Shown: positions 1-64,000 of the stretch, one piece after another
Layout: each line of letters begins with the position of its first letter
Position numbering within the stretch: position 1 is the stretch's first letter
Source: Oligoflexia bacterium
GTDB lineage: Bacteria; Bdellovibrionota; UBA1018; CAIPTA01
Reading direction: 5' to 3'
Length of the DNA stretch: 64,000 nt
NCBI GenBank assembly: GCA_023954355.1
Contig: JAMLID010000004.1
Coordinates: 1-64,000 of the forward strand
The notes under the pieces: generated by a model
Seen by the model: the letters and a program-made list of their open reading frames with translations, nothing else
Database searches by the model: none
What the model was told of the DNA's origin: nothing
Made by a program: the position numbers and the translations under genes

Positions 1-567
1 TTTACATTGTCTTTTTCTGTGTATGCCGAACCATTTGATTCGCCATGCAAAGAGTTTAATGAGGCAGAGTACTGTAGAAATGTAGACGAAAGAGTCTCAA
101 GATCTTTAGCGTCTAATACCAAAACTCAAGTCATGTTTGTCTTTGGATCAAAAAGATGTGGCCCCTGTAATTATTGGAAAAACAATATAATTAATGATGG
201 TAATTTTCCTTCTGACATTAAAGTTATATACGTACCACTTTCTTTTTATTCTCCTATGGGAAGATCAATAGAAGATAAAGGTGCAAAAGAACTTTGCTCG
301 AAGTTAGTCAAAGATAATAATATTGGGACAAGATTTCTTCCTAAGTATATAGCTAAAATTGAGCCTTGCAAAAGAAAGCCGACCTTATTTCTAATAGACT
401 TAAATTCAAATAAAGGTGAAGAAGTCAATCCAAGCGCAGAAGACGGAGTTGCTCCAGTCATTAATCACATAAAATTATTAAGTAAAGAAATACAGACTAA
501 AGAAATTCAATCCACTCAGGGTGAAAACCCCATAGAATTAATAAAAGAAGTAGACCCTGCAGATTAA
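1..567 (+). CDS. Periplasmic thioredoxin-like protein, 5' end outside window
   Basis: The reading frame is open from base 1, so the gene starts upstream of the window; 188 residues are visible. The first residues look like the end of a signal peptide with a cleavage-like site VYA followed by EPF, which suggests export. A CGPC motif follows a short hydrophobic strand (VMFVFGSKRCGPC), the active-site signature of thioredoxin-fold oxidoreductases. The remainder is less typical, so the partner is unknown. A role as a periplasmic thiol-disulfide protein is inferred from the motif and signal only. Confidence 0.65.
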   Translation, partial: FTLSFSVYAEPFDSPCKEFNEAEYCRNVDERVSRSLASNTKTQVMFVFGSKRCGPCNYWKNNIINDGNFPSDIKVIYVPLSFYSPMGRSIEDKGAKELCSKLVKDNNIGTRFLPKYIAKIEPCKRKPTLFLIDLNSNKGEEVNPSAEDGVAPVINHIKLLSKEIQTKEIQSTQGENPIELIKEVDPAD

Positions 568-723
568 ATTTGTTTTTAAGGTAAATTTAATATATTTAAT
601 AGGTAATAGGAGGTCATTTATGGAAAATTTTCGTTTTGTAAGAAGTGATCTCCGTTCTTTCGCGTAAAAGATCGCAGATCCAATAAATATCTAAAAAAAT
701 AATTGAATCAATTAGGAGTTATC
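568..723 (+). other. Gap upstream of rsgA holding a small SD-led ORF
   Basis: This 156-nt gap contains a near-perfect Shine-Dalgarno (aggaggt, 608-614) six bases before an ATG at 620. That ATG opens a 15-codon frame (MENFRFVRSDLRSFA) ending in TAA at 667. A +2 shift near the end would extend it with a basic tail, so it could also be a damaged or frameshifted small protein. The rsgA start follows at 724. No convincing promoter or terminator was seen. Confidence 0.35.
620..667 (+). CDS. Possible 15-residue leader peptide or small protein
   Basis: ATG at 620, 15 codons, TAA at 665-667, preceded by aggaggt at ideal spacing, which is the strongest ribosome-binding site in this part of the window. 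The peptide is basic (three arginines in 15 residues). It resembles no leader peptide I know. It may regulate rsgA downstream, be a stand-alone microprotein, or be an accident; comparison with relatives would decide. Confidence 0.3.
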   Translation: MENFRFVRSDLRSFA

Positions 724-1797
724 GTGAATAAATCACAATTGGGTTGGTGCGACTTTTGGGCAGACTATCGCAACCAATCTGTAGCTAGAGTTACTTCTGT
801 CCAAAAAAATTTATATAAGGCTCTAAATTATGAGGGTGAAATTATTTGTCATCTTCCAGGAAAATTTACTTATGGTGCGGTTTCTAAGTCAGACTACCCT
901 ACTGTCGGAGACTGGGTAGAGCTAAGCCCTCTATTTATAGATGAAAATGGCTCTAAGGCAGCGCTTATTCATAGGGTACTTCCTAGAAAAACTAAAATAT
1001 CTAGAGTAGAACCGGGGAGTGGATCAACTGAAGAGCAATTATTAGCAGCAAATATTGACTATGTCTTTATAGTTTGTTCTATAAATCAAGACTTAAGTAT
1101 TAATAGAATGCAAAGATATATACTTCTTGCAAAAAGTGGAGGGGCAAAACCGGTACTGCTAATTTCGAAAGTTGATTTAGTAAAAGACTACTTGCAGATT
1201 GTAAAAGAAATTCAAGCTCACTTTAGTAATGACGTAATTCTGCCAATTAGTGTAGAGCTAAATCTCGGTTTAGAGCGATTAAATCAATATCTAGAAAAAG
1301 GGAAAACAATTGTCGTAGTTGGCTCATCTGGAGTTGGCAAATCAACACTCGTAAATTATCTTTTAGGTGAAAATAAACAGCTAGTAAGTGCTATTCGTGA
1401 ATCTGATGGTAAGGGCAGACATACAACTACTTCTAGGGAGCTATTAATTATTTCTAATGGCGCAATTTTAATTGATAGTCCTGGGTTAAGAGAGGTTCAC
1501 ATATTAGGGGATGGGAGTGCTATAGAGGATATTTTTTCTTCTATTGCGGATATGTCAACTAAATGCAGATTTAGTAATTGTACGCATAATTCAGAGCCAG
1601 GCTGTGCAATTTCAATAGCGCTTGAGTTAGGTGATATTGAACATTCGGATTATGCGAATTACCAAAAAATGAAAAAAGAATTGGAATACTCTAATAGAAA
1701 AATAGATAAAAAAATGGCTGCTAATAGTAAAAAGAAGTGGAAAAAAATTAATACAGATATGAAAAAAAGAAGAAAGTTTGAAAGTGAAAACTTTTAG
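724..1797 (+). CDS. rsgA: RsgA, ribosome small-subunit-dependent GTPase
   Basis: RsgA is a GTPase that helps 30S subunit maturation. The 357-residue protein has an N-terminal OB-like region and a circularly permuted GTPase domain in the diagnostic order G4 (SKVDL, about 148-152), G1 (GSSGVGKST, about 200-208), G3 (DSPG, about 251-254). A C-terminal zinc motif follows (Cys281, Cys286, His288, Cys294). GTG at 724 is chosen because aggag lies seven bases before it; an in-frame TTG at 703 lacks a ribosome-binding site. The C-terminus is lysine-rich, as expected for an rRNA-binding factor. Confidence 0.93.
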   Translation: MNKSQLGWCDFWADYRNQSVARVTSVQKNLYKALNYEGEIICHLPGKFTYGAVSKSDYPTVGDWVELSPLFIDENGSKAALIHRVLPRKTKISRVEPGSGSTEEQLLAANIDYVFIVCSINQDLSINRMQRYILLAKSGGAKPVLLISKVDLVKDYLQIVKEIQAHFSNDVILPISVELNLGLERLNQYLEKGKTIVVVGSSGVGKSTLVNYLLGENKQLVSAIRESDGKGRHTTTSRELLIISNGAILIDSPGLREVHILGDGSAIEDIFSSIADMSTKCRFSNCTHNSEPGCAISIALELGDIEHSDYANYQKMKKELEYSNRKIDKKMAANSKKKWKKINTDMKKRRKFESENF

Positions 1798-1805
1798 AAG
1801 GGTAT

Positions 1806-2411
1806 ATGAATTTATTTGTAACTAAAATCCATAAAGAAAAAATCTATAAAGGTCTTGCATTCAAGAAGCTTAAAAAGCAAGTTTTACTAGAAATAGAAGA
1901 CCTTTATATAAATGACAGATATGGAAAATTCTGGTCAAAAGAGAATTATCCAAATGGATACACTTCCTATTCTTCTGTAAATAAACTTCACGAGATATCG
2001 AGTACATTTGATGAAATAAGAAAAAAAATAGATGCTGAGGTTTTTAAATTTATAAAAAAAATAGATTTAAACATCAAATCCAATGAATTGAAAATGGATA
2101 ATTTTTGGGCAAATGTGATGAATAAAAATAGTCGACATAGCTCTCATATTCATCCCAAAGCAATCATTAGCGGAACATTTTATGTGCAGATCCCTAAAGA
2201 TGCAGAATCTATAAAATTTGAAGACCCTAGAATGATGTTTTTTATGAATACACCACTAAAAAAAGAAAATGCAAAATTAGAAAATAGAATACATGTTTCA
2301 CCAAATATTATGGAAGGTGAAGTTATTCTTTTTGAAAGTTGGCTAAGGCATGAGGTGCCAACTAGTAAGTCTAAAGAACAAAGAATTAGTTTAAGTTTTA
2401 ATTATAGCTAA
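1806..2411 (+). CDS. Putative 2OG-Fe(II) oxygenase (TIGR02466-like)
   Basis: 201 residues. The C-terminal half carries the pattern of the small putative 2-oxoglutarate/Fe(II) dioxygenase family: HSSHIHP (His114/His116), then SGTFYVQIP, a FEDPR segment, and GEVILFESWLRHEV with His182 followed by RISLSFN. Histidines 114/116 and 182 are candidate metal ligands and Arg193 a candidate 2OG ligand. The substrate is unknown. It starts eight bases after rsgA behind a gaaggg site and is probably cotranscribed with it. Its last 21 bases overlap the end of the opposing HTTM gene. Confidence 0.7.
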   Translation: MNLFVTKIHKEKIYKGLAFKKLKKQVLLEIEDLYINDRYGKFWSKENYPNGYTSYSSVNKLHEISSTFDEIRKKIDAEVFKFIKKIDLNIKSNELKMDNFWANVMNKNSRHSSHIHPKAIISGTFYVQIPKDAESIKFEDPRMMFFMNTPLKKENAKLENRIHVSPNIMEGEVILFESWLRHEVPTSKSKEQRISLSFNYS

Positions 2412-3317
2412 TGTTTTTTTTAGCTTATTTATTTTTTTAATAAAGAATTCAATTTCTGTTTTTTCTAAGAAGAGTACGTAATAGCTTATCATCATAAAGC
2501 CGAATGTTGGTAGATTCATAAAAAGCCAAATACCAAGATGCATAAATACACCAAAAATTAGCATAGGTAATCGCCATTTAGAGATCCAAATAAGCACTGG
2601 GAAATAAATTTCCCAAAGTAGTACAATATAAACAGAAACAGCTAGAAGCATGGGAAAGCTAGAAACAAAACTCAAGTCCCACCTTTGCATATTTCCTATT
2701 GTCAATACATCCCATACAGCTGATCCGTCCCACCACCTGGTGCCTTTAAGCTTTTCTAGTCCCGAATAAGCATATACAACGCATAATTGTATTTGCATTA
2801 AGCGATAGGCAATATGGCTTATACTGTTGTGGTCTTTTCGAACTTTACTGATTTTTTTATCGATAGAGTAGTAAGCGTTTGTCTGTGCAAAACAAAGATA
2901 AAGTAGAAAAAAGGTACTAATCATGTCTACACCAAACATGACTCCCATATTTCTATTAATAAACATCATGTGTAAAAAATAAACCAATATAGTCGATGAC
3001 TTGGTGAAAAAACCTATTATGCAAAAAAACAACAAGATTAAAAAAATTATATGTAAAAATATAATCATACCATCACTAAGTAGGGGTAAAATACTTGGAT
3101 GATATTTAAAGATATCGAGACCTTTCATATAACTAGAAGGTAAAATCCCATTTTCAGAGAAAAAGAATAAAACATCTGCTTGTCGTGATATGTAAAAAAA
3201 TAAAATTACAGAATAAAAGAGTATTCTAAATATTGATAATTTTTTAAGGTCATCTTCGCTCTTAGAGCCAAACCAAAAAAAACACCAATTGTTCCAAAAA
3301 GTATTTAATACACTCAT
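2391..3317 (-). CDS. HTTM-domain membrane protein, vitamin K carboxylase-like
   Basis: 308 residues with several hydrophobic segments (about 30-45, 84-104, 107-120, 132-145, then more toward the C-terminus). The segment around 183-201 (YAYSGLEKLKGTRWWDGSA) matches the hallmark region of HTTM proteins, relatives of vitamin K-dependent gamma-carboxylase. Lys189 sits where I align the catalytic lysine of the human enzyme. It is the last gene of the menaquinone operon and overlaps its small partner gene by 4 nt. Whether it carboxylates anything is unknown. Confidence 0.72.
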   Translation of the reverse strand: MSVLNTFWNNWCFFWFGSKSEDDLKKLSIFRILFYSVILFFYISRQADVLFFFSENGILPSSYMKGLDIFKYHPSILPLLSDGMIIFLHIIFLILLFFCIIGFFTKSSTILVYFLHMMFINRNMGVMFGVDMISTFFLLYLCFAQTNAYYSIDKKISKVRKDHNSISHIAYRLMQIQLCVVYAYSGLEKLKGTRWWDGSAVWDVLTIGNMQRWDLSFVSSFPMLLAVSVYIVLLWEIYFPVLIWISKWRLPMLIFGVFMHLGIWLFMNLPTFGFMMISYYVLFLEKTEIEFFIKKINKLKKTLAIIKT

Positions 3318-3841
3318 ATTGGGTCTCCATTTTTATCTGGGCAGTAATAAGTCCCAAATGGATGGATGTGAAATTTATCAGAGTCAGTCATTTTAATTTT
3401 TCCAGACTTTACTGATTCAAGTGAAGGCTGTTGATACATGACCCTCCAGATTTTGACTGAAGAAACATCTTTTTCTGTATTACATAAATAGCGTACAAGT
3501 GTAGATTTAACAGAATCATCGCTTGTTAGTATAAATTTACTTAGTGTTAATCTTCTATTTTGTCTGTCTCTGAAAAAGTATGGACTAACCTCATTCGGAA
3601 ATCTTTTACTTTCAGTGGTACCGTTTTTTCTTTCCAATAAATAATCTATATAAATCGGAGGGCTAACTGGTTCTGGAGCAAAAAAGCCCCACGAATGAAA
3701 AAGACCTAAAGTTGTCATGTAAGGACGATAAATTTCTAATAATGATTGTGTTAGAAATGATGATTGATTGGGGGAAGTAACTACTCCTAGTAAATGAAAT
3801 AATAAAAAAGCGCTAATGAGAATTTTTATCTTAGTAGACAT
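3314..3841 (-). CDS. Small membrane-anchored partner of the HTTM protein
   Basis: 175 residues with an N-terminal hydrophobic segment (about 7-22), then a mainly soluble region expected outside the cytoplasm. A short WGFFAPEP motif lies at about 52-59; I recall similar motifs in small proteins encoded next to HTTM genes. The 4-nt ATGA-type overlap with the HTTM gene argues for coupled translation and joint function. No catalytic motif was seen, so the molecular role is unassigned. Confidence 0.55.
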   Translation of the reverse strand: MSTKIKILISAFLLFHLLGVVTSPNQSSFLTQSLLEIYRPYMTTLGLFHSWGFFAPEPVSPPIYIDYLLERKNGTTESKRFPNEVSPYFFRDRQNRRLTLSKFILTSDDSVKSTLVRYLCNTEKDVSSVKIWRVMYQQPSLESVKSGKIKMTDSDKFHIHPFGTYYCPDKNGDPI

Positions 3842-3859
3842 AATAGTAGAATAAGTGAT

Positions 3860-5167
3860 TTATTCTAAATTTGGGAGTTTGTTTTTTAATAAATGTTTAG
3901 TCGGTATCCGCCTAATTTTTCCTGAGCTAGTTTTGAGGATTTCTTCCAATTGATACCATTTTTTGGGTATTTTTCGTTTGTCTATTTTTTGGGTAAAAAA
4001 GTCTCGTAACTCAACTAAGTTGCTTTGTGAATTAGGCTTAAATTTGACTGCTAATGCGAGTACTTGTCCCCAAGTAGAGTCTTCTAGACCAATGGCGACA
4101 GCTTCTTCTACTGGATCAAAATCTTTAGCAATGCTTTCAATCTCACTGGGATAAATATTTAAACCACCCGATATGATAAGATCGGATTTTCTTCCATGCA
4201 CCAAGAGCTCATTGTTTTTTATTTCACCTAGATCACCAATGGAAAAAAAAGATTGATCTAATGTTAGTGGAACAAACTTTCCTGATTGAAAATAGCCTCT
4301 AGATAGTGATGGTGATGAAATACAAATTTCATGATCAGGTTGAATTTTTATCTTCATATGATTAAGAGGGATCATTCCGCCTAAAGGGGCTTTTTCAGTT
4401 GCTATTTGTGAGCATGTTTCGGTTGCGCCATATGTTCTGTATATTGGCCAATTCTCATTAACAAGTTCATTAGCATATGTTTTAGAGAGAGAAGCTCCTC
4501 CGACAAGAATACAATCTAGATTTTGTTTAATGTTACTATAGTTAGTTCTTAATTGAGACAGATTATAGGGAACTAAAGAAGCCGAAATGCATTCATTACT
4601 TCTAATTTCATCAGCTAAATCTTGGGTTCTTAATGATTTAGGAATACAAACAGAGCTATTTAAAAAAAATGCCCTACTAATAATGCTAAACCCACTTATG
4701 TGAAATAAAGGTAGAGATAAAAGCCAAATATTATTCTTAAGTGGTAAATGATTTTTATGCGCTAGCGCACTTTCTCTAAGTGCTAGCCCAGAAAGTGCAG
4801 TTGCTCTAGGTATCCCTGAGCTTCCAGAGCTAAAAATAAGTGCCCATATTTCATTAATATTTTTACTTTCTGTTTTAAAGTTTTGTGCTGCTAAATCTAG
4901 GGATATTTCTTTTGAAAACAAAAAACTGTTTTTAGGTAATTGATTGATTAATTGTTGTTCGTAAATTTCTGGTAAATCATTTGGTATGACTACAGCAACA
5001 AGAGATGAATAGAAGCTGGCTAATATCCACTTTGTAGTTTCTAAAAGATTAGAATCTTTAATAATTAAAAATTGTTTTTCAATGTTTAATGAAGCTCTAG
5101 CAATTGCTGAAGAAATTTTGAAAATATCTTTTTCTTCTATTTTTTTATTTGAGTAAAAAAAGTTCAA
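3860..5167 (-). CDS. menE: MenE, o-succinylbenzoate-CoA ligase
   Basis: An acyl-CoA synthetase that activates o-succinylbenzoate with ATP and CoA. Motifs in order: P-loop-like SSGSSGIPRATALS, YGATETCSQ, GRKSDLIISGGLNIYP and the C-terminal KTSSGKIRR with the adenylation lysine. I place the start at TTG 5167, overlapping the menC stop (TTGA) with ggaagga six bases upstream, giving 435 residues. A longer frame from TTG 5236 would overlap menC by 73 nt and adds a tail with no recognisable content. Confidence 0.92.
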   Translation of the reverse strand: MNFFYSNKKIEEKDIFKISSAIARASLNIEKQFLIIKDSNLLETTKWILASFYSSLVAVVIPNDLPEIYEQQLINQLPKNSFLFSKEISLDLAAQNFKTESKNINEIWALIFSSGSSGIPRATALSGLALRESALAHKNHLPLKNNIWLLSLPLFHISGFSIISRAFFLNSSVCIPKSLRTQDLADEIRSNECISASLVPYNLSQLRTNYSNIKQNLDCILVGGASLSKTYANELVNENWPIYRTYGATETCSQIATEKAPLGGMIPLNHMKIKIQPDHEICISSPSLSRGYFQSGKFVPLTLDQSFFSIGDLGEIKNNELLVHGRKSDLIISGGLNIYPSEIESIAKDFDPVEEAVAIGLEDSTWGQVLALAVKFKPNSQSNLVELRDFFTQKIDKRKIPKKWYQLEEILKTSSGKIRRIPTKHLLKNKLPNLE

Positions 5168-6117
5168 AATAGGTCCTTCCAAACTAGATCTTTCATCCAG
5201 TCTAGAGGACTTTCTATAATAGGTAAACGACTCCAAGACGAAGAGTTATTAAAAGCTGGTGAATCTAAGTGATTTACACTTAGTCCGTGCGTTTCTGTAG
5301 GTAAGTATGTGGCAGAAAGGTGCATTAAATTTAATATCCCAACTTCAGAATTAAGAGCAGATGAAAAAATAACTTTCTTATTTACATTAAGTGCATTCTT
5401 GACAAATAAATTCGTGCTTTCGATTGTTCCGAAAAGACTTGGTTTAATTACAAAGTGTGAAATTTTTTTAAAATTATCTTCCAAAAAATTTTTATCAGAC
5501 AAGCTTTCATCAAATGCTATTGGTAAAAGATTGTTTATTGCTAAAATGCTTTTTGTGCTATTACTGAACGGCTCTTCTAAATATTCAATATTTTTAATTT
5601 TAAAATTTTTAATGCTATTTAATAAAAATTCAAAATTGCTTTCGCTTAAATTTTTATTTGCGTCTAGTCTAAATTTTATTTCTGGTTTATTTTTTATAAT
5701 CTCAATAATTTCTAAGATATTCTGATCCGAAATTTTTAATTTTATTACTGTATAATCACTTTCAGAGCTTTCTTTGATCTTTTTAAGGTCTTCTAAAAAG
5801 AAAACAGCATTTATTTTTAAAGGAAGTACTAATTTATTGGTTAGCCTATAAATATTATCCAAGTACGAAATAGCAAATGAGAGAGAGGGGGTTTTTTGAC
5901 AATTTATAATTTCTTCTCTGTTTTTTGACTTTAAAATATTTTGTACATCAGTAATGCTTTCGATAGAGTGAGTTTCTAGTGGAGAGCATTCGCTATAAAA
6001 ATTTCGATCATCTATTTTTCGTTTAAGTAAGATTCCTTCTCTATATTTAACTATGGAGCTTCCGTAGTGAATTGGATTAGATAGTTTTCTTTTAAATAAA
6101 GCGTATTGAGTTTTCAC
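5164..6117 (-). CDS. menC: MenC, o-succinylbenzoate synthase
   Basis: An enolase-superfamily dehydratase that converts SHCHC to o-succinylbenzoate. The barrel residues are present in the expected order: KLK at 126-128, Asp152 (LDANKN), Glu181 (LEEP), Asp203 (AFDES) and Lys225 (VIKPS). The first and third acids bind Mg2+ in this family and the two lysines are the acid/base pair. It is 317 residues, normal for the family. It overlaps menA by 4 nt upstream and the menE start downstream, so the three are translationally coupled. Confidence 0.92.
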   Translation of the reverse strand: MKTQYALFKRKLSNPIHYGSSIVKYREGILLKRKIDDRNFYSECSPLETHSIESITDVQNILKSKNREEIINCQKTPSLSFAISYLDNIYRLTNKLVLPLKINAVFFLEDLKKIKESSESDYTVIKLKISDQNILEIIEIIKNKPEIKFRLDANKNLSESNFEFLLNSIKNFKIKNIEYLEEPFSNSTKSILAINNLLPIAFDESLSDKNFLEDNFKKISHFVIKPSLFGTIESTNLFVKNALNVNKKVIFSSALNSEVGILNLMHLSATYLPTETHGLSVNHLDSPAFNNSSSWSRLPIIESPLDWMKDLVWKDLF

Positions 6118-6983
6118 AAATATAAAAAATACAAACTAATTCCTAAGCCAAATAAAGCCTGTATTAAAGAAGTAAACCCTAGAAGGGAGTTAAATTTTTT
6201 TCTATCCGTAATTAGAAAACAGTAAGTAATATTTAAAATGCCAAGAGGTAGTGAAAGTAAGGGTAGAATTGATAATAAATTACTTTTATCGAGCCAAACA
6301 AAAATCCATATTATAAACGGTATTATAGTTAGTAAGGTATAGTAAATTTTAGAATTGGTTTCACCTAAAAACACAGAGAATGTTTTTTTACCAGACTTAG
6401 TATCTGTGGGAATATCTCTTAAATTATTAATACAAATAAGGGCTGTACCTTGAAGTCCAGTGCATGCACCTAGCAAAAGCGCTTTAGTACTAAAAATTTC
6501 AGTATATGCATAGACGGTTCCTGCAGTTGCTACGAGTCCAAAAAAAACAAATACAAAAACATCGCCAAGGCCGTAATAAGCAAGTGGATATGGGCCAGCT
6601 GTGTATAAGTAAGCTAATAAAATCGAGCTTAGCCCCAGTAAAAATAGGGGCCATCCACTGAACGAGACTACGTATAGACCTGCAAAAAAAGATAAAGATA
6701 ATAAAGCGAAGGCTGCTCTATAGAGAGATTTAGGAGATAAAAAACCAGAATTTGCCATTCTAGCAGGACCTAACCTATCTTCATTATCTGCACCACTTTC
6801 AAAGTCAGCCGCATCATTTATGAAGTTTGTAGCTATCTGAATACAGATAACCGCAAATAAGATTGCGATGAATAAATGCCATTTAAAGCTTTGATAATGG
6901 CTTGCGTAGGCGGTGCCAATAAATACAGGAATTAATCCTGCGATTAATGTTTTCGGTCTAGCAGCTAGTAGCCAATACTTCAT
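6114..6983 (-). CDS. menA: MenA, DHNA polyprenyltransferase
   Basis: A membrane UbiA-family prenyltransferase that attaches the polyprenyl tail to 1,4-dihydroxy-2-naphthoate, giving demethylmenaquinone. The Asp-rich diphosphate-binding motif [11 protein letters not shown] is at 56-66, and the N-terminus has the family-typical ARPKTL. About eight or nine hydrophobic segments fit the family fold. 289 residues. The gene overlaps menB by 4 nt and menC by 4 nt. No menG/ubiE methyltransferase is present in the window. Confidence 0.93.
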
Positions 6984-7834
6984 GGAACTCTAGGAAATTT
7001 CTTGAAGTTCGGTTTTCTCTTTTCTAGATACGCTTTTTTGCCTTCTTGTGCCTCTTCTGACATATAGTAAAGCAAGGTAGCATTACCAGCGAGCTCTTGT
7101 ACTCCTGCTTGCCCGTCAATAGCTGCATTGAAAGCAGACTTTAAGCAGCGTAGCGCCAGTGGGCTGTGGTCTAGCATTTCTCGGCACCACTTTATAGACT
7201 CTAGTTCTAGTTCTTCTAAGGGAACAATTTTGTTTACAAGGCCCATTTGCATCGCCTCACTTGCATCATACTGCCTACAAAGGTACCAAATCTCTCGAGC
7301 TCTTTTCTGGCCTATGATACTTGCTAAATAACTAGCGCCGAATCCACCATCGAAACTACCTACTTTAGGTCCTGTTTGTCCAAACTTTGCGTTGTCGGCA
7401 GCAATTGTTAGATCACAAACAACATGAAGAACGTGACCACCTCCAATTGCGTAACCTGCAACCATAGCAACTACTGGTTTTGGCATCGAGCGTATTTGTT
7501 TTTGAACATCTAAAATATTAAGCCTAGGTACGCCATCTGAGCCTACATAACCCATCTCGCCTCTTACGCGTTGATCACCGCCAGAGCAGAATGCGTCTGG
7601 GCCTTCTCCTGCAAGTAAAATAACTCCAACACTAGAGTCTTCTCGAGCATCATTAAATGCTTGGATGAGCTCTAATACTGTCTGTGGCCTAAAGGCGTTT
7701 CGTACTTCCGGTCTATTAATTGTGATTTTTGCAATTCCTTCTTCTGAGACTTGGTATTTAATATCTTTGAAATTTAATTTTGATTTCCAGCTAACGTCAG
7801 CAGAAATGATTTTTCTATCAGTATTTTTAGCCAT
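6980..7834 (-). CDS. menB: MenB, dihydroxynaphthoyl-CoA synthase
   Basis: A crotonase-fold enzyme that closes the second naphthoquinone ring from o-succinylbenzoyl-CoA. It shows the oxyanion-hole segments SGGDQ (84-88) and GYAIGGGH (127-134), and [14 protein letters not shown] (151-164). The QTGP form, with Gly rather than Asp after Thr, resembles the bicarbonate-dependent class typified by the E. coli enzyme. 284 residues, normal length. It is one base away from the menH start region and overlaps menA by 4 nt. Confidence 0.95.
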
Positions 7835-7835
7835 T

Positions 7836-8567
7836 TTATTCTCCTAAAAAAGAATGAATTAATTCACGTAAAAGGTCTGGTTTTTCCCATAAAATATTGT
7901 GTCCGCAGTTTTCTACCATATGGTGGTGAAATCCAATATTTTTAAACTTATTGTTTAGTGAGTCCCCAATGCTTTCGTACTTTTTATCCAGTTTTCCTGA
8001 TATGTAAAGTACCTTAATGTCCGATTCTAAGAGTTCTTTTAGGGTGGGTTCTAAGAAAATATGATTTCTAGGGCTTAAGATTGCAATATCTCTATTTAAA
8101 TGCTTGAAATTTATGTGTTTTTTTTCTTCCAACCATTCATTAAGCTTATCTTCTTTAAAGCGCTCGTTAAGAGAAAATAGGGGGCTTTGTGCCCAGTTTT
8201 TCCAAAAAATATCTATATTAGTACGAGCACTTTCTAGCCATTTTTCTTCAATTGTTTCTCTTTCTTTTTTTTCAGAATCTGATGAAAACCCAAGTCCAGT
8301 GCTGATAAGTATTAAGTGAGTGAGTCTATCTTTAATATAGTGATCTATAGCTGTAGATATGGCTAGGCGGCCGCCCATGGAATAGCCGATGAAAGCAGAA
8401 GGGGTTGTTATAGTTTCAGAAATACTACTTTGTAATTCTTGAATGCAGTTTTCCCATGACGAGGACTCCTCTGGATATTTCATAGTTTGGAATTTGGTAT
8501 CTTTTTTAAATACTTTATCCCAGCACTTAGGTGTTGATCCCATTCCATGAAATAAATAAGCTCTCAT
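7836..8567 (-). CDS. menH: MenH-like alpha/beta hydrolase (SHCHC synthase)
   Basis: 243-residue alpha/beta-hydrolase-fold protein. The nucleophile elbow is GYSMGGR with Ser63, the acid is probably Asp194 (SGKLDKKY) and the base His223 (ENCGHN). The FHGMGS segment near the N-terminus forms the oxyanion hole. It lies between menD and menB with a 4-nt overlap to menD, the position expected for MenH, which eliminates pyruvate from SEPHCHC. The family call rests on motifs; the pathway role rests on context. Confidence 0.85.
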
Positions 8568-10171
8568 AAATTTCTACTTTTATGATTTTCTTCTTTATCA
8601 ATTATAACTTCTATAATTTCTAATTTCGTATTTGATTGAAGACCCGAGATTATATTTAGTAATTCATCTTTATTTTCTATTTTTTTATAGGCAATAGAAA
8701 AACCACTGGCGATATTTGAAATAGAAAATAATTGAGGCGTTGTAAATAATTCTGATTTTTCAGAAAAGTTCTTAGTATTTACTACCCTAAAGATTTCACC
8801 ACCACCATTATTGAGAACAAAAATTTTAAGATTAATTTCTGGTAGCCTATTCAATAGGGAAAGAGAAGAAATATCATGTAAAAAAGATAAATCTCCAATA
8901 AAAGAAATGACTTGTTTCTTTAGGCCATAGGAGACTCCCGCCGCAGTAGCCAGTAATCCATCGATTCCACTTAACCCGCGATTTGTATACACCTCTTCAT
9001 ATTCTCCAGAAAAATACTTATTAAAATCTCTTACAGGCATAGAATTTCCAAGAAAGTAGGTAGATTTTTTTACTGTTTTGCTAAACAGGCGAAAGAAAGA
9101 AGGTTCACATATTTTTGAAGAGGCATAGTGCGTGGTATTTTCTGATGGTTTATATTTCCTCTGGTTTTGAATTTCTATTTTAGGCAATTCTAACCAATCT
9201 TCTATAGGTACGTTCCTAAAGTCTATCTTGAAAAAATCAGAGAAAATAAAATCTGGGTCTAGAATTTCATCTTTTATGTAAATACTTGCAATTTTACAAC
9301 CGAGTTTCGCCACTTTTTCATAGATTTTAGTGTTGATGGGGGGCATTCCTAAGAATAAAAAAAGATCCGGATGGGCGACTTCATTTTTTTCGATTTGATG
9401 AAAGAAATCAAAAGAATTAGAAATGATATTTTTTTTAGATTTTGAAAGATTGCTTGAGTTCTCTGTAAGTATAGGAATGTTTTTTTCTTCTAATATAGAG
9501 AGAACATCTGAAGATAAATGATGATTAATTCCAGCAAAAAAAACAGGGTTTTTAGCTTTTTTTAGCAGTTCTATCATTTGGATAAGAGATTCTTGCTTTT
9601 TGGAAAATATCTTAGGAATAGGATGATCTTTTTCCAAAGAAGAGCTACCTAAATATGGTTCATCTAAACGAAGGTTTAATTGTACGGGAGAATCGTTTTC
9701 TATAGCAGAATTGGTGATTCTAGCTAAATGAAATTCTAACTCTTTGTTTTGTTGTTTAGAAAAATCAAAATCAAAAAAATCTTTAGTGTAGGGATGAAAA
9801 AAATTCGTTTGGTTTGTGGTTTGATTTGCTCCCGTGGCTAGTGCTTTCATTGGGCGGTCGGCAGATAAAATAATTAGAGGCACTTTACTATGGTAAGCTT
9901 CCATAACTGCTGGGTATAAGTTACCCACAGCAGTGCCTGAGGTAGTTAATATAATAGAAGGTTTTTTAGTGGCTTTAGCGATCCCCAGCGCAAAGAAACC
10001 GTTTGATCTTTCATCGATAACGGTAGTTATTTTAAAATAAGAGTCTTCACTAAATGCTAACGATAAAGGTGCATTTCTGAATCCTGGAGAAATGATAATA
10101 TGCTTAATTTCTCTTTGTTTAAAAAATTCACAAATTCTTAAAGTGTTTTCTCTGATAAATTCTTTACTCAT
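8564..10171 (-). CDS. menD: MenD, SEPHCHC synthase (ThDP-dependent)
   Basis: 535 residues. MenD condenses isochorismate with 2-oxoglutarate using thiamine diphosphate and Mg2+. The N-terminal pyrimidine-binding domain has IISPGFRNAPLS, IDERSNGFFALG and TSGTAVGNLYPAVMEA, which are MenD-typical. The C-terminal domain has GLSGIDGLLATAAG and a GDLSFLHD..NNGG diphosphate/Mg binding stretch. It overlaps menF and menH by 4 nt each. The length agrees with the family. Confidence 0.95.
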   Translation of the reverse strand: MSKEFIRENTLRICEFFKQREIKHIIISPGFRNAPLSLAFSEDSYFKITTVIDERSNGFFALGIAKATKKPSIILTTSGTAVGNLYPAVMEAYHSKVPLIILSADRPMKALATGANQTTNQTNFFHPYTKDFFDFDFSKQQNKELEFHLARITNSAIENDSPVQLNLRLDEPYLGSSSLEKDHPIPKIFSKKQESLIQMIELLKKAKNPVFFAGINHHLSSDVLSILEEKNIPILTENSSNLSKSKKNIISNSFDFFHQIEKNEVAHPDLFLFLGMPPINTKIYEKVAKLGCKIASIYIKDEILDPDFIFSDFFKIDFRNVPIEDWLELPKIEIQNQRKYKPSENTTHYASSKICEPSFFRLFSKTVKKSTYFLGNSMPVRDFNKYFSGEYEEVYTNRGLSGIDGLLATAAGVSYGLKKQVISFIGDLSFLHDISSLSLLNRLPEINLKIFVLNNGGGEIFRVVNTKNFSEKSELFTTPQLFSISNIASGFSIAYKKIENKDELLNIISGLQSNTKLEIIEVIIDKEENHKSRNL

Positions 10172-11223
10172 TGGTTTATCCTAAAATAGAGATCAGCAAT
10201 TGATTTTATTTTGTTAGTGATTTCTGTAAACTCTTTTTCAGAGCTCGATTCTTTAACATAGCCCGCACCTGCAAATAAGTAGCAAAACTGATTAATGAAT
10301 AAGGCAGAACGGATAGCTACAATTGAAGTTATACTATCATCATCTTCATCTGATAAATGAATTGGAGAAGAATATAGTCCGCGATCGTAGCCCTCAAACT
10401 CTCTAAGAAGATGAAGTGATTTACTTTTTGGATACCCACTAATGGCTGGGGTTGGGTGAAGCTCAGCTGTTAATTGATCTAAGTTAATTTGATTATAATT
10501 AAATGAAAATTCAGAAAATAGATGGGATAAATTTCTTGTATTAATTATTTGAATATCGGTTTTTTTATAATCAATAATTCCTATTCTTTTTAATGCTATT
10601 TTTATACCTTCTTCGACAAATCTGTGTTCGTCTTTTTCTTTCTCTTTAAAATCATCCAAAGAAATATCTTTTTTATAAGGGAGAGTTCCAGCTATGGCAG
10701 GTATTTTGATCATTTTGTTATTTACGCTAAACAAAAGTTCGGGAGAGTTTCCAAGAAATATAAAACTTTTATATCGCAGAAAAAATTTATAATTTAGTTC
10801 TTCTTCTTGAGAGAAAAGCTGACAGAATGTTTCATATATATCTAAATCTTCAATTTCTGCTTGAAAAATACAGGAAGGAACAATTTTTTCTATAGAACCT
10901 TCTTTAAGTGCAGCTTGAATTTTTTTAGTGAAATTTTCCCAGCTACTCCCCTTTTTTTCTAACGTAATATCTCTTTTATGATTGCTATTAATGGCATCAA
11001 TTTTCTCAAAGGTTTTTGACTTTAGAAAATTTATAATTTCTTTGGGCTTTAGATCTCCCCATATGGATGAATTAGGAGAGTTTTCACCATAGAATTTTTG
11101 TAGAATCAATTTATATTTCGTTTTTTCTTTAGTTTCAGAATAGTAAAATTTTATAGCGGAGTTCTTTTTTTTTAATGCGAAAAAAGTAGCATTATTTTGA
11201 ACTAATTCTTTCAAGTCATTCAT
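10168..11223 (-). CDS. menF: MenF, isochorismate synthase
   Basis: 351-residue chorismate-binding enzyme. Recognisable family blocks are PAIAGTLPY, PTPAISGYPKS and the C-terminal FAGAGYVKESSSEKEF, plus EGYDRGLYSSPI. Chorismate to isochorismate is the committed step of the classical menaquinone route, and the gene directly precedes menD with a 4-nt overlap. The N-terminal 100 residues are weakly conserved, as is usual. An anthranilate or aminodeoxychorismate synthase is unlikely given the context. Confidence 0.9.
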   Translation of the reverse strand: MNDLKELVQNNATFFALKKKNSAIKFYYSETKEKTKYKLILQKFYGENSPNSSIWGDLKPKEIINFLKSKTFEKIDAINSNHKRDITLEKKGSSWENFTKKIQAALKEGSIEKIVPSCIFQAEIEDLDIYETFCQLFSQEEELNYKFFLRYKSFIFLGNSPELLFSVNNKMIKIPAIAGTLPYKKDISLDDFKEKEKDEHRFVEEGIKIALKRIGIIDYKKTDIQIINTRNLSHLFSEFSFNYNQINLDQLTAELHPTPAISGYPKSKSLHLLREFEGYDRGLYSSPIHLSDEDDDSITSIVAIRSALFINQFCYLFAGAGYVKESSSEKEFTEITNKIKSIADLYFRINQ

Positions 11224-11987
11224 AGAAGTGATTTTTCGTTTTCTCTTAGAGTAAGAACTTCAACACCTGTTTTTGTTACAAGAACAGTGTGCTCAAATTG
11301 TGCAGAAAGACTTCCATCAACGGTGCGAACCGTCCAGTCGTCGTTTTCTAATTTTGTCCTAGGTCCACCCATATTAATCATAGGTTCAATGGTAAAAGTC
11401 ATGCCTTCTCTTAAGACAACACCTTGTTTAGGGCGCCCTACGTGCACAATATTAGGGTCTTCATGAAAATTTTTACCAATGCCGTGACCACAATACTCAA
11501 CAACAACAGAGTATCCATTACTCTTCACATATGTTTCAATGGCATGACCAATATCGCCTACGGTGTTTCCTGGGCAAACTTGCTTAATGCCTTCCCACAT
11601 AGATAGGTAAGCCACATCAATGAATTTTTTAATATCATCATTAACAGAGCCAACTACAAAGGTTGCATTTGTGTCTCCATGATAGCCGTTTAAAATAGGT
11701 GTTACATCTAGATTAACAATATCTCCTTTTTTAAAGGGAACTTCATTGGGCACACCATGGCAGACGACATCATTTACTGAAACGCATAAATTTGCAGGGT
11801 ATCCCTTGTAATTTAGAGTAGCGGGAATGGCATTATGCTCAAGAGTCCATTTATGGCAGGCATCATCGATTTGTTTGGGGGTATTGCCCTCGATAATTAA
11901 TTTAGACATTTCTACAAGACATTTAGCGGCTAGCTTGCCTACTTCACGCATTTTTTGGATTTCATCTGAAGATTTAATAGTAATCAT
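11220..11987 (-). CDS. map: Methionine aminopeptidase, type I
   Basis: Removes the initiator methionine from new proteins. All five metal ligands are visible in order: Asp94 (NLDVTP), Asp105 (GYHGDTNAT), His168 (CGHGIG), Glu201 (TIEPMI) and Glu232 (QFEHT); substrate-side His78 and His175 are also present. 255 residues, no N-terminal extension, so type Ia. It sits between a thioesterase gene and menF with 4-nt overlaps on both sides, a housekeeping gene carried inside the menaquinone operon. Confidence 0.95.
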   Translation of the reverse strand: MITIKSSDEIQKMREVGKLAAKCLVEMSKLIIEGNTPKQIDDACHKWTLEHNAIPATLNYKGYPANLCVSVNDVVCHGVPNEVPFKKGDIVNLDVTPILNGYHGDTNATFVVGSVNDDIKKFIDVAYLSMWEGIKQVCPGNTVGDIGHAIETYVKSNGYSVVVEYCGHGIGKNFHEDPNIVHVGRPKQGVVLREGMTFTIEPMINMGGPRTKLENDDWTVRTVDGSLSAQFEHTVLVTKTGVEVLTLRENEKSLL

Positions 11988-12445
11988 TCTATGCTTTCAC
12001 TTTCCCAGTATTGGTTAACAATTTCAAAAAGCTCTGAAGACATTTCTACTGGTCGACCTTCTGTATTAACACAACAATGCTGTGTTTCTCCAAGAACTAG
12101 CGCTTGGTATGAACTTAGATTGTTTGTTAAAGAAGAATCGTTCAAATTTTCTGTTCTATAGAGTGAATAAGAAAAATTTAATCGTATATTGGTGAGCTTA
12201 GAAATTTTAGTTTCGATTAACAAACAATCATCAAAATAGATGGGTTTTTTAAACTGCACATTTAAAGCTGTCACAGGAAAATGAAATCCCTTTTCTACAA
12301 TTTTACTATAGGGAAAATTCATTAATCGTAAAAATTCTACTCGCCCTCTCTCAAAATACTTAGCGTGATTCGAGTGATGTACAATACCCATGGCATCAGT
12401 TTCTGAAAACGGTACTCGATAGTAGAGGTGACAAATTTTTTTCAT
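11984..12445 (-). CDS. Hotdog-fold acyl-CoA thioesterase (4HBT/YbgC type), possible MenI
   Basis: 153 residues with the 4HBT active-site signature FSETDAMGIVHHSNHAKYFE, in which Asp17 is the candidate catalytic residue. The family hydrolyses small acyl-CoA or aryl-CoA thioesters. The menaquinone route needs a 1,4-dihydroxy-2-naphthoyl-CoA hydrolase and no other thioesterase is present here, so this is a reasonable candidate. YbgC-type proteins also have other roles, so the substrate is inference from operon position. Confidence 0.75.
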   Translation of the reverse strand: MKKICHLYYRVPFSETDAMGIVHHSNHAKYFERGRVEFLRLMNFPYSKIVEKGFHFPVTALNVQFKKPIYFDDCLLIETKISKLTNIRLNFSYSLYRTENLNDSSLTNNLSSYQALVLGETQHCCVNTEGRPVEMSSELFEIVNQYWESESIE

Positions 12446-12446
12446 T

Positions 12447-13049
12447 CTAAAGCTCCGGATGGGTAGATAGCACAGATGGGCGATTTTCCCATGTTTTTAA
12501 GAATGCCATAAGCCTTGGGTGTTTTTCTAGATTAGGTATCAGCTTACGAAAAAGGGCCCACTGAAGAAGGCAAACTAGGCTTAGGTCTAGATAAGTAAAA
12601 GCACTTGTCAGCTGAGTTCGCTCTTCTAGCCAATCAAGTGTGGCTTGAATGGCTAAGAGTTCTTGTTGAAAAAAAGGGTATTTTTCTAAATCTGTAATGC
12701 CGCTGCGCGTAGCCCGTATGATCTTTACTCCTGCGGCCATGGCTCCATTTGTATAGGCTAAAAACTGAAGGTCATCGACTTTGGTTTCTATTTGGCGATA
12801 AAGGGTGTTGATTTCTTTATTTTTTCCGTAAGTTTCCATGAGATAAAGAGCAATTAGGTCAGATTCAATCAGCTTTTTTCCATTATCTTCAAGTATAGGG
12901 AACTGGAGCAGTGGAATTTGTGCAAAATTTTCTAAATTCGCTTCTAGTAGATTGTTAAGCTCAACGAAGGTGTAAGAAATCCCATATTCTTGCAAAAGAA
13001 TTCGTACCTTTCTTGTAAAGTGTGAGGGATTCGTGCCATAGAGAATCAT
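12447..13049 (-). CDS. Glutathione S-transferase-like protein
   Basis: 200 residues with a thioredoxin-fold N-terminus (ILYGTNPSHFTRKVRILLQE) and the ESDLIALYL segment that contacts the glutamyl moiety in GSTs, followed by an all-helical C-terminal domain. It is the first gene of the menaquinone operon and starts 24 bp from the divergent sua5 gene. The ATG has no evident Shine-Dalgarno; a TATAAT box ends 12 bases before it, so the transcript may be nearly leaderless. Substrate unknown. Confidence 0.75.
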   Translation of the reverse strand: MILYGTNPSHFTRKVRILLQEYGISYTFVELNNLLEANLENFAQIPLLQFPILEDNGKKLIESDLIALYLMETYGKNKEINTLYRQIETKVDDLQFLAYTNGAMAAGVKIIRATRSGITDLEKYPFFQQELLAIQATLDWLEERTQLTSAFTYLDLSLVCLLQWALFRKLIPNLEKHPRLMAFLKTWENRPSVLSTHPEL

Positions 13050-13057
13050 GAAACGGT

Positions 13058-13066
13058 TATATTATA
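13058..13066. promoter_or_regulatory. Overlapping divergent -10 boxes between GST-like gene and sua5
   Basis: The 24-bp gap between two divergent start codons holds TATATT (13058-13063) reading toward sua5 and, on the other strand, TATAAT (13066-13061) reading toward the men operon. Neither gene has a clear Shine-Dalgarno. Both boxes lie 10-12 bases from the ATG, so transcripts would have almost no leader. I found no good -35 for either, so the call is tentative. Confidence 0.3.
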
Positions 13067-13073
13067 TAAAGCA

Positions 13074-14036
13074 ATGGATAAACAAGAATTAGATAAAGTT
13101 ATTTTGAGCTTAACAGAGGGGAATGTTGTCGCAATTCCTACAGAAACTGTTTATGGTCTAGCCGCTTCAATTCAAAGCGAAGCAGCGCTTAAAAAAATTT
13201 TTTCTGTAAAAAATCGACCATTTTTTGATCCTCTTATTGTTCATGTTTCTGGCATAGAAATGGCCAAATCAGTAGTTTCTAGCTGGCCATCAATCGCAAA
13301 CTATTTAGCAGAACAATTTTGGCCAGGGCCTTTTACTATGGTTTTGCCTAAGTCAAATACATTGAACCCTTTAATTACCTCTGGCCTGGACTCAGTTGCC
13401 GTTCGAGCCCCTGCACACCCCATAACTTTAGAGATTATAAAGACATTAAATATTCCTTTGGCGGCACCAAGCGCTAATCAATTTGGTAAAACTAGCCCTA
13501 CTAGTGCTGATCATGTGAAAAATAGTTTCCCTGAAAGAGATTTTTTGGTTCTAGATGGAGGCCCATCATTAATAGGGATAGAGTCAACAGTTGTTTCAAT
13601 AGATGAAAAAAACAAACTAATTAAGCTTTTAAGACCAGGCACACTTTCCTTTTCGTTACTACAAGAAAAGGTTTTTAAGTTTGATTCAGAATATAAAATA
13701 GAAAAAAGCCAAAAAGGGGCTTCTCCAGGGCTTTTAGAAAATCATTACCAGCCTGAGATCCCTTTAGTGATAGTTGATAAAGAAGATTTTTCCAATAAAG
13801 ATGAAGAGCACATTCAAAAAATATTTCAACTTGATCATCTTTCAAAAGGTGTAGAGCTTACTCTTTCAAAAAGCGCAAATTTGGCTGCACGAGAGCTTTA
13901 TAGTGAATTAAGAAGTTTGTCGAATACAAAAGTCTCTTATATATTTTTCAAATATAAAGAATATATGAAAGAAGAGTCTTGGGATGGAATTCGGGACCGT
14001 CTCAAAAAGGCATCTTCGTTAATAATTGATTCGTAG
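13074..14036 (+). CDS. Sua5-type threonylcarbamoyl-AMP synthase
   Basis: Makes threonylcarbamoyl-AMP from threonine, bicarbonate and ATP, the first step of t6A tRNA modification. The YrdC-like domain (about 1-210) shows IPTETVYGLAA, FDPLIVHV, WPGPFTMVLPK, VAVRAPAHP, PLAAPSANQFGKTSPT and GIESTVVS. The 320-residue length shows a C-terminal Sua5 domain, so it is the long Sua5 form rather than short TsaC. It starts 24 bp from the divergent GST-like gene and probably leads the next two genes. Confidence 0.9.
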   Translation: MDKQELDKVILSLTEGNVVAIPTETVYGLAASIQSEAALKKIFSVKNRPFFDPLIVHVSGIEMAKSVVSSWPSIANYLAEQFWPGPFTMVLPKSNTLNPLITSGLDSVAVRAPAHPITLEIIKTLNIPLAAPSANQFGKTSPTSADHVKNSFPERDFLVLDGGPSLIGIESTVVSIDEKNKLIKLLRPGTLSFSLLQEKVFKFDSEYKIEKSQKGASPGLLENHYQPEIPLVIVDKEDFSNKDEEHIQKIFQLDHLSKGVELTLSKSANLAARELYSELRSLSNTKVSYIFFKYKEYMKEESWDGIRDRLKKASSLIIDS

Positions 14037-14042
14037 GATATA

Positions 14043-15368
14043 ATGACTAAAACTTTTTTAGACAAATGGTTTCTTTTTTTGATTTTTTTTGGAGTAATTT
14101 TTTATTTATTTGTTTTTCCTCATGGAATTCATGGTGATGGTACTGTTCGATACGAAGCGCTTCTTCACTTAATTCATGAAAAAGAAATAAAGCCCATGAT
14201 TTATTCTTATGTTGGCCCCATTTTTTCGGCACCGCTCATTTTATTAGGTAAATTAGTTAAAGACCAATTTTGGTGGATGTCTCGCTATAATACATTTTTA
14301 TTTTTAGCACTATTATTTTTCTCGTACCGATTACTTCCAGGGCAGTGGACTGGTAGTGCGAAGAAAATCTTTCTCATCCTTTTGCTGGGGGCAAGTATGT
14401 TTCCAAGACATACTGCCGACTATTATGGTGAGGTTTTTAGCGCCTGCTTAGCATTTTTATCTATTTTATTAATCAATAGATCTTACTGGTTGATTGGTTC
14501 AGTTTTATTGTCTCTGGCTACTTGGAATAATCCCGGTTCTATTATTGGTGCAGGACTTATTTTTCTATTTGCAGCTATTTATTATCGGCGCTTAAGGTAT
14601 TTATTTTTTGCGGTATTGCTACCAGTGGGAATTATTTTAGAAACGTATTTAAAGTTTGGAGAGTTTTTTCCTAATTTATATTTATCTTATTTAGAAAATA
14701 ATAAAATTTCTCCCTATACGAGTGGCCCTGGTTTTTCGTACCCACTTTTTTTTGGGGCACTATCTGTATTATTTTCCTTCGGGAAGGGCCTCTTCTTTTA
14801 TTGTCCAGGCACTTTAGGGAGTGTATCAAAAAGTATTTGGGAAGATAAAAAAGACTCATTTCTTGTCGGAGCATCAATTCTTTATTTAGTTGGGTTAGTG
14901 CTTATGTTTTCTCGTTGGTGGAGCTGGTCAGGTGATTGGTTTTGGGGTCCACGTTTTTATTTATTTGCAAGTATATTAAACGCACTTTTACTGACTAAAA
15001 TTTTACAATCTAGTAAATATGATTTCAGAAAAAATATTTTTCTTTTAGTCGCATTATTGTTGTCTGTTTGGGTTGGGTTTCAAGGGATAACTTTTGGGCA
15101 AGATTTTTTAGAACCTTGCTCAATCACATTAGGTGGCAAAGATATGGGATTTATTTGTCATTATGTACCAGAATTTAGTCCTTTATGGAGAATGTTTGCC
15201 GAAGGTGCCACACCAGAAATTAAAGGCAGAAAAATTGGATTTTTAATTTATTACTTAATGATTGGATTCACAATGGCTGTTATTTCGCTCTCACCAATTA
15301 TTAATGCTGAAAAAAGAAAAATTAAGATGCTTATAGAAAGAGTTCATCCGAAAAAATGGAATTTTTAA
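14043..15368 (+). CDS. Polytopic membrane protein, GT-C glycosyltransferase-like
   Basis: 441 residues with about ten to twelve hydrophobic segments. The first periplasmic loop has HGIHGDGTVRYEALLHL, an acidic loop in the place where dolichol/polyprenyl-phosphate-sugar dependent GT-C enzymes keep a catalytic Asp or Glu. A WWSWSGDWFWGPR stretch lies in a later loop. It starts six bases after sua5 and overlaps the next membrane protein gene by 13 nt. Family assignment is inference from architecture; the sugar and acceptor are unknown. Confidence 0.5.
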   Translation: MTKTFLDKWFLFLIFFGVIFYLFVFPHGIHGDGTVRYEALLHLIHEKEIKPMIYSYVGPIFSAPLILLGKLVKDQFWWMSRYNTFLFLALLFFSYRLLPGQWTGSAKKIFLILLLGASMFPRHTADYYGEVFSACLAFLSILLINRSYWLIGSVLLSLATWNNPGSIIGAGLIFLFAAIYYRRLRYLFFAVLLPVGIILETYLKFGEFFPNLYLSYLENNKISPYTSGPGFSYPLFFGALSVLFSFGKGLFFYCPGTLGSVSKSIWEDKKDSFLVGASILYLVGLVLMFSRWWSWSGDWFWGPRFYLFASILNALLLTKILQSSKYDFRKNIFLLVALLLSVWVGFQGITFGQDFLEPCSITLGGKDMGFICHYVPEFSPLWRMFAEGATPEIKGRKIGFLIYYLMIGFTMAVISLSPIINAEKRKIKMLIERVHPKKWNF

Positions 15369-16777
15369 AATATAATTCTAGTAAAGAAAAAAAAGTGCTT
15401 TTTGCTATATTTATTCCCTGGGCTATTTTTCTTCTTTTAATAAATTTGATTGTTACTCAAGATGGTGGACAAAACGCCACTAGCAGATTTTTGTCTTTAA
15501 GAGCTATGTCAGAAGAAGCAACATTTACCATAGATAAAAGAATCGGAGCGAGCGTAGATTGGGCAAAAACGCCTGATGGCCACTATTATTCTAATAAAGC
15601 ACCTGGGCCTATGTTGTATGGATTCCCTGTATTTTTTGTGCTAGATCACGCATCTAAATTTTTTTTAGGAACGAATCTCGATGAGAATGGGCATAGACCA
15701 TACCCAGGATATTTTTTAAAAACAACAAGTTCGCTCTTAATTCAATTAGTACCATTTTTAGTTCTTTCTTTTTTTATCTCACTTTGGATGCTAAAAAATA
15801 ATTTCACCATAAGTGCTGTGAATTTTTTCCTATCTACGGCTTTTATTGGAAATACCGTTTCATTTTATTTTAATAATTTTTCAGGACATGCAATTGCAGC
15901 ATTTTTTGTATTAGGGATTTGCTTTTCTTATTTGAAGAGAAACTTTTTTTGGTTTTCATTTTGTGCTGGATCTGCCCTTCTCTGTGATTATGGGTTCGGT
16001 ATGCAAATACCTGCATTTTTATTCTTATCTTTAATATTTTTTAGGAATGTGAAAGGGGTTAAGAAAAATTTTCTTCACTTTCTATTGGGTGGCGTTATTC
16101 CAGGAGTTTTATGGATCTGGTATCATGTTTTAGCTTTTGGTAGTCCATTTTCAATAGCGAATCATCATCAAAATCCTGTTTTTTTAGATAAGGCAAATGA
16201 GCAGATTCAAATTTGGGGATTATTCTCGCTTCCGTCTAAAGAGGTGTTTATAGAGCTACTTTTTGGTCCATCAAGGGGTATTTTGTATACGCAAGCATGG
16301 TTGTTGGTATTGATTCCTTTTTTCTTCTTTTTACCAAAAAAATCTGATGGTAAAAATTTAGGTTGGTTTTGTTTCTTGAGTTTTCTAGGCCTTTTAATCA
16401 TGAATGCTTCTTTTGGTGGTTGGCACGGAGGCATGGGGGTTGGTCCTAGGTATATGTCTGCTATATTTCCGTCTTTTTCCTTATTGGGGGCATTCGTTAT
16501 AATAAATTTTCCAAGAATTATTTCATATTTTATATGGTTAACGGCTATACCTAGTTTTATCTTTCGTGGGCTAGCATATAGCTCAACAATTTTAGTTGCT
16601 GTTACTCCTCTTTGGGATTTTTATTTATGGGAATTACGCAAACCCAGTATGACTGGTGAGCTAAGAATTTTCTTATTTTTCTTTTTATTACTAGTGAGTA
16701 TTTTTACCCAGTATAAATTATTAAGGTCTACTTATTCGCAAGATGGAGTTGTTAATAAGCATGAGGGCTCAGTGTAA
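15356..16777 (+). CDS. Polytopic membrane protein, GT-C-like, partner of previous gene
   Basis: 473 residues, about ten or more hydrophobic segments. The first external loop contains TSRFLSLRAMSEE and then DGHYYSNKAPGPMLYG, a pattern I associate with ArnT/PMT-like membrane glycosyltransferases. Further loops carry FGPSRGILYTQAW and GGWHGGMGVGPRYM. Overlap with the upstream gene suggests the two act together. Its 3' end overlaps the opposing DUF2079-like gene by 46 bp. Confidence 0.5.
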   Translation: MEFLKYNSSKEKKVLFAIFIPWAIFLLLINLIVTQDGGQNATSRFLSLRAMSEEATFTIDKRIGASVDWAKTPDGHYYSNKAPGPMLYGFPVFFVLDHASKFFLGTNLDENGHRPYPGYFLKTTSSLLIQLVPFLVLSFFISLWMLKNNFTISAVNFFLSTAFIGNTVSFYFNNFSGHAIAAFFVLGICFSYLKRNFFWFSFCAGSALLCDYGFGMQIPAFLFLSLIFFRNVKGVKKNFLHFLLGGVIPGVLWIWYHVLAFGSPFSIANHHQNPVFLDKANEQIQIWGLFSLPSKEVFIELLFGPSRGILYTQAWLLVLIPFFFFLPKKSDGKNLGWFCFLSFLGLLIMNASFGGWHGGMGVGPRYMSAIFPSFSLLGAFVIINFPRIISYFIWLTAIPSFIFRGLAYSSTILVAVTPLWDFYLWELRKPSMTGELRIFLFFFLLLVSIFTQYKLLRSTYSQDGVVNKHEGSV

Positions 16778-18474
16778 CTAAGATTTTTCCAGACCTCTAA
16801 TCCCTTGCAGTTAAATTCTTTTATAAAACCTAGGGTTAAAATTTTCTTTTCTAGATCAATGTTCATTTGGTCGTTCATCGGAGTTTGATTTACCTCAGGA
16901 TTTTTAGACCAATAAATACAATCTACATATTCTTCTTGTTTAATAATTTGCGTTCCTGGCAGACCATCTTGAATACGTATTTCGGGCAAGTGGTGAGCCC
17001 AGGGTCTATTGGCTATATGTGGCACTAAGGTTCCTGTACTACTTGTTTTAGCATTCTTGGGGATTTGTGGAAAAATTTCTTTTTTTATCCAACTATAGTG
17101 AGGCGATGTACTATACTTGCGTATGAAAAATATTTCACTCCTACCGTAGGCAATAAAAAGACAAAAAAATACGAGAGGTAATAAATATTTTTCGTTAAAA
17201 ATTTTTTGAATAAATTTTTTATTAGAGAAATATTTAACACCTAATATAAACGCCCATAAAACACCAACACAAGACTCTATGGCATAGTGATAACCTAGAT
17301 TTACTCGATGAGATCCTTGTGAAAGAAAATAGATTAAATACCCTGGTGCTGATGCAATAAAAGTGCGCATTGAAAATAAAGGTAAAAATGCTAGAGGAGC
17401 AATAGTGCCTAAGAAAAATTTTACTCTATCTTTACCAAATAAGTGCTCGAAAAATAGAGAGGGTTGTTTAAATGGTGAAAGAATTAAGTCAGACAAACTA
17501 GGTCCAAAATGAGAATAAGCACCAGAGTATTGATAAGTATTTGAAAAATATCCCGGAACAATTTTTAAACAAAAATAAAAATGAGCTAAAGCAATAATAG
17601 ATAGCGGTATAGAAATAACCCTCGTAAACCATCTTGTCTCTTTTGGGGAAGAGCCTAGAATCCATGCAGAGCAGACACCAAGTAAAACAAGGCCACTAGA
17701 CTCTTTTCCCATCATTGCAAGTAGTAGAAATATAATGCCCATGAGCTTGTTAATTTTCTTATTTGATTGTAGCCCCCAAATAGCAAAAAGAAAAAATGGT
17801 AAAAGAGAAACCTCAGGATGAAAGTCAAAACGATTAGCGTTTCTTATTGGATTAAAGAACCAAAAAATTAATGGAGCAGCAGCTATCCACTCTCTAGATA
17901 ATTTATACTGTTTAGCTAATAGGTATGTTGCGATGCCCGCTGAACACAGAATAAAAGATTGTAGTATTAAGAGGGTTTCTGCTTTCTGGTATATGTAAAA
18001 AAATGGATAAGTTAACCAAAATATAGGTGATTGATGGTCGGCGAATAAATTCATTCCATTTTTTACAGATGAAATGTAACCGTTCCCGTTCACTAGATTC
18101 CAAATGGCATTTGTGAAAATTCCTAAATCTGCGTAACCAGAAGAAAACGCCCAATGTCTTTCAAGGGCTGTAAGTGCCCATAATAAAGAAAAAAATGTAT
18201 AGCTAATGATTAATGTTCTGATAGGACTTTTTTCTAAGTGTAACGACCAAAAGTGCCATAGCCAGCGTATCCACTGCATAGAACTTGTATTTACGAACTC
18301 TGCACGAAATTTATAAATGAAAATAGGAAAAATCCCTAAAATAGCAAGTGGTATACTTATTTGAGTTAGCTCTATGCGAAGGCCGGGTTTATCAATCCAG
18401 AGTCCACCAGTTAAGACCGGAAAAATAACAAGTGCCCAAAAAAGAAAATCCCAAACTTTAAGACCTATTTTCAT
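16732..18474 (-). CDS. DUF2079-like polytopic membrane protein
   Basis: 580 residues with many transmembrane segments and a large C-terminal extracytoplasmic domain (roughly from residue 440). The loop YADLGIFTNAIWNLVNG followed by LFADHQSPIFWLTYP is the characteristic region of DUF2079 proteins, predicted GT-C-fold membrane enzymes. It is transcribed toward the two GT-C-like genes and overlaps the end of the second. The three probably serve the same surface glycan or lipid modification, but this is inference. Confidence 0.6.
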   Translation of the reverse strand: MKIGLKVWDFLFWALVIFPVLTGGLWIDKPGLRIELTQISIPLAILGIFPIFIYKFRAEFVNTSSMQWIRWLWHFWSLHLEKSPIRTLIISYTFFSLLWALTALERHWAFSSGYADLGIFTNAIWNLVNGNGYISSVKNGMNLFADHQSPIFWLTYPFFYIYQKAETLLILQSFILCSAGIATYLLAKQYKLSREWIAAAPLIFWFFNPIRNANRFDFHPEVSLLPFFLFAIWGLQSNKKINKLMGIIFLLLAMMGKESSGLVLLGVCSAWILGSSPKETRWFTRVISIPLSIIALAHFYFCLKIVPGYFSNTYQYSGAYSHFGPSLSDLILSPFKQPSLFFEHLFGKDRVKFFLGTIAPLAFLPLFSMRTFIASAPGYLIYFLSQGSHRVNLGYHYAIESCVGVLWAFILGVKYFSNKKFIQKIFNEKYLLPLVFFCLFIAYGRSEIFFIRKYSTSPHYSWIKKEIFPQIPKNAKTSSTGTLVPHIANRPWAHHLPEIRIQDGLPGTQIIKQEEYVDCIYWSKNPEVNQTPMNDQMNIDLEKKILTLGFIKEFNCKGLEVWKNLSYTEPSCLLTTPSCE

Positions 18475-18493
18475 AAATCTATTTTTCTATGAT

Positions 18494-18970
18494 TTAGCCT
18501 AAAATAAAATCTTTATTCTTATCAGCGCTAAATTTTTTAAAACCAAGTACAAATTCATTGTGAAACGGGTTCATATCTTTAGGTAAAGAATCTAAATTAA
18601 AAAACTGCAAGTCTAGAGATTCATCGCTTTTTACAAAATTACCAGAGTAGTGCTTAGTGTAAAAGCCTATGATAATAGGAGCTGTTAGGTCTCCATTTGG
18701 GTATTGGGCTTCAAACTTTTCTCCAGAAAAAATCCCGTATAATTTTAGATTATCTATTTTTAGGCCTGTTTCTTCAAAAACCTCGCGAATAGCGCATTCT
18801 AGCAGGCTCTCGCCCAAGTTCATTAATCCACCGGGCAAACCCCAATTTTTGAAATCATCACGAAGCTGTAATAAAATTTCATTTTTTTCATTCATAATTA
18901 CTACGGCAGTAGCAGCGACGATTATTCTGTTTTTTCCTACTAGTGTACGTAGCCATTTAACATATTCCAT
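18494..18970 (-). CDS. Nudix hydrolase
   Basis: 158 residues. A complete Nudix box (GX5EX7REUXEEXGU) spans about 48-70: GLMNLGE, then REVFEETGL. These enzymes hydrolyse nucleoside diphosphates linked to another moiety with Mg2+. The substrate cannot be read from the sequence. The protein starts next to a divergently transcribed acetyltransferase gene and lies 19 bp upstream of the DUF2079-like gene on the same strand. Confidence 0.85.
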   Translation of the reverse strand: MEYVKWLRTLVGKNRIIVAATAVVIMNEKNEILLQLRDDFKNWGLPGGLMNLGESLLECAIREVFEETGLKIDNLKLYGIFSGEKFEAQYPNGDLTAPIIIGFYTKHYSGNFVKSDESLDLQFFNLDSLPKDMNPFHNEFVLGFKKFSADKNKDFILG

Positions 18971-19022
18971 GGGTACAATGTATGGGGTTTATTCTTTTAT
19001 AGCAGTAAAAAATTTTAGTTTT

Positions 19023-19616
19023 ATGAAAAAAATTTACAGAAAAACAAAGAGGCTGATCATTAGACCTCTTACAATTTTAGATTTTAACCGTTGGAAAAAC
19101 TCTCATTTACTAATGGGTGAGCAAAAAAATAAATGGGATCGAAAACCTAAAGAATCTAGTTTTTTAACTAAGAGTAATTTCAAAAAAATTCTCAAAAGTC
19201 AGTTAAAAATGAGAGCCTCAGACAAATTTTATGACTTATCAATTTTTGATCAAAGAACAAATGAAATTATTGGTTTTGTAGCTATAATGGACGTAAATAG
19301 AGGCTTGGGGCAATCTGCTTATATTGGTTATTTTATAAATAATAACTATTGGGGATTCGGCTATGGAAAAGAAGCAGTATATGCTTTGATTGATATTGCT
19401 TTTAGAGACCTTAAACTTCATAGAATAGAAGCTGGCATTGAGCCTACGAATCGCAGATCTATAATGCTTGCTAGGTCTATTGGATTAAGAAAAGAAGGTC
19501 TTAAAAAGAGAGCAGTTTTTCTGAGAAATAAATGGAACGACTTAGTTATATATAGTGCTACTTGTGAGGAGTTTGATATACCGTGGAAAGGGAAAGTAAG
19601 CCCAAGACCGCAATGA
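19023..19616 (+). CDS. GNAT acetyltransferase, RimJ/RimL type
   Basis: 197 residues from ATG 19023. The N-terminus KKIYRKTKRLIIRPLTILDF is typical of RimJ/RimL GNATs. The acetyl-CoA binding region is YIGYFINNNYWGFGYGKEA, followed by HRIEAGIEPTNRRSIMLARSIG, also typical. Earlier in-frame starts exist, but they run into the divergent Nudix gene and add unlike sequence. No clear Shine-Dalgarno is seen. Likely substrates are an amino-sugar or a protein N-terminus; not determinable here. Confidence 0.8.
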   Translation: MKKIYRKTKRLIIRPLTILDFNRWKNSHLLMGEQKNKWDRKPKESSFLTKSNFKKILKSQLKMRASDKFYDLSIFDQRTNEIIGFVAIMDVNRGLGQSAYIGYFINNNYWGFGYGKEAVYALIDIAFRDLKLHRIEAGIEPTNRRSIMLARSIGLRKEGLKKRAVFLRNKWNDLVIYSATCEEFDIPWKGKVSPRPQ

Positions 19617-19623
19617 TTTTGGA

Positions 19624-21321
19624 GTGTTTTTGTTGGGGATTAATTTTTTTAAATCAAATAAAGTTTCTGCACAGACAGCGATTTTATTAAGAACAAAAAA
19701 TAGACCACTTTTATTAAAGAGAGCTCTTAAGAGTATTACTGAACAAACAGACCAAGATTTTTGCGTTGTGATTCTAAATAGTGGTAATAAATTTGAAGTT
19801 GAAAATTGTATCGAAGAAATTAAAGAAAAGTTAAAAAATAAATATTTGCTAATTCATATAAATGAAGGGACCACAAAGGGAGCAGCGTTAAATATTGGCA
19901 TAAAATACAGTGATTCAAAATATATTGCTATTCACGATGATGATGATAGTTGGAAAAAAGAATTTTTAAAAAAATCTATTCAGGCCATAGACAATAAATC
20001 AGCTCTTGTTACAAAAACAATTTTAGTAAAAGAAGAAATTAATGAATCAGAAATAGTAGAAAAGCATCAAGAAACGTTTGAAGATTGGCAGATTCATGAA
20101 ATTTCACTTTTTCGATTGGCAGAGAGTAAGACATTCCCCTCTATAGCATTTTTTTTTAGAAGGGAATGTATTTCCCTGGTTGGAGAATTTAATGGAAATT
20201 TAAACCAACTAGAAGATTGGGAATTTTCTCTAAGAGTATTTGCTTTATTGGACACTGTTTTTTTAGAGGAAGAGCTTTCTTATTATCATCAAAGAGTTTC
20301 TTTAGATGGAAGCGATTATGATAATAGCCATATTAAACATATTGATCTTTATAGAAAAACTGAAATAGATATCAGAAATAAATTTTTATCTGAAGACTTG
20401 AAGAAAGAAAAATTTGGTCTTGGGCAATTAATGAATCTATCATCTTCATATGGCTCTATTTTGAAAAGAGTAGTAAAAACTGAAAAAAACATTCCCATTG
20501 TTTATTGTGTAGATGAAAAATTTATTCAACCACTGTGTGCCTCTCTATACTCTCTGCTGGATAAATATGAAAGTTCAAATAAATTAAATATTTATATTTT
20601 TGTTAAAAATTTTTCTAAAAATGACAAGGATCATGTGCTGAGTTTATTGCCAAAAGAAAAGTCATATGAAATTTTTTGGAGAGAATTTCCTCTAGATAAA
20701 GTTTCGTTTTTGGATACATCTTTACATTTTTCTTTAGCAAATTATTTTCGATTGATTCTTGCAGATCTTATTCCCATATCGGTAAATGAAATTTTGTATT
20801 TAGATGCTGATACAATTATTTTATCTAATATTACAGAACTTTTTAAGTATTTTGATTCTAATTACCACATTCAAGCATGCATAGATTATTGCGGAAAAAT
20901 AGGTAATCCTCTCATTAAATCAAATGAAGCTTTGGGAAAATTAAAAATATCACCGGAGCTTCCTTATTATAATTCAGGGGTTCTCTTTATGAATTTAAAA
21001 AAATGGCGTGAAGATAATTCAGCTGCAGAGGTAATTTCTTTCGCAAAAAATAATCCAGATACTTTATTTTTTATGGATCAAACTCCAATTAACATAATCT
21101 TTAGAAATAAAATTGGAAAACTACCTTCAGTTTGGAATGCTCAAACAGTGCACCCAAAAGTTTTAGACGGTACTTTTAATGTTCCTTATGTGGCGCAATC
21201 ATTTAAAGATGCTAAAATTATTCACTATACTACTGAATATAAGCCTTGGAGTCTGGGAAAAGATCTTCCACATGCTAGTTTTTTTCATAAAACTCTTGAG
21301 GGAATGAATATCAAAATTTAG
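19624..21321 (+). CDS. Two-domain glycosyltransferase, GT2-like plus GT8-like
   Basis: 565 residues with two different GT-A domains. The N-terminal part (about 17-240) is GT2-like: LLRTKNRPLLLKRAL, then AIHDDDDSW near 102-110. The C-terminal part (about 288-560) is GT8-like: IPIVYCVDEKF at 288, LYLDADTIIL with the DAD metal motif at 394-396, NSGVLFMNLKKW, and MDQTPINIIF. GT8 enzymes transfer glucose or galactose to lipopolysaccharide or proteins. The start is uncertain (GTG 19624 or nearby TTG codons behind ggag). It lies seven bases after the acetyltransferase gene. Confidence 0.8.
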   Translation: MFLLGINFFKSNKVSAQTAILLRTKNRPLLLKRALKSITEQTDQDFCVVILNSGNKFEVENCIEEIKEKLKNKYLLIHINEGTTKGAALNIGIKYSDSKYIAIHDDDDSWKKEFLKKSIQAIDNKSALVTKTILVKEEINESEIVEKHQETFEDWQIHEISLFRLAESKTFPSIAFFFRRECISLVGEFNGNLNQLEDWEFSLRVFALLDTVFLEEELSYYHQRVSLDGSDYDNSHIKHIDLYRKTEIDIRNKFLSEDLKKEKFGLGQLMNLSSSYGSILKRVVKTEKNIPIVYCVDEKFIQPLCASLYSLLDKYESSNKLNIYIFVKNFSKNDKDHVLSLLPKEKSYEIFWREFPLDKVSFLDTSLHFSLANYFRLILADLIPISVNEILYLDADTIILSNITELFKYFDSNYHIQACIDYCGKIGNPLIKSNEALGKLKISPELPYYNSGVLFMNLKKWREDNSAAEVISFAKNNPDTLFFMDQTPINIIFRNKIGKLPSVWNAQTVHPKVLDGTFNVPYVAQSFKDAKIIHYTTEYKPWSLGKDLPHASFFHKTLEGMNIKI

Positions 21322-21326
21322 ATTAT

Positions 21327-22160
21327 TTATTTTTTAGTTCCAACAATCGCACCTAATACAATTAAAAACATGGCTAAAATAGATATAAAGGTAATTTGCG
21401 CTTTTCCATATAAAGCTAAAAAGGTAGTAGAAAGCAAAGGTGTAAGATAAGAGATAGATCCTATTATACGTGAATCACCTAGGTTCATTGAAGTATTCCA
21501 AAAATAAAAAGATGCTCCCATGGGACCGATTCCTAGTACTATTATCAACAAAAGTTCTGACAATTGAATCGAATAGCTTGGTTCTAAAATAAAGTGTAAA
21601 AAAAGCGATAGAACTCCAGATATAAAGCAAAAGAGCCCAATCACAGGGGTAGAAATAGATAGTCGCTTAGAGAGTAATGAGTAGGTTGACCAGATAAAAG
21701 CTGCAGCAATAGCGTAAGCATACCCAATATGAAATGTATTGAAATTAAATTTACCATTGGTGACGATAAGAGCAGCCCCGATGAAGCCAAGAAATGCAGC
21801 TGCTATATGATGTTTTTTAAGTAGGGTATTTTTTAAAAAAATTGGAGTAAGTAATACTATACCTAGTGGCCATAAATAGTTAAGTAAATTAGACTCAATT
21901 GCAGGAGCTGCTCTGAGAGCCATAAAAAGACAAAAGTGGTAACCAAAAATACCGTAAACTCCTAATAATATTATTTTGTACGAAGCTTTCCACTGTTTAA
22001 TAAAGGGTGTCCCACAAATACTGCCAAATAAAAAAGCGATTCCGATCAGCAAGAAAGGAGGGATATGAGATAAAATGATGCTGCTAACGGCAAGTAAGGA
22101 CCATAAAAAAATAGCTGCAAGTGCATAGAGATATGGAGAAAGTTGAATCATTCTTTTCAT
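21327..22160 (-). CDS. EamA/DMT-family transporter
   Basis: 277 residues with ten predicted hydrophobic segments in two five-helix repeats, as in drug/metabolite transporters of the EamA family. Segments such as FLWSLLAVSSIIL at the N-terminus, NLLNYLWPLGIVLLTP, and the final ITFISILAMFLIVLGAIVG repeat style support this. The substrate is unknown. It converges on the GT2-GT8 gene with five bases between the ends. Confidence 0.75.
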   Translation of the reverse strand: MKRMIQLSPYLYALAAIFLWSLLAVSSIILSHIPPFLLIGIAFLFGSICGTPFIKQWKASYKIILLGVYGIFGYHFCLFMALRAAPAIESNLLNYLWPLGIVLLTPIFLKNTLLKKHHIAAAFLGFIGAALIVTNGKFNFNTFHIGYAYAIAAAFIWSTYSLLSKRLSISTPVIGLFCFISGVLSLFLHFILEPSYSIQLSELLLIIVLGIGPMGASFYFWNTSMNLGDSRIIGSISYLTPLLSTTFLALYGKAQITFISILAMFLIVLGAIVGTKK

Positions 22161-22200
22161 TCAATTAAATATCTATATTTGTTTGGCAAGTATCAAAAAG

Positions 22201-22767
22201 TTATTCACAAGAAAATAAATACCATCCACCAGAAATAGAAACTGCACTCGCAAGGCGGCGTCCATTTTTATTATGCAACTCTAAGTAATGTCCAAAAGGT
22301 GCGTTGATTTCTTGACAAAACTCTTGACCTTCTATGACAGAGCAATTTTTTGTTTTAATATCTGTAAAAAAACTAAAGGCGATTAACTTCATGCCATTTG
22401 TTTGAATGTTAGCATTGCCTAATGATGTTACAAGATGATTGAGTGTTAGTGCATAGCTATAGTCTAAATTAAGAATTCGATCACCTTTTAAGTTCATCGG
22501 ATCAACATCAGATCTCTTAGCTACTTCACTCATAGTAGTACGGCTACCATCAGGCTCAATATAGTACCCTCTTATTTTGCCGCTGATTTCGCCTTCATCA
22601 TTTTCAAAAACATCAAAGCTAATATCTGCATTTAGTTTTTCAGAATAAAGTGTGGGGATAATTTTTTTAGCGTGACAGCTAGATACTTTGTTCCCTGTGC
22701 TAGAAAAAGCCGTTTGGCTAGTTAAGAAGAACAATGGAATGAATAAAAAATACAAAAATTTGAGCAT
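22201..22767 (-). CDS. Secreted protein of unknown function
   Basis: 188 residues with a clear signal peptide: MLK, hydrophobic FLYFLFIPLFFLTSQ, then a TAFSS cleavage region. The mature part has four cysteines (one early in CHAKK, two in the NCSVIEGQEFC region and one near the C-terminus), so disulfides are likely in the periplasm or outside. No family recognised. It stands alone, 40 bp from the transporter gene downstream. Confidence 0.6.
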   Translation of the reverse strand: MLKFLYFLFIPLFFLTSQTAFSSTGNKVSSCHAKKIIPTLYSEKLNADISFDVFENDEGEISGKIRGYYIEPDGSRTTMSEVAKRSDVDPMNLKGDRILNLDYSYALTLNHLVTSLGNANIQTNGMKLIAFSFFTDIKTKNCSVIEGQEFCQEINAPFGHYLELHNKNGRRLASAVSISGGWYLFSCE

Positions 22768-23124
22768 GCTTGTTCCTTTTTTGGTTTAAATATTTTTGTC
22801 TATAAAATCAGGCTAACTATAATATAAAATAGCTTTTTTAAAAGTAGAATTTAGATAGATCTAGTGAAGTTTTTGTTAACTTTTTAACTAGACTATAAAC
22901 AAATAGCATTCAGTGTATATGTATAGCGCAGTCTTAGTTAGTTGATTGTATAGATATTCAAAAAACTTCATCTTAAAATAAAGAGAAAGCACAAAGTGCA
23001 ATAGATATTTATTGGCAACATACGAGACAATTCGTCTCAATAAATTACCTACTACTCTCATTATTATCCTAAATTTGACATATTAAGATCTGTTCATTAT
23101 TTACCCCATTAAGAAAGAGTGAGT
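22768..23124. other. Divergent intergenic region, 357 bp
   Basis: No ORF with coding character is seen between the secreted-protein gene (minus) and the membrane-protein gene (plus). It is very AT-rich. It holds a 5-bp-stem hairpin (GAGAC 23024-23028 and GTCTC 23034-23038) and a candidate promoter near its right end. The left half contains several ctagt/actag and taac repeats with no clear order. Promoters for both neighbours are expected here. Confidence 0.5.
23075..23103 (+). promoter_or_regulatory. Candidate sigma70-type promoter
   Basis: A perfect TTGACA (23075-23080) is followed after 17 bases by TATTTA (23098-23103), which has the right first three bases of a -10 box. The membrane-protein ATG is at 23125, leaving a leader of about 15 bases with a purine-rich ribosome-binding stretch. 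The -10 is weak, so this is only a candidate. Confidence 0.4.
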
Positions 23125-24165
23125 ATGAATTCTATTTGGTTACTTAGTGTTGGATATTTTTTGTCTTATATCGCGACTGGTATGGCGATAAAATTTTTTA
23201 CTGGAAGTATTGACCAAGGCTTTTATGGCTTAAGCTCAATGGAGTATTTAGTCTATTCTACCGCTTTTTCTAGCTTATTTTGCGTTATGGTTGTGTTAGC
23301 GAAAAAGTGGCATCTTAGAGCGAAGCTTACGAAAAATGAATTGTGGGTGCTCTTTTTATCTGGGTTATGTACAGCTTATATAATTCCCGCGAGTACGTTG
23401 ATTATGTCTCTGCCAATATCCATTATGATTGCTATGGTGCTAATGCGTGGAACGGTTATAGTTGCTAGCAGAATTGTTGATTTAATTCTTAATATTCAAA
23501 ATCTACAGAAAAAAGTTATTCCATGGCAAGAAGAAGTTGCTGTTCTATTTGCTATCACAGCAGTCGCAATAAAATTATTTTTTGCTAAAAATGTAGATAC
23601 TAAGCTCCCCTCTATGGGAGTAGCATTACTTATTTGCTACTTTTTTACTTATCTTCTTCGTTTGTATGTAATGAATCGCTCTAAGATTAGTGGGCTTGCA
23701 GGGAAGAAGCTTGATCAGCGTTTGTATTTTGGTGTTGAGCAGCTTTTCGCATCGGCTATTCTTTTATTAATATCTACTGGATTATTCTTTTGGATTCAAA
23801 ATCATTACTTGGACTCACCTAAAATTGGACAGCAATTTGTAGATGCAATTTATTTCCCTAAGAGTGTTTGGCTTTTAGCTAGTATTTCGGGATTGCCCTA
23901 TGCTTTCATCGCTTTTTTATCAGTATTTCTTTTTTTATTTCCAGGAAAATCTGCGACTTTCACTGGAGTATTAAATAGGCTTGTTTCTCTTATGGGAGGG
24001 ACTGCCTCAAGCTTAATTTTGTTTCTTTTTTTTGGAGGCAAAGTTCCGCCTCAAGAAGATTGGATCTCTTTAGCATTTATTTTAGTAGCCATAGTATTTC
24101 TTGCTTGGGGTGATTTAGTAGAGGGCAAAGAAAAGTCTGCTGAAGGTGTTACATTAAATAAATAG
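23125..24165 (+). CDS. Polytopic membrane protein, possibly DMT-like
   Basis: 346 residues, about nine or ten hydrophobic segments with a longer hydrophilic stretch in the middle (about 120-145 and 185-200). The segment order recalls nucleotide-sugar/DMT transporters, but I see no decisive motif. ATG 23125 is preferred; GTG 23119, two codons earlier, is also possible. It stands alone between a promoter-like sequence and the convergent tRNA-Ser. Function unassigned. Confidence 0.55.
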   Translation: MNSIWLLSVGYFLSYIATGMAIKFFTGSIDQGFYGLSSMEYLVYSTAFSSLFCVMVVLAKKWHLRAKLTKNELWVLFLSGLCTAYIIPASTLIMSLPISIMIAMVLMRGTVIVASRIVDLILNIQNLQKKVIPWQEEVAVLFAITAVAIKLFFAKNVDTKLPSMGVALLICYFFTYLLRLYVMNRSKISGLAGKKLDQRLYFGVEQLFASAILLLISTGLFFWIQNHYLDSPKIGQQFVDAIYFPKSVWLLASISGLPYAFIAFLSVFLFLFPGKSATFTGVLNRLVSLMGGTASSLILFLFFGGKVPPQEDWISLAFILVAIVFLAWGDLVEGKEKSAEGVTLNK

Positions 24166-24185
24166 GCTTAATGCTTTTTTATTGT

Positions 24186-24275
24186 TGGCGGAGAGAGTGA
24201 GATTCGAACTCACGAGAGACTTACATCCCTGCCGGTTTTCAAGACCGGTGCTTTCGGCCACTCAGCCATCTCTCC
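24186..24275 (-). tRNA. tRNA-Ser (UGA anticodon), CCA encoded
   Basis: On the minus strand the 90-nt sequence starts GGAGAGATGGC and ends with TCTCTCC, a discriminator G and an encoded CCA. The 7-bp acceptor stem pairs fully. The anticodon stem is CCGGT/ACCGG-like around CTTGAAA, so the anticodon is TGA, reading UCA serine codons. A long variable arm (GGGATGTAAGTCTC region) is present, as expected for a class II tRNA-Ser. GTTCGAAT marks the T loop. It lies 33 bp downstream of serS on the same strand. Confidence 0.96.
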
Positions 24276-24308
24276 TACCTAAATAATAGATAATCAGTAC
24301 TATCAGAT

Positions 24309-25592
24309 TTATTTCTGACTCTCAATACGTTCGAAGCCAGTATATTTTTGCAGTGCCTTAGGAATCGTGACGCTTCCGTCTTTTTCTTGGTAATTTTCTA
24401 AAATAGCTACCAAAGTACGCCCTACAGCCAGTCCTGAGCCGTTTAAAGTGTGCACAAAGCGGGGTTTTCCGCCCTCTTTAGGCTTAAAGCGGATTCCAGC
24501 GCGGCGCGCTTGAAAATCACAGAAATTTGAACAAGAAGAAATCTCTCGATAAGCGCTTTGGCCGGGTAGCCATACTTCTAAATCGTAAGTTTTTGCTGCA
24601 CCAAATCCTGTATCCCCAGAGCAAAGAAGCATCCTTTGGTAGGGTAACTCTAATAGTTCAAGCACCTTTTCAGCGGCTGAAGTGAGAAGCTCATGGGCCT
24701 GCCAAGAATAATCAGGATGGCAAAACTGTACGAGTTCTACTTTATCAAATTGGTGTTGTCGAATAAGTCCTCTTGTATCTTTTCCGTAGCTACCCGCTTC
24801 AGAGCGAAAGCATGGAGTATATCCAGTAAAAAGTGACGGCAGTTGGTCTTCTCCAAGAATTTCTTCTCTAAAATAATTTGTGATAGTTACCTCTGCAGTA
24901 GGAATCAAAAATAAATCGAAGCCATCGATCTTAAACAGGTCTTCCTTAAACTTCGGTAACTGCGATGTTCCTGTTAGTGCCTTACTATTTGCCATTAAAG
25001 GAGGGAGCATTTCTGTATATCCATGCTTTTCGGTATGTAAGTCTAGCATAAACTGAATCAAAGCTCTTTCTAGCTTAGCACCCTTACCTACCAATGTAGT
25101 AAATCTTGTAGAGGCCATTCGACTAGCGCGATCAAAGTCTATAATACCTAAATTTACCCCCAAGTCATGATGGTCTTTAATGTCGAAATCAAACTTTCTA
25201 GGGGTACCGATTGTTTTAATTAGTTTATTTTCTTCTGCTCCCTTTCCCTCTGGAACATCAGAATGAAGCATATTTGGGATACTTAATAAGTGATTCTCAA
25301 TTTCTTGGTTCAATTCATTTAATTTAGCGTCGAGCCCGTCCATGTTTTTACTAATTTGAATAGATTTTTCCATTAAAGCAGAAGCATCACCACCAGTACG
25401 TTTTAGTTGCCCAACTTCCTTAGCGATCTGATTTTTTTGGGCTCGAAAAGCCTCTACTTCTTGTATTAATTTTCTTCTTTCGCTGTCCTTAGAAAGTACA
25501 AATTCCAACGAGTCTTTCGGAAAATTATTTCTCGTTTTTAAACAATTCTTATAAGTAGCTTCATTCTCGACTAGCCATCTTAGATCTAACAT
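24309..25592 (-). CDS. serS: Seryl-tRNA synthetase
   Basis: Charges tRNA-Ser with serine. 427 residues: an N-terminal antiparallel coiled-coil arm (about 30-100) that grips the tRNA long variable arm, then a class II core. Motif 2 appears as TPCFRSEAGSYGKDTRGLIRQHQF and motif 3 as NGSGLAVGRTLVAILENYQ. The start is ATG 25592, with aagga five bases upstream; a TTG at 25613 in frame overlaps the previous gene and adds seven residues. Its cognate tRNA-Ser gene follows directly. Confidence 0.96.
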   Translation of the reverse strand: MLDLRWLVENEATYKNCLKTRNNFPKDSLEFVLSKDSERRKLIQEVEAFRAQKNQIAKEVGQLKRTGGDASALMEKSIQISKNMDGLDAKLNELNQEIENHLLSIPNMLHSDVPEGKGAEENKLIKTIGTPRKFDFDIKDHHDLGVNLGIIDFDRASRMASTRFTTLVGKGAKLERALIQFMLDLHTEKHGYTEMLPPLMANSKALTGTSQLPKFKEDLFKIDGFDLFLIPTAEVTITNYFREEILGEDQLPSLFTGYTPCFRSEAGSYGKDTRGLIRQHQFDKVELVQFCHPDYSWQAHELLTSAAEKVLELLELPYQRMLLCSGDTGFGAAKTYDLEVWLPGQSAYREISSCSNFCDFQARRAGIRFKPKEGGKPRFVHTLNGSGLAVGRTLVAILENYQEKDGSVTIPKALQKYTGFERIESQK

Positions 25593-25602
25593 ATATCCTT
25601 TC

Positions 25603-28600
25603 TTATTTAGCAAGCTCTGCTAATTTTTTATCTGCCTCTGCTATTGCTCTTGGATCGCGAACGATTCCTTTATAGTTCGTAAAGGCCTGGGAAGCTTTTA
25701 CTTTATTGTTCTGTTTTTGATATATTAGTCCCATTTGCCAATAAACCTCTGCTTTAAGTGGGTCTAAGTTTATCACACGCGAAAAAAGAGACAATGCATT
25801 ATCGTAGCTTCCTTGTAAATGATAAACCACACCTAGACCAAAAAGAGCATCAGCATTTTTTTCATTAATTCTAGCCGCTTCTGTAAATGACTTAGTAGCA
25901 AGATCAAATTCTTTTCTTGCCATATAGATATTTCCCTTTTCTACATAAGCAGAATCACTTCTTGGATTTATAGAAATCTCTTCATCAATGAATTTCATTG
26001 CTTGGTCAGCAGCACCACCATTTCTTGAGATTTGAGCTAAGCGTAATCGTACTTCAGGGTAGTTAGGTGTTAGTTCAAGAACTCTGTGGTAGTTTTTAGC
26101 TGCCGCACCTAAGTCTCTTATATCAAAATAGAGATCTCCCGTGGATTTAAAACCCTCTGGGTCGTTTGGTGCTAAACGAGAATACATTTCATAACTAGCT
26201 AGCGCATAACGATAAGAATTCTTTCTGGCTTCATAATTATCTAATTGGCGATCACCCTCGGCTTTTGTCAGATCACCTAATAAACGAAATGCTTGTGCAT
26301 ATTTAGAATCAGAGCGAATGGCATTTTGTAGATAGTATTTGCCTGAGTCTTGGTCTCCAGATCGCAAATAAATAATAGCTAAATTTGTCATGATAGGAGC
26401 AGAGCTTGGTTGAGCTGCAAGTTTATCTTTCAAGAAAGAAATGGCTCTTGACGGACTATCAGAGTAAAAACGCGTAAGTGCTACGCCCAGCATAGCTTTT
26501 GGATGAAATGGATCGTAACGAAGTGCTATAGAATAATAAAATTCGGCGAGTTTTTGGTTCTTTTTTTCGGTCTCTAAATCACCCATTAAAATATATAAAT
26601 CGGTATATCTACTACCTGCTCTTGTTGCATTTTCGAATAAAGGTTCAGCTAAATCTTCTCTTTTTTGCTTAAGCTTAATTAGTCCATTCATATAGAAGAT
26701 TAGATCTTTTTTAGCTTTTAATTCTTGAGCAGTTTTCAGAAAACTTTGTGCTTTGGTGAGCTCATATCTTTCTGTGTATATTTCTGCCAATTTAAAGGCG
26801 GCTTCATAGGGTCTTTTTTTTGTTGTATAAAGAGCCTTTTGATATCTATCAATGGCAGCATTAACCTCTCCTCTTTCTTGGTGTAGGCTGGCGAGCAATA
26901 AATAAGGGATCGGATCTAGTCTGTTTAATTCAAGTGCTTTTGTATATTGAATTTGTGCTAACTCATATTGTTTTGATTTTTCTTTTTGTCTTCCACTAAC
27001 TATAAAAGTATATGTTTTTTGTGTTTGTGACAGCTTAGAGCGTATACGAAATAAAATATCATCAATTTGTTCTTGGTTATAATGTATTTTTCCGGCAGCT
27101 GTCGCAAATATTTCTGCGCGTCTTAGTTGCTTGGTAGTCTCTAATACTTTTGCAGCTGTTAGAAACGTTTCTGCCAATTCAATTCTATTTAATAAATAAG
27201 GTCTATTTAATAAAAATTCTAAAACACCGAGCGCGTCTTTAGATTTACCAGATTTATATAAGTGATTTACGTAAAAAAGCAATCCAGGGCCATAGTTTGG
27301 ATTTTCTTTAATTAGTCTTTTTAAAGCCTGAGTAGCTGTTCCCGATTGTGCTTTTTTATCTAAAAGTGAAATATATAACATTAAGTGTCTTGGGTTCGCT
27401 TTTTGTACCTCTTCTGGTGGTATGGCTTTAGAGATTGTAGAAAGAGCAGAATCCAACTCTTTTCTTTCTTGGTCAATATTTGCTTTTTGATAAAGTAACT
27501 CTGGAGTGGCTCGAATTTTTAAAAAAGTATCTACAACTTCTTGAGCCTGATCAAAGCGATTTAATAATTGGTAATATTCCGACAATGCAACAACGTATTC
27601 TGGTGTCCATCTCGCCTTTTGTGGTCCAGGAAGCAGCAGTTGATCAATGGTTTCAAAAAATCTCTTGTCTCTTGGGATAATTTCAGACAATCGCATGTAG
27701 GCAGAAGCCAGAAGTGATTTGGCATCTACGTTCGATGGATTTCTTCCAACAGCTGGGTATAAGTATTTTTTTATGGCAATCATATAAGCACTAGGAGTTT
27801 CTTTTCGTAATAGTGCTTGTCCTTTTTCTACTAAGTCTGAAGATAAGCTCGGGTTTGGCGTTGCTCCTAATCTTGGTGGATAATTAACCTCTACATATGG
27901 AAATGTATGGTATCTTGGAACGATCACTACTTCCTTTTTTTGTTCAAAATTTTCAGAAGAAAAATAAGCAATAACTAATAATCCGATAGCTAAAATAGCT
28001 GCAGTGTTTCTAGATAGTAATCTTCTTTTTCCTGTGTCAGTGACGTACTGTGAAGGGTCTATTGGTTTACCTAAAATATTTTTTCTAGGCTCACCGCTTT
28101 CATCAATAATGCCTTCTAATTGAGTTGGATCAGGAACAGAATACTGTTGCAATGCTATATCAACAGCCTCGGTAGATAAAATTCTTGTCCCACCTTCTGA
28201 TGTTTCTATCTCCCCCGGCATTGTTTCTTTTACTGGAACTGGAATGTTAACAATTGTTCTTTCAAGATCAGGATTCTCTTGTTTTATTTTTTCAGGCATC
28301 GAAATATTAAGCAAAGTAGGAATCCCAAAGCTACCAGTGTTCTCTTCTATGTTAGGCTCGCTATCTTTTTGAGGGGGCGCGAGTGGTTCTGCCATTGTTT
28401 TTGTTACGTCACTACTAATAATGGTTCTAGTAGATGGATTCTGTTCAGACTCTTGTTTCTTTTTATTTTTTTTCTTACCTTCGGACGCAAGCTTTTCTAG
28501 AATAAGGTCGCATAATTCTGGATAAGATCTAAATGGCATCCAGTTCGTGTAGGGGTCCACGCTAGTAGGTTCATCACCTTGAATTTTGCCTTTTTCCACT

Positions 28601-28686
28601 AGAGCTTTTATGCGATCCATTTCTAACGGACCGAGAGTTCTCTGCGGTGTAATTTTAATTTTATATGTCTGTTTATTCTCGTGCAT
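25603..28686 (-). CDS. Membrane-anchored GYF-like/TPR repeat protein
   Basis: 1027 residues. Residues about 18-57 (LGPLEMDRIKALVEKG, then WMPFRSYPEL) resemble a GYF_2 domain. Residues 70-220 are low-complexity and charged, with several short RT(I/V) or TRIL motifs. One transmembrane segment lies at about 228-242. From about 280 to the end there are many TPR-type helical repeats (for example around 620-660, 690-720, 860-1000). The likely topology is a cytoplasmic N-terminus and an external TPR scaffold. The partner is unknown. It is close behind the surA-like gene. Confidence 0.7.
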   Translation of the reverse strand: MHENKQTYKIKITPQRTLGPLEMDRIKALVEKGKIQGDEPTSVDPYTNWMPFRSYPELCDLILEKLASEGKKKNKKKQESEQNPSTRTIISSDVTKTMAEPLAPPQKDSEPNIEENTGSFGIPTLLNISMPEKIKQENPDLERTIVNIPVPVKETMPGEIETSEGGTRILSTEAVDIALQQYSVPDPTQLEGIIDESGEPRKNILGKPIDPSQYVTDTGKRRLLSRNTAAILAIGLLVIAYFSSENFEQKKEVVIVPRYHTFPYVEVNYPPRLGATPNPSLSSDLVEKGQALLRKETPSAYMIAIKKYLYPAVGRNPSNVDAKSLLASAYMRLSEIIPRDKRFFETIDQLLLPGPQKARWTPEYVVALSEYYQLLNRFDQAQEVVDTFLKIRATPELLYQKANIDQERKELDSALSTISKAIPPEEVQKANPRHLMLYISLLDKKAQSGTATQALKRLIKENPNYGPGLLFYVNHLYKSGKSKDALGVLEFLLNRPYLLNRIELAETFLTAAKVLETTKQLRRAEIFATAAGKIHYNQEQIDDILFRIRSKLSQTQKTYTFIVSGRQKEKSKQYELAQIQYTKALELNRLDPIPYLLLASLHQERGEVNAAIDRYQKALYTTKKRPYEAAFKLAEIYTERYELTKAQSFLKTAQELKAKKDLIFYMNGLIKLKQKREDLAEPLFENATRAGSRYTDLYILMGDLETEKKNQKLAEFYYSIALRYDPFHPKAMLGVALTRFYSDSPSRAISFLKDKLAAQPSSAPIMTNLAIIYLRSGDQDSGKYYLQNAIRSDSKYAQAFRLLGDLTKAEGDRQLDNYEARKNSYRYALASYEMYSRLAPNDPEGFKSTGDLYFDIRDLGAAAKNYHRVLELTPNYPEVRLRLAQISRNGGAADQAMKFIDEEISINPRSDSAYVEKGNIYMARKEFDLATKSFTEAARINEKNADALFGLGVVYHLQGSYDNALSLFSRVINLDPLKAEVYWQMGLIYQKQNNKVKASQAFTNYKGIVRDPRAIAEADKKLAELAK

Positions 28687-28693
28687 TCCTCTT

Positions 28694-28711
28694 TATAGGA
28701 TATCACCTATA
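28694..28711. repeat. Inverted repeat just upstream of the TPR protein gene
   Basis: TATAGG and CCTATA form 6-bp arms around a 6-base centre, 8 bases before the start codon of the TPR gene on the minus strand and right next to its agagg ribosome-binding site. It could be a weak hairpin or an operator. No factor is known to me. Confidence 0.3.
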
Positions 28712-28731
28712 GGGCTTGCTAACCATAAGAG

Positions 28732-29649
28732 CTAATGCCAATGAATAAAAGAATCTTGAGTTTCTCTATCGGTCCATAAAGAAATTTGTTCTATTAACGC
28801 TTTCTGAAAAAGCATTGCTCTAATGCTCTCTTTTTCTTTTTCATAAGAAGGGTCTTTAGGGGCTCCGATTTCTGTTATTTTTAAAAACAAGTATCCGGAA
28901 CCGGTAGAGATTGGTTTAGTAACTTCACCAACTTTTAGTCCTTGTATTGCAGAACGAATCGTAGAGTTCATATTAGACTCTGAAATAGATTCTAAAATAG
29001 TTGTTTCTGCGCCCTTAGGTAAAACTTCTGAAATAACAGTGTCGAAGTCTTCATTTTTTTCTAATCTAGATTGAACCTCTTGTAATAATTTTTTATTCGG
29101 TAAAATTAACTGCTTTAACGAATAAGTAAGCACAAGCTTTTCTTGTTTAATTTTTGAAGAATATCTAGGGTCAGTATAGTAAAAGTTTTTCACTTGTTCG
29201 TCAGATATTGATGCTAAGGGTCTTAGCTCTCTATCAATTAGCTTTCTCTTAGCAATACCTACTTTAACTACTTCTTTGTAGCTATCATATGAAATGCCTT
29301 GAGACTTTAATACAGAGCTTAATTGTTCTTTGCTTATACCGTTATTTTTTTGTACTTGGCTTATCTCTAAATCTGTTTCTTCGTCAGTAACGGGAAATTT
29401 TTGAAGAACCAGCTCTTCCTGAATTAAATGGTTAGCAATAGATTTTTGCTCTAAAGAAAAATCTTTTTTAAAAGATAAGAATGGATCGACTTCTTTTCTG
29501 AGAGAATAAATCTTTTTAAAGTGGTTGATGTCTGAAAGTAGAATCACATTACTGTTAACAAATACAACAGTCTTATCGATTAGAGCAGCATTAGAAGTGA
29601 TTGAAGAAATTAAAAAAAAGCTGAGGATAGAAAGATAAGTTTTTTTCAT
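28732..29649 (-). CDS. SurA-like periplasmic chaperone/isomerase
   Basis: 305 residues. A signal peptide (MKKTYLSILSFFLISSITSNA) precedes the SurA-type N-terminal helical domain (VVFVNSNVILLSDI, which matches the usual opening of SurA). A parvulin-like domain follows at about 160-265 and ends with a region rich in helix formers. Only one isomerase domain is present, whereas E. coli SurA has two. It would assist outer-membrane protein folding. It follows the other PpiC-type gene and may be cotranscribed with it. Confidence 0.75.
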   Translation of the reverse strand: MKKTYLSILSFFLISSITSNAALIDKTVVFVNSNVILLSDINHFKKIYSLRKEVDPFLSFKKDFSLEQKSIANHLIQEELVLQKFPVTDEETDLEISQVQKNNGISKEQLSSVLKSQGISYDSYKEVVKVGIAKRKLIDRELRPLASISDEQVKNFYYTDPRYSSKIKQEKLVLTYSLKQLILPNKKLLQEVQSRLEKNEDFDTVISEVLPKGAETTILESISESNMNSTIRSAIQGLKVGEVTKPISTGSGYLFLKITEIGAPKDPSYEKEKESIRAMLFQKALIEQISLWTDRETQDSFIHWH

Positions 29650-29696
29650 AAAACTAGTCTTATCTCAGCTTTAAAGCTAAAGAAATATGATAATTT

Positions 29697-29733
29697 AAGA
29701 GTAAAGCTATTTTTGTATAAAAAATTTACTCTT
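29697..29733. repeat. 9-bp inverted repeat at the end of the PpiC gene
   Basis: AAGAGTAAA (29697-29705) and TTTACTCTT (29725-29733) are perfect inverted arms with a 19-base centre, the second arm lying in the last codons of the PpiC gene. There is no U-run after it, so it is not a classical terminator. It could stabilise the transcript end or modulate read-through into the surA-like gene. Confidence 0.35.
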
Positions 29734-30547
29734 TCACTAAAGAATCATTTATTGAGATTTTTGCTTTCGAGCGCAATGAACTTAGGTATGTCTGAAAGAT
29801 TTGCTCCCTTCTTTCTTCATATACCATACGTTGCCACTCGGGGATGTTTATTTTATTGCAATCCTTAATCGCGGTTAGCTTAATAAGATGTAGTCCTAGT
29901 TGAGAGCGAACAGGTTGGCTAACTTGCCCAACTTTAAGTTTTCGTGCGCTAGAGTAAAAGGCTGGGTCAACATCCATCTTTGAAACAAAACCTGTATCTC
30001 CGCCATTTGTAGAAGCGCCTTCAGAATATTTTGCGACTACTTGCTCAAATTTCATGCCTTTTTTTAATGCATCCTGTGCTTCGTTGATTTTATTATATGC
30101 AGCAGTTTCTTCTGTTTTTAGAGCAGAGGGGGTAAGAGGAACAAATACATGACTTGTGCGTACAGCCGGGTTTCTATTACAGAAGCTTTTTGCTTCATTG
30201 TCTGTAACGTTAACTACAGATCTAAATTTATCAGCGAGTTGGGTTTCTACTAGAGATTGATAAAGAACGGCATTCATTCGCTCTACTACTTGAGGGTCTT
30301 TATCTAGTCCCAATTTTTTTGCTTCTTGAACTCCTAATTCAAAGCTAATTATTTCATTTAAAATATTTGCTTTGGTTGGAGATCCAAATTTGAAGCTCTG
30401 AATGCTTTCTTTATATCTTCGATCAAAGTCTTCTTTAGAAATTTGTTTTCCGTTAATGTCAGCAACTGTATTTGCATCTAGTGCAGCATGAGCACTAAGT
30501 GAAAATAAAAAAATAAAAGTTGTAGTAAGGACAAAAAAATTACTCAT
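29726..30547 (-). CDS. PpiC/PrsA-type peptidyl-prolyl isomerase
   Basis: 273 residues with a signal peptide ending SLSAHA. A helical SurA_N-like region (NTVADINGKQISKEDFDRRY) is followed by a parvulin domain at about 140-240, including VRTSHVFVP, the FEQVVAKYSEGAS..GGDTGF segment and LGLHLIKL, all family hallmarks. It should act on exported proteins. The start at 30547 (ATG, gggg upstream) is preferred over TTG 30559. It pairs with the SurA-like gene downstream. Confidence 0.85.
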   Translation of the reverse strand: MSNFFVLTTTFIFLFSLSAHAALDANTVADINGKQISKEDFDRRYKESIQSFKFGSPTKANILNEIISFELGVQEAKKLGLDKDPQVVERMNAVLYQSLVETQLADKFRSVVNVTDNEAKSFCNRNPAVRTSHVFVPLTPSALKTEETAAYNKINEAQDALKKGMKFEQVVAKYSEGASTNGGDTGFVSKMDVDPAFYSSARKLKVGQVSQPVRSQLGLHLIKLTAIKDCNKINIPEWQRMVYEERREQIFQTYLSSLRSKAKISINDSLVKE

Positions 30548-30651
30548 GAAAAACCCCAATCATTTGTGTAAATTCCTCTGTTAAATCAAAGGAATTTAAA
30601 GCTGTCTAATCTAAATTATGCGAGCATAGGAACCACAGGGTCAAGGGTATT

Positions 30652-33600
30652 TCAGTGATAAATTGAATCTATAAGTCGACTTAAATTGTGGGTTATTTCT
30701 GAAGATGATTTCGGCTGAAAATATAGAATAATTCTACCATCTGGAATCAGTCCAATTTGAGCTGGTCTTTGCTGAACAAGACTTAACACGATATCCGGTG
30801 AGAGTATGGGATTGCTCCCTGCGCCTAACAGTATACCTTTTTTACTGTATGAAACGGATTTGATCCCGAACTTTGACATTTTTAGTTTTAGTTCAACAAC
30901 ATTGCACAGTTCTATGGCTTCACTAGGTAAGGGGCCAAAGCGGTCTTTTAGTTCTTGTTCGAATTGAGAGATTCCTTCTTCGTCTCTTATTTCGCCAAGT
31001 TTTCTATACAATTTCATTCTAGTGGCAAGATGAGGAACATAATTTTCAGGAATTAAAGAAGAGAACGGTAAATTAATTTCGATTTCTTCTTTTACTTGCG
31101 ATGGGGCTTCACCCTTTAATTTCGCGATCTCTTCAGCGATCATTTCAAAATATAGTTCGTATCCAACTGAATCAATGTGACCTGATTGAGCTGCGCCAAG
31201 AATGTCGCCTCCGCCCCTTAATTCTAGATCATGATTTGCAATATAAAAACCGCTACCAAGTTCTACAAATCGCTGAAGAATGGATAAACGCTCTTTAGCA
31301 TCTCCGCTGGTCACTTGATTCGGAGGAGTCAAAAGATAGGCATATGCTTTTTGAGGCGATCTACCTACTCTACCTCTGATTTGATATAATTGAGAAAGTC
31401 CGAAAGTATCTGCTCTATTTACTATAATTGTGTTGGCGTTTGGAACATCTAGCCCATTTTCAATTATTGTTGTTGATAGTAAGATATCAAACTCATGAGC
31501 GTAGAATCCGATCATCGCCTCTTCTAAAGATTTTTCTGACATTTGGCCATGGCCAACTACAATCCTTGCATTTGGGCACAGTTTTTTTAAGGTATTGTAT
31601 ATTTTGTCTATATCGTGAACTCGATTGTGAATGAAAAAAATCTGCCCACCTCGCGAGAGTTCATTTTCTATTGCTGATTTGATCAAATCAAGATCAAACT
31701 CAGCCACGAATGTTTTAATAGATAGTCGCTCTGTGGGTGGTGTCCTAATAACACTTATATCTTTGAGTCCCATTAAGGATAGTTGCAGTGTTCTCGGGAT
31801 TGGTGTTGCTGTTAAGGTTAGTACATCAGTAGATTCTTTTATAGTTTTAATTTTTTCTTTGTGTTCAACTCCAAACCTTTGTTCTTCATCTACAATTAAC
31901 AGTCCAAGATCCTTAAACTTAACATCTTTTGATAAAATTCTATGAGTCCCTATAAGTATGTCAATTTTCCCTTCTGTTAAATGGTCAAGAACTTTCTTTT
32001 GATCTTTTTTGCTTTTAAATCTAGAAACAGATTCAATAACGTAAGGAAAATTTATAAATCTATTTTGAAAGCTTTTTTTATGCTGCTCACAAAGTACTGT
32101 AGTGGGAGTCAAAACAGCTACTTGTTTACCATCTTGGACGGCCTTAAATGCGGCTCTCATAGCAACTTCTGTTTTACCAAACCCAACATCGCCACAAATT
32201 AAGCGATCCATAATTTTATCGCTGCACATATCTCTAATTGTGTCTTGAATCGCTGTTTCTTGATCCAATGTTTCTTCAAACGGGAAAGTAGATTCAAAGC
32301 TTTCAAAATCTTGATCGATTTCATTAAAATGAAATCCACGTCCGGTAGAACGAATTGCCTGTAATTTAAGTAGATCAATGGCTATTTTCGCAGCAGATTC
32401 TTTCGCTTTCTTTTTCTCGGATCGAAAAATGTTTCCGCCGAGTTTATCTAGGCGATTTTCATTACTTGGACCACTATATTTAGACAGCAAGTCCATTCGG
32501 TAGACGGGTACGTATAATTTATCGTCACCTTGGTATTCTAAGCGGATAAATTCTTGATCGCCTAAGCTAGAAACTTTTTCTAGACCAATATAACGGCCCT
32601 TTCCATGTATTTTATGAACAACTAAATCACCAACAGTAAGGTCATCAGTGTAAAATGTAGGCTTTTTTCTTTTTTCAGAGGTTGAGTGGTGATTTTTTTT
32701 ACCAAAAAAAACATCTTCTGAAATAAAGATAAGTTCATCAAAGTCACATTCTAACGAATCACCAATAGTTTCGTTGAAAAGATATACATTTGTAGTGTCT
32801 GTAATTTGATTTTTATTAGTGATTATTTGGTAAGAGATTAAGTGAATATTGAGTATCGATTTAATTCGTTCTAATTGAATGTTGGTATTGCATGCAATTA
32901 TGACTTTTTTTCTAATTTGAGTTTTTTCACTTATGAATTGAATCACAAGGTCTATTTTTTTATTTGAGTTAGTTGTTTGAATAGGAAGCCAGCTCTCTGG
33001 CTTTTCTATGCTTATGCGTCCGATTTTCTTTAAATTTTTTTGTGTGAAATCTGGCAATCTATTCGTATAAAACTCCTCTGGTGCAGGTAGTATTATATCC
33101 TTGTCTTTGGCCAGCTTAAATTTTTTTTCCTCAGTGACTAAAAAGGAATTCTGTTTTTTTTCTATTTCATCATATTCATAAAATAAGTGCTTTATTTCAA
33201 GATCATCGAAAATATGCTTCTTACGATTTTCGTTTAAAAAAGTTAGAAAGTATTCTGTTTGTGGATAGAAGATATTTTCTTGGATAGGTTTTGTATATTT
33301 GTCACGAATAGACTTTGGGATATCATTTTTATCACACCAATCTTTAATGTTTGATCTGAGAAGTTCCGTAGAGACGGGGTCGGAAGAGATTATTTGAAAG
33401 GGAATAAGTTCTATACCCTGAACCTTATTTCCCGTATTGAGTTGGCTTTCTAAATCAAATGAGTGAATGGCTTCAATCTCATCAAACTCTAGCTCGATGC
33501 GTAAAGGCAATGGGTGGTTGGAGGGATAAATTTCAATAATACCACCTTTAATACAGTAAGAGCCTGCCGATTCTATGATTTCAGTGGGCTTATAACCTAG

Positions 33601-34071
33601 GATTTCAAGTTCTACCTTTAATGAGTCGAGATTTATGAGTTGGCTTTCTTTTAAGTATAGAGATTTTTGAATAAATTCTTTGTCTGGGTATGGTTCTAAA
33701 AGAGATTGGGCGCTAGAGACAAAAATTAAACTCTGCTCGTTGCCATTAGGGTTAAAAAGAGAGTGGTAAAAAGAAATTTTATCAGACCTAATTTTCGGGC
33801 TAGGAATAAGCCATTGGTAGGGGGATGTTTCCCAGCCCTGGCATATGTATAAAGAAAGTTTTTCCTCAAGGCCTAAAAAACGAGTAAAAAATGTTAAACT
33901 CTGTCTGAATTCTTTAATTTGCTCGTCATCAGGAAGAATAAGATGAATTTTACCTAGCGGTTGATTTTTGGTTAAAAGCGAAATTTTGTAGGCTAGTCCA
34001 GAGATTGTGTTTCCGTTCAATTCAAGGCCATTTTCTGTGTGTAGATTAGTGGTGGCTTCTTTGCTATTCAT
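30652..34071 (-). CDS. mfd: Mfd, transcription-repair coupling factor
   Basis: 1139 residues. Removes stalled RNA polymerase and recruits UvrA. The N-terminal UvrB-homology region (1-350) is followed by the RNA-polymerase interaction domain (VGDLVVHKIHGKGRYIGLEK, about 480-500). The helicase motor shows GDVGFGKTEVAMRAAF (Walker A), DEEQRFGV (Walker B), LTATPIPRTL, and RGRVGRSPQKAYAYL. A C-terminal TRCF domain ends the protein. Full length for the family. It starts 154 bp from the divergent complex I-like cluster. Confidence 0.97.
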   Translation of the reverse strand: MNSKEATTNLHTENGLELNGNTISGLAYKISLLTKNQPLGKIHLILPDDEQIKEFRQSLTFFTRFLGLEEKLSLYICQGWETSPYQWLIPSPKIRSDKISFYHSLFNPNGNEQSLIFVSSAQSLLEPYPDKEFIQKSLYLKESQLINLDSLKVELEILGYKPTEIIESAGSYCIKGGIIEIYPSNHPLPLRIELEFDEIEAIHSFDLESQLNTGNKVQGIELIPFQIISSDPVSTELLRSNIKDWCDKNDIPKSIRDKYTKPIQENIFYPQTEYFLTFLNENRKKHIFDDLEIKHLFYEYDEIEKKQNSFLVTEEKKFKLAKDKDIILPAPEEFYTNRLPDFTQKNLKKIGRISIEKPESWLPIQTTNSNKKIDLVIQFISEKTQIRKKVIIACNTNIQLERIKSILNIHLISYQIITNKNQITDTTNVYLFNETIGDSLECDFDELIFISEDVFFGKKNHHSTSEKRKKPTFYTDDLTVGDLVVHKIHGKGRYIGLEKVSSLGDQEFIRLEYQGDDKLYVPVYRMDLLSKYSGPSNENRLDKLGGNIFRSEKKKAKESAAKIAIDLLKLQAIRSTGRGFHFNEIDQDFESFESTFPFEETLDQETAIQDTIRDMCSDKIMDRLICGDVGFGKTEVAMRAAFKAVQDGKQVAVLTPTTVLCEQHKKSFQNRFINFPYVIESVSRFKSKKDQKKVLDHLTEGKIDILIGTHRILSKDVKFKDLGLLIVDEEQRFGVEHKEKIKTIKESTDVLTLTATPIPRTLQLSLMGLKDISVIRTPPTERLSIKTFVAEFDLDLIKSAIENELSRGGQIFFIHNRVHDIDKIYNTLKKLCPNARIVVGHGQMSEKSLEEAMIGFYAHEFDILLSTTIIENGLDVPNANTIIVNRADTFGLSQLYQIRGRVGRSPQKAYAYLLTPPNQVTSGDAKERLSILQRFVELGSGFYIANHDLELRGGGDILGAAQSGHIDSVGYELYFEMIAEEIAKLKGEAPSQVKEEIEINLPFSSLIPENYVPHLATRMKLYRKLGEIRDEEGISQFEQELKDRFGPLPSEAIELCNVVELKLKMSKFGIKSVSYSKKGILLGAGSNPILSPDIVLSLVQQRPAQIGLIPDGRIILYFQPKSSSEITHNLSRLIDSIYH

Positions 34072-34225
34072 GAATTAGATTACTTTATAAGGGCTGCAAG
34101 GAAATTGCTATTTTCTTTATCTACATAGTGTTTTTCTATCAAGTTTTGTTTTTGATGAAAAAGATTATAATTTTTTGACCCCACCCTAATTACTCTTGAG
34201 CAATTAAGTATTTCATATAAGATTT
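34072..34225. promoter_or_regulatory. Divergent control region, mfd versus complex I-like supercluster
   Basis: This is the only substantial gap before 25 plus-strand coding segments. A TTGAGC (34196-34201) with a TATAAG or TAAGAT box near 34216-34223 reads toward the cluster, but spacing is imperfect (14-16 bases). A TTGACC lies at 34175-34180. I cannot pick one promoter. The region is AT-rich and has no ORF. Confidence 0.35.
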
Positions 34226-34576
34226 ATGCAAAGGAAAGAGGATTTTTTGTTTATGTTATTTTTTGCTCCAGCCTTAGCGAGTATCCTTACTTTGTCCTTG
34301 TTTTTTTTATGGAAGAAGAAAAATAATAAAAACGAGATTGAGAAAGAGAAAAAAGAAACTTTTCGATTTTTAAATTCATTTGCGTGGATAATTTTTCTAA
34401 TTGCAGGAATTTATCTTAACCTATTTAATTTTTTAGTTTTTAAAAAATCTATTTTCGCTTTATCTGGATTCGAGCAGAAGTTTATTTTTTTTGCCACAGC
34501 GCTTTTTCCATTTATTCTGATTTGTATTCTCGTTTGGGGAGTAAAAAAATCTTTCACTAAGTGGATAGGGCATTAA
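34226..34576 (+). CDS. Possible NuoA-like three-helix membrane protein
   Basis: 116 residues with three hydrophobic segments (about 8-29, 50-72, 85-106) and a charged loop after the first, the layout of NuoA. RFLNSFAWIIFLIAGIYLNLF sits where NuoA has the conserved RFSVRFYLVAILFLLFDVEV stretch, and the end (KKSFTKW) recalls the RKGxLEW end of NuoA, but the conserved acidic residues are absent. A better ribosome-binding site precedes ATG 34253. The NuoA call rests mostly on topology and on being first in a nuo-ordered cluster. Confidence 0.5.
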   Translation: MQRKEDFLFMLFFAPALASILTLSLFFLWKKKNNKNEIEKEKKETFRFLNSFAWIIFLIAGIYLNLFNFLVFKKSIFALSGFEQKFIFFATALFPFILICILVWGVKKSFTKWIGH

Positions 34577-34579
34577 GTT

Positions 34580-35011
34580 ATGGCGAATGAGTCCAATTTT
34601 CATTCATTAAGTAAAATAAATAGAACTTCGCTATGGGTCTACCACGTACCAATTTTATGTTGCTCAAATGAGGTAGAGTCTGTTTTTGGTCCTAGATTTG
34701 ATTTGGATCGTTTTGGTATGTCTTTGACGAAAGATCATAGAAGAGCAGACATACTTCTTTTAACCGGGCCGATTAATGCTAAATTAGTGCCTTCTCTTAA
34801 AAAAATTTATAGCGAAATGAGTACTCCTAAGTGGGTTGTTGGAGTTGGGGTTTGTTCATTTGGGGGTGGAATGTTTGCTCCTAAGAATGAAAAATATGCC
34901 GATGAAATACCAATCAATGTATATATACCTGGGTGTCCTCCTCGCCCAGAATCAATTATTAACGCCCTACTCTCAATAGCAAATGAAGCAGGTAAACATG
35001 AATCTGCTTAA
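34580..35011 (+). CDS. Divergent NuoB-like Fe-S subunit
   Basis: 143 residues. The four NuoB cysteines that bind the terminal 4Fe-4S cluster N2 are all in place: tandem Cys27-Cys28, Cys92 (GVGVCSFGGG) and Cys119 (YIPGCPPRPE). FDLDRFGM, RADILLLTGP and PKWVVGVG also match the family, in a form somewhat closer to group 4 hydrogenase/Mbh-type small subunits. The residue pattern is quite different from the canonical NuoB at 44876. It probably forms the electron-transfer end of a second complex I-like assembly. Confidence 0.85.
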   Translation: MANESNFHSLSKINRTSLWVYHVPILCCSNEVESVFGPRFDLDRFGMSLTKDHRRADILLLTGPINAKLVPSLKKIYSEMSTPKWVVGVGVCSFGGGMFAPKNEKYADEIPINVYIPGCPPRPESIINALLSIANEAGKHESA

Positions 35012-35255
35012 ATTAGAATTTGAGAAGTTAAATTGTAAGCTAAATAGCGTATTGCGATCTTCCAATCAAATATCAAATTTATTTGAGTGTGATGCGAGGA
35101 CGGAACAAAAAGAAAAAATATTTGATTTTTTTGAGAGAAATAAAGCAGATGGCAAAATTAAAGATATTTTCTTTTTTAAATCTAGAAAAAATAATTTTTG
35201 TATAGTGTTAGGGCACGACAATACCATTTACAGAGTGGAGTTCTTAAATGAATGA
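34998..35255 (+). CDS. Small unknown protein in the NuoC position
   Basis: 85 residues from ATG 34998 (aggt upstream; it overlaps the B-like gene by 14 nt), or 90 residues from ATG 34983. It lies between the B-like and D-like genes where NuoC normally is, and it is less than half the length of a NuoC domain. I do not see the NuoC signature EREVFDLYGI; the KDIFFFKSRKNNFCIVLG stretch could be a remnant of the NuoC sheet, but that is speculative. Its last bases overlap the D-like start. Call by position only. Confidence 0.5.
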   Translation: MNLLKLEFEKLNCKLNSVLRSSNQISNLFECDARTEQKEKIFDFFERNKADGKIKDIFFFKSRKNNFCIVLGHDNTIYRVEFLNE

Positions 35256-36282
35256 TCATTTTGAAGAAATCAACATCCATTCTATTGAATCCGCTGCTGT
35301 ATACGGCATTGACTTATTATCTTTTGATTTGGTTGTAGATGATGGGTTAATTAAAAAGGCCTTAATAAGCAATAGTTTTTTAAATAGAAAAATTCAAGAA
35401 CTGAGCTTTCCTCAGAGTCTTAAGCTGTATACGTTAGCTTTTGAAAAAATAGATTATGATTACTCTCAGTACTATTCCCATGCTTTTGTTAGCACGCTAG
35501 AAGATTTATTAAGTCAATCTGTTAGTGAAAGAACGAAGCAAATTCGCAGATTGATTTTAGAACAATCTACAATTTATGGGTTACTCACTTTTTTCTTTAA
35601 ATTGTCTTCTATATTGGAAATAAGCGCATTGGCTAACTACTCTATTCGAGAACGAGACAGGGTTTCAGATTTATTTGAAATGTATTGTGGTTCTCGTCTA
35701 GGCTTTGGTGCTATCAATCTCTTTAATTATACTAATGATGTTTCTGATGGTTATATATTTAAGATAGAAAAAACACTGGCGTTTCTAAAAGAATATACAG
35801 AGGAGTTGAGTGTACTTTTATTGCAACACCCGCTTCTATTAAAAAGAGCAAGAGGGCTTGCGGTTGTTCAAGAAAGTCACTTTGATTCTGAAAGCTATTT
35901 AAAAAGTGATTTTAGCTTACTCTCAACTGATGTGTATCAAAGAATTTTAAATAAATATGATCTTTTTCTAAAATCCTTAAATACTATTTCTGAATTACTG
36001 ACAAAATTAAGTAAAAGCCCACAAGCGGATGATGATTCACTAAGGTTTCAAAAAAACGACCCTCTTCCATGGTCTTTTCAATCAATAAAAACTCCTAGAG
36101 GAGAGGCGGGGTTTTATTTAGAATTTGATCAGAACACAAAAACAATACGGTCTGTTGAGGTATCTACGTATTCGAGTAGAATTATTTCTTTGGTTGAGAA
36201 AATACTTATTGGTAATAACTTAGATGATCTTAGTTTAATTGTTGGGTCGTTTGATCTGAGCAGTTCGGAGATTGATTTATGA
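35248..36282 (+). CDS. Divergent NuoD-like 49-kDa-type subunit
   Basis: 344 residues, shorter than the NuoD part of NuoCD (about 385). Recognisable blocks are ERTKQIRRLILEQ (94-106), IRERDRVSDLFEMYCGSRL (133-151), TPRGEAGFYL (282-291) and the end GSFDLSSSEIDL (333-344), which parallels GSVN..AGELDR. The quinone-site HPATH and LHRxxEK histidines are gone (NRKIQE at 46-51). There is only one cysteine, so it cannot be a [NiFe] hydrogenase large subunit. It probably retains the fold but not quinone chemistry. Confidence 0.8.
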   Translation: MNDHFEEINIHSIESAAVYGIDLLSFDLVVDDGLIKKALISNSFLNRKIQELSFPQSLKLYTLAFEKIDYDYSQYYSHAFVSTLEDLLSQSVSERTKQIRRLILEQSTIYGLLTFFFKLSSILEISALANYSIRERDRVSDLFEMYCGSRLGFGAINLFNYTNDVSDGYIFKIEKTLAFLKEYTEELSVLLLQHPLLLKRARGLAVVQESHFDSESYLKSDFSLLSTDVYQRILNKYDLFLKSLNTISELLTKLSKSPQADDDSLRFQKNDPLPWSFQSIKTPRGEAGFYLEFDQNTKTIRSVEVSTYSSRIISLVEKILIGNNLDDLSLIVGSFDLSSSEIDL

Positions 36283-37202
36283 TAGTATTTATTAATCTAT
36301 TCATTAGCTTGATTTTGTGTTTCCTATATATAGTTTTTGCTTCATTTGTATTATTAGTAGCGCAAAGATTTTTAGACTCAAGGGTAGAACATAAAGAAGG
36401 GCCATTTTTTTATGGAATCCAGGGGTCTTTTCAAATTTTTTACGATTTTATACGTGAGTATAAAAAAAGATCAAGTAGAGGTATTTTTAGTTTTGAGTTT
36501 TTCGTAATTTCTTTTTGGGTAATAACCCCACTATTATTCTTTTTTGTCATTGTTAATAGAGCCATGCCTACCATTATTGAAGATTTAGGTGTTTTTATTT
36601 TAGTATTATTAATTGCTCTATCCATTATTTTTGATGTCTTATTTTCTTTGCTAACAACTGAGGCAAATGAGTCTTATTTGTGGAAAAGAAGAGCGGTTGT
36701 GCGCATTTTTGGATTAGGTGTTTTTTCAATTAGTTTTTTACCGATTATAATGGCAACGGGAAGTTTAGATATAGCAGCCTTTTCACTCATCCAAACCAAG
36801 GCACCATTTTTAAATTTACTATTAAGTCCAGGTAATTTTGTCGGAGGAATCATTGCGTTCGGTAGTGTTATCATTCTTAATCCAGATATTTTACTAGGGA
36901 AAAATAAACAGCTTAGTATTAACAATAGACGACAAGCTTTGATTGAGTTTATAGATGCGAGCTGGATAGTTGTATTACTTTCTTATTGGATTGTTGTTTA
37001 TTTCGGTGGTGTAAATAGCTATGTATCGGCAGGTTTATTTAGTTTTAAACTTTCATTTATTTTATTTATATTTCTCTTATTTAAGAAAGGAATAAGTAAA
37101 ATTAAAGCACAAGATGCTGCTGAGGTTTCGTTGAGATATTTATTTTCCTTTGGCTTTATTGGAGTTTTATTAGAAGTTTTTTGGATAGCATTCGTAAGGT
37201 GA
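36279..37202 (+). CDS. Divergent NuoH-like membrane subunit
   Basis: 307 residues, eight or so hydrophobic segments, length and position of NuoH. The early loop SRVEHKEGPFFYGIQGSFQIFYDFIREY parallels the RxGPNRVGPFGLLQxxADxxKxxxKE stretch of NuoH. The conserved quinone-loop block ETNRxPFDLPExESE is replaced by sequence without those glutamates (NPDILLGKNKQLSINN, then EFIDASW). It overlaps the D-like gene by 4 nt. Likely a structural homologue of the membrane heel subunit with an altered E-channel. Confidence 0.75.
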   Translation: MIVFINLFISLILCFLYIVFASFVLLVAQRFLDSRVEHKEGPFFYGIQGSFQIFYDFIREYKKRSSRGIFSFEFFVISFWVITPLLFFFVIVNRAMPTIIEDLGVFILVLLIALSIIFDVLFSLLTTEANESYLWKRRAVVRIFGLGVFSISFLPIIMATGSLDIAAFSLIQTKAPFLNLLLSPGNFVGGIIAFGSVIILNPDILLGKNKQLSINNRRQALIEFIDASWIVVLLSYWIVVYFGGVNSYVSAGLFSFKLSFILFIFLLFKKGISKIKAQDAAEVSLRYLFSFGFIGVLLEVFWIAFVR

Positions 37203-37205
37203 AAA

Positions 37206-37664
37206 ATGGGTTTGAGTCAGGCAATTAAAATTATTAAATTACTTTTAAAGTATTTAATAAGAACAACAAGTCGATATAAAGGTATTGTTGAGAGATATCC
37301 CGATGTAGTTTCTGCAAAAACGAGCGATGATCTATTTCCAACATATAAGGGGTATTTGAGAAACGATTTATCTAAATGTACTGCTTGTGGTGACTGCTTA
37401 ACTTTGTGTCCAGTTGAAGCCCTTTCATTTGTAGAGAATGAGTCAAGTACAGAAGTTAAGATAGAGGAATTCAATATAGACCTTGGGCGGTGCTATTCTT
37501 GTGGGCTCTGTGTAGAGAAATGCCCAGAAAAAAGCCTTTTTTTCTCTAAAGAATTTGAGTTGCACGCTACAAATTTAAATGGACTTGTTATGAAATTACA
37601 TGGAGAAGCATTTAAAAAAGAAAAAGATATTTCTAGAATTCGTACATACGATATTCGGAGGTAA
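37206..37664 (+). CDS. NuoI-like two-cluster ferredoxin subunit
   Basis: 152 residues. Two complete 4Fe-4S motifs are seen: CTACGDCLTLCP (Cys58, 61, 64, 68) and CYSCGLCVEKCP (Cys96, 99, 102, 106), spaced as in NuoI. An N-terminal amphipathic region precedes them. It ends with a basic tail. Together with the B-like subunit it would provide a chain of three 4Fe-4S clusters, so electron transfer capacity seems to be retained in this otherwise eroded cluster. Confidence 0.9.
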   Translation: MGLSQAIKIIKLLLKYLIRTTSRYKGIVERYPDVVSAKTSDDLFPTYKGYLRNDLSKCTACGDCLTLCPVEALSFVENESSTEVKIEEFNIDLGRCYSCGLCVEKCPEKSLFFSKEFELHATNLNGLVMKLHGEAFKKEKDISRIRTYDIRR

Positions 37665-37666
37665 GA

Positions 37667-38155
37667 TTGATAGTTTTTTTAGGAATTTTAATGGGAATAA
37701 TTATGGGAATGGTGTGGTTGTCGTTTTCCACGCATTCTTTATATAGATTAATTGGCGATATAATAATTTCTGTCGGTATTGGGCTTTCTTTATGTGTCGC
37801 CGTAGGAAGTTTGATTTGTTTAATCCCATTGGTTGTATACTTAATTGTAGATATAGGCACTCATCTTTATTTTCGTTCTGTTGATATCAAAAATGTTAGT
37901 GAAGAAATTTTTAAGCCACACAACATAATTTTAGGATTATTCTTCTTCTCAATTTTAACATCGGTAGGTTTTTTTATAGGCAAAAATATTTTATCAGAAT
38001 CTTTAGCGTTTGATGGTGTTGTAAAGTCTATAGCGGATCTAGGTGATTTATATCGTAAGAGCCTAATAGAAAACATGCTGTTTACTAGCGTTACAACATT
38101 AACTATTTTATCTGTGTCTATGGCGGGGTTTTTACTAAACAAAAAGGACGACTAG
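37667..38155 (+). CDS. Divergent NuoJ-like membrane subunit
   Basis: 162 residues, about five hydrophobic segments, as in NuoJ. TTG start at 37667, two bases after the I-like stop, with a strong cggaggt ribosome-binding site. The C-terminal IADLGDLYRKSLIENM followed by the last helix parallels the ELGGNITVLSQHMFSLY region of the canonical NuoJ at 51873. The conserved helix motif VYAGAIMVLFIFVIM appears only as VYLIVDI. Assigned from order, length and end similarity. Confidence 0.65.
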   Translation: MIVFLGILMGIIMGMVWLSFSTHSLYRLIGDIIISVGIGLSLCVAVGSLICLIPLVVYLIVDIGTHLYFRSVDIKNVSEEIFKPHNIILGLFFFSILTSVGFFIGKNILSESLAFDGVVKSIADLGDLYRKSLIENMLFTSVTTLTILSVSMAGFLLNKKDD

Positions 38156-38478
38156 TGTTGGTTGAAATAGAAAATGCATCAAGATTTTTATTGGCTGGTC
38201 TGGCAAGTCTAACTCTTTTAGGGCTTTTTTTGTATATAAGTGCAAATAATTTATTTACTACCGTAAAAAGTCTAGTTCTTTCTCTTAAAGCAGTAATTGC
38301 GTTAATTCTTTTATTAATGCTGAAAGAAGCGAATGTAAGCGCTAGTATGTTAATCTTTTTTGTTTTGTTAAGTGGTCTATTTGGATTAGTTGTGATCTTG
38401 GCAAGTTTTATTATGAACAGAATTAATCATGAAAAAGGGGATTTGGATTTAGATAAAAATTCAGAATTAAAAAATTAA
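38155..38478 (+). CDS. Divergent NuoK-like membrane subunit
   Basis: 107 residues with three hydrophobic segments, typical of NuoK. GTG start at 38155 overlaps the previous stop by one base. By alignment with the canonical NuoK (52416), the key Glu40 of the CIELML motif becomes Lys45 (SLKAVIAL), and Glu76 of AAAEGAVG has no acidic counterpart (SGLFGLVV). A polar, charged tail follows the third helix. Proton transfer of the usual kind is therefore unlikely. Confidence 0.7.
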   Translation: MLVEIENASRFLLAGLASLTLLGLFLYISANNLFTTVKSLVLSLKAVIALILLLMLKEANVSASMLIFFVLLSGLFGLVVILASFIMNRINHEKGDLDLDKNSELKN

Positions 38479-38481
38479 ATC

Positions 38482-40230
38482 ATGGATCAGCTACTATTAT
38501 ATTTTACAATTTTTTCTTTAAGTGTTCCGCTGCTTTTTTTTATTTTTTCCCCTATTTTAAGTGGCATTAATAATGAGAGAAAAAATTTATTTTATTCTAT
38601 TTCTTATATCCCCGCTCTATTGATTTGCTTAATTTCTGCAATTTCTTTAAGCGAAAGTATTAGTTTAGCACCGATATTCACTTTATCGTTGGAGAAAACA
38701 GGTTATTTTGATTTTTCTTTATTTCTGTATTGGAAAAGTTTATTTTTTATTTCCATACTGGCATTTTTCTTTTTAATAAGAGCTTATTTTATTTTTATTG
38801 AAGAAAATAAAGCAAATTCAGATTTGTATTTTAGTGGTGCGTCTTTCTTTTGTTTTAGTTTAGCACTGTTGAATGAAAATTATTTTACAGAGGTATTTTT
38901 TACAGAAATAGGAGCGTTTCTACTATATTTAGACCAAACAAGAAAATCTTCTGAAATAGAAGCGCTTGAAAAGGTTTATTATTTTCGTAGATATATTTTC
39001 ATTTTTCTTACTTGTGTTTCTATTTTGATATTAAGTTTTATTCCTGCTTTCGATATTCAATCTTTAATATTGCTGGCTTTTCTTTTATATTTTTTATCTT
39101 TTGTTTTCTCTAAGACGAAAATAAAAACTTTTTGTCAAGCTTCAGAGTTATTAATCATTTCTGTTGTACCGCTTTATATTTTAGATTCATTTATGAGTAA
39201 TGGGATAAGAGCGGGATTAGAGCTATGGGCCCCGATAGCGATTTTATTCGGCATAATATCTTTCTATTTGATTTTATCAGTAATTAGTCATGCGAATTTT
39301 GAAATTATAATTTCTAGATTGATACCATCTGTTCTTGGTTTATATATGTATCTGAACTTCTCTTCAGGTGGGAATAGTAGAGACTTATGGGCGTTACATC
39401 TCATAGCGATATTAATAAGCATTGGATTATTGCTTCTTTTAAGAGCAATGCCAATTCGTTCTGAAAATAAAGTATTTGAAATCTTAAAATATACCATGTG
39501 GTTCATTTCACTGGGGCTTATTGTTCAATTTGTTCCTGGGCCAATCATGTCACTAGATAGTTCTATTTTTAATATTTTCGGAGTGAATCCTATTTTGGTA
39601 GTATTGATATCTACTTTAATTACATCTGAATTATTTATCATTCAGAGATCCAAGAATAGCACTCTGGGAAGAGTGAAAAAGATTTCTGATTTTCGACCAT
39701 TTTTGTTCTTTCTACTTTTTTACACAATTTTTATCTCTATTATTTTTCTTAAATATAAAAATTTAATTACTTTAGATATGCTTAAAGTAGACCTACAATT
39801 ATATTTTACTTCGTGGAGGATTGCTGAAGTTTCAGTTGCAATCGTAGTTGGCGTACTGATTTATTATTGGTTCAGTAAAGCTGCCTTCCTTGCAAAATTC
39901 ATTCAAAAGATAGAAAAATCAAATAAAGAATCAAGTCCAATGATTGATGCTCGCGCCTGGAGTTTATTGCTTATGGCGGTGTCTCTACCTAAGAAGACTC
40001 AAATTTCTATTGAAAATTTTCAGGTTAAGCTTCGAAATAGAATACAAAAATTAATAGAATTTATAGATGCCGAGCTTTTATTAGAATTTTTCTATAAAAT
40101 ATTCAATTCATATTTGGTTTCAACGTCAGGACTAATTAGGCTTATTCACTCCGGGAATGGAAAAGTGTACTATTTAGTTTTTTTTATTATAGTATCGTTA
40201 TTTATGTTTTTCCTTTGGAGAGAAAGTTAA
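38482..40230 (+). CDS. Divergent NuoL-like antiporter-type subunit
   Basis: 582 residues, about fourteen hydrophobic segments. The clearest NuoL trait is the C-terminal end: amphipathic helix, then RLIHSGNGKVYYLVFFII and a final transmembrane helix, parallel to the canonical RTLQTGKLEHYLLAF end. A Glu is kept in VFFTEIGAFLLYL, the place of the helix-5 glutamate. The broken-helix motif GKSAQxPLxxWLPDAM is missing. It fits as the distal subunit with the lateral helix that braces the others. Confidence 0.7.
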   Translation: MDQLLLYFTIFSLSVPLLFFIFSPILSGINNERKNLFYSISYIPALLICLISAISLSESISLAPIFTLSLEKTGYFDFSLFLYWKSLFFISILAFFFLIRAYFIFIEENKANSDLYFSGASFFCFSLALLNENYFTEVFFTEIGAFLLYLDQTRKSSEIEALEKVYYFRRYIFIFLTCVSILILSFIPAFDIQSLILLAFLLYFLSFVFSKTKIKTFCQASELLIISVVPLYILDSFMSNGIRAGLELWAPIAILFGIISFYLILSVISHANFEIIISRLIPSVLGLYMYLNFSSGGNSRDLWALHLIAILISIGLLLLLRAMPIRSENKVFEILKYTMWFISLGLIVQFVPGPIMSLDSSIFNIFGVNPILVVLISTLITSELFIIQRSKNSTLGRVKKISDFRPFLFFLLFYTIFISIIFLKYKNLITLDMLKVDLQLYFTSWRIAEVSVAIVVGVLIYYWFSKAAFLAKFIQKIEKSNKESSPMIDARAWSLLLMAVSLPKKTQISIENFQVKLRNRIQKLIEFIDAELLLEFFYKIFNSYLVSTSGLIRLIHSGNGKVYYLVFFIIVSLFMFFLWRES

Positions 40231-41571
40231 ATGGAACTTTTATTGCTTAGTGGGTATCTAGCTTCTCCTATTCTTGTTTTTTTAATAAGTTACTTTTTAT
40301 TACATAAATGGCCAGTATCTAATGGCATTTGGCTTATTCTAAGTGTTATTAGAGTTCTGTTTTTAATTCTACTCTTTTTCGAAAGCAGCACTGGACTTGG
40401 TCATATTATTGGTGAAGTTGGAGATCCAAGAATATGGAGGTTTTCACTTGATTTGGCATTAAATAAAAGTCATTTGGGATTTTTGTTTATAGTTGATTTT
40501 TGCTTTTTAATATCAAACCACTCTATACACAAAAGTATAAGGCATAGAAATTCTATTGGTTTTTTTGGAGCCTTATTGCAAGCACTTATTCCTATTTATA
40601 TCATTTGTCATAATATTCTTGCCGCAGCAGGTGTGTTATTTTTATCTGCGATTTGTATGTATTATTTTCTAATTAATGCAAATTCTTCAAAAGAAAATCT
40701 AGAAGATTCTAATCTTATTCAGTCTTTTTTTATAACAATTTCTAGAGTAGCTATTTTAACTGGTGTATGGGGTTTTTTAGAATTTCAAGATTCAGATTTT
40801 ATTTTGAAAAATATTCAAGGCACTAATTTTGGTTTTTACTTGTGGATGGTAATGGTCGTTTTTACTATTCCCCTGCCACCTTGGTCTAGGCGTTTGAATA
40901 TCTTAATTTCGAATTTACCGCCAAACTTAGTAATTGTTTCTATGATTTTATTGAGTGCGATGGCCTATAAAAATATTTTTTCTTTTTCACAAATTTATAC
41001 TTCGTGGTCTGGTCTAGAGAAAATGATTTTTTACGGCTTAGGCCTGATTTCATCGATATTTGGCGTTTTAGAGTTATTCTCAGACAAGACCCCACATAAG
41101 CTACCAGTTGGAATGCCGTTATTTTTCTTATCTCTTATGCTTATTTCACTTGGTTTATCTCAGGAATCAATGGCGAAGTCGGCCTTTTTTCTTAGTATGC
41201 TGGTGCCTGCGTCTGTGAGTTTTGTTGTATGCTTTCCTAGTAGTGGAACAAATTCGGTTTTACATAAGATTTTTTATTCTATTCTATTTATTCTGATTTT
41301 AGGCCTTCCTGGTACGCCAATATACTTAGTGTTTAGTTCATTGGGATCAAAATCTATTGAAATTGGTTTGTGGACTACGGCTATTTTCGGTTTGATTTGG
41401 TTTTTTTATTTTAGTGTTAACGTACATTTTTTTAGGACAGCGATTTTATCGGAAAAAGACAATATAAAAAATGGATCATCAAATGAGCAAGGAAAAGAGT
41501 TTTTGGTACTCGGTATTTTACTTGGACTTGTTTTAATAATGATAGGGTATTTAACGGGAAGATTATTATGA
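40231..41571 (+). CDS. Divergent NuoM-like antiporter-type subunit
   Basis: 446 residues, about twelve or more hydrophobic segments. FTIPLPPWSRRLNILISNLPPNLVIVS parallels the NuoM block [26 protein letters not shown]: the helix-7 lysine is Thr212, the second lysine (VLLKLGGYG) is Ser in ILLSAMAYK, and the helix-5 glutamate of FWEAM is absent (LSAIC at 138-142). All three charged residues thought to drive pumping in NuoM are replaced. Start ATG follows a ggagag site. Confidence 0.75.
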   Translation: MELLLLSGYLASPILVFLISYFLLHKWPVSNGIWLILSVIRVLFLILLFFESSTGLGHIIGEVGDPRIWRFSLDLALNKSHLGFLFIVDFCFLISNHSIHKSIRHRNSIGFFGALLQALIPIYIICHNILAAAGVLFLSAICMYYFLINANSSKENLEDSNLIQSFFITISRVAILTGVWGFLEFQDSDFILKNIQGTNFGFYLWMVMVVFTIPLPPWSRRLNILISNLPPNLVIVSMILLSAMAYKNIFSFSQIYTSWSGLEKMIFYGLGLISSIFGVLELFSDKTPHKLPVGMPLFFLSLMLISLGLSQESMAKSAFFLSMLVPASVSFVVCFPSSGTNSVLHKIFYSILFILILGLPGTPIYLVFSSLGSKSIEIGLWTTAIFGLIWFFYFSVNVHFFRTAILSEKDNIKNGSSNEQGKEFLVLGILLGLVLIMIGYLTGRLL

Positions 41572-43013
41572 GCGATTCGTTCTATTTAGTTTTAATTTTA
41601 GGCCCTATTCTTCATGCAATATTTATAACATTAAATGCACTTTTTAAATTTGATAAACATAATGTGTGGAAGATTTTTACATGTTTACATGGGCTATCAA
41701 CACTAAGCGTTGCATTTGTAATGATCGCTAGCTTATTGAATAAGCAAGAACTTACACAAAGAGGTGCACAATTTTTATTAGAATCTCCGCTATTTCGTTC
41801 AGGGACAGTTTTATTAGAGATAAATAGATTCAGTTCGATATTAGCTTTTTTTATAAATTTAATTTTCTTTTTAAATCAGTTTTTAATTATTAGAAGACGA
41901 GAATTTAGTAAATCAGAAGTTTCTGCTTGGTCGGCTCTTTCTATCTCATTAGCCGGTGTACTGTTTGGTGGAAGCATTTCACTATACATATTTTTTATGT
42001 CTCTAATGTTGATTTCTTTAGTGACTATTTTCGGATCCGATGTTTTCGAAGAGAAAGAAAAGTATTTAAAGTATCTAGTGGGTAAGGGGCTTTTATCTAT
42101 TCTACTTTTAATTGTGGTAGATTTGGTTTCTAAAGGAGACTACTTAATCCATTTCCCAAAATTTCTAGGAGATAGTTTCGAATCAAAGGAAAAAATACAC
42201 TTATTTGGCATTTTGCTTTCATTTTGGCTTATTTCTGGTTTGCCTCCCTTTCATTTAGATTTAAGCCTTGGATTAAAGGCTAAAAATTATGAAAGAAATT
42301 TAGCAAATATTGCACCAGCAATTTTTTCTATTGTTTTAATTACCTTTCACTTACCTAAAGAAACAGTTCTTTTTGAAGAAATGAGAGTTTTCATTTTAGG
42401 GTTATTTATAGGGATTTTGTTTTTTTCTGTATTTGACTTAATGAGGAGAAATAAAATTAATGAATACGAATTTAGAGGTGTTTACGCGTGGATGCTTTCC
42501 TGGGTAATGTTAGGATTATTCTCTGGTAATTCAAAAGGCATTAGTGGAGGCTTAGTCTTGGCTCTAGTGGTTCCTATTATTTATAGTTTAAATATTGCAG
42601 TCGGCTTACTAACTTCAAATAATAGCCAACAAGTGGATAATATAGAGTCAGATTTTTCTTATATAAGTGATATTGCTTTCATACTCTCTAGGGCGGCTAC
42701 ACTTTTTGCTCCGGTTTCTATAGGATGTCTCTCACTTTTTATGATTATAACGGCAATTAAAAATGAAGGTTCTAGCTGGGCGCTTTACTTGGTGATTGCA
42801 GTGCTTTCTCTTTCTATACTTGCAACAGCAAAAAACTTTTTAATTAATAGCGAATATTCCAGCGAGTATTCTTTATCTCAAAGATTAAGATCAATTCAGG
42901 CAAATCATATGATTTTTTTACTGCCGCTAATAACTAGTTTGTTGCTTTCTATTATGTTGCCGTCTGTTTTTTTAAATGCAGGATTTGAGGGGTATTTATT
43001 ATTTTTTCGCTAA
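41568..43013 (+). CDS. Extra antiporter-type subunit, NuoM/NuoN-like
   Basis: 481 residues, about thirteen hydrophobic segments; it overlaps the previous gene by 4 nt. SGLPPFHLDLSLGLKA parallels the [18 protein letters not shown] block of NuoN without its lysine. YLKYLVGKGLLS parallels AIKYFITGSVAS. The helix-5 glutamate of SLELMSL is replaced in SLMLISL. A canonical complex I has three such subunits, so this is a fourth in the set. Whether it derives from M or N is unclear. Confidence 0.65.
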   Translation: MSDSFYLVLILGPILHAIFITLNALFKFDKHNVWKIFTCLHGLSTLSVAFVMIASLLNKQELTQRGAQFLLESPLFRSGTVLLEINRFSSILAFFINLIFFLNQFLIIRRREFSKSEVSAWSALSISLAGVLFGGSISLYIFFMSLMLISLVTIFGSDVFEEKEKYLKYLVGKGLLSILLLIVVDLVSKGDYLIHFPKFLGDSFESKEKIHLFGILLSFWLISGLPPFHLDLSLGLKAKNYERNLANIAPAIFSIVLITFHLPKETVLFEEMRVFILGLFIGILFFSVFDLMRRNKINEYEFRGVYAWMLSWVMLGLFSGNSKGISGGLVLALVVPIIYSLNIAVGLLTSNNSQQVDNIESDFSYISDIAFILSRAATLFAPVSIGCLSLFMIITAIKNEGSSWALYLVIAVLSLSILATAKNFLINSEYSSEYSLSQRLRSIQANHMIFLLPLITSLLLSIMLPSVFLNAGFEGYLLFFR

Positions 43014-43036
43014 AATTTTTTTTATTTAACTATTAT

Positions 43037-44467
43037 ATGTTTTTCCCCATGGGAGTCTTGTTATTTTCTGTTATTTTACAGTTGGTTTTTTTATCTTTCT
43101 TTAATCAGGCGACTAAAAAAAATTCTTTTAAAGAATATTTTGCGTTGTCAGCATTTGCACTTTGCGCCATTTATTTTCTGATAGGGTTTTCTTTAAAGGA
43201 CACGCTATACCTGACTGTTTACTATGATGCGGCTATTTTCAGGTTGCCTAGAGCAGTACTTTGTATAGCTGCTATAGTTATTTATTTGGGTTTAAGTAGG
43301 TCAAAGTTTTTCAACGAAAAACTTCGCTCAGAATTAATTTTAAATCTTTCTTTGATTATATTTTTATTAGATCAATTAATTGTATCTTCTAACATTATTC
43401 TCAGTTTTATATTATTAATGGGAATTTCTTTTTCTTTTATAGCTTTTATCGGAATGAGTAGAGGTTACTATGGTAGAATCGAGTCATTAACTAAATCATT
43501 TGTTTCTTTAGGGTTTGGATTCATTTTTTCGTCTATTTGTCTTGTATTTGTTTTATTCTCTGTTTCATCAGGGGACATATTTCAAATTAAGGAATTCTTA
43601 AATCAATCAGGAACCAATCATTTCTTCTACATTTTATTACTTTTAAGTACGTATTTGCCTTTAGTTCTATTAGGGCAATTATTTCCGTTTCATTTTTTTG
43701 CGATAGATCGAAGTCAAGGAGTGCCTTGGGGTCTTAAAATTTTATCTGTCATCACTCAGGGTGTTGTTTTAATTTCTTCTGTAAAGTTTTTGACTATTTT
43801 ATGGTCTGGAAACTTAAATCAGTCACAATATGAGTTAGGGTTTCGCTTTTTAAGTCTTTTAGGTGGAATCTGGCTTGGTCTTTTTCAGGTTACTCAACCT
43901 AAGATGAGTAGAGCTTTTGCGGCATATTCTTTGGTTTTATATAGTATTGTTGCTTCTGTTGCATTTAGTGGGGGGCCAAGGTCTTTAGCTGTTTCCGTTT
44001 ACGCATTTTCTGCATATACACTTTGTATTTTGGTTTTTGGCTATATTTGGGGCAGAGCTTCCGAGATTATAGATAGTGATGAGATTCATCTTATGAATGG
44101 CTTAGGAGCTCAATCAAAGCTTATTTCTTTATTGGTGTTTTGCGTGTTGAGTGGCGTTTCACTACTTCCTTTTTTTCCAGGATTAGTGATAAATCACGAA
44201 GTTTTAAAATCTTTTTTAAACACTGGGTCTGGAGTGGCTGTGAGCGCAGCTCTATCTCTCTTGCTTTGCTTAGGATTTATGAGTTGTCGTTATCTTTGGT
44301 CGTTTCTATTTCTACCTTCACATACACTGTCTGAGGTGAGTTGGACATTGGATAGGTTAGAGCGCGCTGTGTTAGTTGTTTGTGCTTTCGCGTTTTTAAT
44401 ATTTGGTATTTCGGGCTTTTCTCTAATGAATCTACTAGAACCATCTGCAAAGCTCTTTCTAAAATAA
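43037..44467 (+). CDS. Divergent NuoN-like antiporter-type subunit
   Basis: 476 residues, about thirteen hydrophobic segments. LFPFHFFAIDRSQGVPWGLKIL parallels the [22 protein letters not shown] block of NuoN, and QPKMSRAFAAYSLVLYSIVA parallels QSNFKRLMAYSAIAHTGYLL. The helix-5 glutamate (SLELMSL) is replaced (FILLMGISF) and the helix-7 lysine is absent. The ATG at 43037 lacks a Shine-Dalgarno. It is the last gene before canonical nuoA, which starts 42 bp downstream. Confidence 0.75.
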   Translation: MFFPMGVLLFSVILQLVFLSFFNQATKKNSFKEYFALSAFALCAIYFLIGFSLKDTLYLTVYYDAAIFRLPRAVLCIAAIVIYLGLSRSKFFNEKLRSELILNLSLIIFLLDQLIVSSNIILSFILLMGISFSFIAFIGMSRGYYGRIESLTKSFVSLGFGFIFSSICLVFVLFSVSSGDIFQIKEFLNQSGTNHFFYILLLLSTYLPLVLLGQLFPFHFFAIDRSQGVPWGLKILSVITQGVVLISSVKFLTILWSGNLNQSQYELGFRFLSLLGGIWLGLFQVTQPKMSRAFAAYSLVLYSIVASVAFSGGPRSLAVSVYAFSAYTLCILVFGYIWGRASEIIDSDEIHLMNGLGAQSKLISLLVFCVLSGVSLLPFFPGLVINHEVLKSFLNTGSGVAVSAALSLLLCLGFMSCRYLWSFLFLPSHTLSEVSWTLDRLERAVLVVCAFAFLIFGISGFSLMNLLEPSAKLFLK

Positions 44468-44509
44468 ATTCAACATGCTAGATTTTCACTACACATTAGG
44501 GGGTGCAGC

Positions 44510-44872
44510 ATGTCCGGCTACTTTCCGGTTTTGCTTTTGTTTTTAGTAGGTTTAGCGATTTCTTCAGCTGTAATATTTGGTGTCGCACTACTTGGGCCTA
44601 AGCGACCAAATAAATTTAAAAACTCTGTTATTGAGTGTGGTGTTCCGCCAAGTGGTGATGCTAGAAAAAGATTTTCTGTGCGTTTCTATTTAGTCGCCAT
44701 ATCATTTTTACTCTTTGATGTTGAAGTTGCTTTACTGTTCCCATGGGCAATCGCGTATAGGAAATATCTTGAATTCAATTTATTTGCTCTAGGATTAATG
44801 TTGTTTTTTTTAACGATGATCACCGTAGCTTTTGTGTATGAGTGGCGCAAGGGCGGATTGGAATGGGAGTAA
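44510..44872 (+). CDS. nuoA: NuoA, NADH-quinone oxidoreductase subunit A
   Basis: 120 residues, three transmembrane helices. It shows the conserved ECGVPPSGDARKRFSVRFYLVAI, LFDVEVALLFPWA and C-terminal YEWRKGGLEWE of NuoA. The first gene of the canonical nuo operon, preceded by an aggggg site seven bases upstream. Only 42 bp separate it from the divergent NuoN-like gene, with no terminator seen, so the two gene sets may share a transcript. Confidence 0.96.
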   Translation: MSGYFPVLLLFLVGLAISSAVIFGVALLGPKRPNKFKNSVIECGVPPSGDARKRFSVRFYLVAISFLLFDVEVALLFPWAIAYRKYLEFNLFALGLMLFFLTMITVAFVYEWRKGGLEWE

Positions 44873-44875
44873 ATT

Positions 44876-45343
44876 ATGCCTAAAGATGGAGCACCAGAAG
44901 TCATCACTACAAAGTTAGATGATTTTGTAAATTGGGCGCGTGCGAACTCTCTATGGCCGTACCCTTTTGGAACAAGTTGTTGTGGTATAGAGATGATGGC
45001 AACTTTGTCTGCGGATTATGACTTGGCAAGATTTGGAGCAGAGGTAGTGAGGTTCTCTCCTCGCCAAAGTGATATGATGATTGTGGCGGGAACGATCACT
45101 GAAAAAATGGGCCCCGTACTGAAAACTATTTATGAGCAAATGCATGATCCTAAGTGGGTGATTGCTATGGGAGCATGCTCTTCTTCAGGGGGTATTTTTG
45201 ATACCTACAGTGTGGTTCAAGGTGTTGATGAAATTATTCCTGTAGATATCTATATACCCGGTTGTCCGCCATCTCCAGAAGGAGTGATACATGGCGTGAT
45301 GAGGCTCCAAGAGAAAATTAAAAAAAATAAGGCGATGATCTAA
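44876..45343 (+). CDS. nuoB: NuoB, NADH-quinone oxidoreductase subunit B
   Basis: 155 residues. Carries cluster N2, the last Fe-S cluster before quinone. Ligands: tandem Cys35-Cys36 ([10 protein letters not shown]), Cys101 (MGACSSSGG) and Cys130 ([10 protein letters not shown]). Also [20 protein letters not shown], typical of bacterial NuoB. It starts three bases after nuoA and is the functional counterpart of the divergent gene at 34580. Confidence 0.97.
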
Positions 45344-45346
45344 AAT

Positions 45347-47140
45347 ATGAATGTAGAATTTTCTGTAGATGGTTTAGAGAGACTAAAAGGAAGATACGCG
45401 AAAGAGATTCAAGAGCTGCAATCAACTGGTTCAGATGTGCCAATTGTTTATGTGGCTAAGGAAAATCTTATTAGTTTTTTATCTTCTATACGAAAAGAAG
45501 AAGGATTCGAGCTGAGTTTCTTAGCTGACTTGACGGCCTATGATGATAACCCCCCCTTGGGTGAGATAAGGGATTATGGATTGGGTTCCGTTCGAAAAGA
45601 AAGTGGTGACCACCGCTTTGTTGTTGTTTATCAATTATTGTCTCTTCAAACAAAGGACAGGCTTAGAGTTAAAGTTCGTTTAAATGATGGAGAAGATTGC
45701 CCATCAGTGGTTTCACTTTGGAAGTCTGCGAATTGGTTAGAAAGAGAAGTATTTGATTTATATGGGATACGATTCACGGGGCACCCTAATCTAAAGAGAA
45801 TTTTATTAGACGATCGCTGGGTGGGACACCCACTTAGAAAAGACTACCCCATTAAAAAATATCAAAGATTTGAAGATGCTGCTTCGTTAGAGAGTTTTGG
45901 CTTATCTTTAGATGAATCTGATCCAGCAAAAAAGCAAATAGATGATGATTTTGAAGAGGAGGGGGATATTTTTGAAGGTTCTCAGACACTCATTAATATT
46001 GGTCCTCAGCACCCTGCAACTCACGGGACGTTAAGGATAGCTTGTAAATTAAGTGGCGAAACTGTGATTGATAGTCATTGCGAGATTGGGTATTTGCATA
46101 GAGCAATGGAAAAATTGGGTGAGGTTAAAACTTATCATAAGTTTATTCCCTATACTGATCGATTAAACTATTGTTCGGCTCTACAAAATAACGTTGCATA
46201 TGTAACAAGTGTAGAGAAATTAATGGGAATCGAGCTCCCTCCTAGAAACACTTACATCCGTACTATGGTTTGTGAAATGGCTAGAATTATAGACCATATT
46301 ATTTGTGTAGGAATCAGCGCTTTTGATTTAGGTGCAATGACTTATTTTCTTTATGGCTTTCATCAAAGAGAAGAATGTTATTCATTAATTGAAAGTCTTT
46401 GTGGATCTCGATTGACTACAACATATACTCGCGTTGGCGGTCTGTCGGCAGACTTGCCAGACGGTTTTTTGCCTAGAATGAAAAAATGGTTAGATGGCTT
46501 AGAAGATACTTTAAAAGAAATGGATAAGCTTTTAACGAATAATCGAATTTGGGTAGATCGAACAAAGGGAATTTCGGCATTTACAGCAGATCAAGTGATG
46601 ACATATTCGATGACAGGTCCTTGTATGCGTGCATCTAATATTAACTTTGATTTAAGAAGAGATCGACCGTACCTCGCATACAAACAGTTAGAGTTTGATG
46701 TTCCTGTTGCCAAGGGCGGTGATGTCTATGACCGCTACTTAGTACGTGTTCAAGAGATGTATGAATCTATTCGTATCCTTCGTCAAATAATTGAGAAAAT
46801 GCCGAGTGGTCCAATTTGGGCTGATGATAAAAGAATTAGAATTCCAGATAAAGGTAGAGTTCATAACTCAATGGAATCATTGATTCACCATTTTAAATTC
46901 TTTATGGAAGGGTTCGATGTTCCTGAAGGTGAGGCTTATGTTCCAATGGAAGGGCCAAATGGAGAGGTTGGATTTTATATAGTTAGTAAGGGGGGGCCTA
47001 AAGCTTATCGTTTAAGGATAAGAGCGCCTTCTTTCTTTATGTTTCAGCCCGTGCCAGAAATGGTTAAGGGAGAGAATATAGCGGATGTAATTGCTGCTAT
47101 AGGATCTGTGAATATTATTGCTGGAGAGTTGGATCGATAG
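45347..47140 (+). CDS. nuoCD: NuoCD fusion, NADH-quinone oxidoreductase subunits C/D
   Basis: 597 residues. The NuoC part (1 to about 190) has the signature WLEREVFDLYGIRFTGHPN. The NuoD part (about 214 to the end) opens with NIGPQHPATHGTLR, then IGYLHRAMEKLGE and PYTDRLNY, which carry the quinone-pocket His and Tyr, and ends GELDR. The fusion resembles that of E. coli and some other lineages. The divergent cluster upstream has C-like and D-like parts as separate genes. Confidence 0.96.
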   Translation: MNVEFSVDGLERLKGRYAKEIQELQSTGSDVPIVYVAKENLISFLSSIRKEEGFELSFLADLTAYDDNPPLGEIRDYGLGSVRKESGDHRFVVVYQLLSLQTKDRLRVKVRLNDGEDCPSVVSLWKSANWLEREVFDLYGIRFTGHPNLKRILLDDRWVGHPLRKDYPIKKYQRFEDAASLESFGLSLDESDPAKKQIDDDFEEEGDIFEGSQTLINIGPQHPATHGTLRIACKLSGETVIDSHCEIGYLHRAMEKLGEVKTYHKFIPYTDRLNYCSALQNNVAYVTSVEKLMGIELPPRNTYIRTMVCEMARIIDHIICVGISAFDLGAMTYFLYGFHQREECYSLIESLCGSRLTTTYTRVGGLSADLPDGFLPRMKKWLDGLEDTLKEMDKLLTNNRIWVDRTKGISAFTADQVMTYSMTGPCMRASNINFDLRRDRPYLAYKQLEFDVPVAKGGDVYDRYLVRVQEMYESIRILRQIIEKMPSGPIWADDKRIRIPDKGRVHNSMESLIHHFKFFMEGFDVPEGEAYVPMEGPNGEVGFYIVSKGGPKAYRLRIRAPSFFMFQPVPEMVKGENIADVIAAIGSVNIIAGELDR

Positions 47141-47617
47141 ATGAAAAAGGTATTTGGAGAAAAATTTTACCAAGAAATGGACAGAATTTCGCAATTCTAT
47201 CCAAATAAAAGAGCAATGCTTTTGCCTGCATTACATGCGGCCCAAAAAGAGCGTGGATGGATTTCTGATGAAACCATGCAAGATGTTGCTGATTTTTTAG
47301 AAATTCCTAAAACTCAGGTGAAGGAAGTAGTTACCTTTTACCATATGTTTCATACTAAGCCTGTTGGTAAGGTGAATTTACAGTTTTGTAATAATATCGC
47401 TTGCTGGCTTCGTGGATCAGAAGAGTTAATTCATCACGCAGAAAAAAAATGTAATATTCGGTTAGGTGAAACTACAGGTGATGGAGTCTTTACTATATCT
47501 GAAGTGGAATGCTTGGGGTCTTGTGGCACGGCACCAGTTTGTCAGGTAAATGATGATTACCATGAAAATTTTTCTGTAGAAGCTTTAGATAAATTATTAG
47601 AGGGCAGACAATCATGA
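47141..47617 (+). CDS. nuoE: NuoE, NADH-quinone oxidoreductase subunit E
   Basis: 158 residues, thioredoxin-like fold with one 2Fe-2S cluster (N1a). The four ligand cysteines are in FCNNIACW and VECLGSCGTAP. It starts directly after the nuoCD stop and overlaps nuoF by 4 nt. Part of the NADH-oxidising module that the upstream divergent cluster lacks. Confidence 0.95.
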   Translation: MKKVFGEKFYQEMDRISQFYPNKRAMLLPALHAAQKERGWISDETMQDVADFLEIPKTQVKEVVTFYHMFHTKPVGKVNLQFCNNIACWLRGSEELIHHAEKKCNIRLGETTGDGVFTISEVECLGSCGTAPVCQVNDDYHENFSVEALDKLLEGRQS

Positions 47618-48888
47618 ATCATGAAATCGTCTTTTCTAAATATTACGGCGAATCTCAAACAGAAGGATTAGATTATTATAAAAAGCATGACTATGGATAT
47701 AATGCTCTACTAAAGGCAATTGAGATGGGCTTTGAGAAAGTTCATCAAGAAGTTAAAGATAGTGGCTTAAGAGGTCGTGGTGGGGCTGGTTTCCCTTGTG
47801 GTATGAAGTGGGGATTTATTCCTAAAAATACAGAAAAGCCTATTTATCTAGTAATTAATGCAGATGAGTCCGAGCCTGGAACATTTAAAGATCGTGCAAT
47901 TATGGCATACCAGCCACACTTGATGATTGAAGGGGCAATTATTTCTGCCATGACGATTAAGGCACATATGATTTACGTTTATATCCGTGGAGAATATGTA
48001 AAAGAGGCTAAGATTTTAGATGCGGCAATAGAGGAAGCTTATAAAGCTGGTTATTTAGGTAAAAATGTTGCGGGTACAGGATATCAATTAGATATGGTTG
48101 TCCATAGAGGTGCTGGGGCATATATTTGTGGTGAAGAAACAGCGCTATTGAATTCTTTAGAGGGTAAAAGAGGAGAGCCTAGAATTAAGCCTCCATTTTT
48201 TCCAGCAGCAATTGGTTTGTTTAGTTGTCCCACTGTTGTGAACAATGTTGAAACTCTGGCTTGTGTTCCAATGATTGTTTCCAAAGGCGCTGAGTGGTTT
48301 CGTTCTTTTGGTCCAGAAAAAAATCATGGAATGAAACTCTTTTGTATTTCTGGGCATGTAAATCGCCCAGGTCTTTATGAGCGACCCATGGGGTATCCAC
48401 TCATGAAATTAATAGAAGAAGATTGTGGCGGAATATGGAAGGGCAGAAAATTAAAAGCAGCTTTTCCTGGAGGGTCATCGGCACCTGTTTTGACGGCAGA
48501 AGAATGTAATGTAAATTTAGATTTTGATTCACTGGCAAAAGCAGGCTCTATGCTTGGTTCTGCTGGTATTATGGTTATTGATGATGCGACCTGCATATTA
48601 AAAGTAGCGATTAGAACAGCTCATTTTTATCAAGTAGAGAGTTGTGGTCAGTGTACGCCGTGCAGAGAAGGATCGATGTGGCTTAAAGAGTTACATATTC
48701 GATTAGAAGCGGGTGAAGGTAAAGTTAGTGATTTAGATCTCATAGAAGATATTTGTAATAATATGGACGGAACAACGATTTGTGCTTTCGGGGAGGCAAC
48801 GGCTTGGCCTCTGAGAAGTATGGTTAAGAAATTTCGATCAGAATATGAACAACATGTTGTTGAAAAGAGATGTCCGTTTGAGGGTTAG
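47614..48888 (+). CDS. nuoF: NuoF, NADH-binding subunit
   Basis: 424 residues. Binds NADH and FMN and the N3 4Fe-4S cluster. Motifs: GLRGRGGAGFPCGMKW (NADH/FMN), NADESEPGTFKDR, GAYICGEETALLNSLEG, and the cluster ligands ESCGQCTPCREG plus TTICAFGEA. All expected residues are present. It overlaps nuoE by 4 nt. Confidence 0.97.
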   Translation: MNHEIVFSKYYGESQTEGLDYYKKHDYGYNALLKAIEMGFEKVHQEVKDSGLRGRGGAGFPCGMKWGFIPKNTEKPIYLVINADESEPGTFKDRAIMAYQPHLMIEGAIISAMTIKAHMIYVYIRGEYVKEAKILDAAIEEAYKAGYLGKNVAGTGYQLDMVVHRGAGAYICGEETALLNSLEGKRGEPRIKPPFFPAAIGLFSCPTVVNNVETLACVPMIVSKGAEWFRSFGPEKNHGMKLFCISGHVNRPGLYERPMGYPLMKLIEEDCGGIWKGRKLKAAFPGGSSAPVLTAEECNVNLDFDSLAKAGSMLGSAGIMVIDDATCILKVAIRTAHFYQVESCGQCTPCREGSMWLKELHIRLEAGEGKVSDLDLIEDICNNMDGTTICAFGEATAWPLRSMVKKFRSEYEQHVVEKRCPFEG

Positions 48889-48905
48889 CGTAGAAAGGTA
48901 ATGCT

Positions 48906-50318
48906 ATGGCAAAAGTTGTAATTGATGGAGTTGATGTAGAGTTTGAAGCCGGCGAAAAAATTATCGACGTTGCTTCAAAAGTAAACAACCACATTCCAAG
49001 ATATTGCTATCATGAGGGGCTCTCTATAGTAGCTCAATGTAGAATGTGTTTAGTGGAGGTTGAGGGGCAACGAAAATTAGTTACTGCTTGTTCTACACCT
49101 TGCACTGATGGGATGAAGGTTTCTACTAAATCTGAGAAAGTTAAAAAAGCTGTATCGGGAGTACAAGAGTTTTTATTAGTAAACCATCCCTTGGATTGCC
49201 CAATATGTGATCAAGCTGGTGAATGTAGCTTGCAAGAGTATAGCTATAAGCATGGCCAAGAAGATGCCCGAACGGATTTTTTTAGAAGAACATATATAGA
49301 TGTGGATATGGGGCCATCTATTAAGAAAAACATGAATCGCTGTATTCATTGCACGAGATGTATTCGGTATTGTGATGAAGTTGGCCAAATTCATGAAATG
49401 ATTGCCCAACAAAGAGGAAATGATACTGAGATTGTTACGATAGATGGAAATCCTTTACAGACAGCGTATGCTGGCGGGTTAGCTGATGTTTGTCCTGTTG
49501 GTTCATTAACAACTAAAGATTTTAGGTTTAAGAAAAGAGTTTGGTATTTAAGGAGTAAAGACACAATTTGTGATGGTTGCTCACAAGGGTGTAATATTTC
49601 TGCTTCTTTTGAAAGCAACCTTATTTACCGACTTGAACCAAGAAAAAATATGGACATTAATAAGTGGTGGATGTGCGATGAGGGTAGATACGGGTTTCAC
49701 CACGTACATAGCCCATCAAGAGTCTTGGGGCCATTAATAAAGACAAGCGATAGTTTTGAGTCACGTCTTTGGGGAGATCTTATCCCCTCAGTCAGCGCTT
49801 TAGTTCAACAAGCGAAAAATATTTCAGTGGTAGTTGCTGCTGATGCAACATTAGAAGAAGTTGCTATATTGAAGACTCACTTTTCTTCAGCAAATTTCTA
49901 TTCTTATAGTCCAAGTGTAGAGAAAACATCTGAAGATAAGGCTGTTGATCACTTGATTAGAAGAAAAGACAAGTCTCCTAACTTAAAAGGATTAGAAGAA
50001 AGCGGCCTTCGTCCATTCTCTGAGCTTAAGAGTGGAAGTGATTTATTGATATTTTTCAATGCGGGAAAAGTGCGTGTACCTTATGGATTAGCTAAATTAG
50101 CTAAAAATGCTATAGCAATAGGTGTCGCTATGAAAGAAGACTTAAATGGCTGGAATTATGTTCTTCCTTCTTTATCTACTTATGAAAAATCAGGCACATT
50201 TGTGAATCATACTGGTATGAAACAAAAATTTGCTGCCGCAATTGCACCTGTAGGATTATCTAGGCCTTTAAATAAAATATTAGAAGCACTTACAAAGTCA
50301 GATAGAAAGGTAGGATAG
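48906..50318 (+). CDS. nuoG: NuoG, Fe-S subunit G, short form
   Basis: 470 residues, well below the usual 650-900. The N-terminal half is complete: 2Fe-2S ligands (CYHEG, QCRMC, ACSTPC), the His-Cys N5 motif (HPLDCPICDQAGEC), and N4 ligands (NRCIHCTRCIRYC, then DVCPVGS). A CxxCxxxC-27-C motif (CDGCSQGC, then MCDEGR) matches the off-path N7 cluster. The molybdopterin-like domain after it is largely reduced. The reading frame is clean to the stop, so this looks like a natural short form. Confidence 0.92.
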   Translation: MAKVVIDGVDVEFEAGEKIIDVASKVNNHIPRYCYHEGLSIVAQCRMCLVEVEGQRKLVTACSTPCTDGMKVSTKSEKVKKAVSGVQEFLLVNHPLDCPICDQAGECSLQEYSYKHGQEDARTDFFRRTYIDVDMGPSIKKNMNRCIHCTRCIRYCDEVGQIHEMIAQQRGNDTEIVTIDGNPLQTAYAGGLADVCPVGSLTTKDFRFKKRVWYLRSKDTICDGCSQGCNISASFESNLIYRLEPRKNMDINKWWMCDEGRYGFHHVHSPSRVLGPLIKTSDSFESRLWGDLIPSVSALVQQAKNISVVVAADATLEEVAILKTHFSSANFYSYSPSVEKTSEDKAVDHLIRRKDKSPNLKGLEESGLRPFSELKSGSDLLIFFNAGKVRVPYGLAKLAKNAIAIGVAMKEDLNGWNYVLPSLSTYEKSGTFVNHTGMKQKFAAAIAPVGLSRPLNKILEALTKSDRKVG

Positions 50319-50319
50319 C

Positions 50320-51423
50320 TTGGATTTAGAATTTGGTTCTCAGATCGTATTTTATGCAATGTTAGCCAAGCTAGCGTTTGTTCTTATTGTTCTTTTACAT
50401 GTGGCTCCAATTATGGCATGGGCTGAGAGAAGAATTTGTTCATGGATGCAGAATCGTACCGGCCCCAATCGAGTTGGTCCTTTCGGCTTATTACAGTCAC
50501 TAGCCGATGCGATTAAATTTATTTTTAAAGAAGACTTAGTGCCTGCTCATGTACGCAAATGGTATTATTTATTAGCTCCTGGGTTATGTGTTGTTCCAGC
50601 ATTTATGACTTTTGCTGTTGTTCCTTTTGGTCCAATCGTAGAAATTCAAGGAGTCCAGATTCCCCTACAAGTATCCACAATGAATGTGGGTTTTTTGTAC
50701 ATTATGTCGATTTCGTCTTTGGCAGTGTATGGAATTATCGTGGCTTCCTGGGCATCTAATAATAAATATTCGATGCTTGGCGGACTAAGGTCCACAGCGC
50801 AGATGATTAGTTATGAGTTGGCTATGGGACTAAGTTTAGTAGCAATTATAATGCATTTTAATTCTGTAGATCTTATGCAAATTTCTACTGTTCAAGGTGG
50901 GAATCTTACAATTTTTGGAAAAGAGTTAGCATTTTTACCTAATTGGGGAATTTTTCATCAACCATTAGCGGCATTAATTTTTATTATTGCTGCGTTTGCT
51001 GAAACAAATCGACTTCCATTCGATCTACCAGAGGGAGAATCTGAAATCGTTGCTGGGTATCACTTAGAGTACGGCGGTATGAAGTGGAGCCTTTTCTTTA
51101 TGGCTGAGTACGCTCATATGATTACTGCTTCGGGTCTAGTTGCTACGTTCTTTTTAGGTGGTTGGCAGGCTCCGGGCGCAGAGTCTTTAATTAATCTTTT
51201 AGGATTAAACTCTGAGTGGTCATATTGGTTACTGATATTGGCACAAGTAATAGCCTTTTGGACTAAGGTCGTTCTATTCATGTTATTTTTTATTGTAGTG
51301 CGATTCACCTTGCCTAGATTTCGTTATGATCAGTTAATGTGGTTGGGTTGGAAAGTACTAGTACCAATTGGATTAGTGAATATTGTGTTAACAGCGGTAG
51401 CAATAGCTGTTGCAGCTCAATAG
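50320..51423 (+). CDS. nuoH: NuoH, NADH-quinone oxidoreductase subunit H
   Basis: 367 residues, eight transmembrane helices. It shows WAERRICSWMQNRTGPNRVGP and AETNRLPFDLPEGESEIVAGYHLEYGG, the quinone-tunnel and E-channel residues. TTG start at 50320, one base after the nuoG stop, with an aggata-type site. This intact sequence shows which residues are missing in the divergent homologue at 36279. Confidence 0.96.
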   Translation: MDLEFGSQIVFYAMLAKLAFVLIVLLHVAPIMAWAERRICSWMQNRTGPNRVGPFGLLQSLADAIKFIFKEDLVPAHVRKWYYLLAPGLCVVPAFMTFAVVPFGPIVEIQGVQIPLQVSTMNVGFLYIMSISSLAVYGIIVASWASNNKYSMLGGLRSTAQMISYELAMGLSLVAIIMHFNSVDLMQISTVQGGNLTIFGKELAFLPNWGIFHQPLAALIFIIAAFAETNRLPFDLPEGESEIVAGYHLEYGGMKWSLFFMAEYAHMITASGLVATFFLGGWQAPGAESLINLLGLNSEWSYWLLILAQVIAFWTKVVLFMLFFIVVRFTLPRFRYDQLMWLGWKVLVPIGLVNIVLTAVAIAVAAQ

Positions 51424-51432
51424 GGAGAAGAA

Positions 51433-51876
51433 ATGCTAATTAAAAGAGAGCATAGTTTTTGGCAAAAATTTTATCTGGTTGAGTTTTTTCTTGGTCTTGG
51501 GATCACTTTAAAGAACTGGTTTTTTGGTAAAAACATCACCTATCAATATCCAGAGCAAAGAAGACAGTATTCTCCAAGATATCGAGGGCAGCACTATATT
51601 AAATCAGTAAACGGGGTAGAAAATTGTACTGCTTGTATGCTTTGTCCTACCGTTTGTCCTGCTGACTGTATTCATATAGAAGCGGGAGAAAAAGAGAATA
51701 AAGAAAAATATCCAGTTAAATTTGATATTGATATTCTGCGCTGTTGTTTCTGTGGGTATTGTGAAGAGGCCTGCCCAAAAGATGCAATTAAATTATCTAA
51801 TATATATGAAATGGCAGATTACGAGCGTCGAGTATACGACAAAGATTTTTTGATGATTCAAAGGGCAAAAAAATGA
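51433..51876 (+). CDS. nuoI: NuoI, NADH-quinone oxidoreductase subunit I
   Basis: 147 residues with two 4Fe-4S motifs (N6a and N6b): CTACMLCPTVCP and CCFCGYCEEACP. The N-terminal amphipathic segment (FWQKFYLVEFFLGL) docks on the membrane. It overlaps nuoJ by 4 nt and follows nuoH behind a gggagaag site. Confidence 0.97.
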   Translation: MLIKREHSFWQKFYLVEFFLGLGITLKNWFFGKNITYQYPEQRRQYSPRYRGQHYIKSVNGVENCTACMLCPTVCPADCIHIEAGEKENKEKYPVKFDIDILRCCFCGYCEEACPKDAIKLSNIYEMADYERRVYDKDFLMIQRAKK

Positions 51877-52412
51877 TCGATTTTATTCAAAACCAATTAC
51901 CTACTATTTTGTATATTACGTTTTGTGTATTTAGTGTCTTGTTCGGGCTAGGGGTAATTTTTCTAAAAAACCCAGTATCCGCAGCGTTTTCGTTAATACT
52001 TGTGTTTCTAAATGTAGCTGGAATCTTTGCTCTACAACATGCCTTCTTTATTGCGGCAGTCCAGGTACTAGTATACGCAGGTGCGATCATGGTTCTCTTT
52101 ATTTTCGTAATTATGCTCTTGAGTGTTGAGCATGTAGAAAAAGATTGGCCAAAGAAACAAGCTTATTTGCCAATACCGATAGCACTATCGGTAGCTCTTG
52201 CTGGGGTTTTTATTTACGCAATTCTAAATACCAATTTTCATATTACTAAGGGGCCTTATTCTGTTGAGAGAATTGAAGAATTAGGCGGAAATATTACAGT
52301 TTTGTCACAACATATGTTTTCACTTTACGCTGTCCCCTTTTTAGCCGTGGGGATGCTTTTAAGTATTGCCGTTGTTGGCGCAGTTGTTTTAGCAAAAAGG
52401 AAGGTCGAATAA
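51873..52412 (+). CDS. nuoJ: NuoJ, NADH-quinone oxidoreductase subunit J
   Basis: 179 residues, five transmembrane helices. The conserved AVQVLVYAGAIMVLFIFVIMLL helix, which contains the pi-bulge important for coupling, is present. A typical FLAVGMLLSIAVVGAVVLAKRK end follows. It overlaps nuoI by 4 nt and precedes nuoK by three bases. Confidence 0.95.
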   Translation: MIDFIQNQLPTILYITFCVFSVLFGLGVIFLKNPVSAAFSLILVFLNVAGIFALQHAFFIAAVQVLVYAGAIMVLFIFVIMLLSVEHVEKDWPKKQAYLPIPIALSVALAGVFIYAILNTNFHITKGPYSVERIEELGGNITVLSQHMFSLYAVPFLAVGMLLSIAVVGAVVLAKRKVE

Positions 52413-52415
52413 TTT

Positions 52416-52730
52416 ATGGCAGAGTTTGATATAGTTCATCATCCGGCTTTAATTACAGCGGCAATTTTATTTTCTATCGGCCTTGTGGGAATTAGCTTAA
52501 GACGAAGCATTATTTCAATGCTTATGTGTATAGAGCTTATGCTTACAGGTGTAAACTTAACTTTAGTTACTTATGCACACCAAAACCAAGATTTAACAGG
52601 TCAATTAATGGTATTTTTTATTATAACAGTGGCCGCAGCAGAGGGTGCTGTAGGTCTTGGCTTGTTGATTTCCTTATTTAGAAATCAACAAACTGTTAGT
52701 ACTGCAGATTTAAGTAAAATGAAGGAATAG
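52416..52730 (+). CDS. nuoK: NuoK, NADH-quinone oxidoreductase subunit K
   Basis: 104 residues, three transmembrane helices. Both essential glutamates are in place: Glu40 in MCIELMLTGVNL and Glu76 in AAAEGAVGL. It is the canonical proton-path subunit linking NuoJ with the antiporter-type subunits. Confidence 0.96.
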   Translation: MAEFDIVHHPALITAAILFSIGLVGISLRRSIISMLMCIELMLTGVNLTLVTYAHQNQDLTGQLMVFFIITVAAAEGAVGLGLLISLFRNQQTVSTADLSKMKE

Positions 52731-52739
52731 AGGAAAAAA

Positions 52740-54677
52740 ATGGCACTTCAAACAAATTTACTTCTTTGGATCATTTTGCTGCCATTGATAGGAAGTGCAG
52801 TAAACGGAATTTTTGGGGCAATACCTTGGAAGACTTTCCCAAGAATACCTGCTACAGCATCTGGTTTTGTGGCTACGGGTAGCGTATTTTTAGCGTTTCT
52901 ATTAACTGTAAAGCTATTCTTATCTTTGATTGGCAATGGCGAAGTACAAACGTCTCTAGAGCAGATAGCGTTTGAGTGGATTCATGTAGGTGATTTTAAT
53001 ATTCCTATGGAATTTAGGATGGATGGACTATCTGGTCTACTTACTTTGGTGGTGACTGGTGTAGGTACTTTGATTCATCTCTACTCCATTGGATATATGG
53101 GGCATGACGAAAACCCTCAACGATATTTTAGCTATTTAAATCTATTTACTGCATCTATGTTGATTTTAATTCTAGGTGCAAACTTACCTATTCTCTTTAT
53201 AGGTTGGGAAGGTGTAGGCCTTTGTTCTTACTTGCTCATTGGATTTTGGTTTCAAGATATTGAAAAAGCTAAAGCAGGAAAAAAAGCTTTTGTGGTTAAT
53301 CGTGTAGGCGACCTAGCTTTTTTAATTGGGATGTTTTTGTTATTTCAAAATTTTAAAACACTTAATTTTCAAGAGCTCTCTTCTGCCTTAAGTAGTAGCT
53401 CGGTAGAAATAGGCTTTGGTATTTTAACTTTAATTTCTCTTCTACTTTTTATCGGAGCAACAGGAAAGTCTGCTCAATTACCTCTATTTGTTTGGCTACC
53501 AGATGCAATGGCAGGGCCAACACCAGTTTCTGCGTTAATTCATGCAGCTACGATGGTAACCGCAGGTGTCTACATGACTTGTAGAATGAGCTTTCTTTAT
53601 TCACTTACGCCGATCACTTCACTTGTTATTGCGGTTGTAGCCGTACTGACTGCATTTGTGGCGGCTACAATTGCTATTGTACAAAATGATATTAAGAAAG
53701 TGCTCGCCTACTCTACTGTAAGCCAGTTGGGATATATGTTTCTTGCTGTAGGAGTTGGTGCCTATGTAACAGCTATTTTTCATCTGATGACTCACGCATT
53801 TTTTAAAGCATTAATGTTTTTAGGCTCAGGTTCAGTGATTCACGCATGTGATGGTGAGCAAGATATGAGAAAAATGGGCGGATTAAAAGAATACATGCCG
53901 ATAACTTACTGGACATTTGCTATTGGTACCTTGGCGATTTCTGGTATTCCTATTTTCTCTGGTTTTTTCTCTAAAGACGAAATTCTTTGGCAAACTTTTT
54001 CAAGTCCTCTAGGAGGATTGCCTCTTTATATCATTGGTCTTATGACAGCAGGACTTACTGCTACTTATATGGGTAGGCTTTTTTTCATGACTTTTCATGG
54101 GAAAAACCGCGCATCTGAAAAAGTTCGCTCTCACTTACATGAATCTCCATTAGTAATGACTATACCTTTAATGGTTTTAGCTTTTTTGGCCGCCCTTGGT
54201 GGTTTCCTTGGCTTTCCTCATTTTATGGGCGGACATGTTTTTCCAAATGCATTAGAACATCTTCTGCATGGTATTCTACCTTTAAACCAAGGGCACGGAT
54301 CTGCTGCAATGGAATGGGGTCTAGTTTTGGTTTCTGTTTTAGTGGCAAGTGGTGGTTTATTTTTAGCTAGTCGTATTTATATTCAAAATCCTGAAAAACA
54401 AGCGAGTGGCCCTCTCGTTTCATTTTTAGAAAATAGCTACTATTTGAATGAGCTTTATGAAGCTATTTTCGTGAGACCCATACAAGCCTTTTCAATATTC
54501 TTATGGAAAATTATTGATGTTATTTTAATTGATGGTTTTGTACTTGTTTTAGGCAAAGGGTCAAAGTTTTTCGGATCACATTTTAGAACCTTACAGACGG
54601 GGAAGCTAGAGCACTACTTATTGGCCTTCATTGGTGGATTAGTTAGCTTAGCGATACTCTATATGTTTTTGATTTAG
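52740..54677 (+). CDS. nuoL: NuoL, NADH-quinone oxidoreductase subunit L
   Basis: 645 residues. Antiporter-type subunit with the long lateral helix at the C-terminus. Key residues are present: FIGWEGVGLCSYLLIG (helix-5 Glu), GKSAQLPLFVWLPDAMAGPTPVSALIHAATMVTAGVYM (helix-7 Lys and helix-8 His). It ends with RTLQTGKLEHYLL and a last helix. Follows nuoK by nine bases behind a gaggaa site. Confidence 0.97.
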   Translation: MALQTNLLLWIILLPLIGSAVNGIFGAIPWKTFPRIPATASGFVATGSVFLAFLLTVKLFLSLIGNGEVQTSLEQIAFEWIHVGDFNIPMEFRMDGLSGLLTLVVTGVGTLIHLYSIGYMGHDENPQRYFSYLNLFTASMLILILGANLPILFIGWEGVGLCSYLLIGFWFQDIEKAKAGKKAFVVNRVGDLAFLIGMFLLFQNFKTLNFQELSSALSSSSVEIGFGILTLISLLLFIGATGKSAQLPLFVWLPDAMAGPTPVSALIHAATMVTAGVYMTCRMSFLYSLTPITSLVIAVVAVLTAFVAATIAIVQNDIKKVLAYSTVSQLGYMFLAVGVGAYVTAIFHLMTHAFFKALMFLGSGSVIHACDGEQDMRKMGGLKEYMPITYWTFAIGTLAISGIPIFSGFFSKDEILWQTFSSPLGGLPLYIIGLMTAGLTATYMGRLFFMTFHGKNRASEKVRSHLHESPLVMTIPLMVLAFLAALGGFLGFPHFMGGHVFPNALEHLLHGILPLNQGHGSAAMEWGLVLVSVLVASGGLFLASRIYIQNPEKQASGPLVSFLENSYYLNELYEAIFVRPIQAFSIFLWKIIDVILIDGFVLVLGKGSKFFGSHFRTLQTGKLEHYLLAFIGGLVSLAILYMFLI

Positions 54678-54695
54678 AACTTGAAAGAGGAATAG

Positions 54696-55238
54696 ATGCA
54701 AAATTTTGCTTATCCATTAACTACGTTAATTTTTTTACCGTCCATTTTAGCTGTATTTTTACTCTTTGTTCCAAAGAAGAATGAAGACATCAGTAAAATT
54801 TTAGCCTTAGTTGGTAGTACTTTAGTTTTTATTTTTTCTATCTATGTATATTGTATTTTAGATTTTAGCCAAAATGGCTATTTGCTTCTTGAAACCAAAG
54901 AATGGCTCAGAGGCATTGGCACTAAATATTCAGTTGGGATTGATGGAATTAGTGTTTACTTAGTTCTATTAACAACATTTCTTATTCCTTTAATCGTTTT
55001 GTCTACTTGGCGAGCTGTAGAAAAAGGAGTACGAGAATATCTTATTTTTCTTCTATTTTTAGAAACAGCAGTTTTAGGAGCATTCCTAGCACTTGATCTA
55101 TTTTTATTTTATATCTTTTGGGAAGCCATGTTGATTCCAATGTTTTTCTTAATTGGAATATGGGGCGGTAAAGAAAGAATCTACGCTGCACAAAAATTCC
55201 ATATTTGTACACTTTTGCTGGCTCAGTACCCATGTTGA
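54696..55238 (+). CDS. nuoM: NuoM, N-terminal part (gene split by frameshift)
   Basis: 180 residues in frame. True NuoM sequence runs to about Lys167-Phe168 (AAQKF), with the essential Glu143 in FYIFWEAMLIP. After that, the frame gives unlike sequence (HICTLLLAQYPC) and stops. The expected continuation IYTFAGSVPML is found in another frame from 55205. Restoring it needs one added or two removed bases between about 55195 and 55210. I cannot tell a sequencing or assembly error from a real mutation. Confidence 0.85.
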   Translation: MQNFAYPLTTLIFLPSILAVFLLFVPKKNEDISKILALVGSTLVFIFSIYVYCILDFSQNGYLLLETKEWLRGIGTKYSVGIDGISVYLVLLTTFLIPLIVLSTWRAVEKGVREYLIFLLFLETAVLGAFLALDLFLFYIFWEAMLIPMFFLIGIWGGKERIYAAQKFHICTLLLAQYPC

Positions 55239-56290
55239 TAGCGATTATTTATTTGGTTTTCAGAAATAAAAGCTACAGCTGGTTTATGTCATCTAGCCTT
55301 ATGGATATTATGAAACTAAATATTTCAGCAGATGGCGGCATGATGAGCCCACAAGCATTGGTCTTTTTTGCTTTCTTTCTGGCATTTGCTATTAAGGTGC
55401 CACTTTTTCCCTTTCACACATGGTTGCCAGATGCCCACGTTCAAGCGCCTACTGGAGGTTCTGTAATATTAGCTGGAGTATTATTAAAACTGGGTGGGTA
55501 TGGATTGATTCGCTTTGCGATGCCATTAGCGCCTACGATTTTGCCTACTATATCTCCATATATAATGTGTATTTCTGCCATAGCAATCGTATATGGCGCA
55601 TGTCTCGCGATTGCACAAACAGATATTAAGAAGTTGGTTGCTTACAGTTCTGTAAGTCATATGGGCTATGTTATTTTAGGGTTATTTGCGCTCAATGAAA
55701 TCGGTGTTACTGGCGCTATTTACCAGATGTTGAACCACGGAATTTCTACAGGCGCACTATTTTTATTGGTTGGTATTCTCTATGAAAGAACGCATACGCG
55801 AGATATTTCTGCCTATTCAGGAATCGCAAAGACAATACCTATTTTTTCAATAGTAATGATTATTGTAACTTTTAGCTCTATAGCCCTACCTGGGACAAAT
55901 GGATTCATTGGAGAGTTTTTAATTCTTCAAGGGAGTTTTTTAACAAATGCTATAGCAACAATAGTCGCTGCTACTGGTGTGATTTTAGGGGCTGTCTATA
56001 TGCTTTGGCTTTGTCAAAGAATTCTATTTGGCGAAGAGCATGTTGAGAGAAAAAAAGATCTTACTGATATTAATTGGAGAGAGGCGCTCTATTTAGCTCC
56101 GTTTGTAATTTTAATAATTTATATGGGAGTATATCCAAAGCCCTTTTTAAATAAATTAGAGCCTGCTGTTAAGAATTTTATTGCTGTAGTAAATGTGGTA
56201 CCTCCAGCGTCAGAATCAGGTGCTGAAGAGCAAGAAGAAGTCAAAAAATCACAGATAAGAGAGAGTTTATATGTTTCCAGAACTAATTAA
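55205..56290 (+). CDS. nuoM: NuoM, C-terminal part (gene split by frameshift)
   Basis: About 361 residues that continue the NuoM sequence: YTFAGSVPMLIAI, then KVPLFPFHTWLPDAHVQAPTGGSV with the helix-7 lysine, AGVLLKLGGYGLIRF with the second lysine, and DIKKLVAYSSVSHMG. There is no ribosome-binding site or convincing start, so it is not an independent gene. Together the two parts have the full NuoM length of about 530. The 3' end overlaps nuoN by 20 nt. Confidence 0.85.
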   Translation: MYTFAGSVPMLIAIIYLVFRNKSYSWFMSSSLMDIMKLNISADGGMMSPQALVFFAFFLAFAIKVPLFPFHTWLPDAHVQAPTGGSVILAGVLLKLGGYGLIRFAMPLAPTILPTISPYIMCISAIAIVYGACLAIAQTDIKKLVAYSSVSHMGYVILGLFALNEIGVTGAIYQMLNHGISTGALFLLVGILYERTHTRDISAYSGIAKTIPIFSIVMIIVTFSSIALPGTNGFIGEFLILQGSFLTNAIATIVAATGVILGAVYMLWLCQRILFGEEHVERKKDLTDINWREALYLAPFVILIIYMGVYPKPFLNKLEPAVKNFIAVVNVVPPASESGAEEQEEVKKSQIRESLYVSRTN

Positions 56291-57776
56291 TCCTGAGAAT
56301 TTATATTTATCAAGAATTCAAATGAATGCTTTGATGCCAATTTTAATTTTAACTGGAGGCGTTTTATTCTCGATGCTTCTAGCAACTGTAAAAATTGGAA
56401 GTATAAAAACAAACCTACTGGTTTTTGGTTTTACCGTTTTCACACTAGTGCTTTCATTGCTGTGGACAATTACTCACTGGGTACATGAACCTACGCCAAT
56501 TTTTACAAATATTTTAGCAATGGATTATTTTAGTTGTTTCTTTAGTGTTTTAATTCTAGCGGCGACTATATTGACGGTTATTTCATCTTATAGCTATTTA
56601 GAAAAAATAAATATTCATTACTCCGAGTTTTACCCCCTTCTATTAACAGCTACTCTTGGAATGCTTTTATTGGTTTCTTCTACGGAGCTTTTGACACTAT
56701 TTGTTTCTTTAGAATTGATGAGTTTGACTGTTTATATTTTAGTAGGCTTGCGTAGAAAAATATCTATTAGTAATGAAGCAGCTATTAAGTATTTTATTAC
56801 AGGTAGCGTAGCTAGTGCAGTGCTTTTGTACGGAATAGCTATGATTTATGGAGCGCTTAACTCTACTAAAATATCAGAAATTTCTGCATTTTTGGCACAA
56901 CAAGGATCTGAGCAAATATGGTCTAGTCACACTCTTCTTCTAGGTTTTGTTTTATTAATAGTTGGATTTTTATTTAAGATAGCAGTTGCTCCATTTCATA
57001 TGTGGACACCAGATGTTTATGAAGGAGCACCAACAAATATTACTTCTTATATGGCGACGGCACTTAAGGCGGCAGTGTTTGCGTCTTTAATCCGTATTAT
57101 GGATGGAATGGTAGGAAATCAAGGAGTATCACTTATAGGAGCGTTTGGTGATATTTTTTATAACACACTATGGGTACTAGCTTTGCTTACTATGATAGTT
57201 GGAAACTTCGTCGCCCTTATGCAAAGTAATTTTAAGAGACTCATGGCTTACTCTGCTATCGCACATACCGGGTATTTGCTTGTAGGAATCCTAACTGGAC
57301 CTATGGCAGGATATTCTGGAGTACTTTTCTACTTAGTAGCATATACAGCAATGAATATCGGTGTCTTCATTGTAATAAGTCTAGTGAATCTTAAAGAAGA
57401 AGTTAAAATTTCTGATTTAAGAGGTTTTGGTAGAAAAAATCCAGTCACGGCAAGCATTTTGACTTTGTTTTTATTAAGTTTATCTGGGATTCCTCCCACT
57501 GCTGGTTTTGTGGCAAAATATTTTCTGTTTACTAAAGCAATAGAAGCAGACGAAGTTTTATTGTCTCTAGCAGCAGTGATTACGAGTGTAGTATCAGTTT
57601 ACTATTATTTAAGAATAGTAGTAATTATGTATATGTCAGAAGAATCTAGTGAGGTTGAGGTTCAAAGAAGCCCGTTGGCCTATTTCGCACTAGCTGTATG
57701 TGTATTTTTAACATTAAATTACGGTATTTTTCCTAGCGGTTTAATTCACGCTGCTCAAAAGGCTGTAATTTTTTAA
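56271..57776 (+). CDS. nuoN: NuoN, NADH-quinone oxidoreductase subunit N
   Basis: 501 residues. FVSLELMSLTVYILVGL (helix-5 Glu), EAAIKYFITGSVASA, FKIAVAPFHMWTPDVYEGAPT (helix-7 Lys), TALKAAVFASL and FKRLMAYSAIAHTGY are all NuoN blocks. It is the last gene of the nuo series. The TAA at 57774-57776 abuts the stop of the opposing receiver gene. Confidence 0.96.
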   Translation: MFPELINPENLYLSRIQMNALMPILILTGGVLFSMLLATVKIGSIKTNLLVFGFTVFTLVLSLLWTITHWVHEPTPIFTNILAMDYFSCFFSVLILAATILTVISSYSYLEKINIHYSEFYPLLLTATLGMLLLVSSTELLTLFVSLELMSLTVYILVGLRRKISISNEAAIKYFITGSVASAVLLYGIAMIYGALNSTKISEISAFLAQQGSEQIWSSHTLLLGFVLLIVGFLFKIAVAPFHMWTPDVYEGAPTNITSYMATALKAAVFASLIRIMDGMVGNQGVSLIGAFGDIFYNTLWVLALLTMIVGNFVALMQSNFKRLMAYSAIAHTGYLLVGILTGPMAGYSGVLFYLVAYTAMNIGVFIVISLVNLKEEVKISDLRGFGRKNPVTASILTLFLLSLSGIPPTAGFVAKYFLFTKAIEADEVLLSLAAVITSVVSVYYYLRIVVIMYMSEESSEVEVQRSPLAYFALAVCVFLTLNYGIFPSGLIHAAQKAVIF

Positions 57777-58130
57777 TTAGACCACAAGCTTTAGTAAGTC
57801 GTGAATATCGTCAAAAGGTTTTTTTAAAACAGCATTCGCGCCTAGAGACATAAATTGTTCTCTAACTGTATTGTCACTAAATGCTGTCATCATGTATATT
57901 TTCGCTTGAGGAAACTTTGTTCGAGCTGATGCTAAAATGTCAGACCCACTAACTTCTGGCATAAGATAATCAATAAAAAATATATCAAACGAATTATTTT
58001 TATTAGTTGTTAAATACTCCAAGGCTTCAGATCCACTATTAAAAACAGTTACCTCGTGCTGATTTTTTTCCAATAGTCTTTGAATTGCTTTAGAAATAAT
58101 TTTTTCATCATCGACTAGAAAAATCTTCAT
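57777..58130 (-). CDS. CheY-like single-domain response regulator
   Basis: 117 residues, receiver domain only. Acidic pocket Asp7-Asp8 (LVDDEK), phosphoacceptor Asp54 (FIDYLMP), Thr82 (MMTAFSD) and Lys104 (KKPFDD) are in place. No output domain, so it acts by protein contact or phosphotransfer. It starts one base after the histidine kinase gene, so the two form a pair at the end of the fliS operon. Confidence 0.92.
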   Translation of the reverse strand: MKIFLVDDEKIISKAIQRLLEKNQHEVTVFNSGSEALEYLTTNKNNSFDIFFIDYLMPEVSGSDILASARTKFPQAKIYMMTAFSDNTVREQFMSLGANAVLKKPFDDIHDLLKLVV

Positions 58131-58131
58131 T

Positions 58132-60078
58132 TCAAAATGATCCTCTGTTTAGTGTAATTATAAATTCAGTGCCACTAGGTGTGCTGCTGCTGATTTCTAT
58201 TTCACCGTTTATTTTTTTTACTAAATTTCTAACGATAGACAATCCTAAGCCTGTACCGAATCCCTCTGCTTTTGTAGTAACAAAAGGATCAAATACATTT
58301 TTTAGTTTTTCTTTTGGTATGCCTGGTCCAGTATCACGAACCTTAATAATAACTTTACTGCTTTCTTCTAAAGAAGAAATAAATATCTTTCCTTGGCTGT
58401 TCATTGCTTGGCAGGCATTTGTTATTAAATTAAAGAGTACTTGTTGCAAAATCCCTATGCTTGCTAGGGCAAATATTTTTTCAGGCTCACTAGTTATTAT
58501 TATCTCTACACCTTTTGAAGCAGACTTAGTAAATACAACTGTAGATCGAATAACATCTATTACATCAATATTTTTTAAGCTAGTGTCCGTATCTTGTGTG
58601 AATCCTAAAAGATCATCAATAATTTTTTTCGATCGCCATGCTGCCGAACGAATCTCTTGAATATCTTCTAATTGATTTGAATTTAGTGACTCACTCATTA
58701 ATAGTTGGCTAGTTGCCAGAATCCCAGCTATTGGATTGTTGATTTCATGTGCGATTGCGCCAACAACACGACCTAGAGCAGCCATTTTCTCAGACTGAAT
58801 TAACTTAGAACTTAATTCAGATTCTTTAGACACATCTCTATAAAATTGAAAATAATATTTATCTATTCCTGATCTTATTCCATAAGACCAGGCTAATAAA
58901 TCTCTTTTGATAGTGCCTCTAGTTTGTATTCTTGCACCGAAGGGTCCATATTGCTCATTTTTAATCGGACAACTATTACAAGGAGTTCTTCTATTGGCCA
59001 ATAGACTAAAACATTTTCTACCCTTAACTTTTTTAACATCAACATCTACCAAAGTAGCGAATGGCCGATTTGCTTTTACTATATTGAATCCAGAATCAAC
59101 TACAGTTAATGGTTCTGAGATAGCATCAAAGGTAGAGCGCCATTCTTTGCTAGCTTGGCCTATGGCCTTTAGTGTGCAAACTTTCTCTAAAGCTAAGCAA
59201 AGTGGACCGTATGCAAGTTCAACTAGCCAGCGGTCGTTTTCATTAAATGGTATTAGTTGTCTTCGTATAAAGAGAAAAACGGCACCAGAAATTGATTTAG
59301 GTTTTCTGGGGAAATCTTTCATTCCTATGTTAAGGCTTAGGCCAAAAGACCATGGATGAATTGTTTTTTCATTTAAATAGCTATAATTCGGATCAGAGCT
59401 TTGAAATAAAGATGTTATGCTCTCATTTTCAAAACTAAATTTAGATAAATTTGTTCCTTTTTCTAGATTTAGTTTTGAGGGAAGCATTCTGTTTTCTTTA
59501 CTGATAATCCAAGAGTCAAGAATTTCGTTATTTTCGTCTTTTGAAAATAATATTAAGTCATCAAATTCTAAAGTAGTAGATAGTGAGTGTGCGGAAAGTG
59601 CAATATCTACCATTTCTTCTGATTTTGTACATTTATTCATTAGGCTAGTAACTAGTCCAACAATAGGATTTTTATCTAAATTAGCACCCCTTTTATGATG
59701 ATCTCTTAGAGCTAATAGTCTTTTATCTTTTTTCCAGTTTGAATATGCAATTAGCATGGATGACCTAATTTCATCTTTATTCCAATCGGAATAAAGAATC
59801 ATAGGAGTAAGTATTTTAGCTAGATTTGGGATTTTATCTGCAACACCCAGTACTACTAAGGGTGGCGAATTTTGCTTAGAAATCGTATTCAAATGCGATT
59901 GAAAGTAAAAAGACGGAGATAGTATAAAAACATCCGATGCTATTACATCTTGTTTTTCGATGGCTTCATCAATACTTTCTACACAATCAATCTTTTGAAA
60001 AGTATCTTCTAACTTATTTTTTAAGACTTCTAGCTCTTTATCTTTGCTGACGAAGCGAAATTTTAGGTCAAGTGTCAT
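58132..60078 (-). CDS. Hybrid-sensor style histidine kinase with GAF and PAS domains
   Basis: 648 residues, no obvious transmembrane segment, so probably cytoplasmic. The first 130 residues look like a receiver-type fold without the phosphorylation Asp. A GAF-like region follows (about 145-325), then a PAS (about 330-430) with Cys356, Cys367 and Cys370 (CNSCPI). The HisKA has His444 (AIAHEINNP). The ATPase has NLITNACQAM, RDTGPGIP and GFGTGLGLSIV. It probably phosphorylates the adjacent receiver. The signal is unknown; the cysteines could sense redox or metal. Confidence 0.9.
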   Translation of the reverse strand: MTLDLKFRFVSKDKELEVLKNKLEDTFQKIDCVESIDEAIEKQDVIASDVFILSPSFYFQSHLNTISKQNSPPLVVLGVADKIPNLAKILTPMILYSDWNKDEIRSSMLIAYSNWKKDKRLLALRDHHKRGANLDKNPIVGLVTSLMNKCTKSEEMVDIALSAHSLSTTLEFDDLILFSKDENNEILDSWIISKENRMLPSKLNLEKGTNLSKFSFENESITSLFQSSDPNYSYLNEKTIHPWSFGLSLNIGMKDFPRKPKSISGAVFLFIRRQLIPFNENDRWLVELAYGPLCLALEKVCTLKAIGQASKEWRSTFDAISEPLTVVDSGFNIVKANRPFATLVDVDVKKVKGRKCFSLLANRRTPCNSCPIKNEQYGPFGARIQTRGTIKRDLLAWSYGIRSGIDKYYFQFYRDVSKESELSSKLIQSEKMAALGRVVGAIAHEINNPIAGILATSQLLMSESLNSNQLEDIQEIRSAAWRSKKIIDDLLGFTQDTDTSLKNIDVIDVIRSTVVFTKSASKGVEIIITSEPEKIFALASIGILQQVLFNLITNACQAMNSQGKIFISSLEESSKVIIKVRDTGPGIPKEKLKNVFDPFVTTKAEGFGTGLGLSIVRNLVKKINGEIEISSSTPSGTEFIITLNRGSF

Positions 60079-60079
60079 C

Positions 60080-60694
60080 CTAAGAACACTTTAACCTCTG
60101 AAGCATAGGAATACCATAGTCTGCCATTTCGCGCAGAGCGTCTGGAAGCTCATTGCATAAGATATCAGCTAGCATTATGTAGTCGTTTTCTCTTTTGGCC
60201 GGTAATAACTCTTCAATTGCAGAAACTAATCGAACTTGAGCAATTCTTAGCGAAGAATCATTTGTATGAATTCCTTTATACTTCACTTTTAAAATACTTA
60301 GCGAAGCTAAAATCAATTGTGTCAAATTTTCTAGTCCGTCAACTAAGTGAATAAAATCTTGGTCAGCATCATTTACCATGCCCAATTTATAACGTTCTCC
60401 ATTTTTTTCACAATACAGTATTAATTTTTTAATATACGCCTTCGCGGAAGAAAGTGCTTCAAAAGCAAGCTCAGTTTGATCAATTGTAGTAATTTCTATT
60501 CTACCAATTTGATCGAGTGACTTCATACCTATTAGCGTTTCTTGGTCTTCATCTAATACACTGCCATTCACTTTTAAAATAGATACAACTTCAGATTTCA
60601 TGGCCAATTCTTTATTTAGTGACCTAATGAAATCAGCAAAGAGAGTGCTGCCACTTTTTTGTAAATTTTCGCCATTTATTTTTAAATCTGCCAT
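60080..60694 (-). CDS. Unknown protein in fliS operon
   Basis: 204 residues, soluble. The first 75 residues look like alternating strands (MADLKINGENL, then SVLDEDQETLIG and IGRIEITTID), possibly a beta-grasp-like domain. The rest is helical (about 80-195). No family recognised. Good ribosome-binding site (aaggag). It lies one base from the kinase gene and two from the gene upstream, so it probably belongs with the kinase pair or the flagellar genes. Confidence 0.55.
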   Translation of the reverse strand: MADLKINGENLQKSGSTLFADFIRSLNKELAMKSEVVSILKVNGSVLDEDQETLIGMKSLDQIGRIEITTIDQTELAFEALSSAKAYIKKLILYCEKNGERYKLGMVNDADQDFIHLVDGLENLTQLILASLSILKVKYKGIHTNDSSLRIAQVRLVSAIEELLPAKRENDYIMLADILCNELPDALREMADYGIPMLQRLKCS

Positions 60695-60696
60695 AG

Positions 60697-62157
60697 TTAC
60701 TCCTTAACTAAGTTCAAAAATTCTTTTTCTTGTTCTTTAACGAGAGCGAGTACTTCAGCTATAACTTCAAGATGTTTAATTGTAATATTCGCTATAAATT
60801 GATATGTGTCAGCCATTTTTAGAGATAAGGCAGAAAGACCAGAAGCTGGTATTAGTTTCTGCAAGTTTGACAAATATATAAAGTAATAATTTATCAATGG
60901 GTTCACTAGAGCCAGAGAGCGAAACAATTCATCACACTCTTCTAATTTTTTTGATGAATTACGCACATTTTCAAGTGATACAGCATTTGATCCAATAGTA
61001 GATTGTAAGCAATAATTTTTAGCAAATAGGCAAAGTTGTGAAAATTGTTCTAAGGCATCAATGTCTTTTGTTAAATAATTAATTGTGTCTTTATGTATCG
61101 GAGATGCCCAAAAAGGATAAGCAAACTCATTATCTATATTATTGGATAATGAAATTTCGTGAGACATTTTTAGAAGGTCATTAAATTCTGTGCCTTGAAA
61201 TAGAAGTGGAAATAAGCTTTGCTCCAATTTTTTCCCTTCTGAAATATCGGATTCAACAAGAGTTGTTAAAAAAAGTCTATATTTTTGAATATGGCTTTCT
61301 ATTAAAGATTCGCCAAAATTTTTCCACTCCTCTGATGTTGGTGTGTTTGGAGCAGTTTTGATTATTTGTTTAATTATTTCAGGACAAAGATCTAAGCCGG
61401 ATGCAGTTTCACTACATGACTCTATAATTAAATTACCTTGTCCATATGGGAGTAATAGATTGTTAACTCTGTTTTTTGAGGCTACACATATTGTCAGTGT
61501 TCCATATCCAGATGCGAGCAGGCTTGCCGTGCTTGGTTCTAATATGCAAATATCTGATAAGTACATTAACCTAGCTATTTGTGAGATAGCCAGCTCTTCT
61601 CTGAAATCATGTATTTTAATTGTCGACTCTGCTTCTCGGATGTGAGAGTTAGATATTTTTTCGCCAATTAAAATGATTTCTATCTTGCAATTTAAATTTG
61701 AAAGTGATTTTAAGAAAAACTCATCACAAACTAATTTTTTTGATTCTTTAATTAGAATTTTTAAATTTCCTAAATTTATATTTTTTTCTTCAGCTATGCT
61801 ATTTGGCGTAGGGTATTTATGTGGAGCAGAAGAGTTTAATAGTCCGTATGCTCTTTTCATCAAATCAATAATATGAAAGTTATTAGCGATAGGATTTGAT
61901 AAACTTGAATATATATGTGCTAACCATTTAGAATCTACAACTGAATCATCGGAAGATGAATGCAGTGCTAGATCAATTTCATTATATACATCACCACTAT
62001 TATTGCTTACTTCGATTTCAAGAAGTGAAAGAAGATTTTTATATTCTATTGATTCAGATTTTTTATTTATAACAAACGAAGAACCCAGAATACTTTTTGT
62101 GGCTAACAATAAATCGAGAGAATCAATATCTTTAAAAACTAATTTTTCAGAAGCCAT
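60697..62157 (-). CDS. Possible GT-B/GT9-like glycosyltransferase in fliS operon
   Basis: 486 residues from ATG 62157 (aagga upstream). Residues about 148-260 look like the C-terminal half of a GT-B fold: NLKILIKESKKLVCDEF, IEIILIGEKI, then RLMYLSDICILEPSTASLLASGYGT, which resembles the ADxxIxNDTGxxHLAxAxGTP stretch of heptosyltransferase-type enzymes. The last 200 residues are helical. Position after a TPR gene and near fliS suggests flagellin or flagellar glycosylation. The family call is tentative. Confidence 0.45.
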   Translation of the reverse strand: MASEKLVFKDIDSLDLLLATKSILGSSFVINKKSESIEYKNLLSLLEIEVSNNSGDVYNEIDLALHSSSDDSVVDSKWLAHIYSSLSNPIANNFHIIDLMKRAYGLLNSSAPHKYPTPNSIAEEKNINLGNLKILIKESKKLVCDEFFLKSLSNLNCKIEIILIGEKISNSHIREAESTIKIHDFREELAISQIARLMYLSDICILEPSTASLLASGYGTLTICVASKNRVNNLLLPYGQGNLIIESCSETASGLDLCPEIIKQIIKTAPNTPTSEEWKNFGESLIESHIQKYRLFLTTLVESDISEGKKLEQSLFPLLFQGTEFNDLLKMSHEISLSNNIDNEFAYPFWASPIHKDTINYLTKDIDALEQFSQLCLFAKNYCLQSTIGSNAVSLENVRNSSKKLEECDELFRSLALVNPLINYYFIYLSNLQKLIPASGLSALSLKMADTYQFIANITIKHLEVIAEVLALVKEQEKEFLNLVKE

Positions 62158-62184
62158 TTTCAACGTCCTTGTTGAGATAACGAT

Positions 62185-63183
62185 CTACATACTTTTTTTG
62201 ATCATTGCCAATAGCTTTTTGGCTCCATCGTGATCCTGCTTTAGGGTCAACAGCCTTTCACACTCTTCTAAAGACTGTTTATAGTTTCCTTGGTGAAATA
62301 ATATACCAGCGTAGCTATATAAAATATGAGAATTTACCGTGTTATTTTCTATATATTTTTTTAACAATGTAGCGGCCTGATCAAATGTTTTTAATTCATA
62401 AGCACACTTTACCAAGTTGAATAATGCCGTTGTATCTTGCAAATCTTTGCTTAAGCCTTCAGCAAAATAGTTATGTGCTTCTAATTTATTGCCCAAGGCG
62501 AGGTAGGCGAGACCGGCACCTGTATACGCTTTTCCGTGACGAATATTAATACGAATAGCTTCTTTAAAGTGCAACAAACCCGTTGAAGGGTCACCCTTCT
62601 TTAAGGCTAATGATCCTATGTTTACATGTAAATGCTCAGATTTAGGGTTAATTTCAAAGCACAACCTGTAATGAGATTCGGCATTATTGAGTTGCCCTAG
62701 ATGCATATAACAACTACCTAGAGATTTATGAATTTCAAATCTTTGTGATTGCGACAATTTTCCAAGATTTTGAGCTCTTAAAAGGGTACCAAGAGCATTT
62801 TCATATTGGTTTTTAGTTATATAAAGCTCTGATAGAGCAAGCAGACAACCGAAAGTTGGTTCATAAATGATGGCTTCTCTATAGGCTTTTATTGCTAGAT
62901 CAGTTTTACCCTCTAACTCATAGCAACTACCTAAGCCTGCGTATGCCACTCCCAGACGTTCACCATTTTCGACTAATACCCTAAAAATATTCTTTGCAAG
63001 AGTAATATCACCAGAAGAGAGTAAGATTTTTGCATTTTTAATTAGTAGCTCGGAATTAATTTTTCCATTAGAAAAGTATACAGAATCAGAATTCTCTGAG
63101 GTTTCAAACGTTTCAGAGACCATGGATTGAATTGCTTTGTTATGGTCTATCGCGCTAGAAAATTCGATTTCTTTTTCTCTCAT
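62185..63183 (-). CDS. TPR repeat protein in fliS operon
   Basis: 332 residues with about seven or eight tetratricopeptide repeats from about residue 50 to the end (for example AYAGLGSCYELEGKTDLAIKAYREA and YMHLGQLNNAESHYRLCFEINP). No signal peptide or membrane segment, so cytoplasmic. Such proteins bind partner peptides. It lies five bases after the FliT-like gene and 27 bases before the GT-like gene, and may present substrates to it. Confidence 0.8.
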   Translation of the reverse strand: MREKEIEFSSAIDHNKAIQSMVSETFETSENSDSVYFSNGKINSELLIKNAKILLSSGDITLAKNIFRVLVENGERLGVAYAGLGSCYELEGKTDLAIKAYREAIIYEPTFGCLLALSELYITKNQYENALGTLLRAQNLGKLSQSQRFEIHKSLGSCYMHLGQLNNAESHYRLCFEINPKSEHLHVNIGSLALKKGDPSTGLLHFKEAIRINIRHGKAYTGAGLAYLALGNKLEAHNYFAEGLSKDLQDTTALFNLVKCAYELKTFDQAATLLKKYIENNTVNSHILYSYAGILFHQGNYKQSLEECERLLTLKQDHDGAKKLLAMIKKSM

Positions 63184-63188
63184 AGGTT

Positions 63189-63626
63189 TTAAACTCTTTT
63201 GTTAATTTTCTCTCTACCACCATCTTGGCTTTTATAACTAGAGATAGCTTTCTTGCTCTTGTTTAGCGTAGAAAGCTGCTTTAACCCCTTTTCCTGTATT
63301 AATTCTATCTCTTTTTGGACCTTGCTATCAACCTCTAGTACACTTTTTATTATAGAATCTTTCTCTCTAATATAGCTGTTTATCTTGGTAATAATGTGTG
63401 AGTTTAAATTTTGCTCTGTAGAGGGATCTCTTTCTAATAGAGTTTGAATTTTTTCGTCTATATTTTCGATTATCATTAAAAGGCTATCTCGGTTTCTTAA
63501 AAATAAATCTATTTCCTCTATCGCTATGTCTGGAGCATGCATGAGCGCCTGATGAAAAGCCTCGGTGCATTGCAAATATTTTTTATACCAAGTATTTTTA
63601 TCTTCTAATAGCTTCAGTAAAGTCAT
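63189..63626 (-). CDS. FliT/FlgN-like small helical protein
   Basis: 145 residues, almost all helical with heptad character in the middle (IDLFLRNRDSLLMIIENIDEKIQTLLE). Its ATG overlaps the fliS stop by 4 nt. Gene position after fliS, small size and the LRNRDSLL stretch resemble FliT or FlgN-type export chaperones, but conservation in those families is low, so the call is mainly positional. Confidence 0.5.
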   Translation of the reverse strand: MTLLKLLEDKNTWYKKYLQCTEAFHQALMHAPDIAIEEIDLFLRNRDSLLMIIENIDEKIQTLLERDPSTEQNLNSHIITKINSYIREKDSIIKSVLEVDSKVQKEIELIQEKGLKQLSTLNKSKKAISSYKSQDGGREKINKRV

Positions 63627-64000
63627 TTATTTTCCTCGCTCTTGGTTTGTGGGAGTTTTTCTATTACTTCTTTCCAGCCCTGATAAAGAGTTTCTAATAG
63701 CTTTATACAATGTGTAATTTTTTCTGGGTCATTTTCTATATTTGCTTTAGTTGTTTGTTCAAAAATATGTATATAGAGTGATTCCAATTGCTTTGAAAGT
63801 TCACCTCCAACTTCAAAGTTTAAAGAATTAGATAATTCATTTACTATATCTTGAGCTTTACCGAGGGCCGCACCTTTTTCTGCCCACTTTTTATTTTCCA
63901 TAGCAATTTTTGCGATTTTTAAATTTCGAATACAACCTTCATAAAGCATTAGAAGAATTTTTTCTTTACTTGCAGTTTGAACAGCCGTCTTGTGATACGC
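63623..64000 (-). CDS. fliS: FliS flagellin export chaperone, 5' end outside window
   Basis: The frame is open to the right edge of the window; 125 residues are visible. The visible part begins AYHKTAVQTASKEKILLMLYEG, which matches the FliS opening after the initial few residues, and continues with KAQDIVNELSNSLNFEVGGE, also FliS-typical. FliS keeps flagellin monomeric before export. It is the first visible gene of the minus-strand operon. An internal ATG at 63949 is not the true start. Confidence 0.9.
   Translation of the reverse strand, partial: AYHKTAVQTASKEKILLMLYEGCIRNLKIAKIAMENKKWAEKGAALGKAQDIVNELSNSLNFEVGGELSKQLESLYIHIFEQTTKANIENDPEKITHCIKLLETLYQGWKEVIEKLPQTKSEENK

Follow-up and report, generated by a model that had tools for sequence, protein, structure and literature searches.

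Respiratory complex I in its 14-subunit form is encoded by nuoA-N, and the four genes of the window dealt with here (NuoB-, NuoD-, NuoH- and NuoI-like) are all homologous to subunits of its Q- and P-modules. Ehr complexes are complex I-related machines derived from group 4 hydrogenases, in which the large subunit is without active-site ligands. Formate hydrogenlyase (FHL) and the group 4 membrane-bound hydrogenases belong to the same superfamily; a canopy Arg/Asp and an incomplete antiporter Glu/Lys pair have been described for FHL (PMC9474812). As for the 11-subunit form, the enzyme of Desulfitobacterium hafniense is considered a menaquinone reductase, and growth that depends on it is blocked by rotenone (PMC11238625).

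The locus described here shares with the D. hafniense enzyme its gene content and order, the absence of an N-module, the ligands of N2, N6a and N6b and the NuoD fold; it differs from it in having neither the quinone residues nor nearly any of the pump residues. Compared with the 14-subunit complex I, it has no NuoEFG, it has lost the quinone and pump residues, and its NuoD-like protein stands on a branch separate from the NuoD of its own class. Like Ehr, the paralog has a large subunit that has lost the active-site residues, but its D proteins score as NuoD (6e-102 with NuoD models, against only E = 0.005 with a [NiFe] hydrogenase model) and its gene set is of the Nuo type; it departs from FHL and the group 4 hydrogenases in having no identified NiFe-binding motif, in its three antiporter-like subunits and in its tandem arrangement with nuo. 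An identity as a [NiFe] hydrogenase or Ehr found no support, the PDB matches shown being all complex I or NDH. This second complex I set, placed beside the normal one and with quinone and pump residues lost, looks like a respiratory complex turned to an undescribed job; no description of such a disarmed tandem complex I was found in the literature searched, the coverage of which was incomplete.

Gene content of the paralog and its neighbour

A sequence-only reading of the window (the whole stretch of 64,000 nucleotides analysed here) had dealt with the B-, D-, H- and I-like genes and was incomplete: pump residues are lost as well, and the four genes are only a part of a larger operon of 11-12 genes. 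This operon encodes an 11-subunit complex I paralog, spans 34226-44467 and has 12 genes in the window, corresponding to a nuoABCDHIJKLMN-like set with one extra antiporter-like gene in the window's taxonomic order; the genes are arranged as A, B, a short ORF replacing C, D, H, I, J, K, L, the extra antiporter-like gene, M and N. No gene for NuoE, NuoF or NuoG (the NADH module) was seen between 34226 and 44467 on reading the ORFs. The features are as follows:

34226..34576, + strand: NuoA-like small membrane protein, first gene of the paralog (from position and size only)
34580..35011, + strand: NuoB-like protein with C27, C28, C92 and C119 (Pfam PF01058, 3e-22; NCBIfam NuoB, 7.7e-38)
34998..35255, + strand: short ORF of 85 aa in NuoC's place (sequence and position)
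35248..36282, + strand: NuoD-like protein; H38, D139 and LHRxxEK lost, Y70 at the Y87 position, R284 and D343 kept (Pfam NuoD, 5e-17)
36279..37202, + strand: NuoH-like protein without the quinone-loop glutamates (Pfam PF00146, 1.2e-8; alignments)
37206..37664, + strand: NuoI-like protein with the eight N6a/N6b cysteines (Pfam Fer4 dicluster, 2x[4Fe-4S]; NCBIfam NuoI, 1.5e-17)
37667..38155, + strand: NuoJ-like membrane protein (ORF and gene order; the counterpart in the related locus L050 matches Oxidored_q3)
38155..38478, + strand: NuoK-like protein, both E-channel glutamates lost (Pfam PF00420, 1.1e-4, below the cut-off; alignment)
38482..40230, + strand: NuoL-like protein without pump residues (position and size; weak profile comparison)
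40231..41571, + strand: extra antiporter-like subunit (weak M-like profile match)
41568..43013, + strand: NuoM-like protein, key Glu/Lys lost (97% profile match to the M-like proteins of the class)
43037..44467, + strand: NuoN-like protein, key Glu/Lys lost (99% profile match to the N-like proteins of the class)
44510..57776, + strand: normal nuoA-B-CD-E-F-G-H-I-J-K-L-M-N operon, with quinone-site and pump residues intact and nuoM frameshifted

NCBIfam names the B, D and I subunits of the window, and H is named by Pfam alone; A, C, J, L and the extra antiporter are assigned mainly by position (and size). In the window, the NuoA-like gene has no NuoA Pfam match, the NuoL-like gene has no Pfam hit, and the 85-aa ORF has neither detectable similarity nor a relevant Pfam match. 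The paralog of L050, a fuller relative, has Pfam matches for A (Oxidored_q4 at the NuoA-like position), C, D, H, J, K, M and N, its B and I being recognised by alignment and its L by position only; a NuoC-like gene is thus present there. In most loci of family f3, as well as in L041, L043 and L045, NuoC is missing and the B gene overlaps the D gene. The extra antiporter-like gene is confined to the window's order, where it occurs in the window, in L034 and, partially, in a genome of the same family. Regarding the structures, the AlphaFold2 model of the D-like protein has a pLDDT of 86, and its best PDB matches are the 49-kDa subunits of complex I (Foldseek, TM 0.87); that of the L-like protein (pLDDT 53) is too poor for use.

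The normal nuoA begins 42 bp past the end of the paralog operon on the same strand, and the window has no terminator-like site at this junction; judging from this spacing, they are probably co-transcribed. In the normal nuoM (54696-56290), a frameshift at 55190-55240, either real or an assembly error, leaves two overlapping ORFs; the N-terminal half has counterparts in the two nearest genomes, where the gene is intact (520 and 540 aa).

Cluster ligands, quinone site and pump residues

The four N2 cysteines of the B-like protein and the eight N6a/N6b cysteines of the I-like protein (C58, C61, C64, C68 and C96, C99, C102, C106) are present exactly where the sequence-only reading had placed them. 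Homologues lacking them were sought as evidence against selective retention: the N2 cysteines are kept in 47/48, 48/48, 48/48 and 48/48 of the class homologues, the first being absent in L064 only, and those of N6a/N6b in 44/44 at seven positions and 43/43 at one. All 12 cysteines are kept, compared with 48/174 of the other positions that are universal in ordinary NuoB, NuoD, NuoH and NuoI (Fisher 6e-7), and in B and I alone the figures are 12/12 cysteines and 19/47 other universal positions (p = 1.5e-4); these p-values are to be read as guides, related sequences not being independent. By subunit, the paralogs keep 19/42 of the ordinary-universal positions in B, 12/17 in I, 19/76 in D and 10/51 in H, and newly conserved positions amount to 5 in B, 11 in I, 7 in D and 0 in H.

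As for the quinone site, Y87 follows the numbering of T. thermophilus Nqo4, and H38, D139 and Y87 correspond to His59, Asp160 and Tyr108 of the mammalian 49-kDa subunit. The D-like protein of the window has neither HPATH nor LHRxxEK, as had been claimed, but the loss is less complete than the claim implied, since Y70 (in 'KIDY') aligns with the quinone-binding Tyr, Y87 of T. thermophilus. Among the paralog D proteins, H38 is found in 0/48 (Pro in 39), D139 in 0/48 and Y87 in 5/47 (Pro in 35), with replacement in 42/47; the five tyrosines belong to the window, its order-mate L034 and three proteins of family f8. Homologues retaining quinone-site residues, which would speak against the earlier claim, are therefore absent as far as His38 and Asp139 are concerned, but do exist for Tyr87 and, in f8, for some loop glutamates. 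The His of LHRGxEK is kept in about 31/49 homologues, so that the absence of this motif from the window does not extend to the whole class. The residues His59, Asp160 and Tyr108 of the mammalian 49-kDa subunit have been named as the proton source for quinone (PMC7613608).

In the H-like protein of the window, none of the four positions of the TM5-6 loop carries a glutamate, which bears out the reported loss of the quinone-loop glutamates; across the class, these are gone save in two f8 proteins and at scattered single positions, counts that rest on a gappy alignment. Control NuoD proteins from other groups and phyla, taken from named-genome loci, keep His and Tyr in 79/79 cases, two of them with Glu at the Asp position; the five named-genome NuoD that lack these residues are members of the class, the own normal NuoD of which keeps the quinone residues. 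The replaced pocket varies by family: it reads DPE in most, and DY in f2, f8 and the window. Two residues close to the former active site do not vary, the canopy Arg (R284; 45/45) and the canopy Asp (D343; 44/44); from the alignment, R284 of the window reads as the canopy Arg of complex I, where both residues are reported to be important (PMC9474812).

Regarding the membrane arm, the NuoM-like proteins have lost the TM5 Glu, the TM7 Lys (often Arg), the TM8 Lys and the TM12 Glu outside f8; in the NuoN-like proteins, only the TM12 Lys survives widely, being kept in most of f7, with f8 as a partial exception. The L-like proteins keep none of the key pump residues, and both glutamates are lost from NuoK in the alignment. 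Ordinary 11-subunit sets, including a third copy present in some class genomes, keep nearly all pump residues. Family f8 is intermediate, with Tyr87, some loop glutamates, the TM8 Lys and TM12 Glu of NuoM and the TM5 Glu of NuoN.

Distribution, selection and origin

The B-like protein was searched in 58 genomes of the class (phylum Bdellovibrionota), most of them metagenome bins, and about 16 kb around the NuoB matches were read for gene content. NuoB was found in all 58, with two or more copies in most, and the 11-gene nuoABCDHIJKLMN-like set recurs across the class directly upstream of the normal nuo operon; in total, the paralog is present in nearly all sampled genomes, from about 37 genera, with about 48 homologues that fall into 8 families. 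The junction between the two sets is at most 264 bp in 34/34 scorable loci; in one of these the sets overlap owing to an over-called start, and the other gaps have a median of 38 bp. In the same-family genome G001, at least the L-like, extra and M-like genes are found on a short contig. In f3 (L035-L041), the L-like (about 280-415 aa) and M-like (327-396 aa) proteins are much shorter, and NuoC is absent in most. Two genomes of genus g4, G009 and G011 (loci L200 and L201), have a normal nuo operon and no paralog: direct searches of both found only the normal D and I, and the sequence upstream of their nuoA partly matches the upstream flank of paralog-bearing relatives. These natural deletions indicate that the normal complex can do without the paralog, at least in genus g4, in which the paralog is already reduced.

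Other nuo-type loci were met in the phylum. In several class genomes (L176-L181), a further 11-subunit nuoABCDHIJKLMN set, the third, lies elsewhere; it is intact, has ordinary quinone-site residues and, where checked, mostly intact pump residues. In other classes (L166-L175), there is a B-C-D-I cluster with intact quinone motifs and no NuoH or antiporter genes recognised near it, the membrane genes possibly lying elsewhere. This check outside the class covered about ten loci by eye and 80 named loci, and was not exhaustive.

As regards selection, dN/dS in close f3 pairs is 0.03-0.05 for the paralog B, D, H and I genes, and that of the normal B and D is 0.01-0.02; some values for I and for GC-rich f8 pairs were left out, being distorted by over-long ORF starts. 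The paralog genes are under purifying selection: they evolve faster than the normal copy, yet are clearly constrained. The sequence-only reading had argued for selective retention of the ligands and not simple decay, and this holds over about 48 homologues in 8 families.

In the NuoD tree, a quick tree with long branches, all paralogs lie on one side of one branch (SH-aLRT 99); the class's own NuoD is separate (100), and the paralogs adjoin the 11-subunit NuoD of other groups. A recent duplication of the adjoining operon was rejected, as the paralog D proteins form one clade apart from the class's own NuoD. Family f8 and the pair formed by the window and f2 branch first, an order that resembles the normal D tree and is consistent with vertical inheritance. 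In an unrelated Deltaproteobacteria MAG (L089, 1191-12986), an intact 11-subunit set is followed after 13 bp by a second nuoABC. This arrangement is a plausible ancestral state: a tandem of this type may have been passed down to the class, its upstream set losing activity later.

Possible roles of the disarmed complex

The paralog keeps the ligands of N6a, N6b and N2 and, by structure prediction, the NuoD fold; the residues that bind or protonate quinone and most of the proton-moving residues of the membrane arm are lost. The favoured explanation, to which we assign a probability of about 0.4, is that a complete but catalytically disarmed complex I, an 11-subunit assembly without NADH module, would persist as an Fe-S partner of the normal complex or as its regulator. 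It would descend from an 11-subunit complex I that once worked and that, in the class ancestor, lay upstream of the normal nuo operon and in tandem with it. The paralog would still assemble in the membrane and form its clusters, it would no longer reduce quinone or pump, and it would serve the adjoining complex I as a stabilising or regulatory partner; its Fe-S core would be needed for folding and might also exchange electrons, or take part in redox sensing, with the partner or a soluble donor. The partner role is suggested by the class-wide tandem linkage, with no terminator-like site between the sets in the window, by the retention of the 12 cysteines set against the losses at the quinone site, in NuoK and in L, M and N, and by the dN/dS values, the single origin of D and the concentration of new conserved positions in B and I; G009 and G011 count against it, in that the partner is not obligatory there, and so does the invariance of the canopy Arg and Asp, which would not be required of a purely structural relic. 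The broader proposal, by which a whole respiratory complex would have become a conserved pseudo-complex that keeps its Fe-S chain and works with the complex I of the same operon across the class, is tentative.

The sequence-only reading had thought of a different acceptor, and the retained clusters could form an electron conduit in which a soluble donor, e.g. ferredoxin, passes electrons through N6a, N6b and N2 to a non-quinone acceptor placed in or near the altered NuoD pocket, with no energy conservation. All 12 ligands, the invariant canopy Arg and Asp and the position of most new conserved residues in the Fe-S subunits agree with it, and ferredoxin is thought to be the electron source of 11-subunit enzymes (PMC11238625). 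However, the H38, Y87 and D139 positions have no common replacement motif across families, so the idea of another acceptor is weakened for want of a single replacement pocket; such variation fits a pocket free to drift and not one shared new substrate. Moreover, a dead membrane arm is odd to keep for a simple conduit, and the operon was not seen to include any gene for a donor or an acceptor, which makes a conduit somewhat unlikely. A residual chemistry on quinone or another lipid carrier, carried out in an unusual manner by the kept Tyr (window, f2 and f8), the canopy Arg/Asp and other groups, could be read from Y70 of the window, the Tyr and loop glutamates of f8 and the conserved R284 and D343, but it is improbable given that H38 and D139 are lost throughout, that Y87 is mostly replaced, that the triad they form is the named proton source (PMC7613608) and that the H-loop and NuoK glutamates are gone.

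The retention of clusters and membrane arm without catalysis, in an operon shared with complex I, could likewise suit a complex I derivative that senses redox or membrane state and signals via its clusters, either to the normal complex or to a regulator. Neither a regulatory domain nor a conserved gene for a regulator was noticed within the operon and most of the sequence drifts, and the odds of a sensor are accordingly low. As for a decaying relic without function, the loss of NuoC in several lineages, the shortened L and M of f3, the absence from two genomes and the faster evolution than the normal copy would all be expected of one, but simple decay is rejected by the class-wide presence in about 37 genera with long intact frames, by dN/dS far below 1 and by the 12/12 cysteines, and a relic is highly improbable.

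In conclusion, complex I is studied by breaking single residues, and here the quinone site, the glutamates of the E-channel and most of the pump residues have gone in the course of evolution, while ligands and scaffold were maintained by strong selection. The paralog thus offers a natural experiment on what the machine needs for purposes beyond catalysis, with the deletions in G009 and G011 as useful controls, and it points to a role, as yet undescribed, that a complex I-like assembly would have next to the normal complex.

Follow-up and report, generated by a model that had tools for sequence, protein, structure and literature searches.

A second, EFG-less complex I-like gene set in the class UBA1018 retains iron–sulfur ligands and lacks proton-path residues

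INTRODUCTION

What does a complex I do once the residues of its proton path are gone and its genes are not? The question is raised by a 64,000-nucleotide stretch of contig JAMLID010000004.1 from an Oligoflexia bacterium (hereafter the window), in which a 12-gene complex I-like set without NuoEFG (34226–44467, plus strand, 12 open frames) is followed by a full canonical nuo operon. In complex I, the NuoI clusters pass electrons to cluster N2, which reduces quinone; the Glu residues of NuoK, the E-channel and the Lys and Glu residues of the antiporter-like subunits are needed for coupling. An initial annotation of the window had claimed that such residues are replaced in the K-, L-, M- and N-like subunits of the upstream set. 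Here we follow that claim through the host lineage of both gene sets, the class UBA1018 (Bdellovibrionota), using sequences of metagenome-assembled genomes (MAGs). UBA1018 is treated as the sister of Bacteriovoracia, and the name Bdellonasia has been proposed for it (PMC13200544).

RESULTS

Gene layout and subunit identity

The frames of the divergent set (Table 1) overlap or nearly touch, with spacings of −29 to +23 bp, and the canonical operon begins 42 bp 3′ of the set. All twelve are open over 10 kb, in line with the intact reading frames initially reported. Pfam matches lie above the cut-off for B, D, H and I and below it for K, and none of the four large membrane proteins had an antiporter or complex I match. 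Solved complex I chains are the top matches for divergent B and D, and the position of dA is occupied in relatives by an A-like gene with weak NuoA scores. By descent of its homologous B/D/H/I core the set belongs to the complex I (Nuo/NDH-1) family, and its content is that of an 11-subunit, EFG-less complex I-like enzyme (A–D and H–N present, with N2, N6a and N6b), A, C and J being assigned by position. Scans for promoters and terminators gave signal at chance level, and a plasmid search with the canonical CD query returned no match. The canonical nuoM is split in two (54696–55238 and 55205–56290) by a single frameshift near 55205, which is either a sequencing or assembly error or a real mutation; a search of the genome found no nuoM besides this split copy.

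Table 1. Features of the divergent set and the adjoining operon in the window
Feature	Position	Strand	Basis of assignment and key residues
NuoA-like (dA)	34226–34576	+	By position (first gene); no significant Pfam NuoA match
NuoB-like (dB)	34580–35011	+	Pfam Oxidored_q6 3e-22; four Cys of cluster N2 kept
NuoC-like (dC), shrunken	34983–35255	+	By position (gene order)
NuoD-like (dD)	35248–36282	+	Pfam Complex1_49kDa 4.7e-17; quinone-site His lost, Tyr kept, no [NiFe] Cys pairs
NuoH-like (dH)	36279–37202	+	Pfam NADHdh 1.2e-08; E-channel Glu lost
NuoI-like (dI)	37206–37664	+	Pfam Fer4 family matches; both 4Fe-4S motifs intact
NuoJ-like (dJ)	37667–38155	+	By position (gene order)
NuoK-like (dK)	38155–38478	+	Pfam Oxidored_q2 1.1e-4, below cut-off; both Glu lost
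NuoL-like (dL)	38482–40230	+	Order, size, C-terminal motif common to class L proteins; possible helix-5 Glu142
Extra antiporter-like subunit (dM)	40231–41571	+	Order relative to G002; medium-confidence model; Foldseek; Thr212/Ser242 at Lys sites
NuoM orthologue (dN1)	41568–43013	+	By order; G002 counterpart matches M profile at 95%
NuoN orthologue (dN2)	43037–44467	+	86% profile match to G002 counterpart, itself 98.6% to N profile
Canonical 14-subunit nuo operon	44510–57776	+	Proton-path residues intact

The frames at 40231, 41568 and 43037 had been labelled M-, N- and N-like. Gene order and profiles in G002, a genome of the same order as the window with four antiporter-like proteins in the same sequence, correct these labels to extra, M and N: the third G002 protein matches the M profile and the fourth the N profile, so that the frame at 41568 is the M orthologue and that at 40231 an additional subunit. 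The succession of J, K and antiporter-like genes holds across the class, and M of the relatives matches NuoM chains at 1e-76. In the window, profile comparison of dL, dM and dN1 with known subunits found no detectable homology, and for these three of the four antiporter-like proteins sequence alone gives no reliable alignment; their identity is based on gene order, motifs and helix content, and for dM also on the structure model. That model, produced by AlphaFold2 from a 22-row alignment (pLDDT 69.5, pTM 0.72), has helices 7 and 12 broken and an antiporter-like fold partly imposed by the alignment rows, and Foldseek matched it, among the top entries listed, to antiporter-like subunits from complex I, Mrp and Mbs. 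The model of dL was too poor for use.

Proton-path residues in the window and across the class

Both Glu residues of dK are lost, as first described; the proposed replacement of Glu40 by Lys45 depends on the alignment, with MAFFT placing Leu40/Val41 at the site of E. coli Glu36. Lys45 lies about one turn past this first Glu site and carries the opposite charge, and the second Glu site is G77. The reported Thr212 at the helix-7 Lys of dM, the Ser at its second Lys (here Ser242) and the missing helix-5 Glu (here F137) were all recovered. No charged residue lies within five positions of the dM helix-5 and helix-7 sites; the closest candidate substitute, Lys247, follows the helix-8 site by five residues. 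Likewise, dN1 and dN2, said to be without the helix-5 Glu and helix-7 Lys, have S145/I222 and M128/L212 at these sites with no charge within five residues, and dN2 has Q241 and N386 at further sites. At helix 5 and helix 7 of the M- and N-type subunits there is therefore no equivalent Lys or Glu one turn away. For dL, where the alignment is weak, the suggested helix-5 Glu is plausible as Glu142 in 'NYFTEVFFTEIG'.

Counts across the class, made by alignment to E. coli and to the canonical copies of the same genomes, are given in Table 2. Divergent H, K, L, M and N retain 0–5% of the proton-path residues, N-K395 and H-E220 being the exceptions, and at several sites most replacements are neutral or isosteric (E→Q in K, K→Q in L/N, K→R in M). 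Because the canonical copies of the same class keep the residues, their loss in the divergent copies is not a matter of chance, and the alignments and this comparison confirm the residue loss first seen in the window. One divergent set (L046, genome G019) keeps M K265, M E407 and N E133 and is, by these residues, an intermediate. The Glu pair of K, the E-channel Glu of NuoH and the helix-5/7/8/12 Lys and Glu of L, M and N, taken as the mark of a pumping enzyme, are not found in the divergent set, with the possible exception of Glu142 of dL. As far as sequence can tell, the class-wide loss lends good support to the earlier view that this membrane arm would not pump in the known way.

Table 2. 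Proton-path residues in canonical and divergent copies (E. coli numbering)
Site	Canonical	Divergent
K E36	E 18/18	Q16/H1
K E72	E 18/18	Q13/L2/Y/P
L E144, K229, K342, K399	15/15 each	None save one K at 229
M E144	15/15	0/22
M K234	15/15	R 22/22
M K265	15/15	P18/A2/K/T
M E407	15/15	H10 and others (one E)
N E133	15/15	Q12/L6 and others (one E)
N K217	15/15	Q14 and others
N K247	13/15	R19
N K395	15/15	K in 18/22 relatives, not in window
H E157, E216, E218	22/22	0–1/23
H E220	22/22	D15/E4 of 23

Electron wire and quinone site

The Fe–S ligands of N2, N6a and N6b are retained in the divergent set: the N2 Cys of NuoB are kept in 30–31 of 31 and the eight ligands of NuoI in 29–30 of 30. NuoD has lost the second His of HPxxHG in all 32 divergent sequences (Pro in 26) and the quinone Tyr in 29 of them (Pro in 24/32); the three that keep the Tyr include the window. 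The combination of His and Tyr that marks a quinone-reducing NuoD is thus not found in the divergent set. Read from these residues and those of the membrane arm, the electron wire stays in the divergent sets and the coupling machinery goes.

Distribution, origin and selection

A search with divergent D was followed by inspection of stretches of up to 20 kb around the matches. The divergent set is followed by the canonical nuoA on one strand in every same-class genome with a long enough contig and in the same-order genome G002; the L108 contig ends inside divergent M. Named matches are MAGs of Bdellovibrionota. In G001, the only genome of the same family, divergent B, D and H were not found, and its canonical operon starts at the edge of contig C109, a pattern that a loss and an assembly gap would explain alike. 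Members of family f4 (L045, L049, L053) have a divergent L-like protein of about 280–290 residues and an M-like protein of 330–396 residues, and the C gene is absent between their divergent B and D. Elsewhere, L048 and L050 (G074, G059) carry a B-C-D-E-F-G-I cluster without membrane genes nearby, whose D branches with the canonical D sequences of UBA1018.

In a NuoD tree built by a quick method and containing long branches, the 32 divergent sequences are monophyletic (SH-aLRT 99) and sister to the second type of D found in other Bdellovibrionota (89), and the window D has an end branch of 4.55 changes per site. L046 and the window/G002 pair branch early in both the divergent and the canonical clades. 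A recent local duplication of the canonical operon is ruled out by this tree, and horizontal gain within the class is unsupported, as the divergent branching broadly follows that of the canonical copy. The three sister lineages inspected carry arms of this second type with their pump residues, two of them in the same tandem; the tandem therefore predates the loss, which is particular to the class UBA1018. Judged from tree and alignments together, it is a class-wide, vertically inherited and derived state.

Selection was estimated on close pairs in families f3 and f4, outside the window's own order. For the f3 pair L056/L057, dN/dS of the divergent genes is 0.026 (D), 0.017 (H), 0.10 (I), 0.025 (J), 0 (K, no amino acid change), 0.085 (L), 0.041 (M) and 0.036 (N), and that of the canonical genes 0.017 (A), 0 (B) and 0.098 (C). 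The f4 pair L096/L097, in which L and M are shortened, gives 0.02–0.05 for the divergent versus 0.006–0.055 for the canonical genes, values that are approximate given the high dS. Substitution rates in these relatives (dN/dS 0.00–0.10) indicate that the pump-less arm is maintained there by strong purifying selection.

DISCUSSION

A proposed non-pumping paralogue beside a working complex I

The explanation we favour, and to which we give about an even chance of being right, is that the product of the divergent set is a second complex I without E, F and G ('type 2'), which the cell still makes and which conducts electrons via N6a–N6b–N2 but pumps no protons. Its subunits would assemble into a complex. 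Since the set has no genes for an NADH module, electrons may enter this complex at the exposed NuoI clusters from ferredoxin or another soluble donor. From there they would run along N6a–N6b–N2 and exit near N2 to quinone or another acceptor, in a pocket probably remodelled by the His→Pro and Tyr→Pro changes found in most sets. The neutralised membrane arm would be retained as an anchor and packing surface, and the enzyme would work alongside the live complex I without coupling to the proton-motive force. In broader terms, a complex I may have been silenced beside a working one, with its Fe–S wire and arm scaffold kept and its proton path and canonical quinone chemistry lost, and may now serve either as an electron branch without coupling or as an integral partner of the live enzyme; on this wider formulation, too, our judgement is evenly divided. 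The kept Fe–S ligands, the lost proton path, the intact sister complexes, the low dN/dS and the conserved tandem all point towards an uncoupled enzyme. Against it, large membrane subunits kept only as an anchor would be costly, and N-K395 and the Arg at M-K234 and N-K247 of the relatives make some proton movement through N possible. With the quinone His lost in all sets and the Tyr in most, even the electron exit is uncertain.

The quinone-site losses (His absent in 32/32, Tyr in 29/32) would suit a structural pseudo-complex that has lost its redox function as well and serves to stabilise, regulate or form dimers with the canonical complex I. Such a partner would be expected to be strictly linked to the canonical operon throughout the class and to keep a membrane arm under selection without pump residues, and both are seen. 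However, the Fe–S Cys are essentially invariant amid fast divergence and a pure scaffold has no need for them, while the linkage predates the loss, pump-intact sister sets standing in the same tandem. We consider this explanation rather unlikely. Alternatively, the arm could move protons or another ion through different buried charges, for which there are candidates both in the relatives (N-K395 in 18/22, M-R234 in 22/22, Arg at N-K247) and near some sites of the window (dM Lys247, dL Glu142, and H387/E388/K391 of dN2). These candidates differ between lineages, however, the window's M/N-type helix-5 and helix-7 sites have no charge within five residues, and the K Glu and the NuoH E-channel are lost in all, which severs the arm from the quinone site; a relocated path is therefore improbable to us. 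Highly improbable is a decaying relic, the degenerating leftovers of a redundant complex I. The very fast divergence seen in the end branch of the window D, the shrunken C and the shortened L and M of f4 would all be explained by decay, but twelve intact frames over 10 kb, retention across the class, conserved Fe–S Cys and low dN/dS in the relatives would not, and for the relatives simple decay is rejected by dN/dS.

The class offers a natural experiment in which selection has kept the genes of a complex whose K Glu, E-channel and antiporter Lys/Glu are neutralised. Comparison of pump-intact sisters, the intermediate (G019/L046) and pump-dead forms can separate residues needed for pumping only from those needed for assembly or electron transfer. 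For estimates of energy yield, not every nuo cluster in a genome should be counted as a proton pump.

Comparison with known systems

Two other families were considered and set aside. A group 4 membrane-bound [NiFe] hydrogenase is rejected because dD has a single Cys, not two CxxC pairs, and an Mrp antiporter because B, D, H and I are present and M of the relatives is nearest to NuoM chains, not Mrp. Searches of the open-access literature turned up no description of a pump-dead paralogue of complex I. The divergent set resembles the known enzyme that has no NADH module and whose donor is not encoded alongside, but that enzyme is treated as an energy-coupling engine feeding menaquinone, whereas the divergent set is without coupling and quinone residues.

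In the MBNT15 bacterium SHF-111, adjacent nuoA-N and nuoABCDHIJKLMN clusters have long diverged (31–60% similarity), and the authors propose a proton-transporting complex (PMC9386147). The full and EFG-less clusters stand side by side as in the window, although their order is given as reversed (PMC9386147). Four antiporter-like subunits, as in the window and G002, are also found in the 2M complex I of Nitrospira, where a second NuoM, taken to provide additional pumping, makes up the fourth (PMC9040806). The duplicated NuoM with pump residues that defines 2M complex I is not found in the window set; among the sets compared, the fourth antiporter-like subunit occurs only in the window and G002 and is without pump residues. 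In EFG-less sets with two NuoM from Acidobacteria (L080–L090), Leu occupies the helix-7 Lys site of the second M in all copies inspected, and the other pump residues are kept.

The closest relatives of the divergent set in the D tree are the type-2 complex I sets of f10, f14 and f15 Bdellovibrionota (L155–L157). Their B-C-D-I genes lie at a separate locus, whereas B, C, D and I of the window set share its cluster. In f10 and f14, the type-2 A-H-J-K-L-M-N arm lies directly 5′ of the type-1 arm, like the tandem of the window, and none of the proton-path residues of H, K, L, M and N that have been lost in the UBA1018 sets is missing from the type-2 arms of all three.
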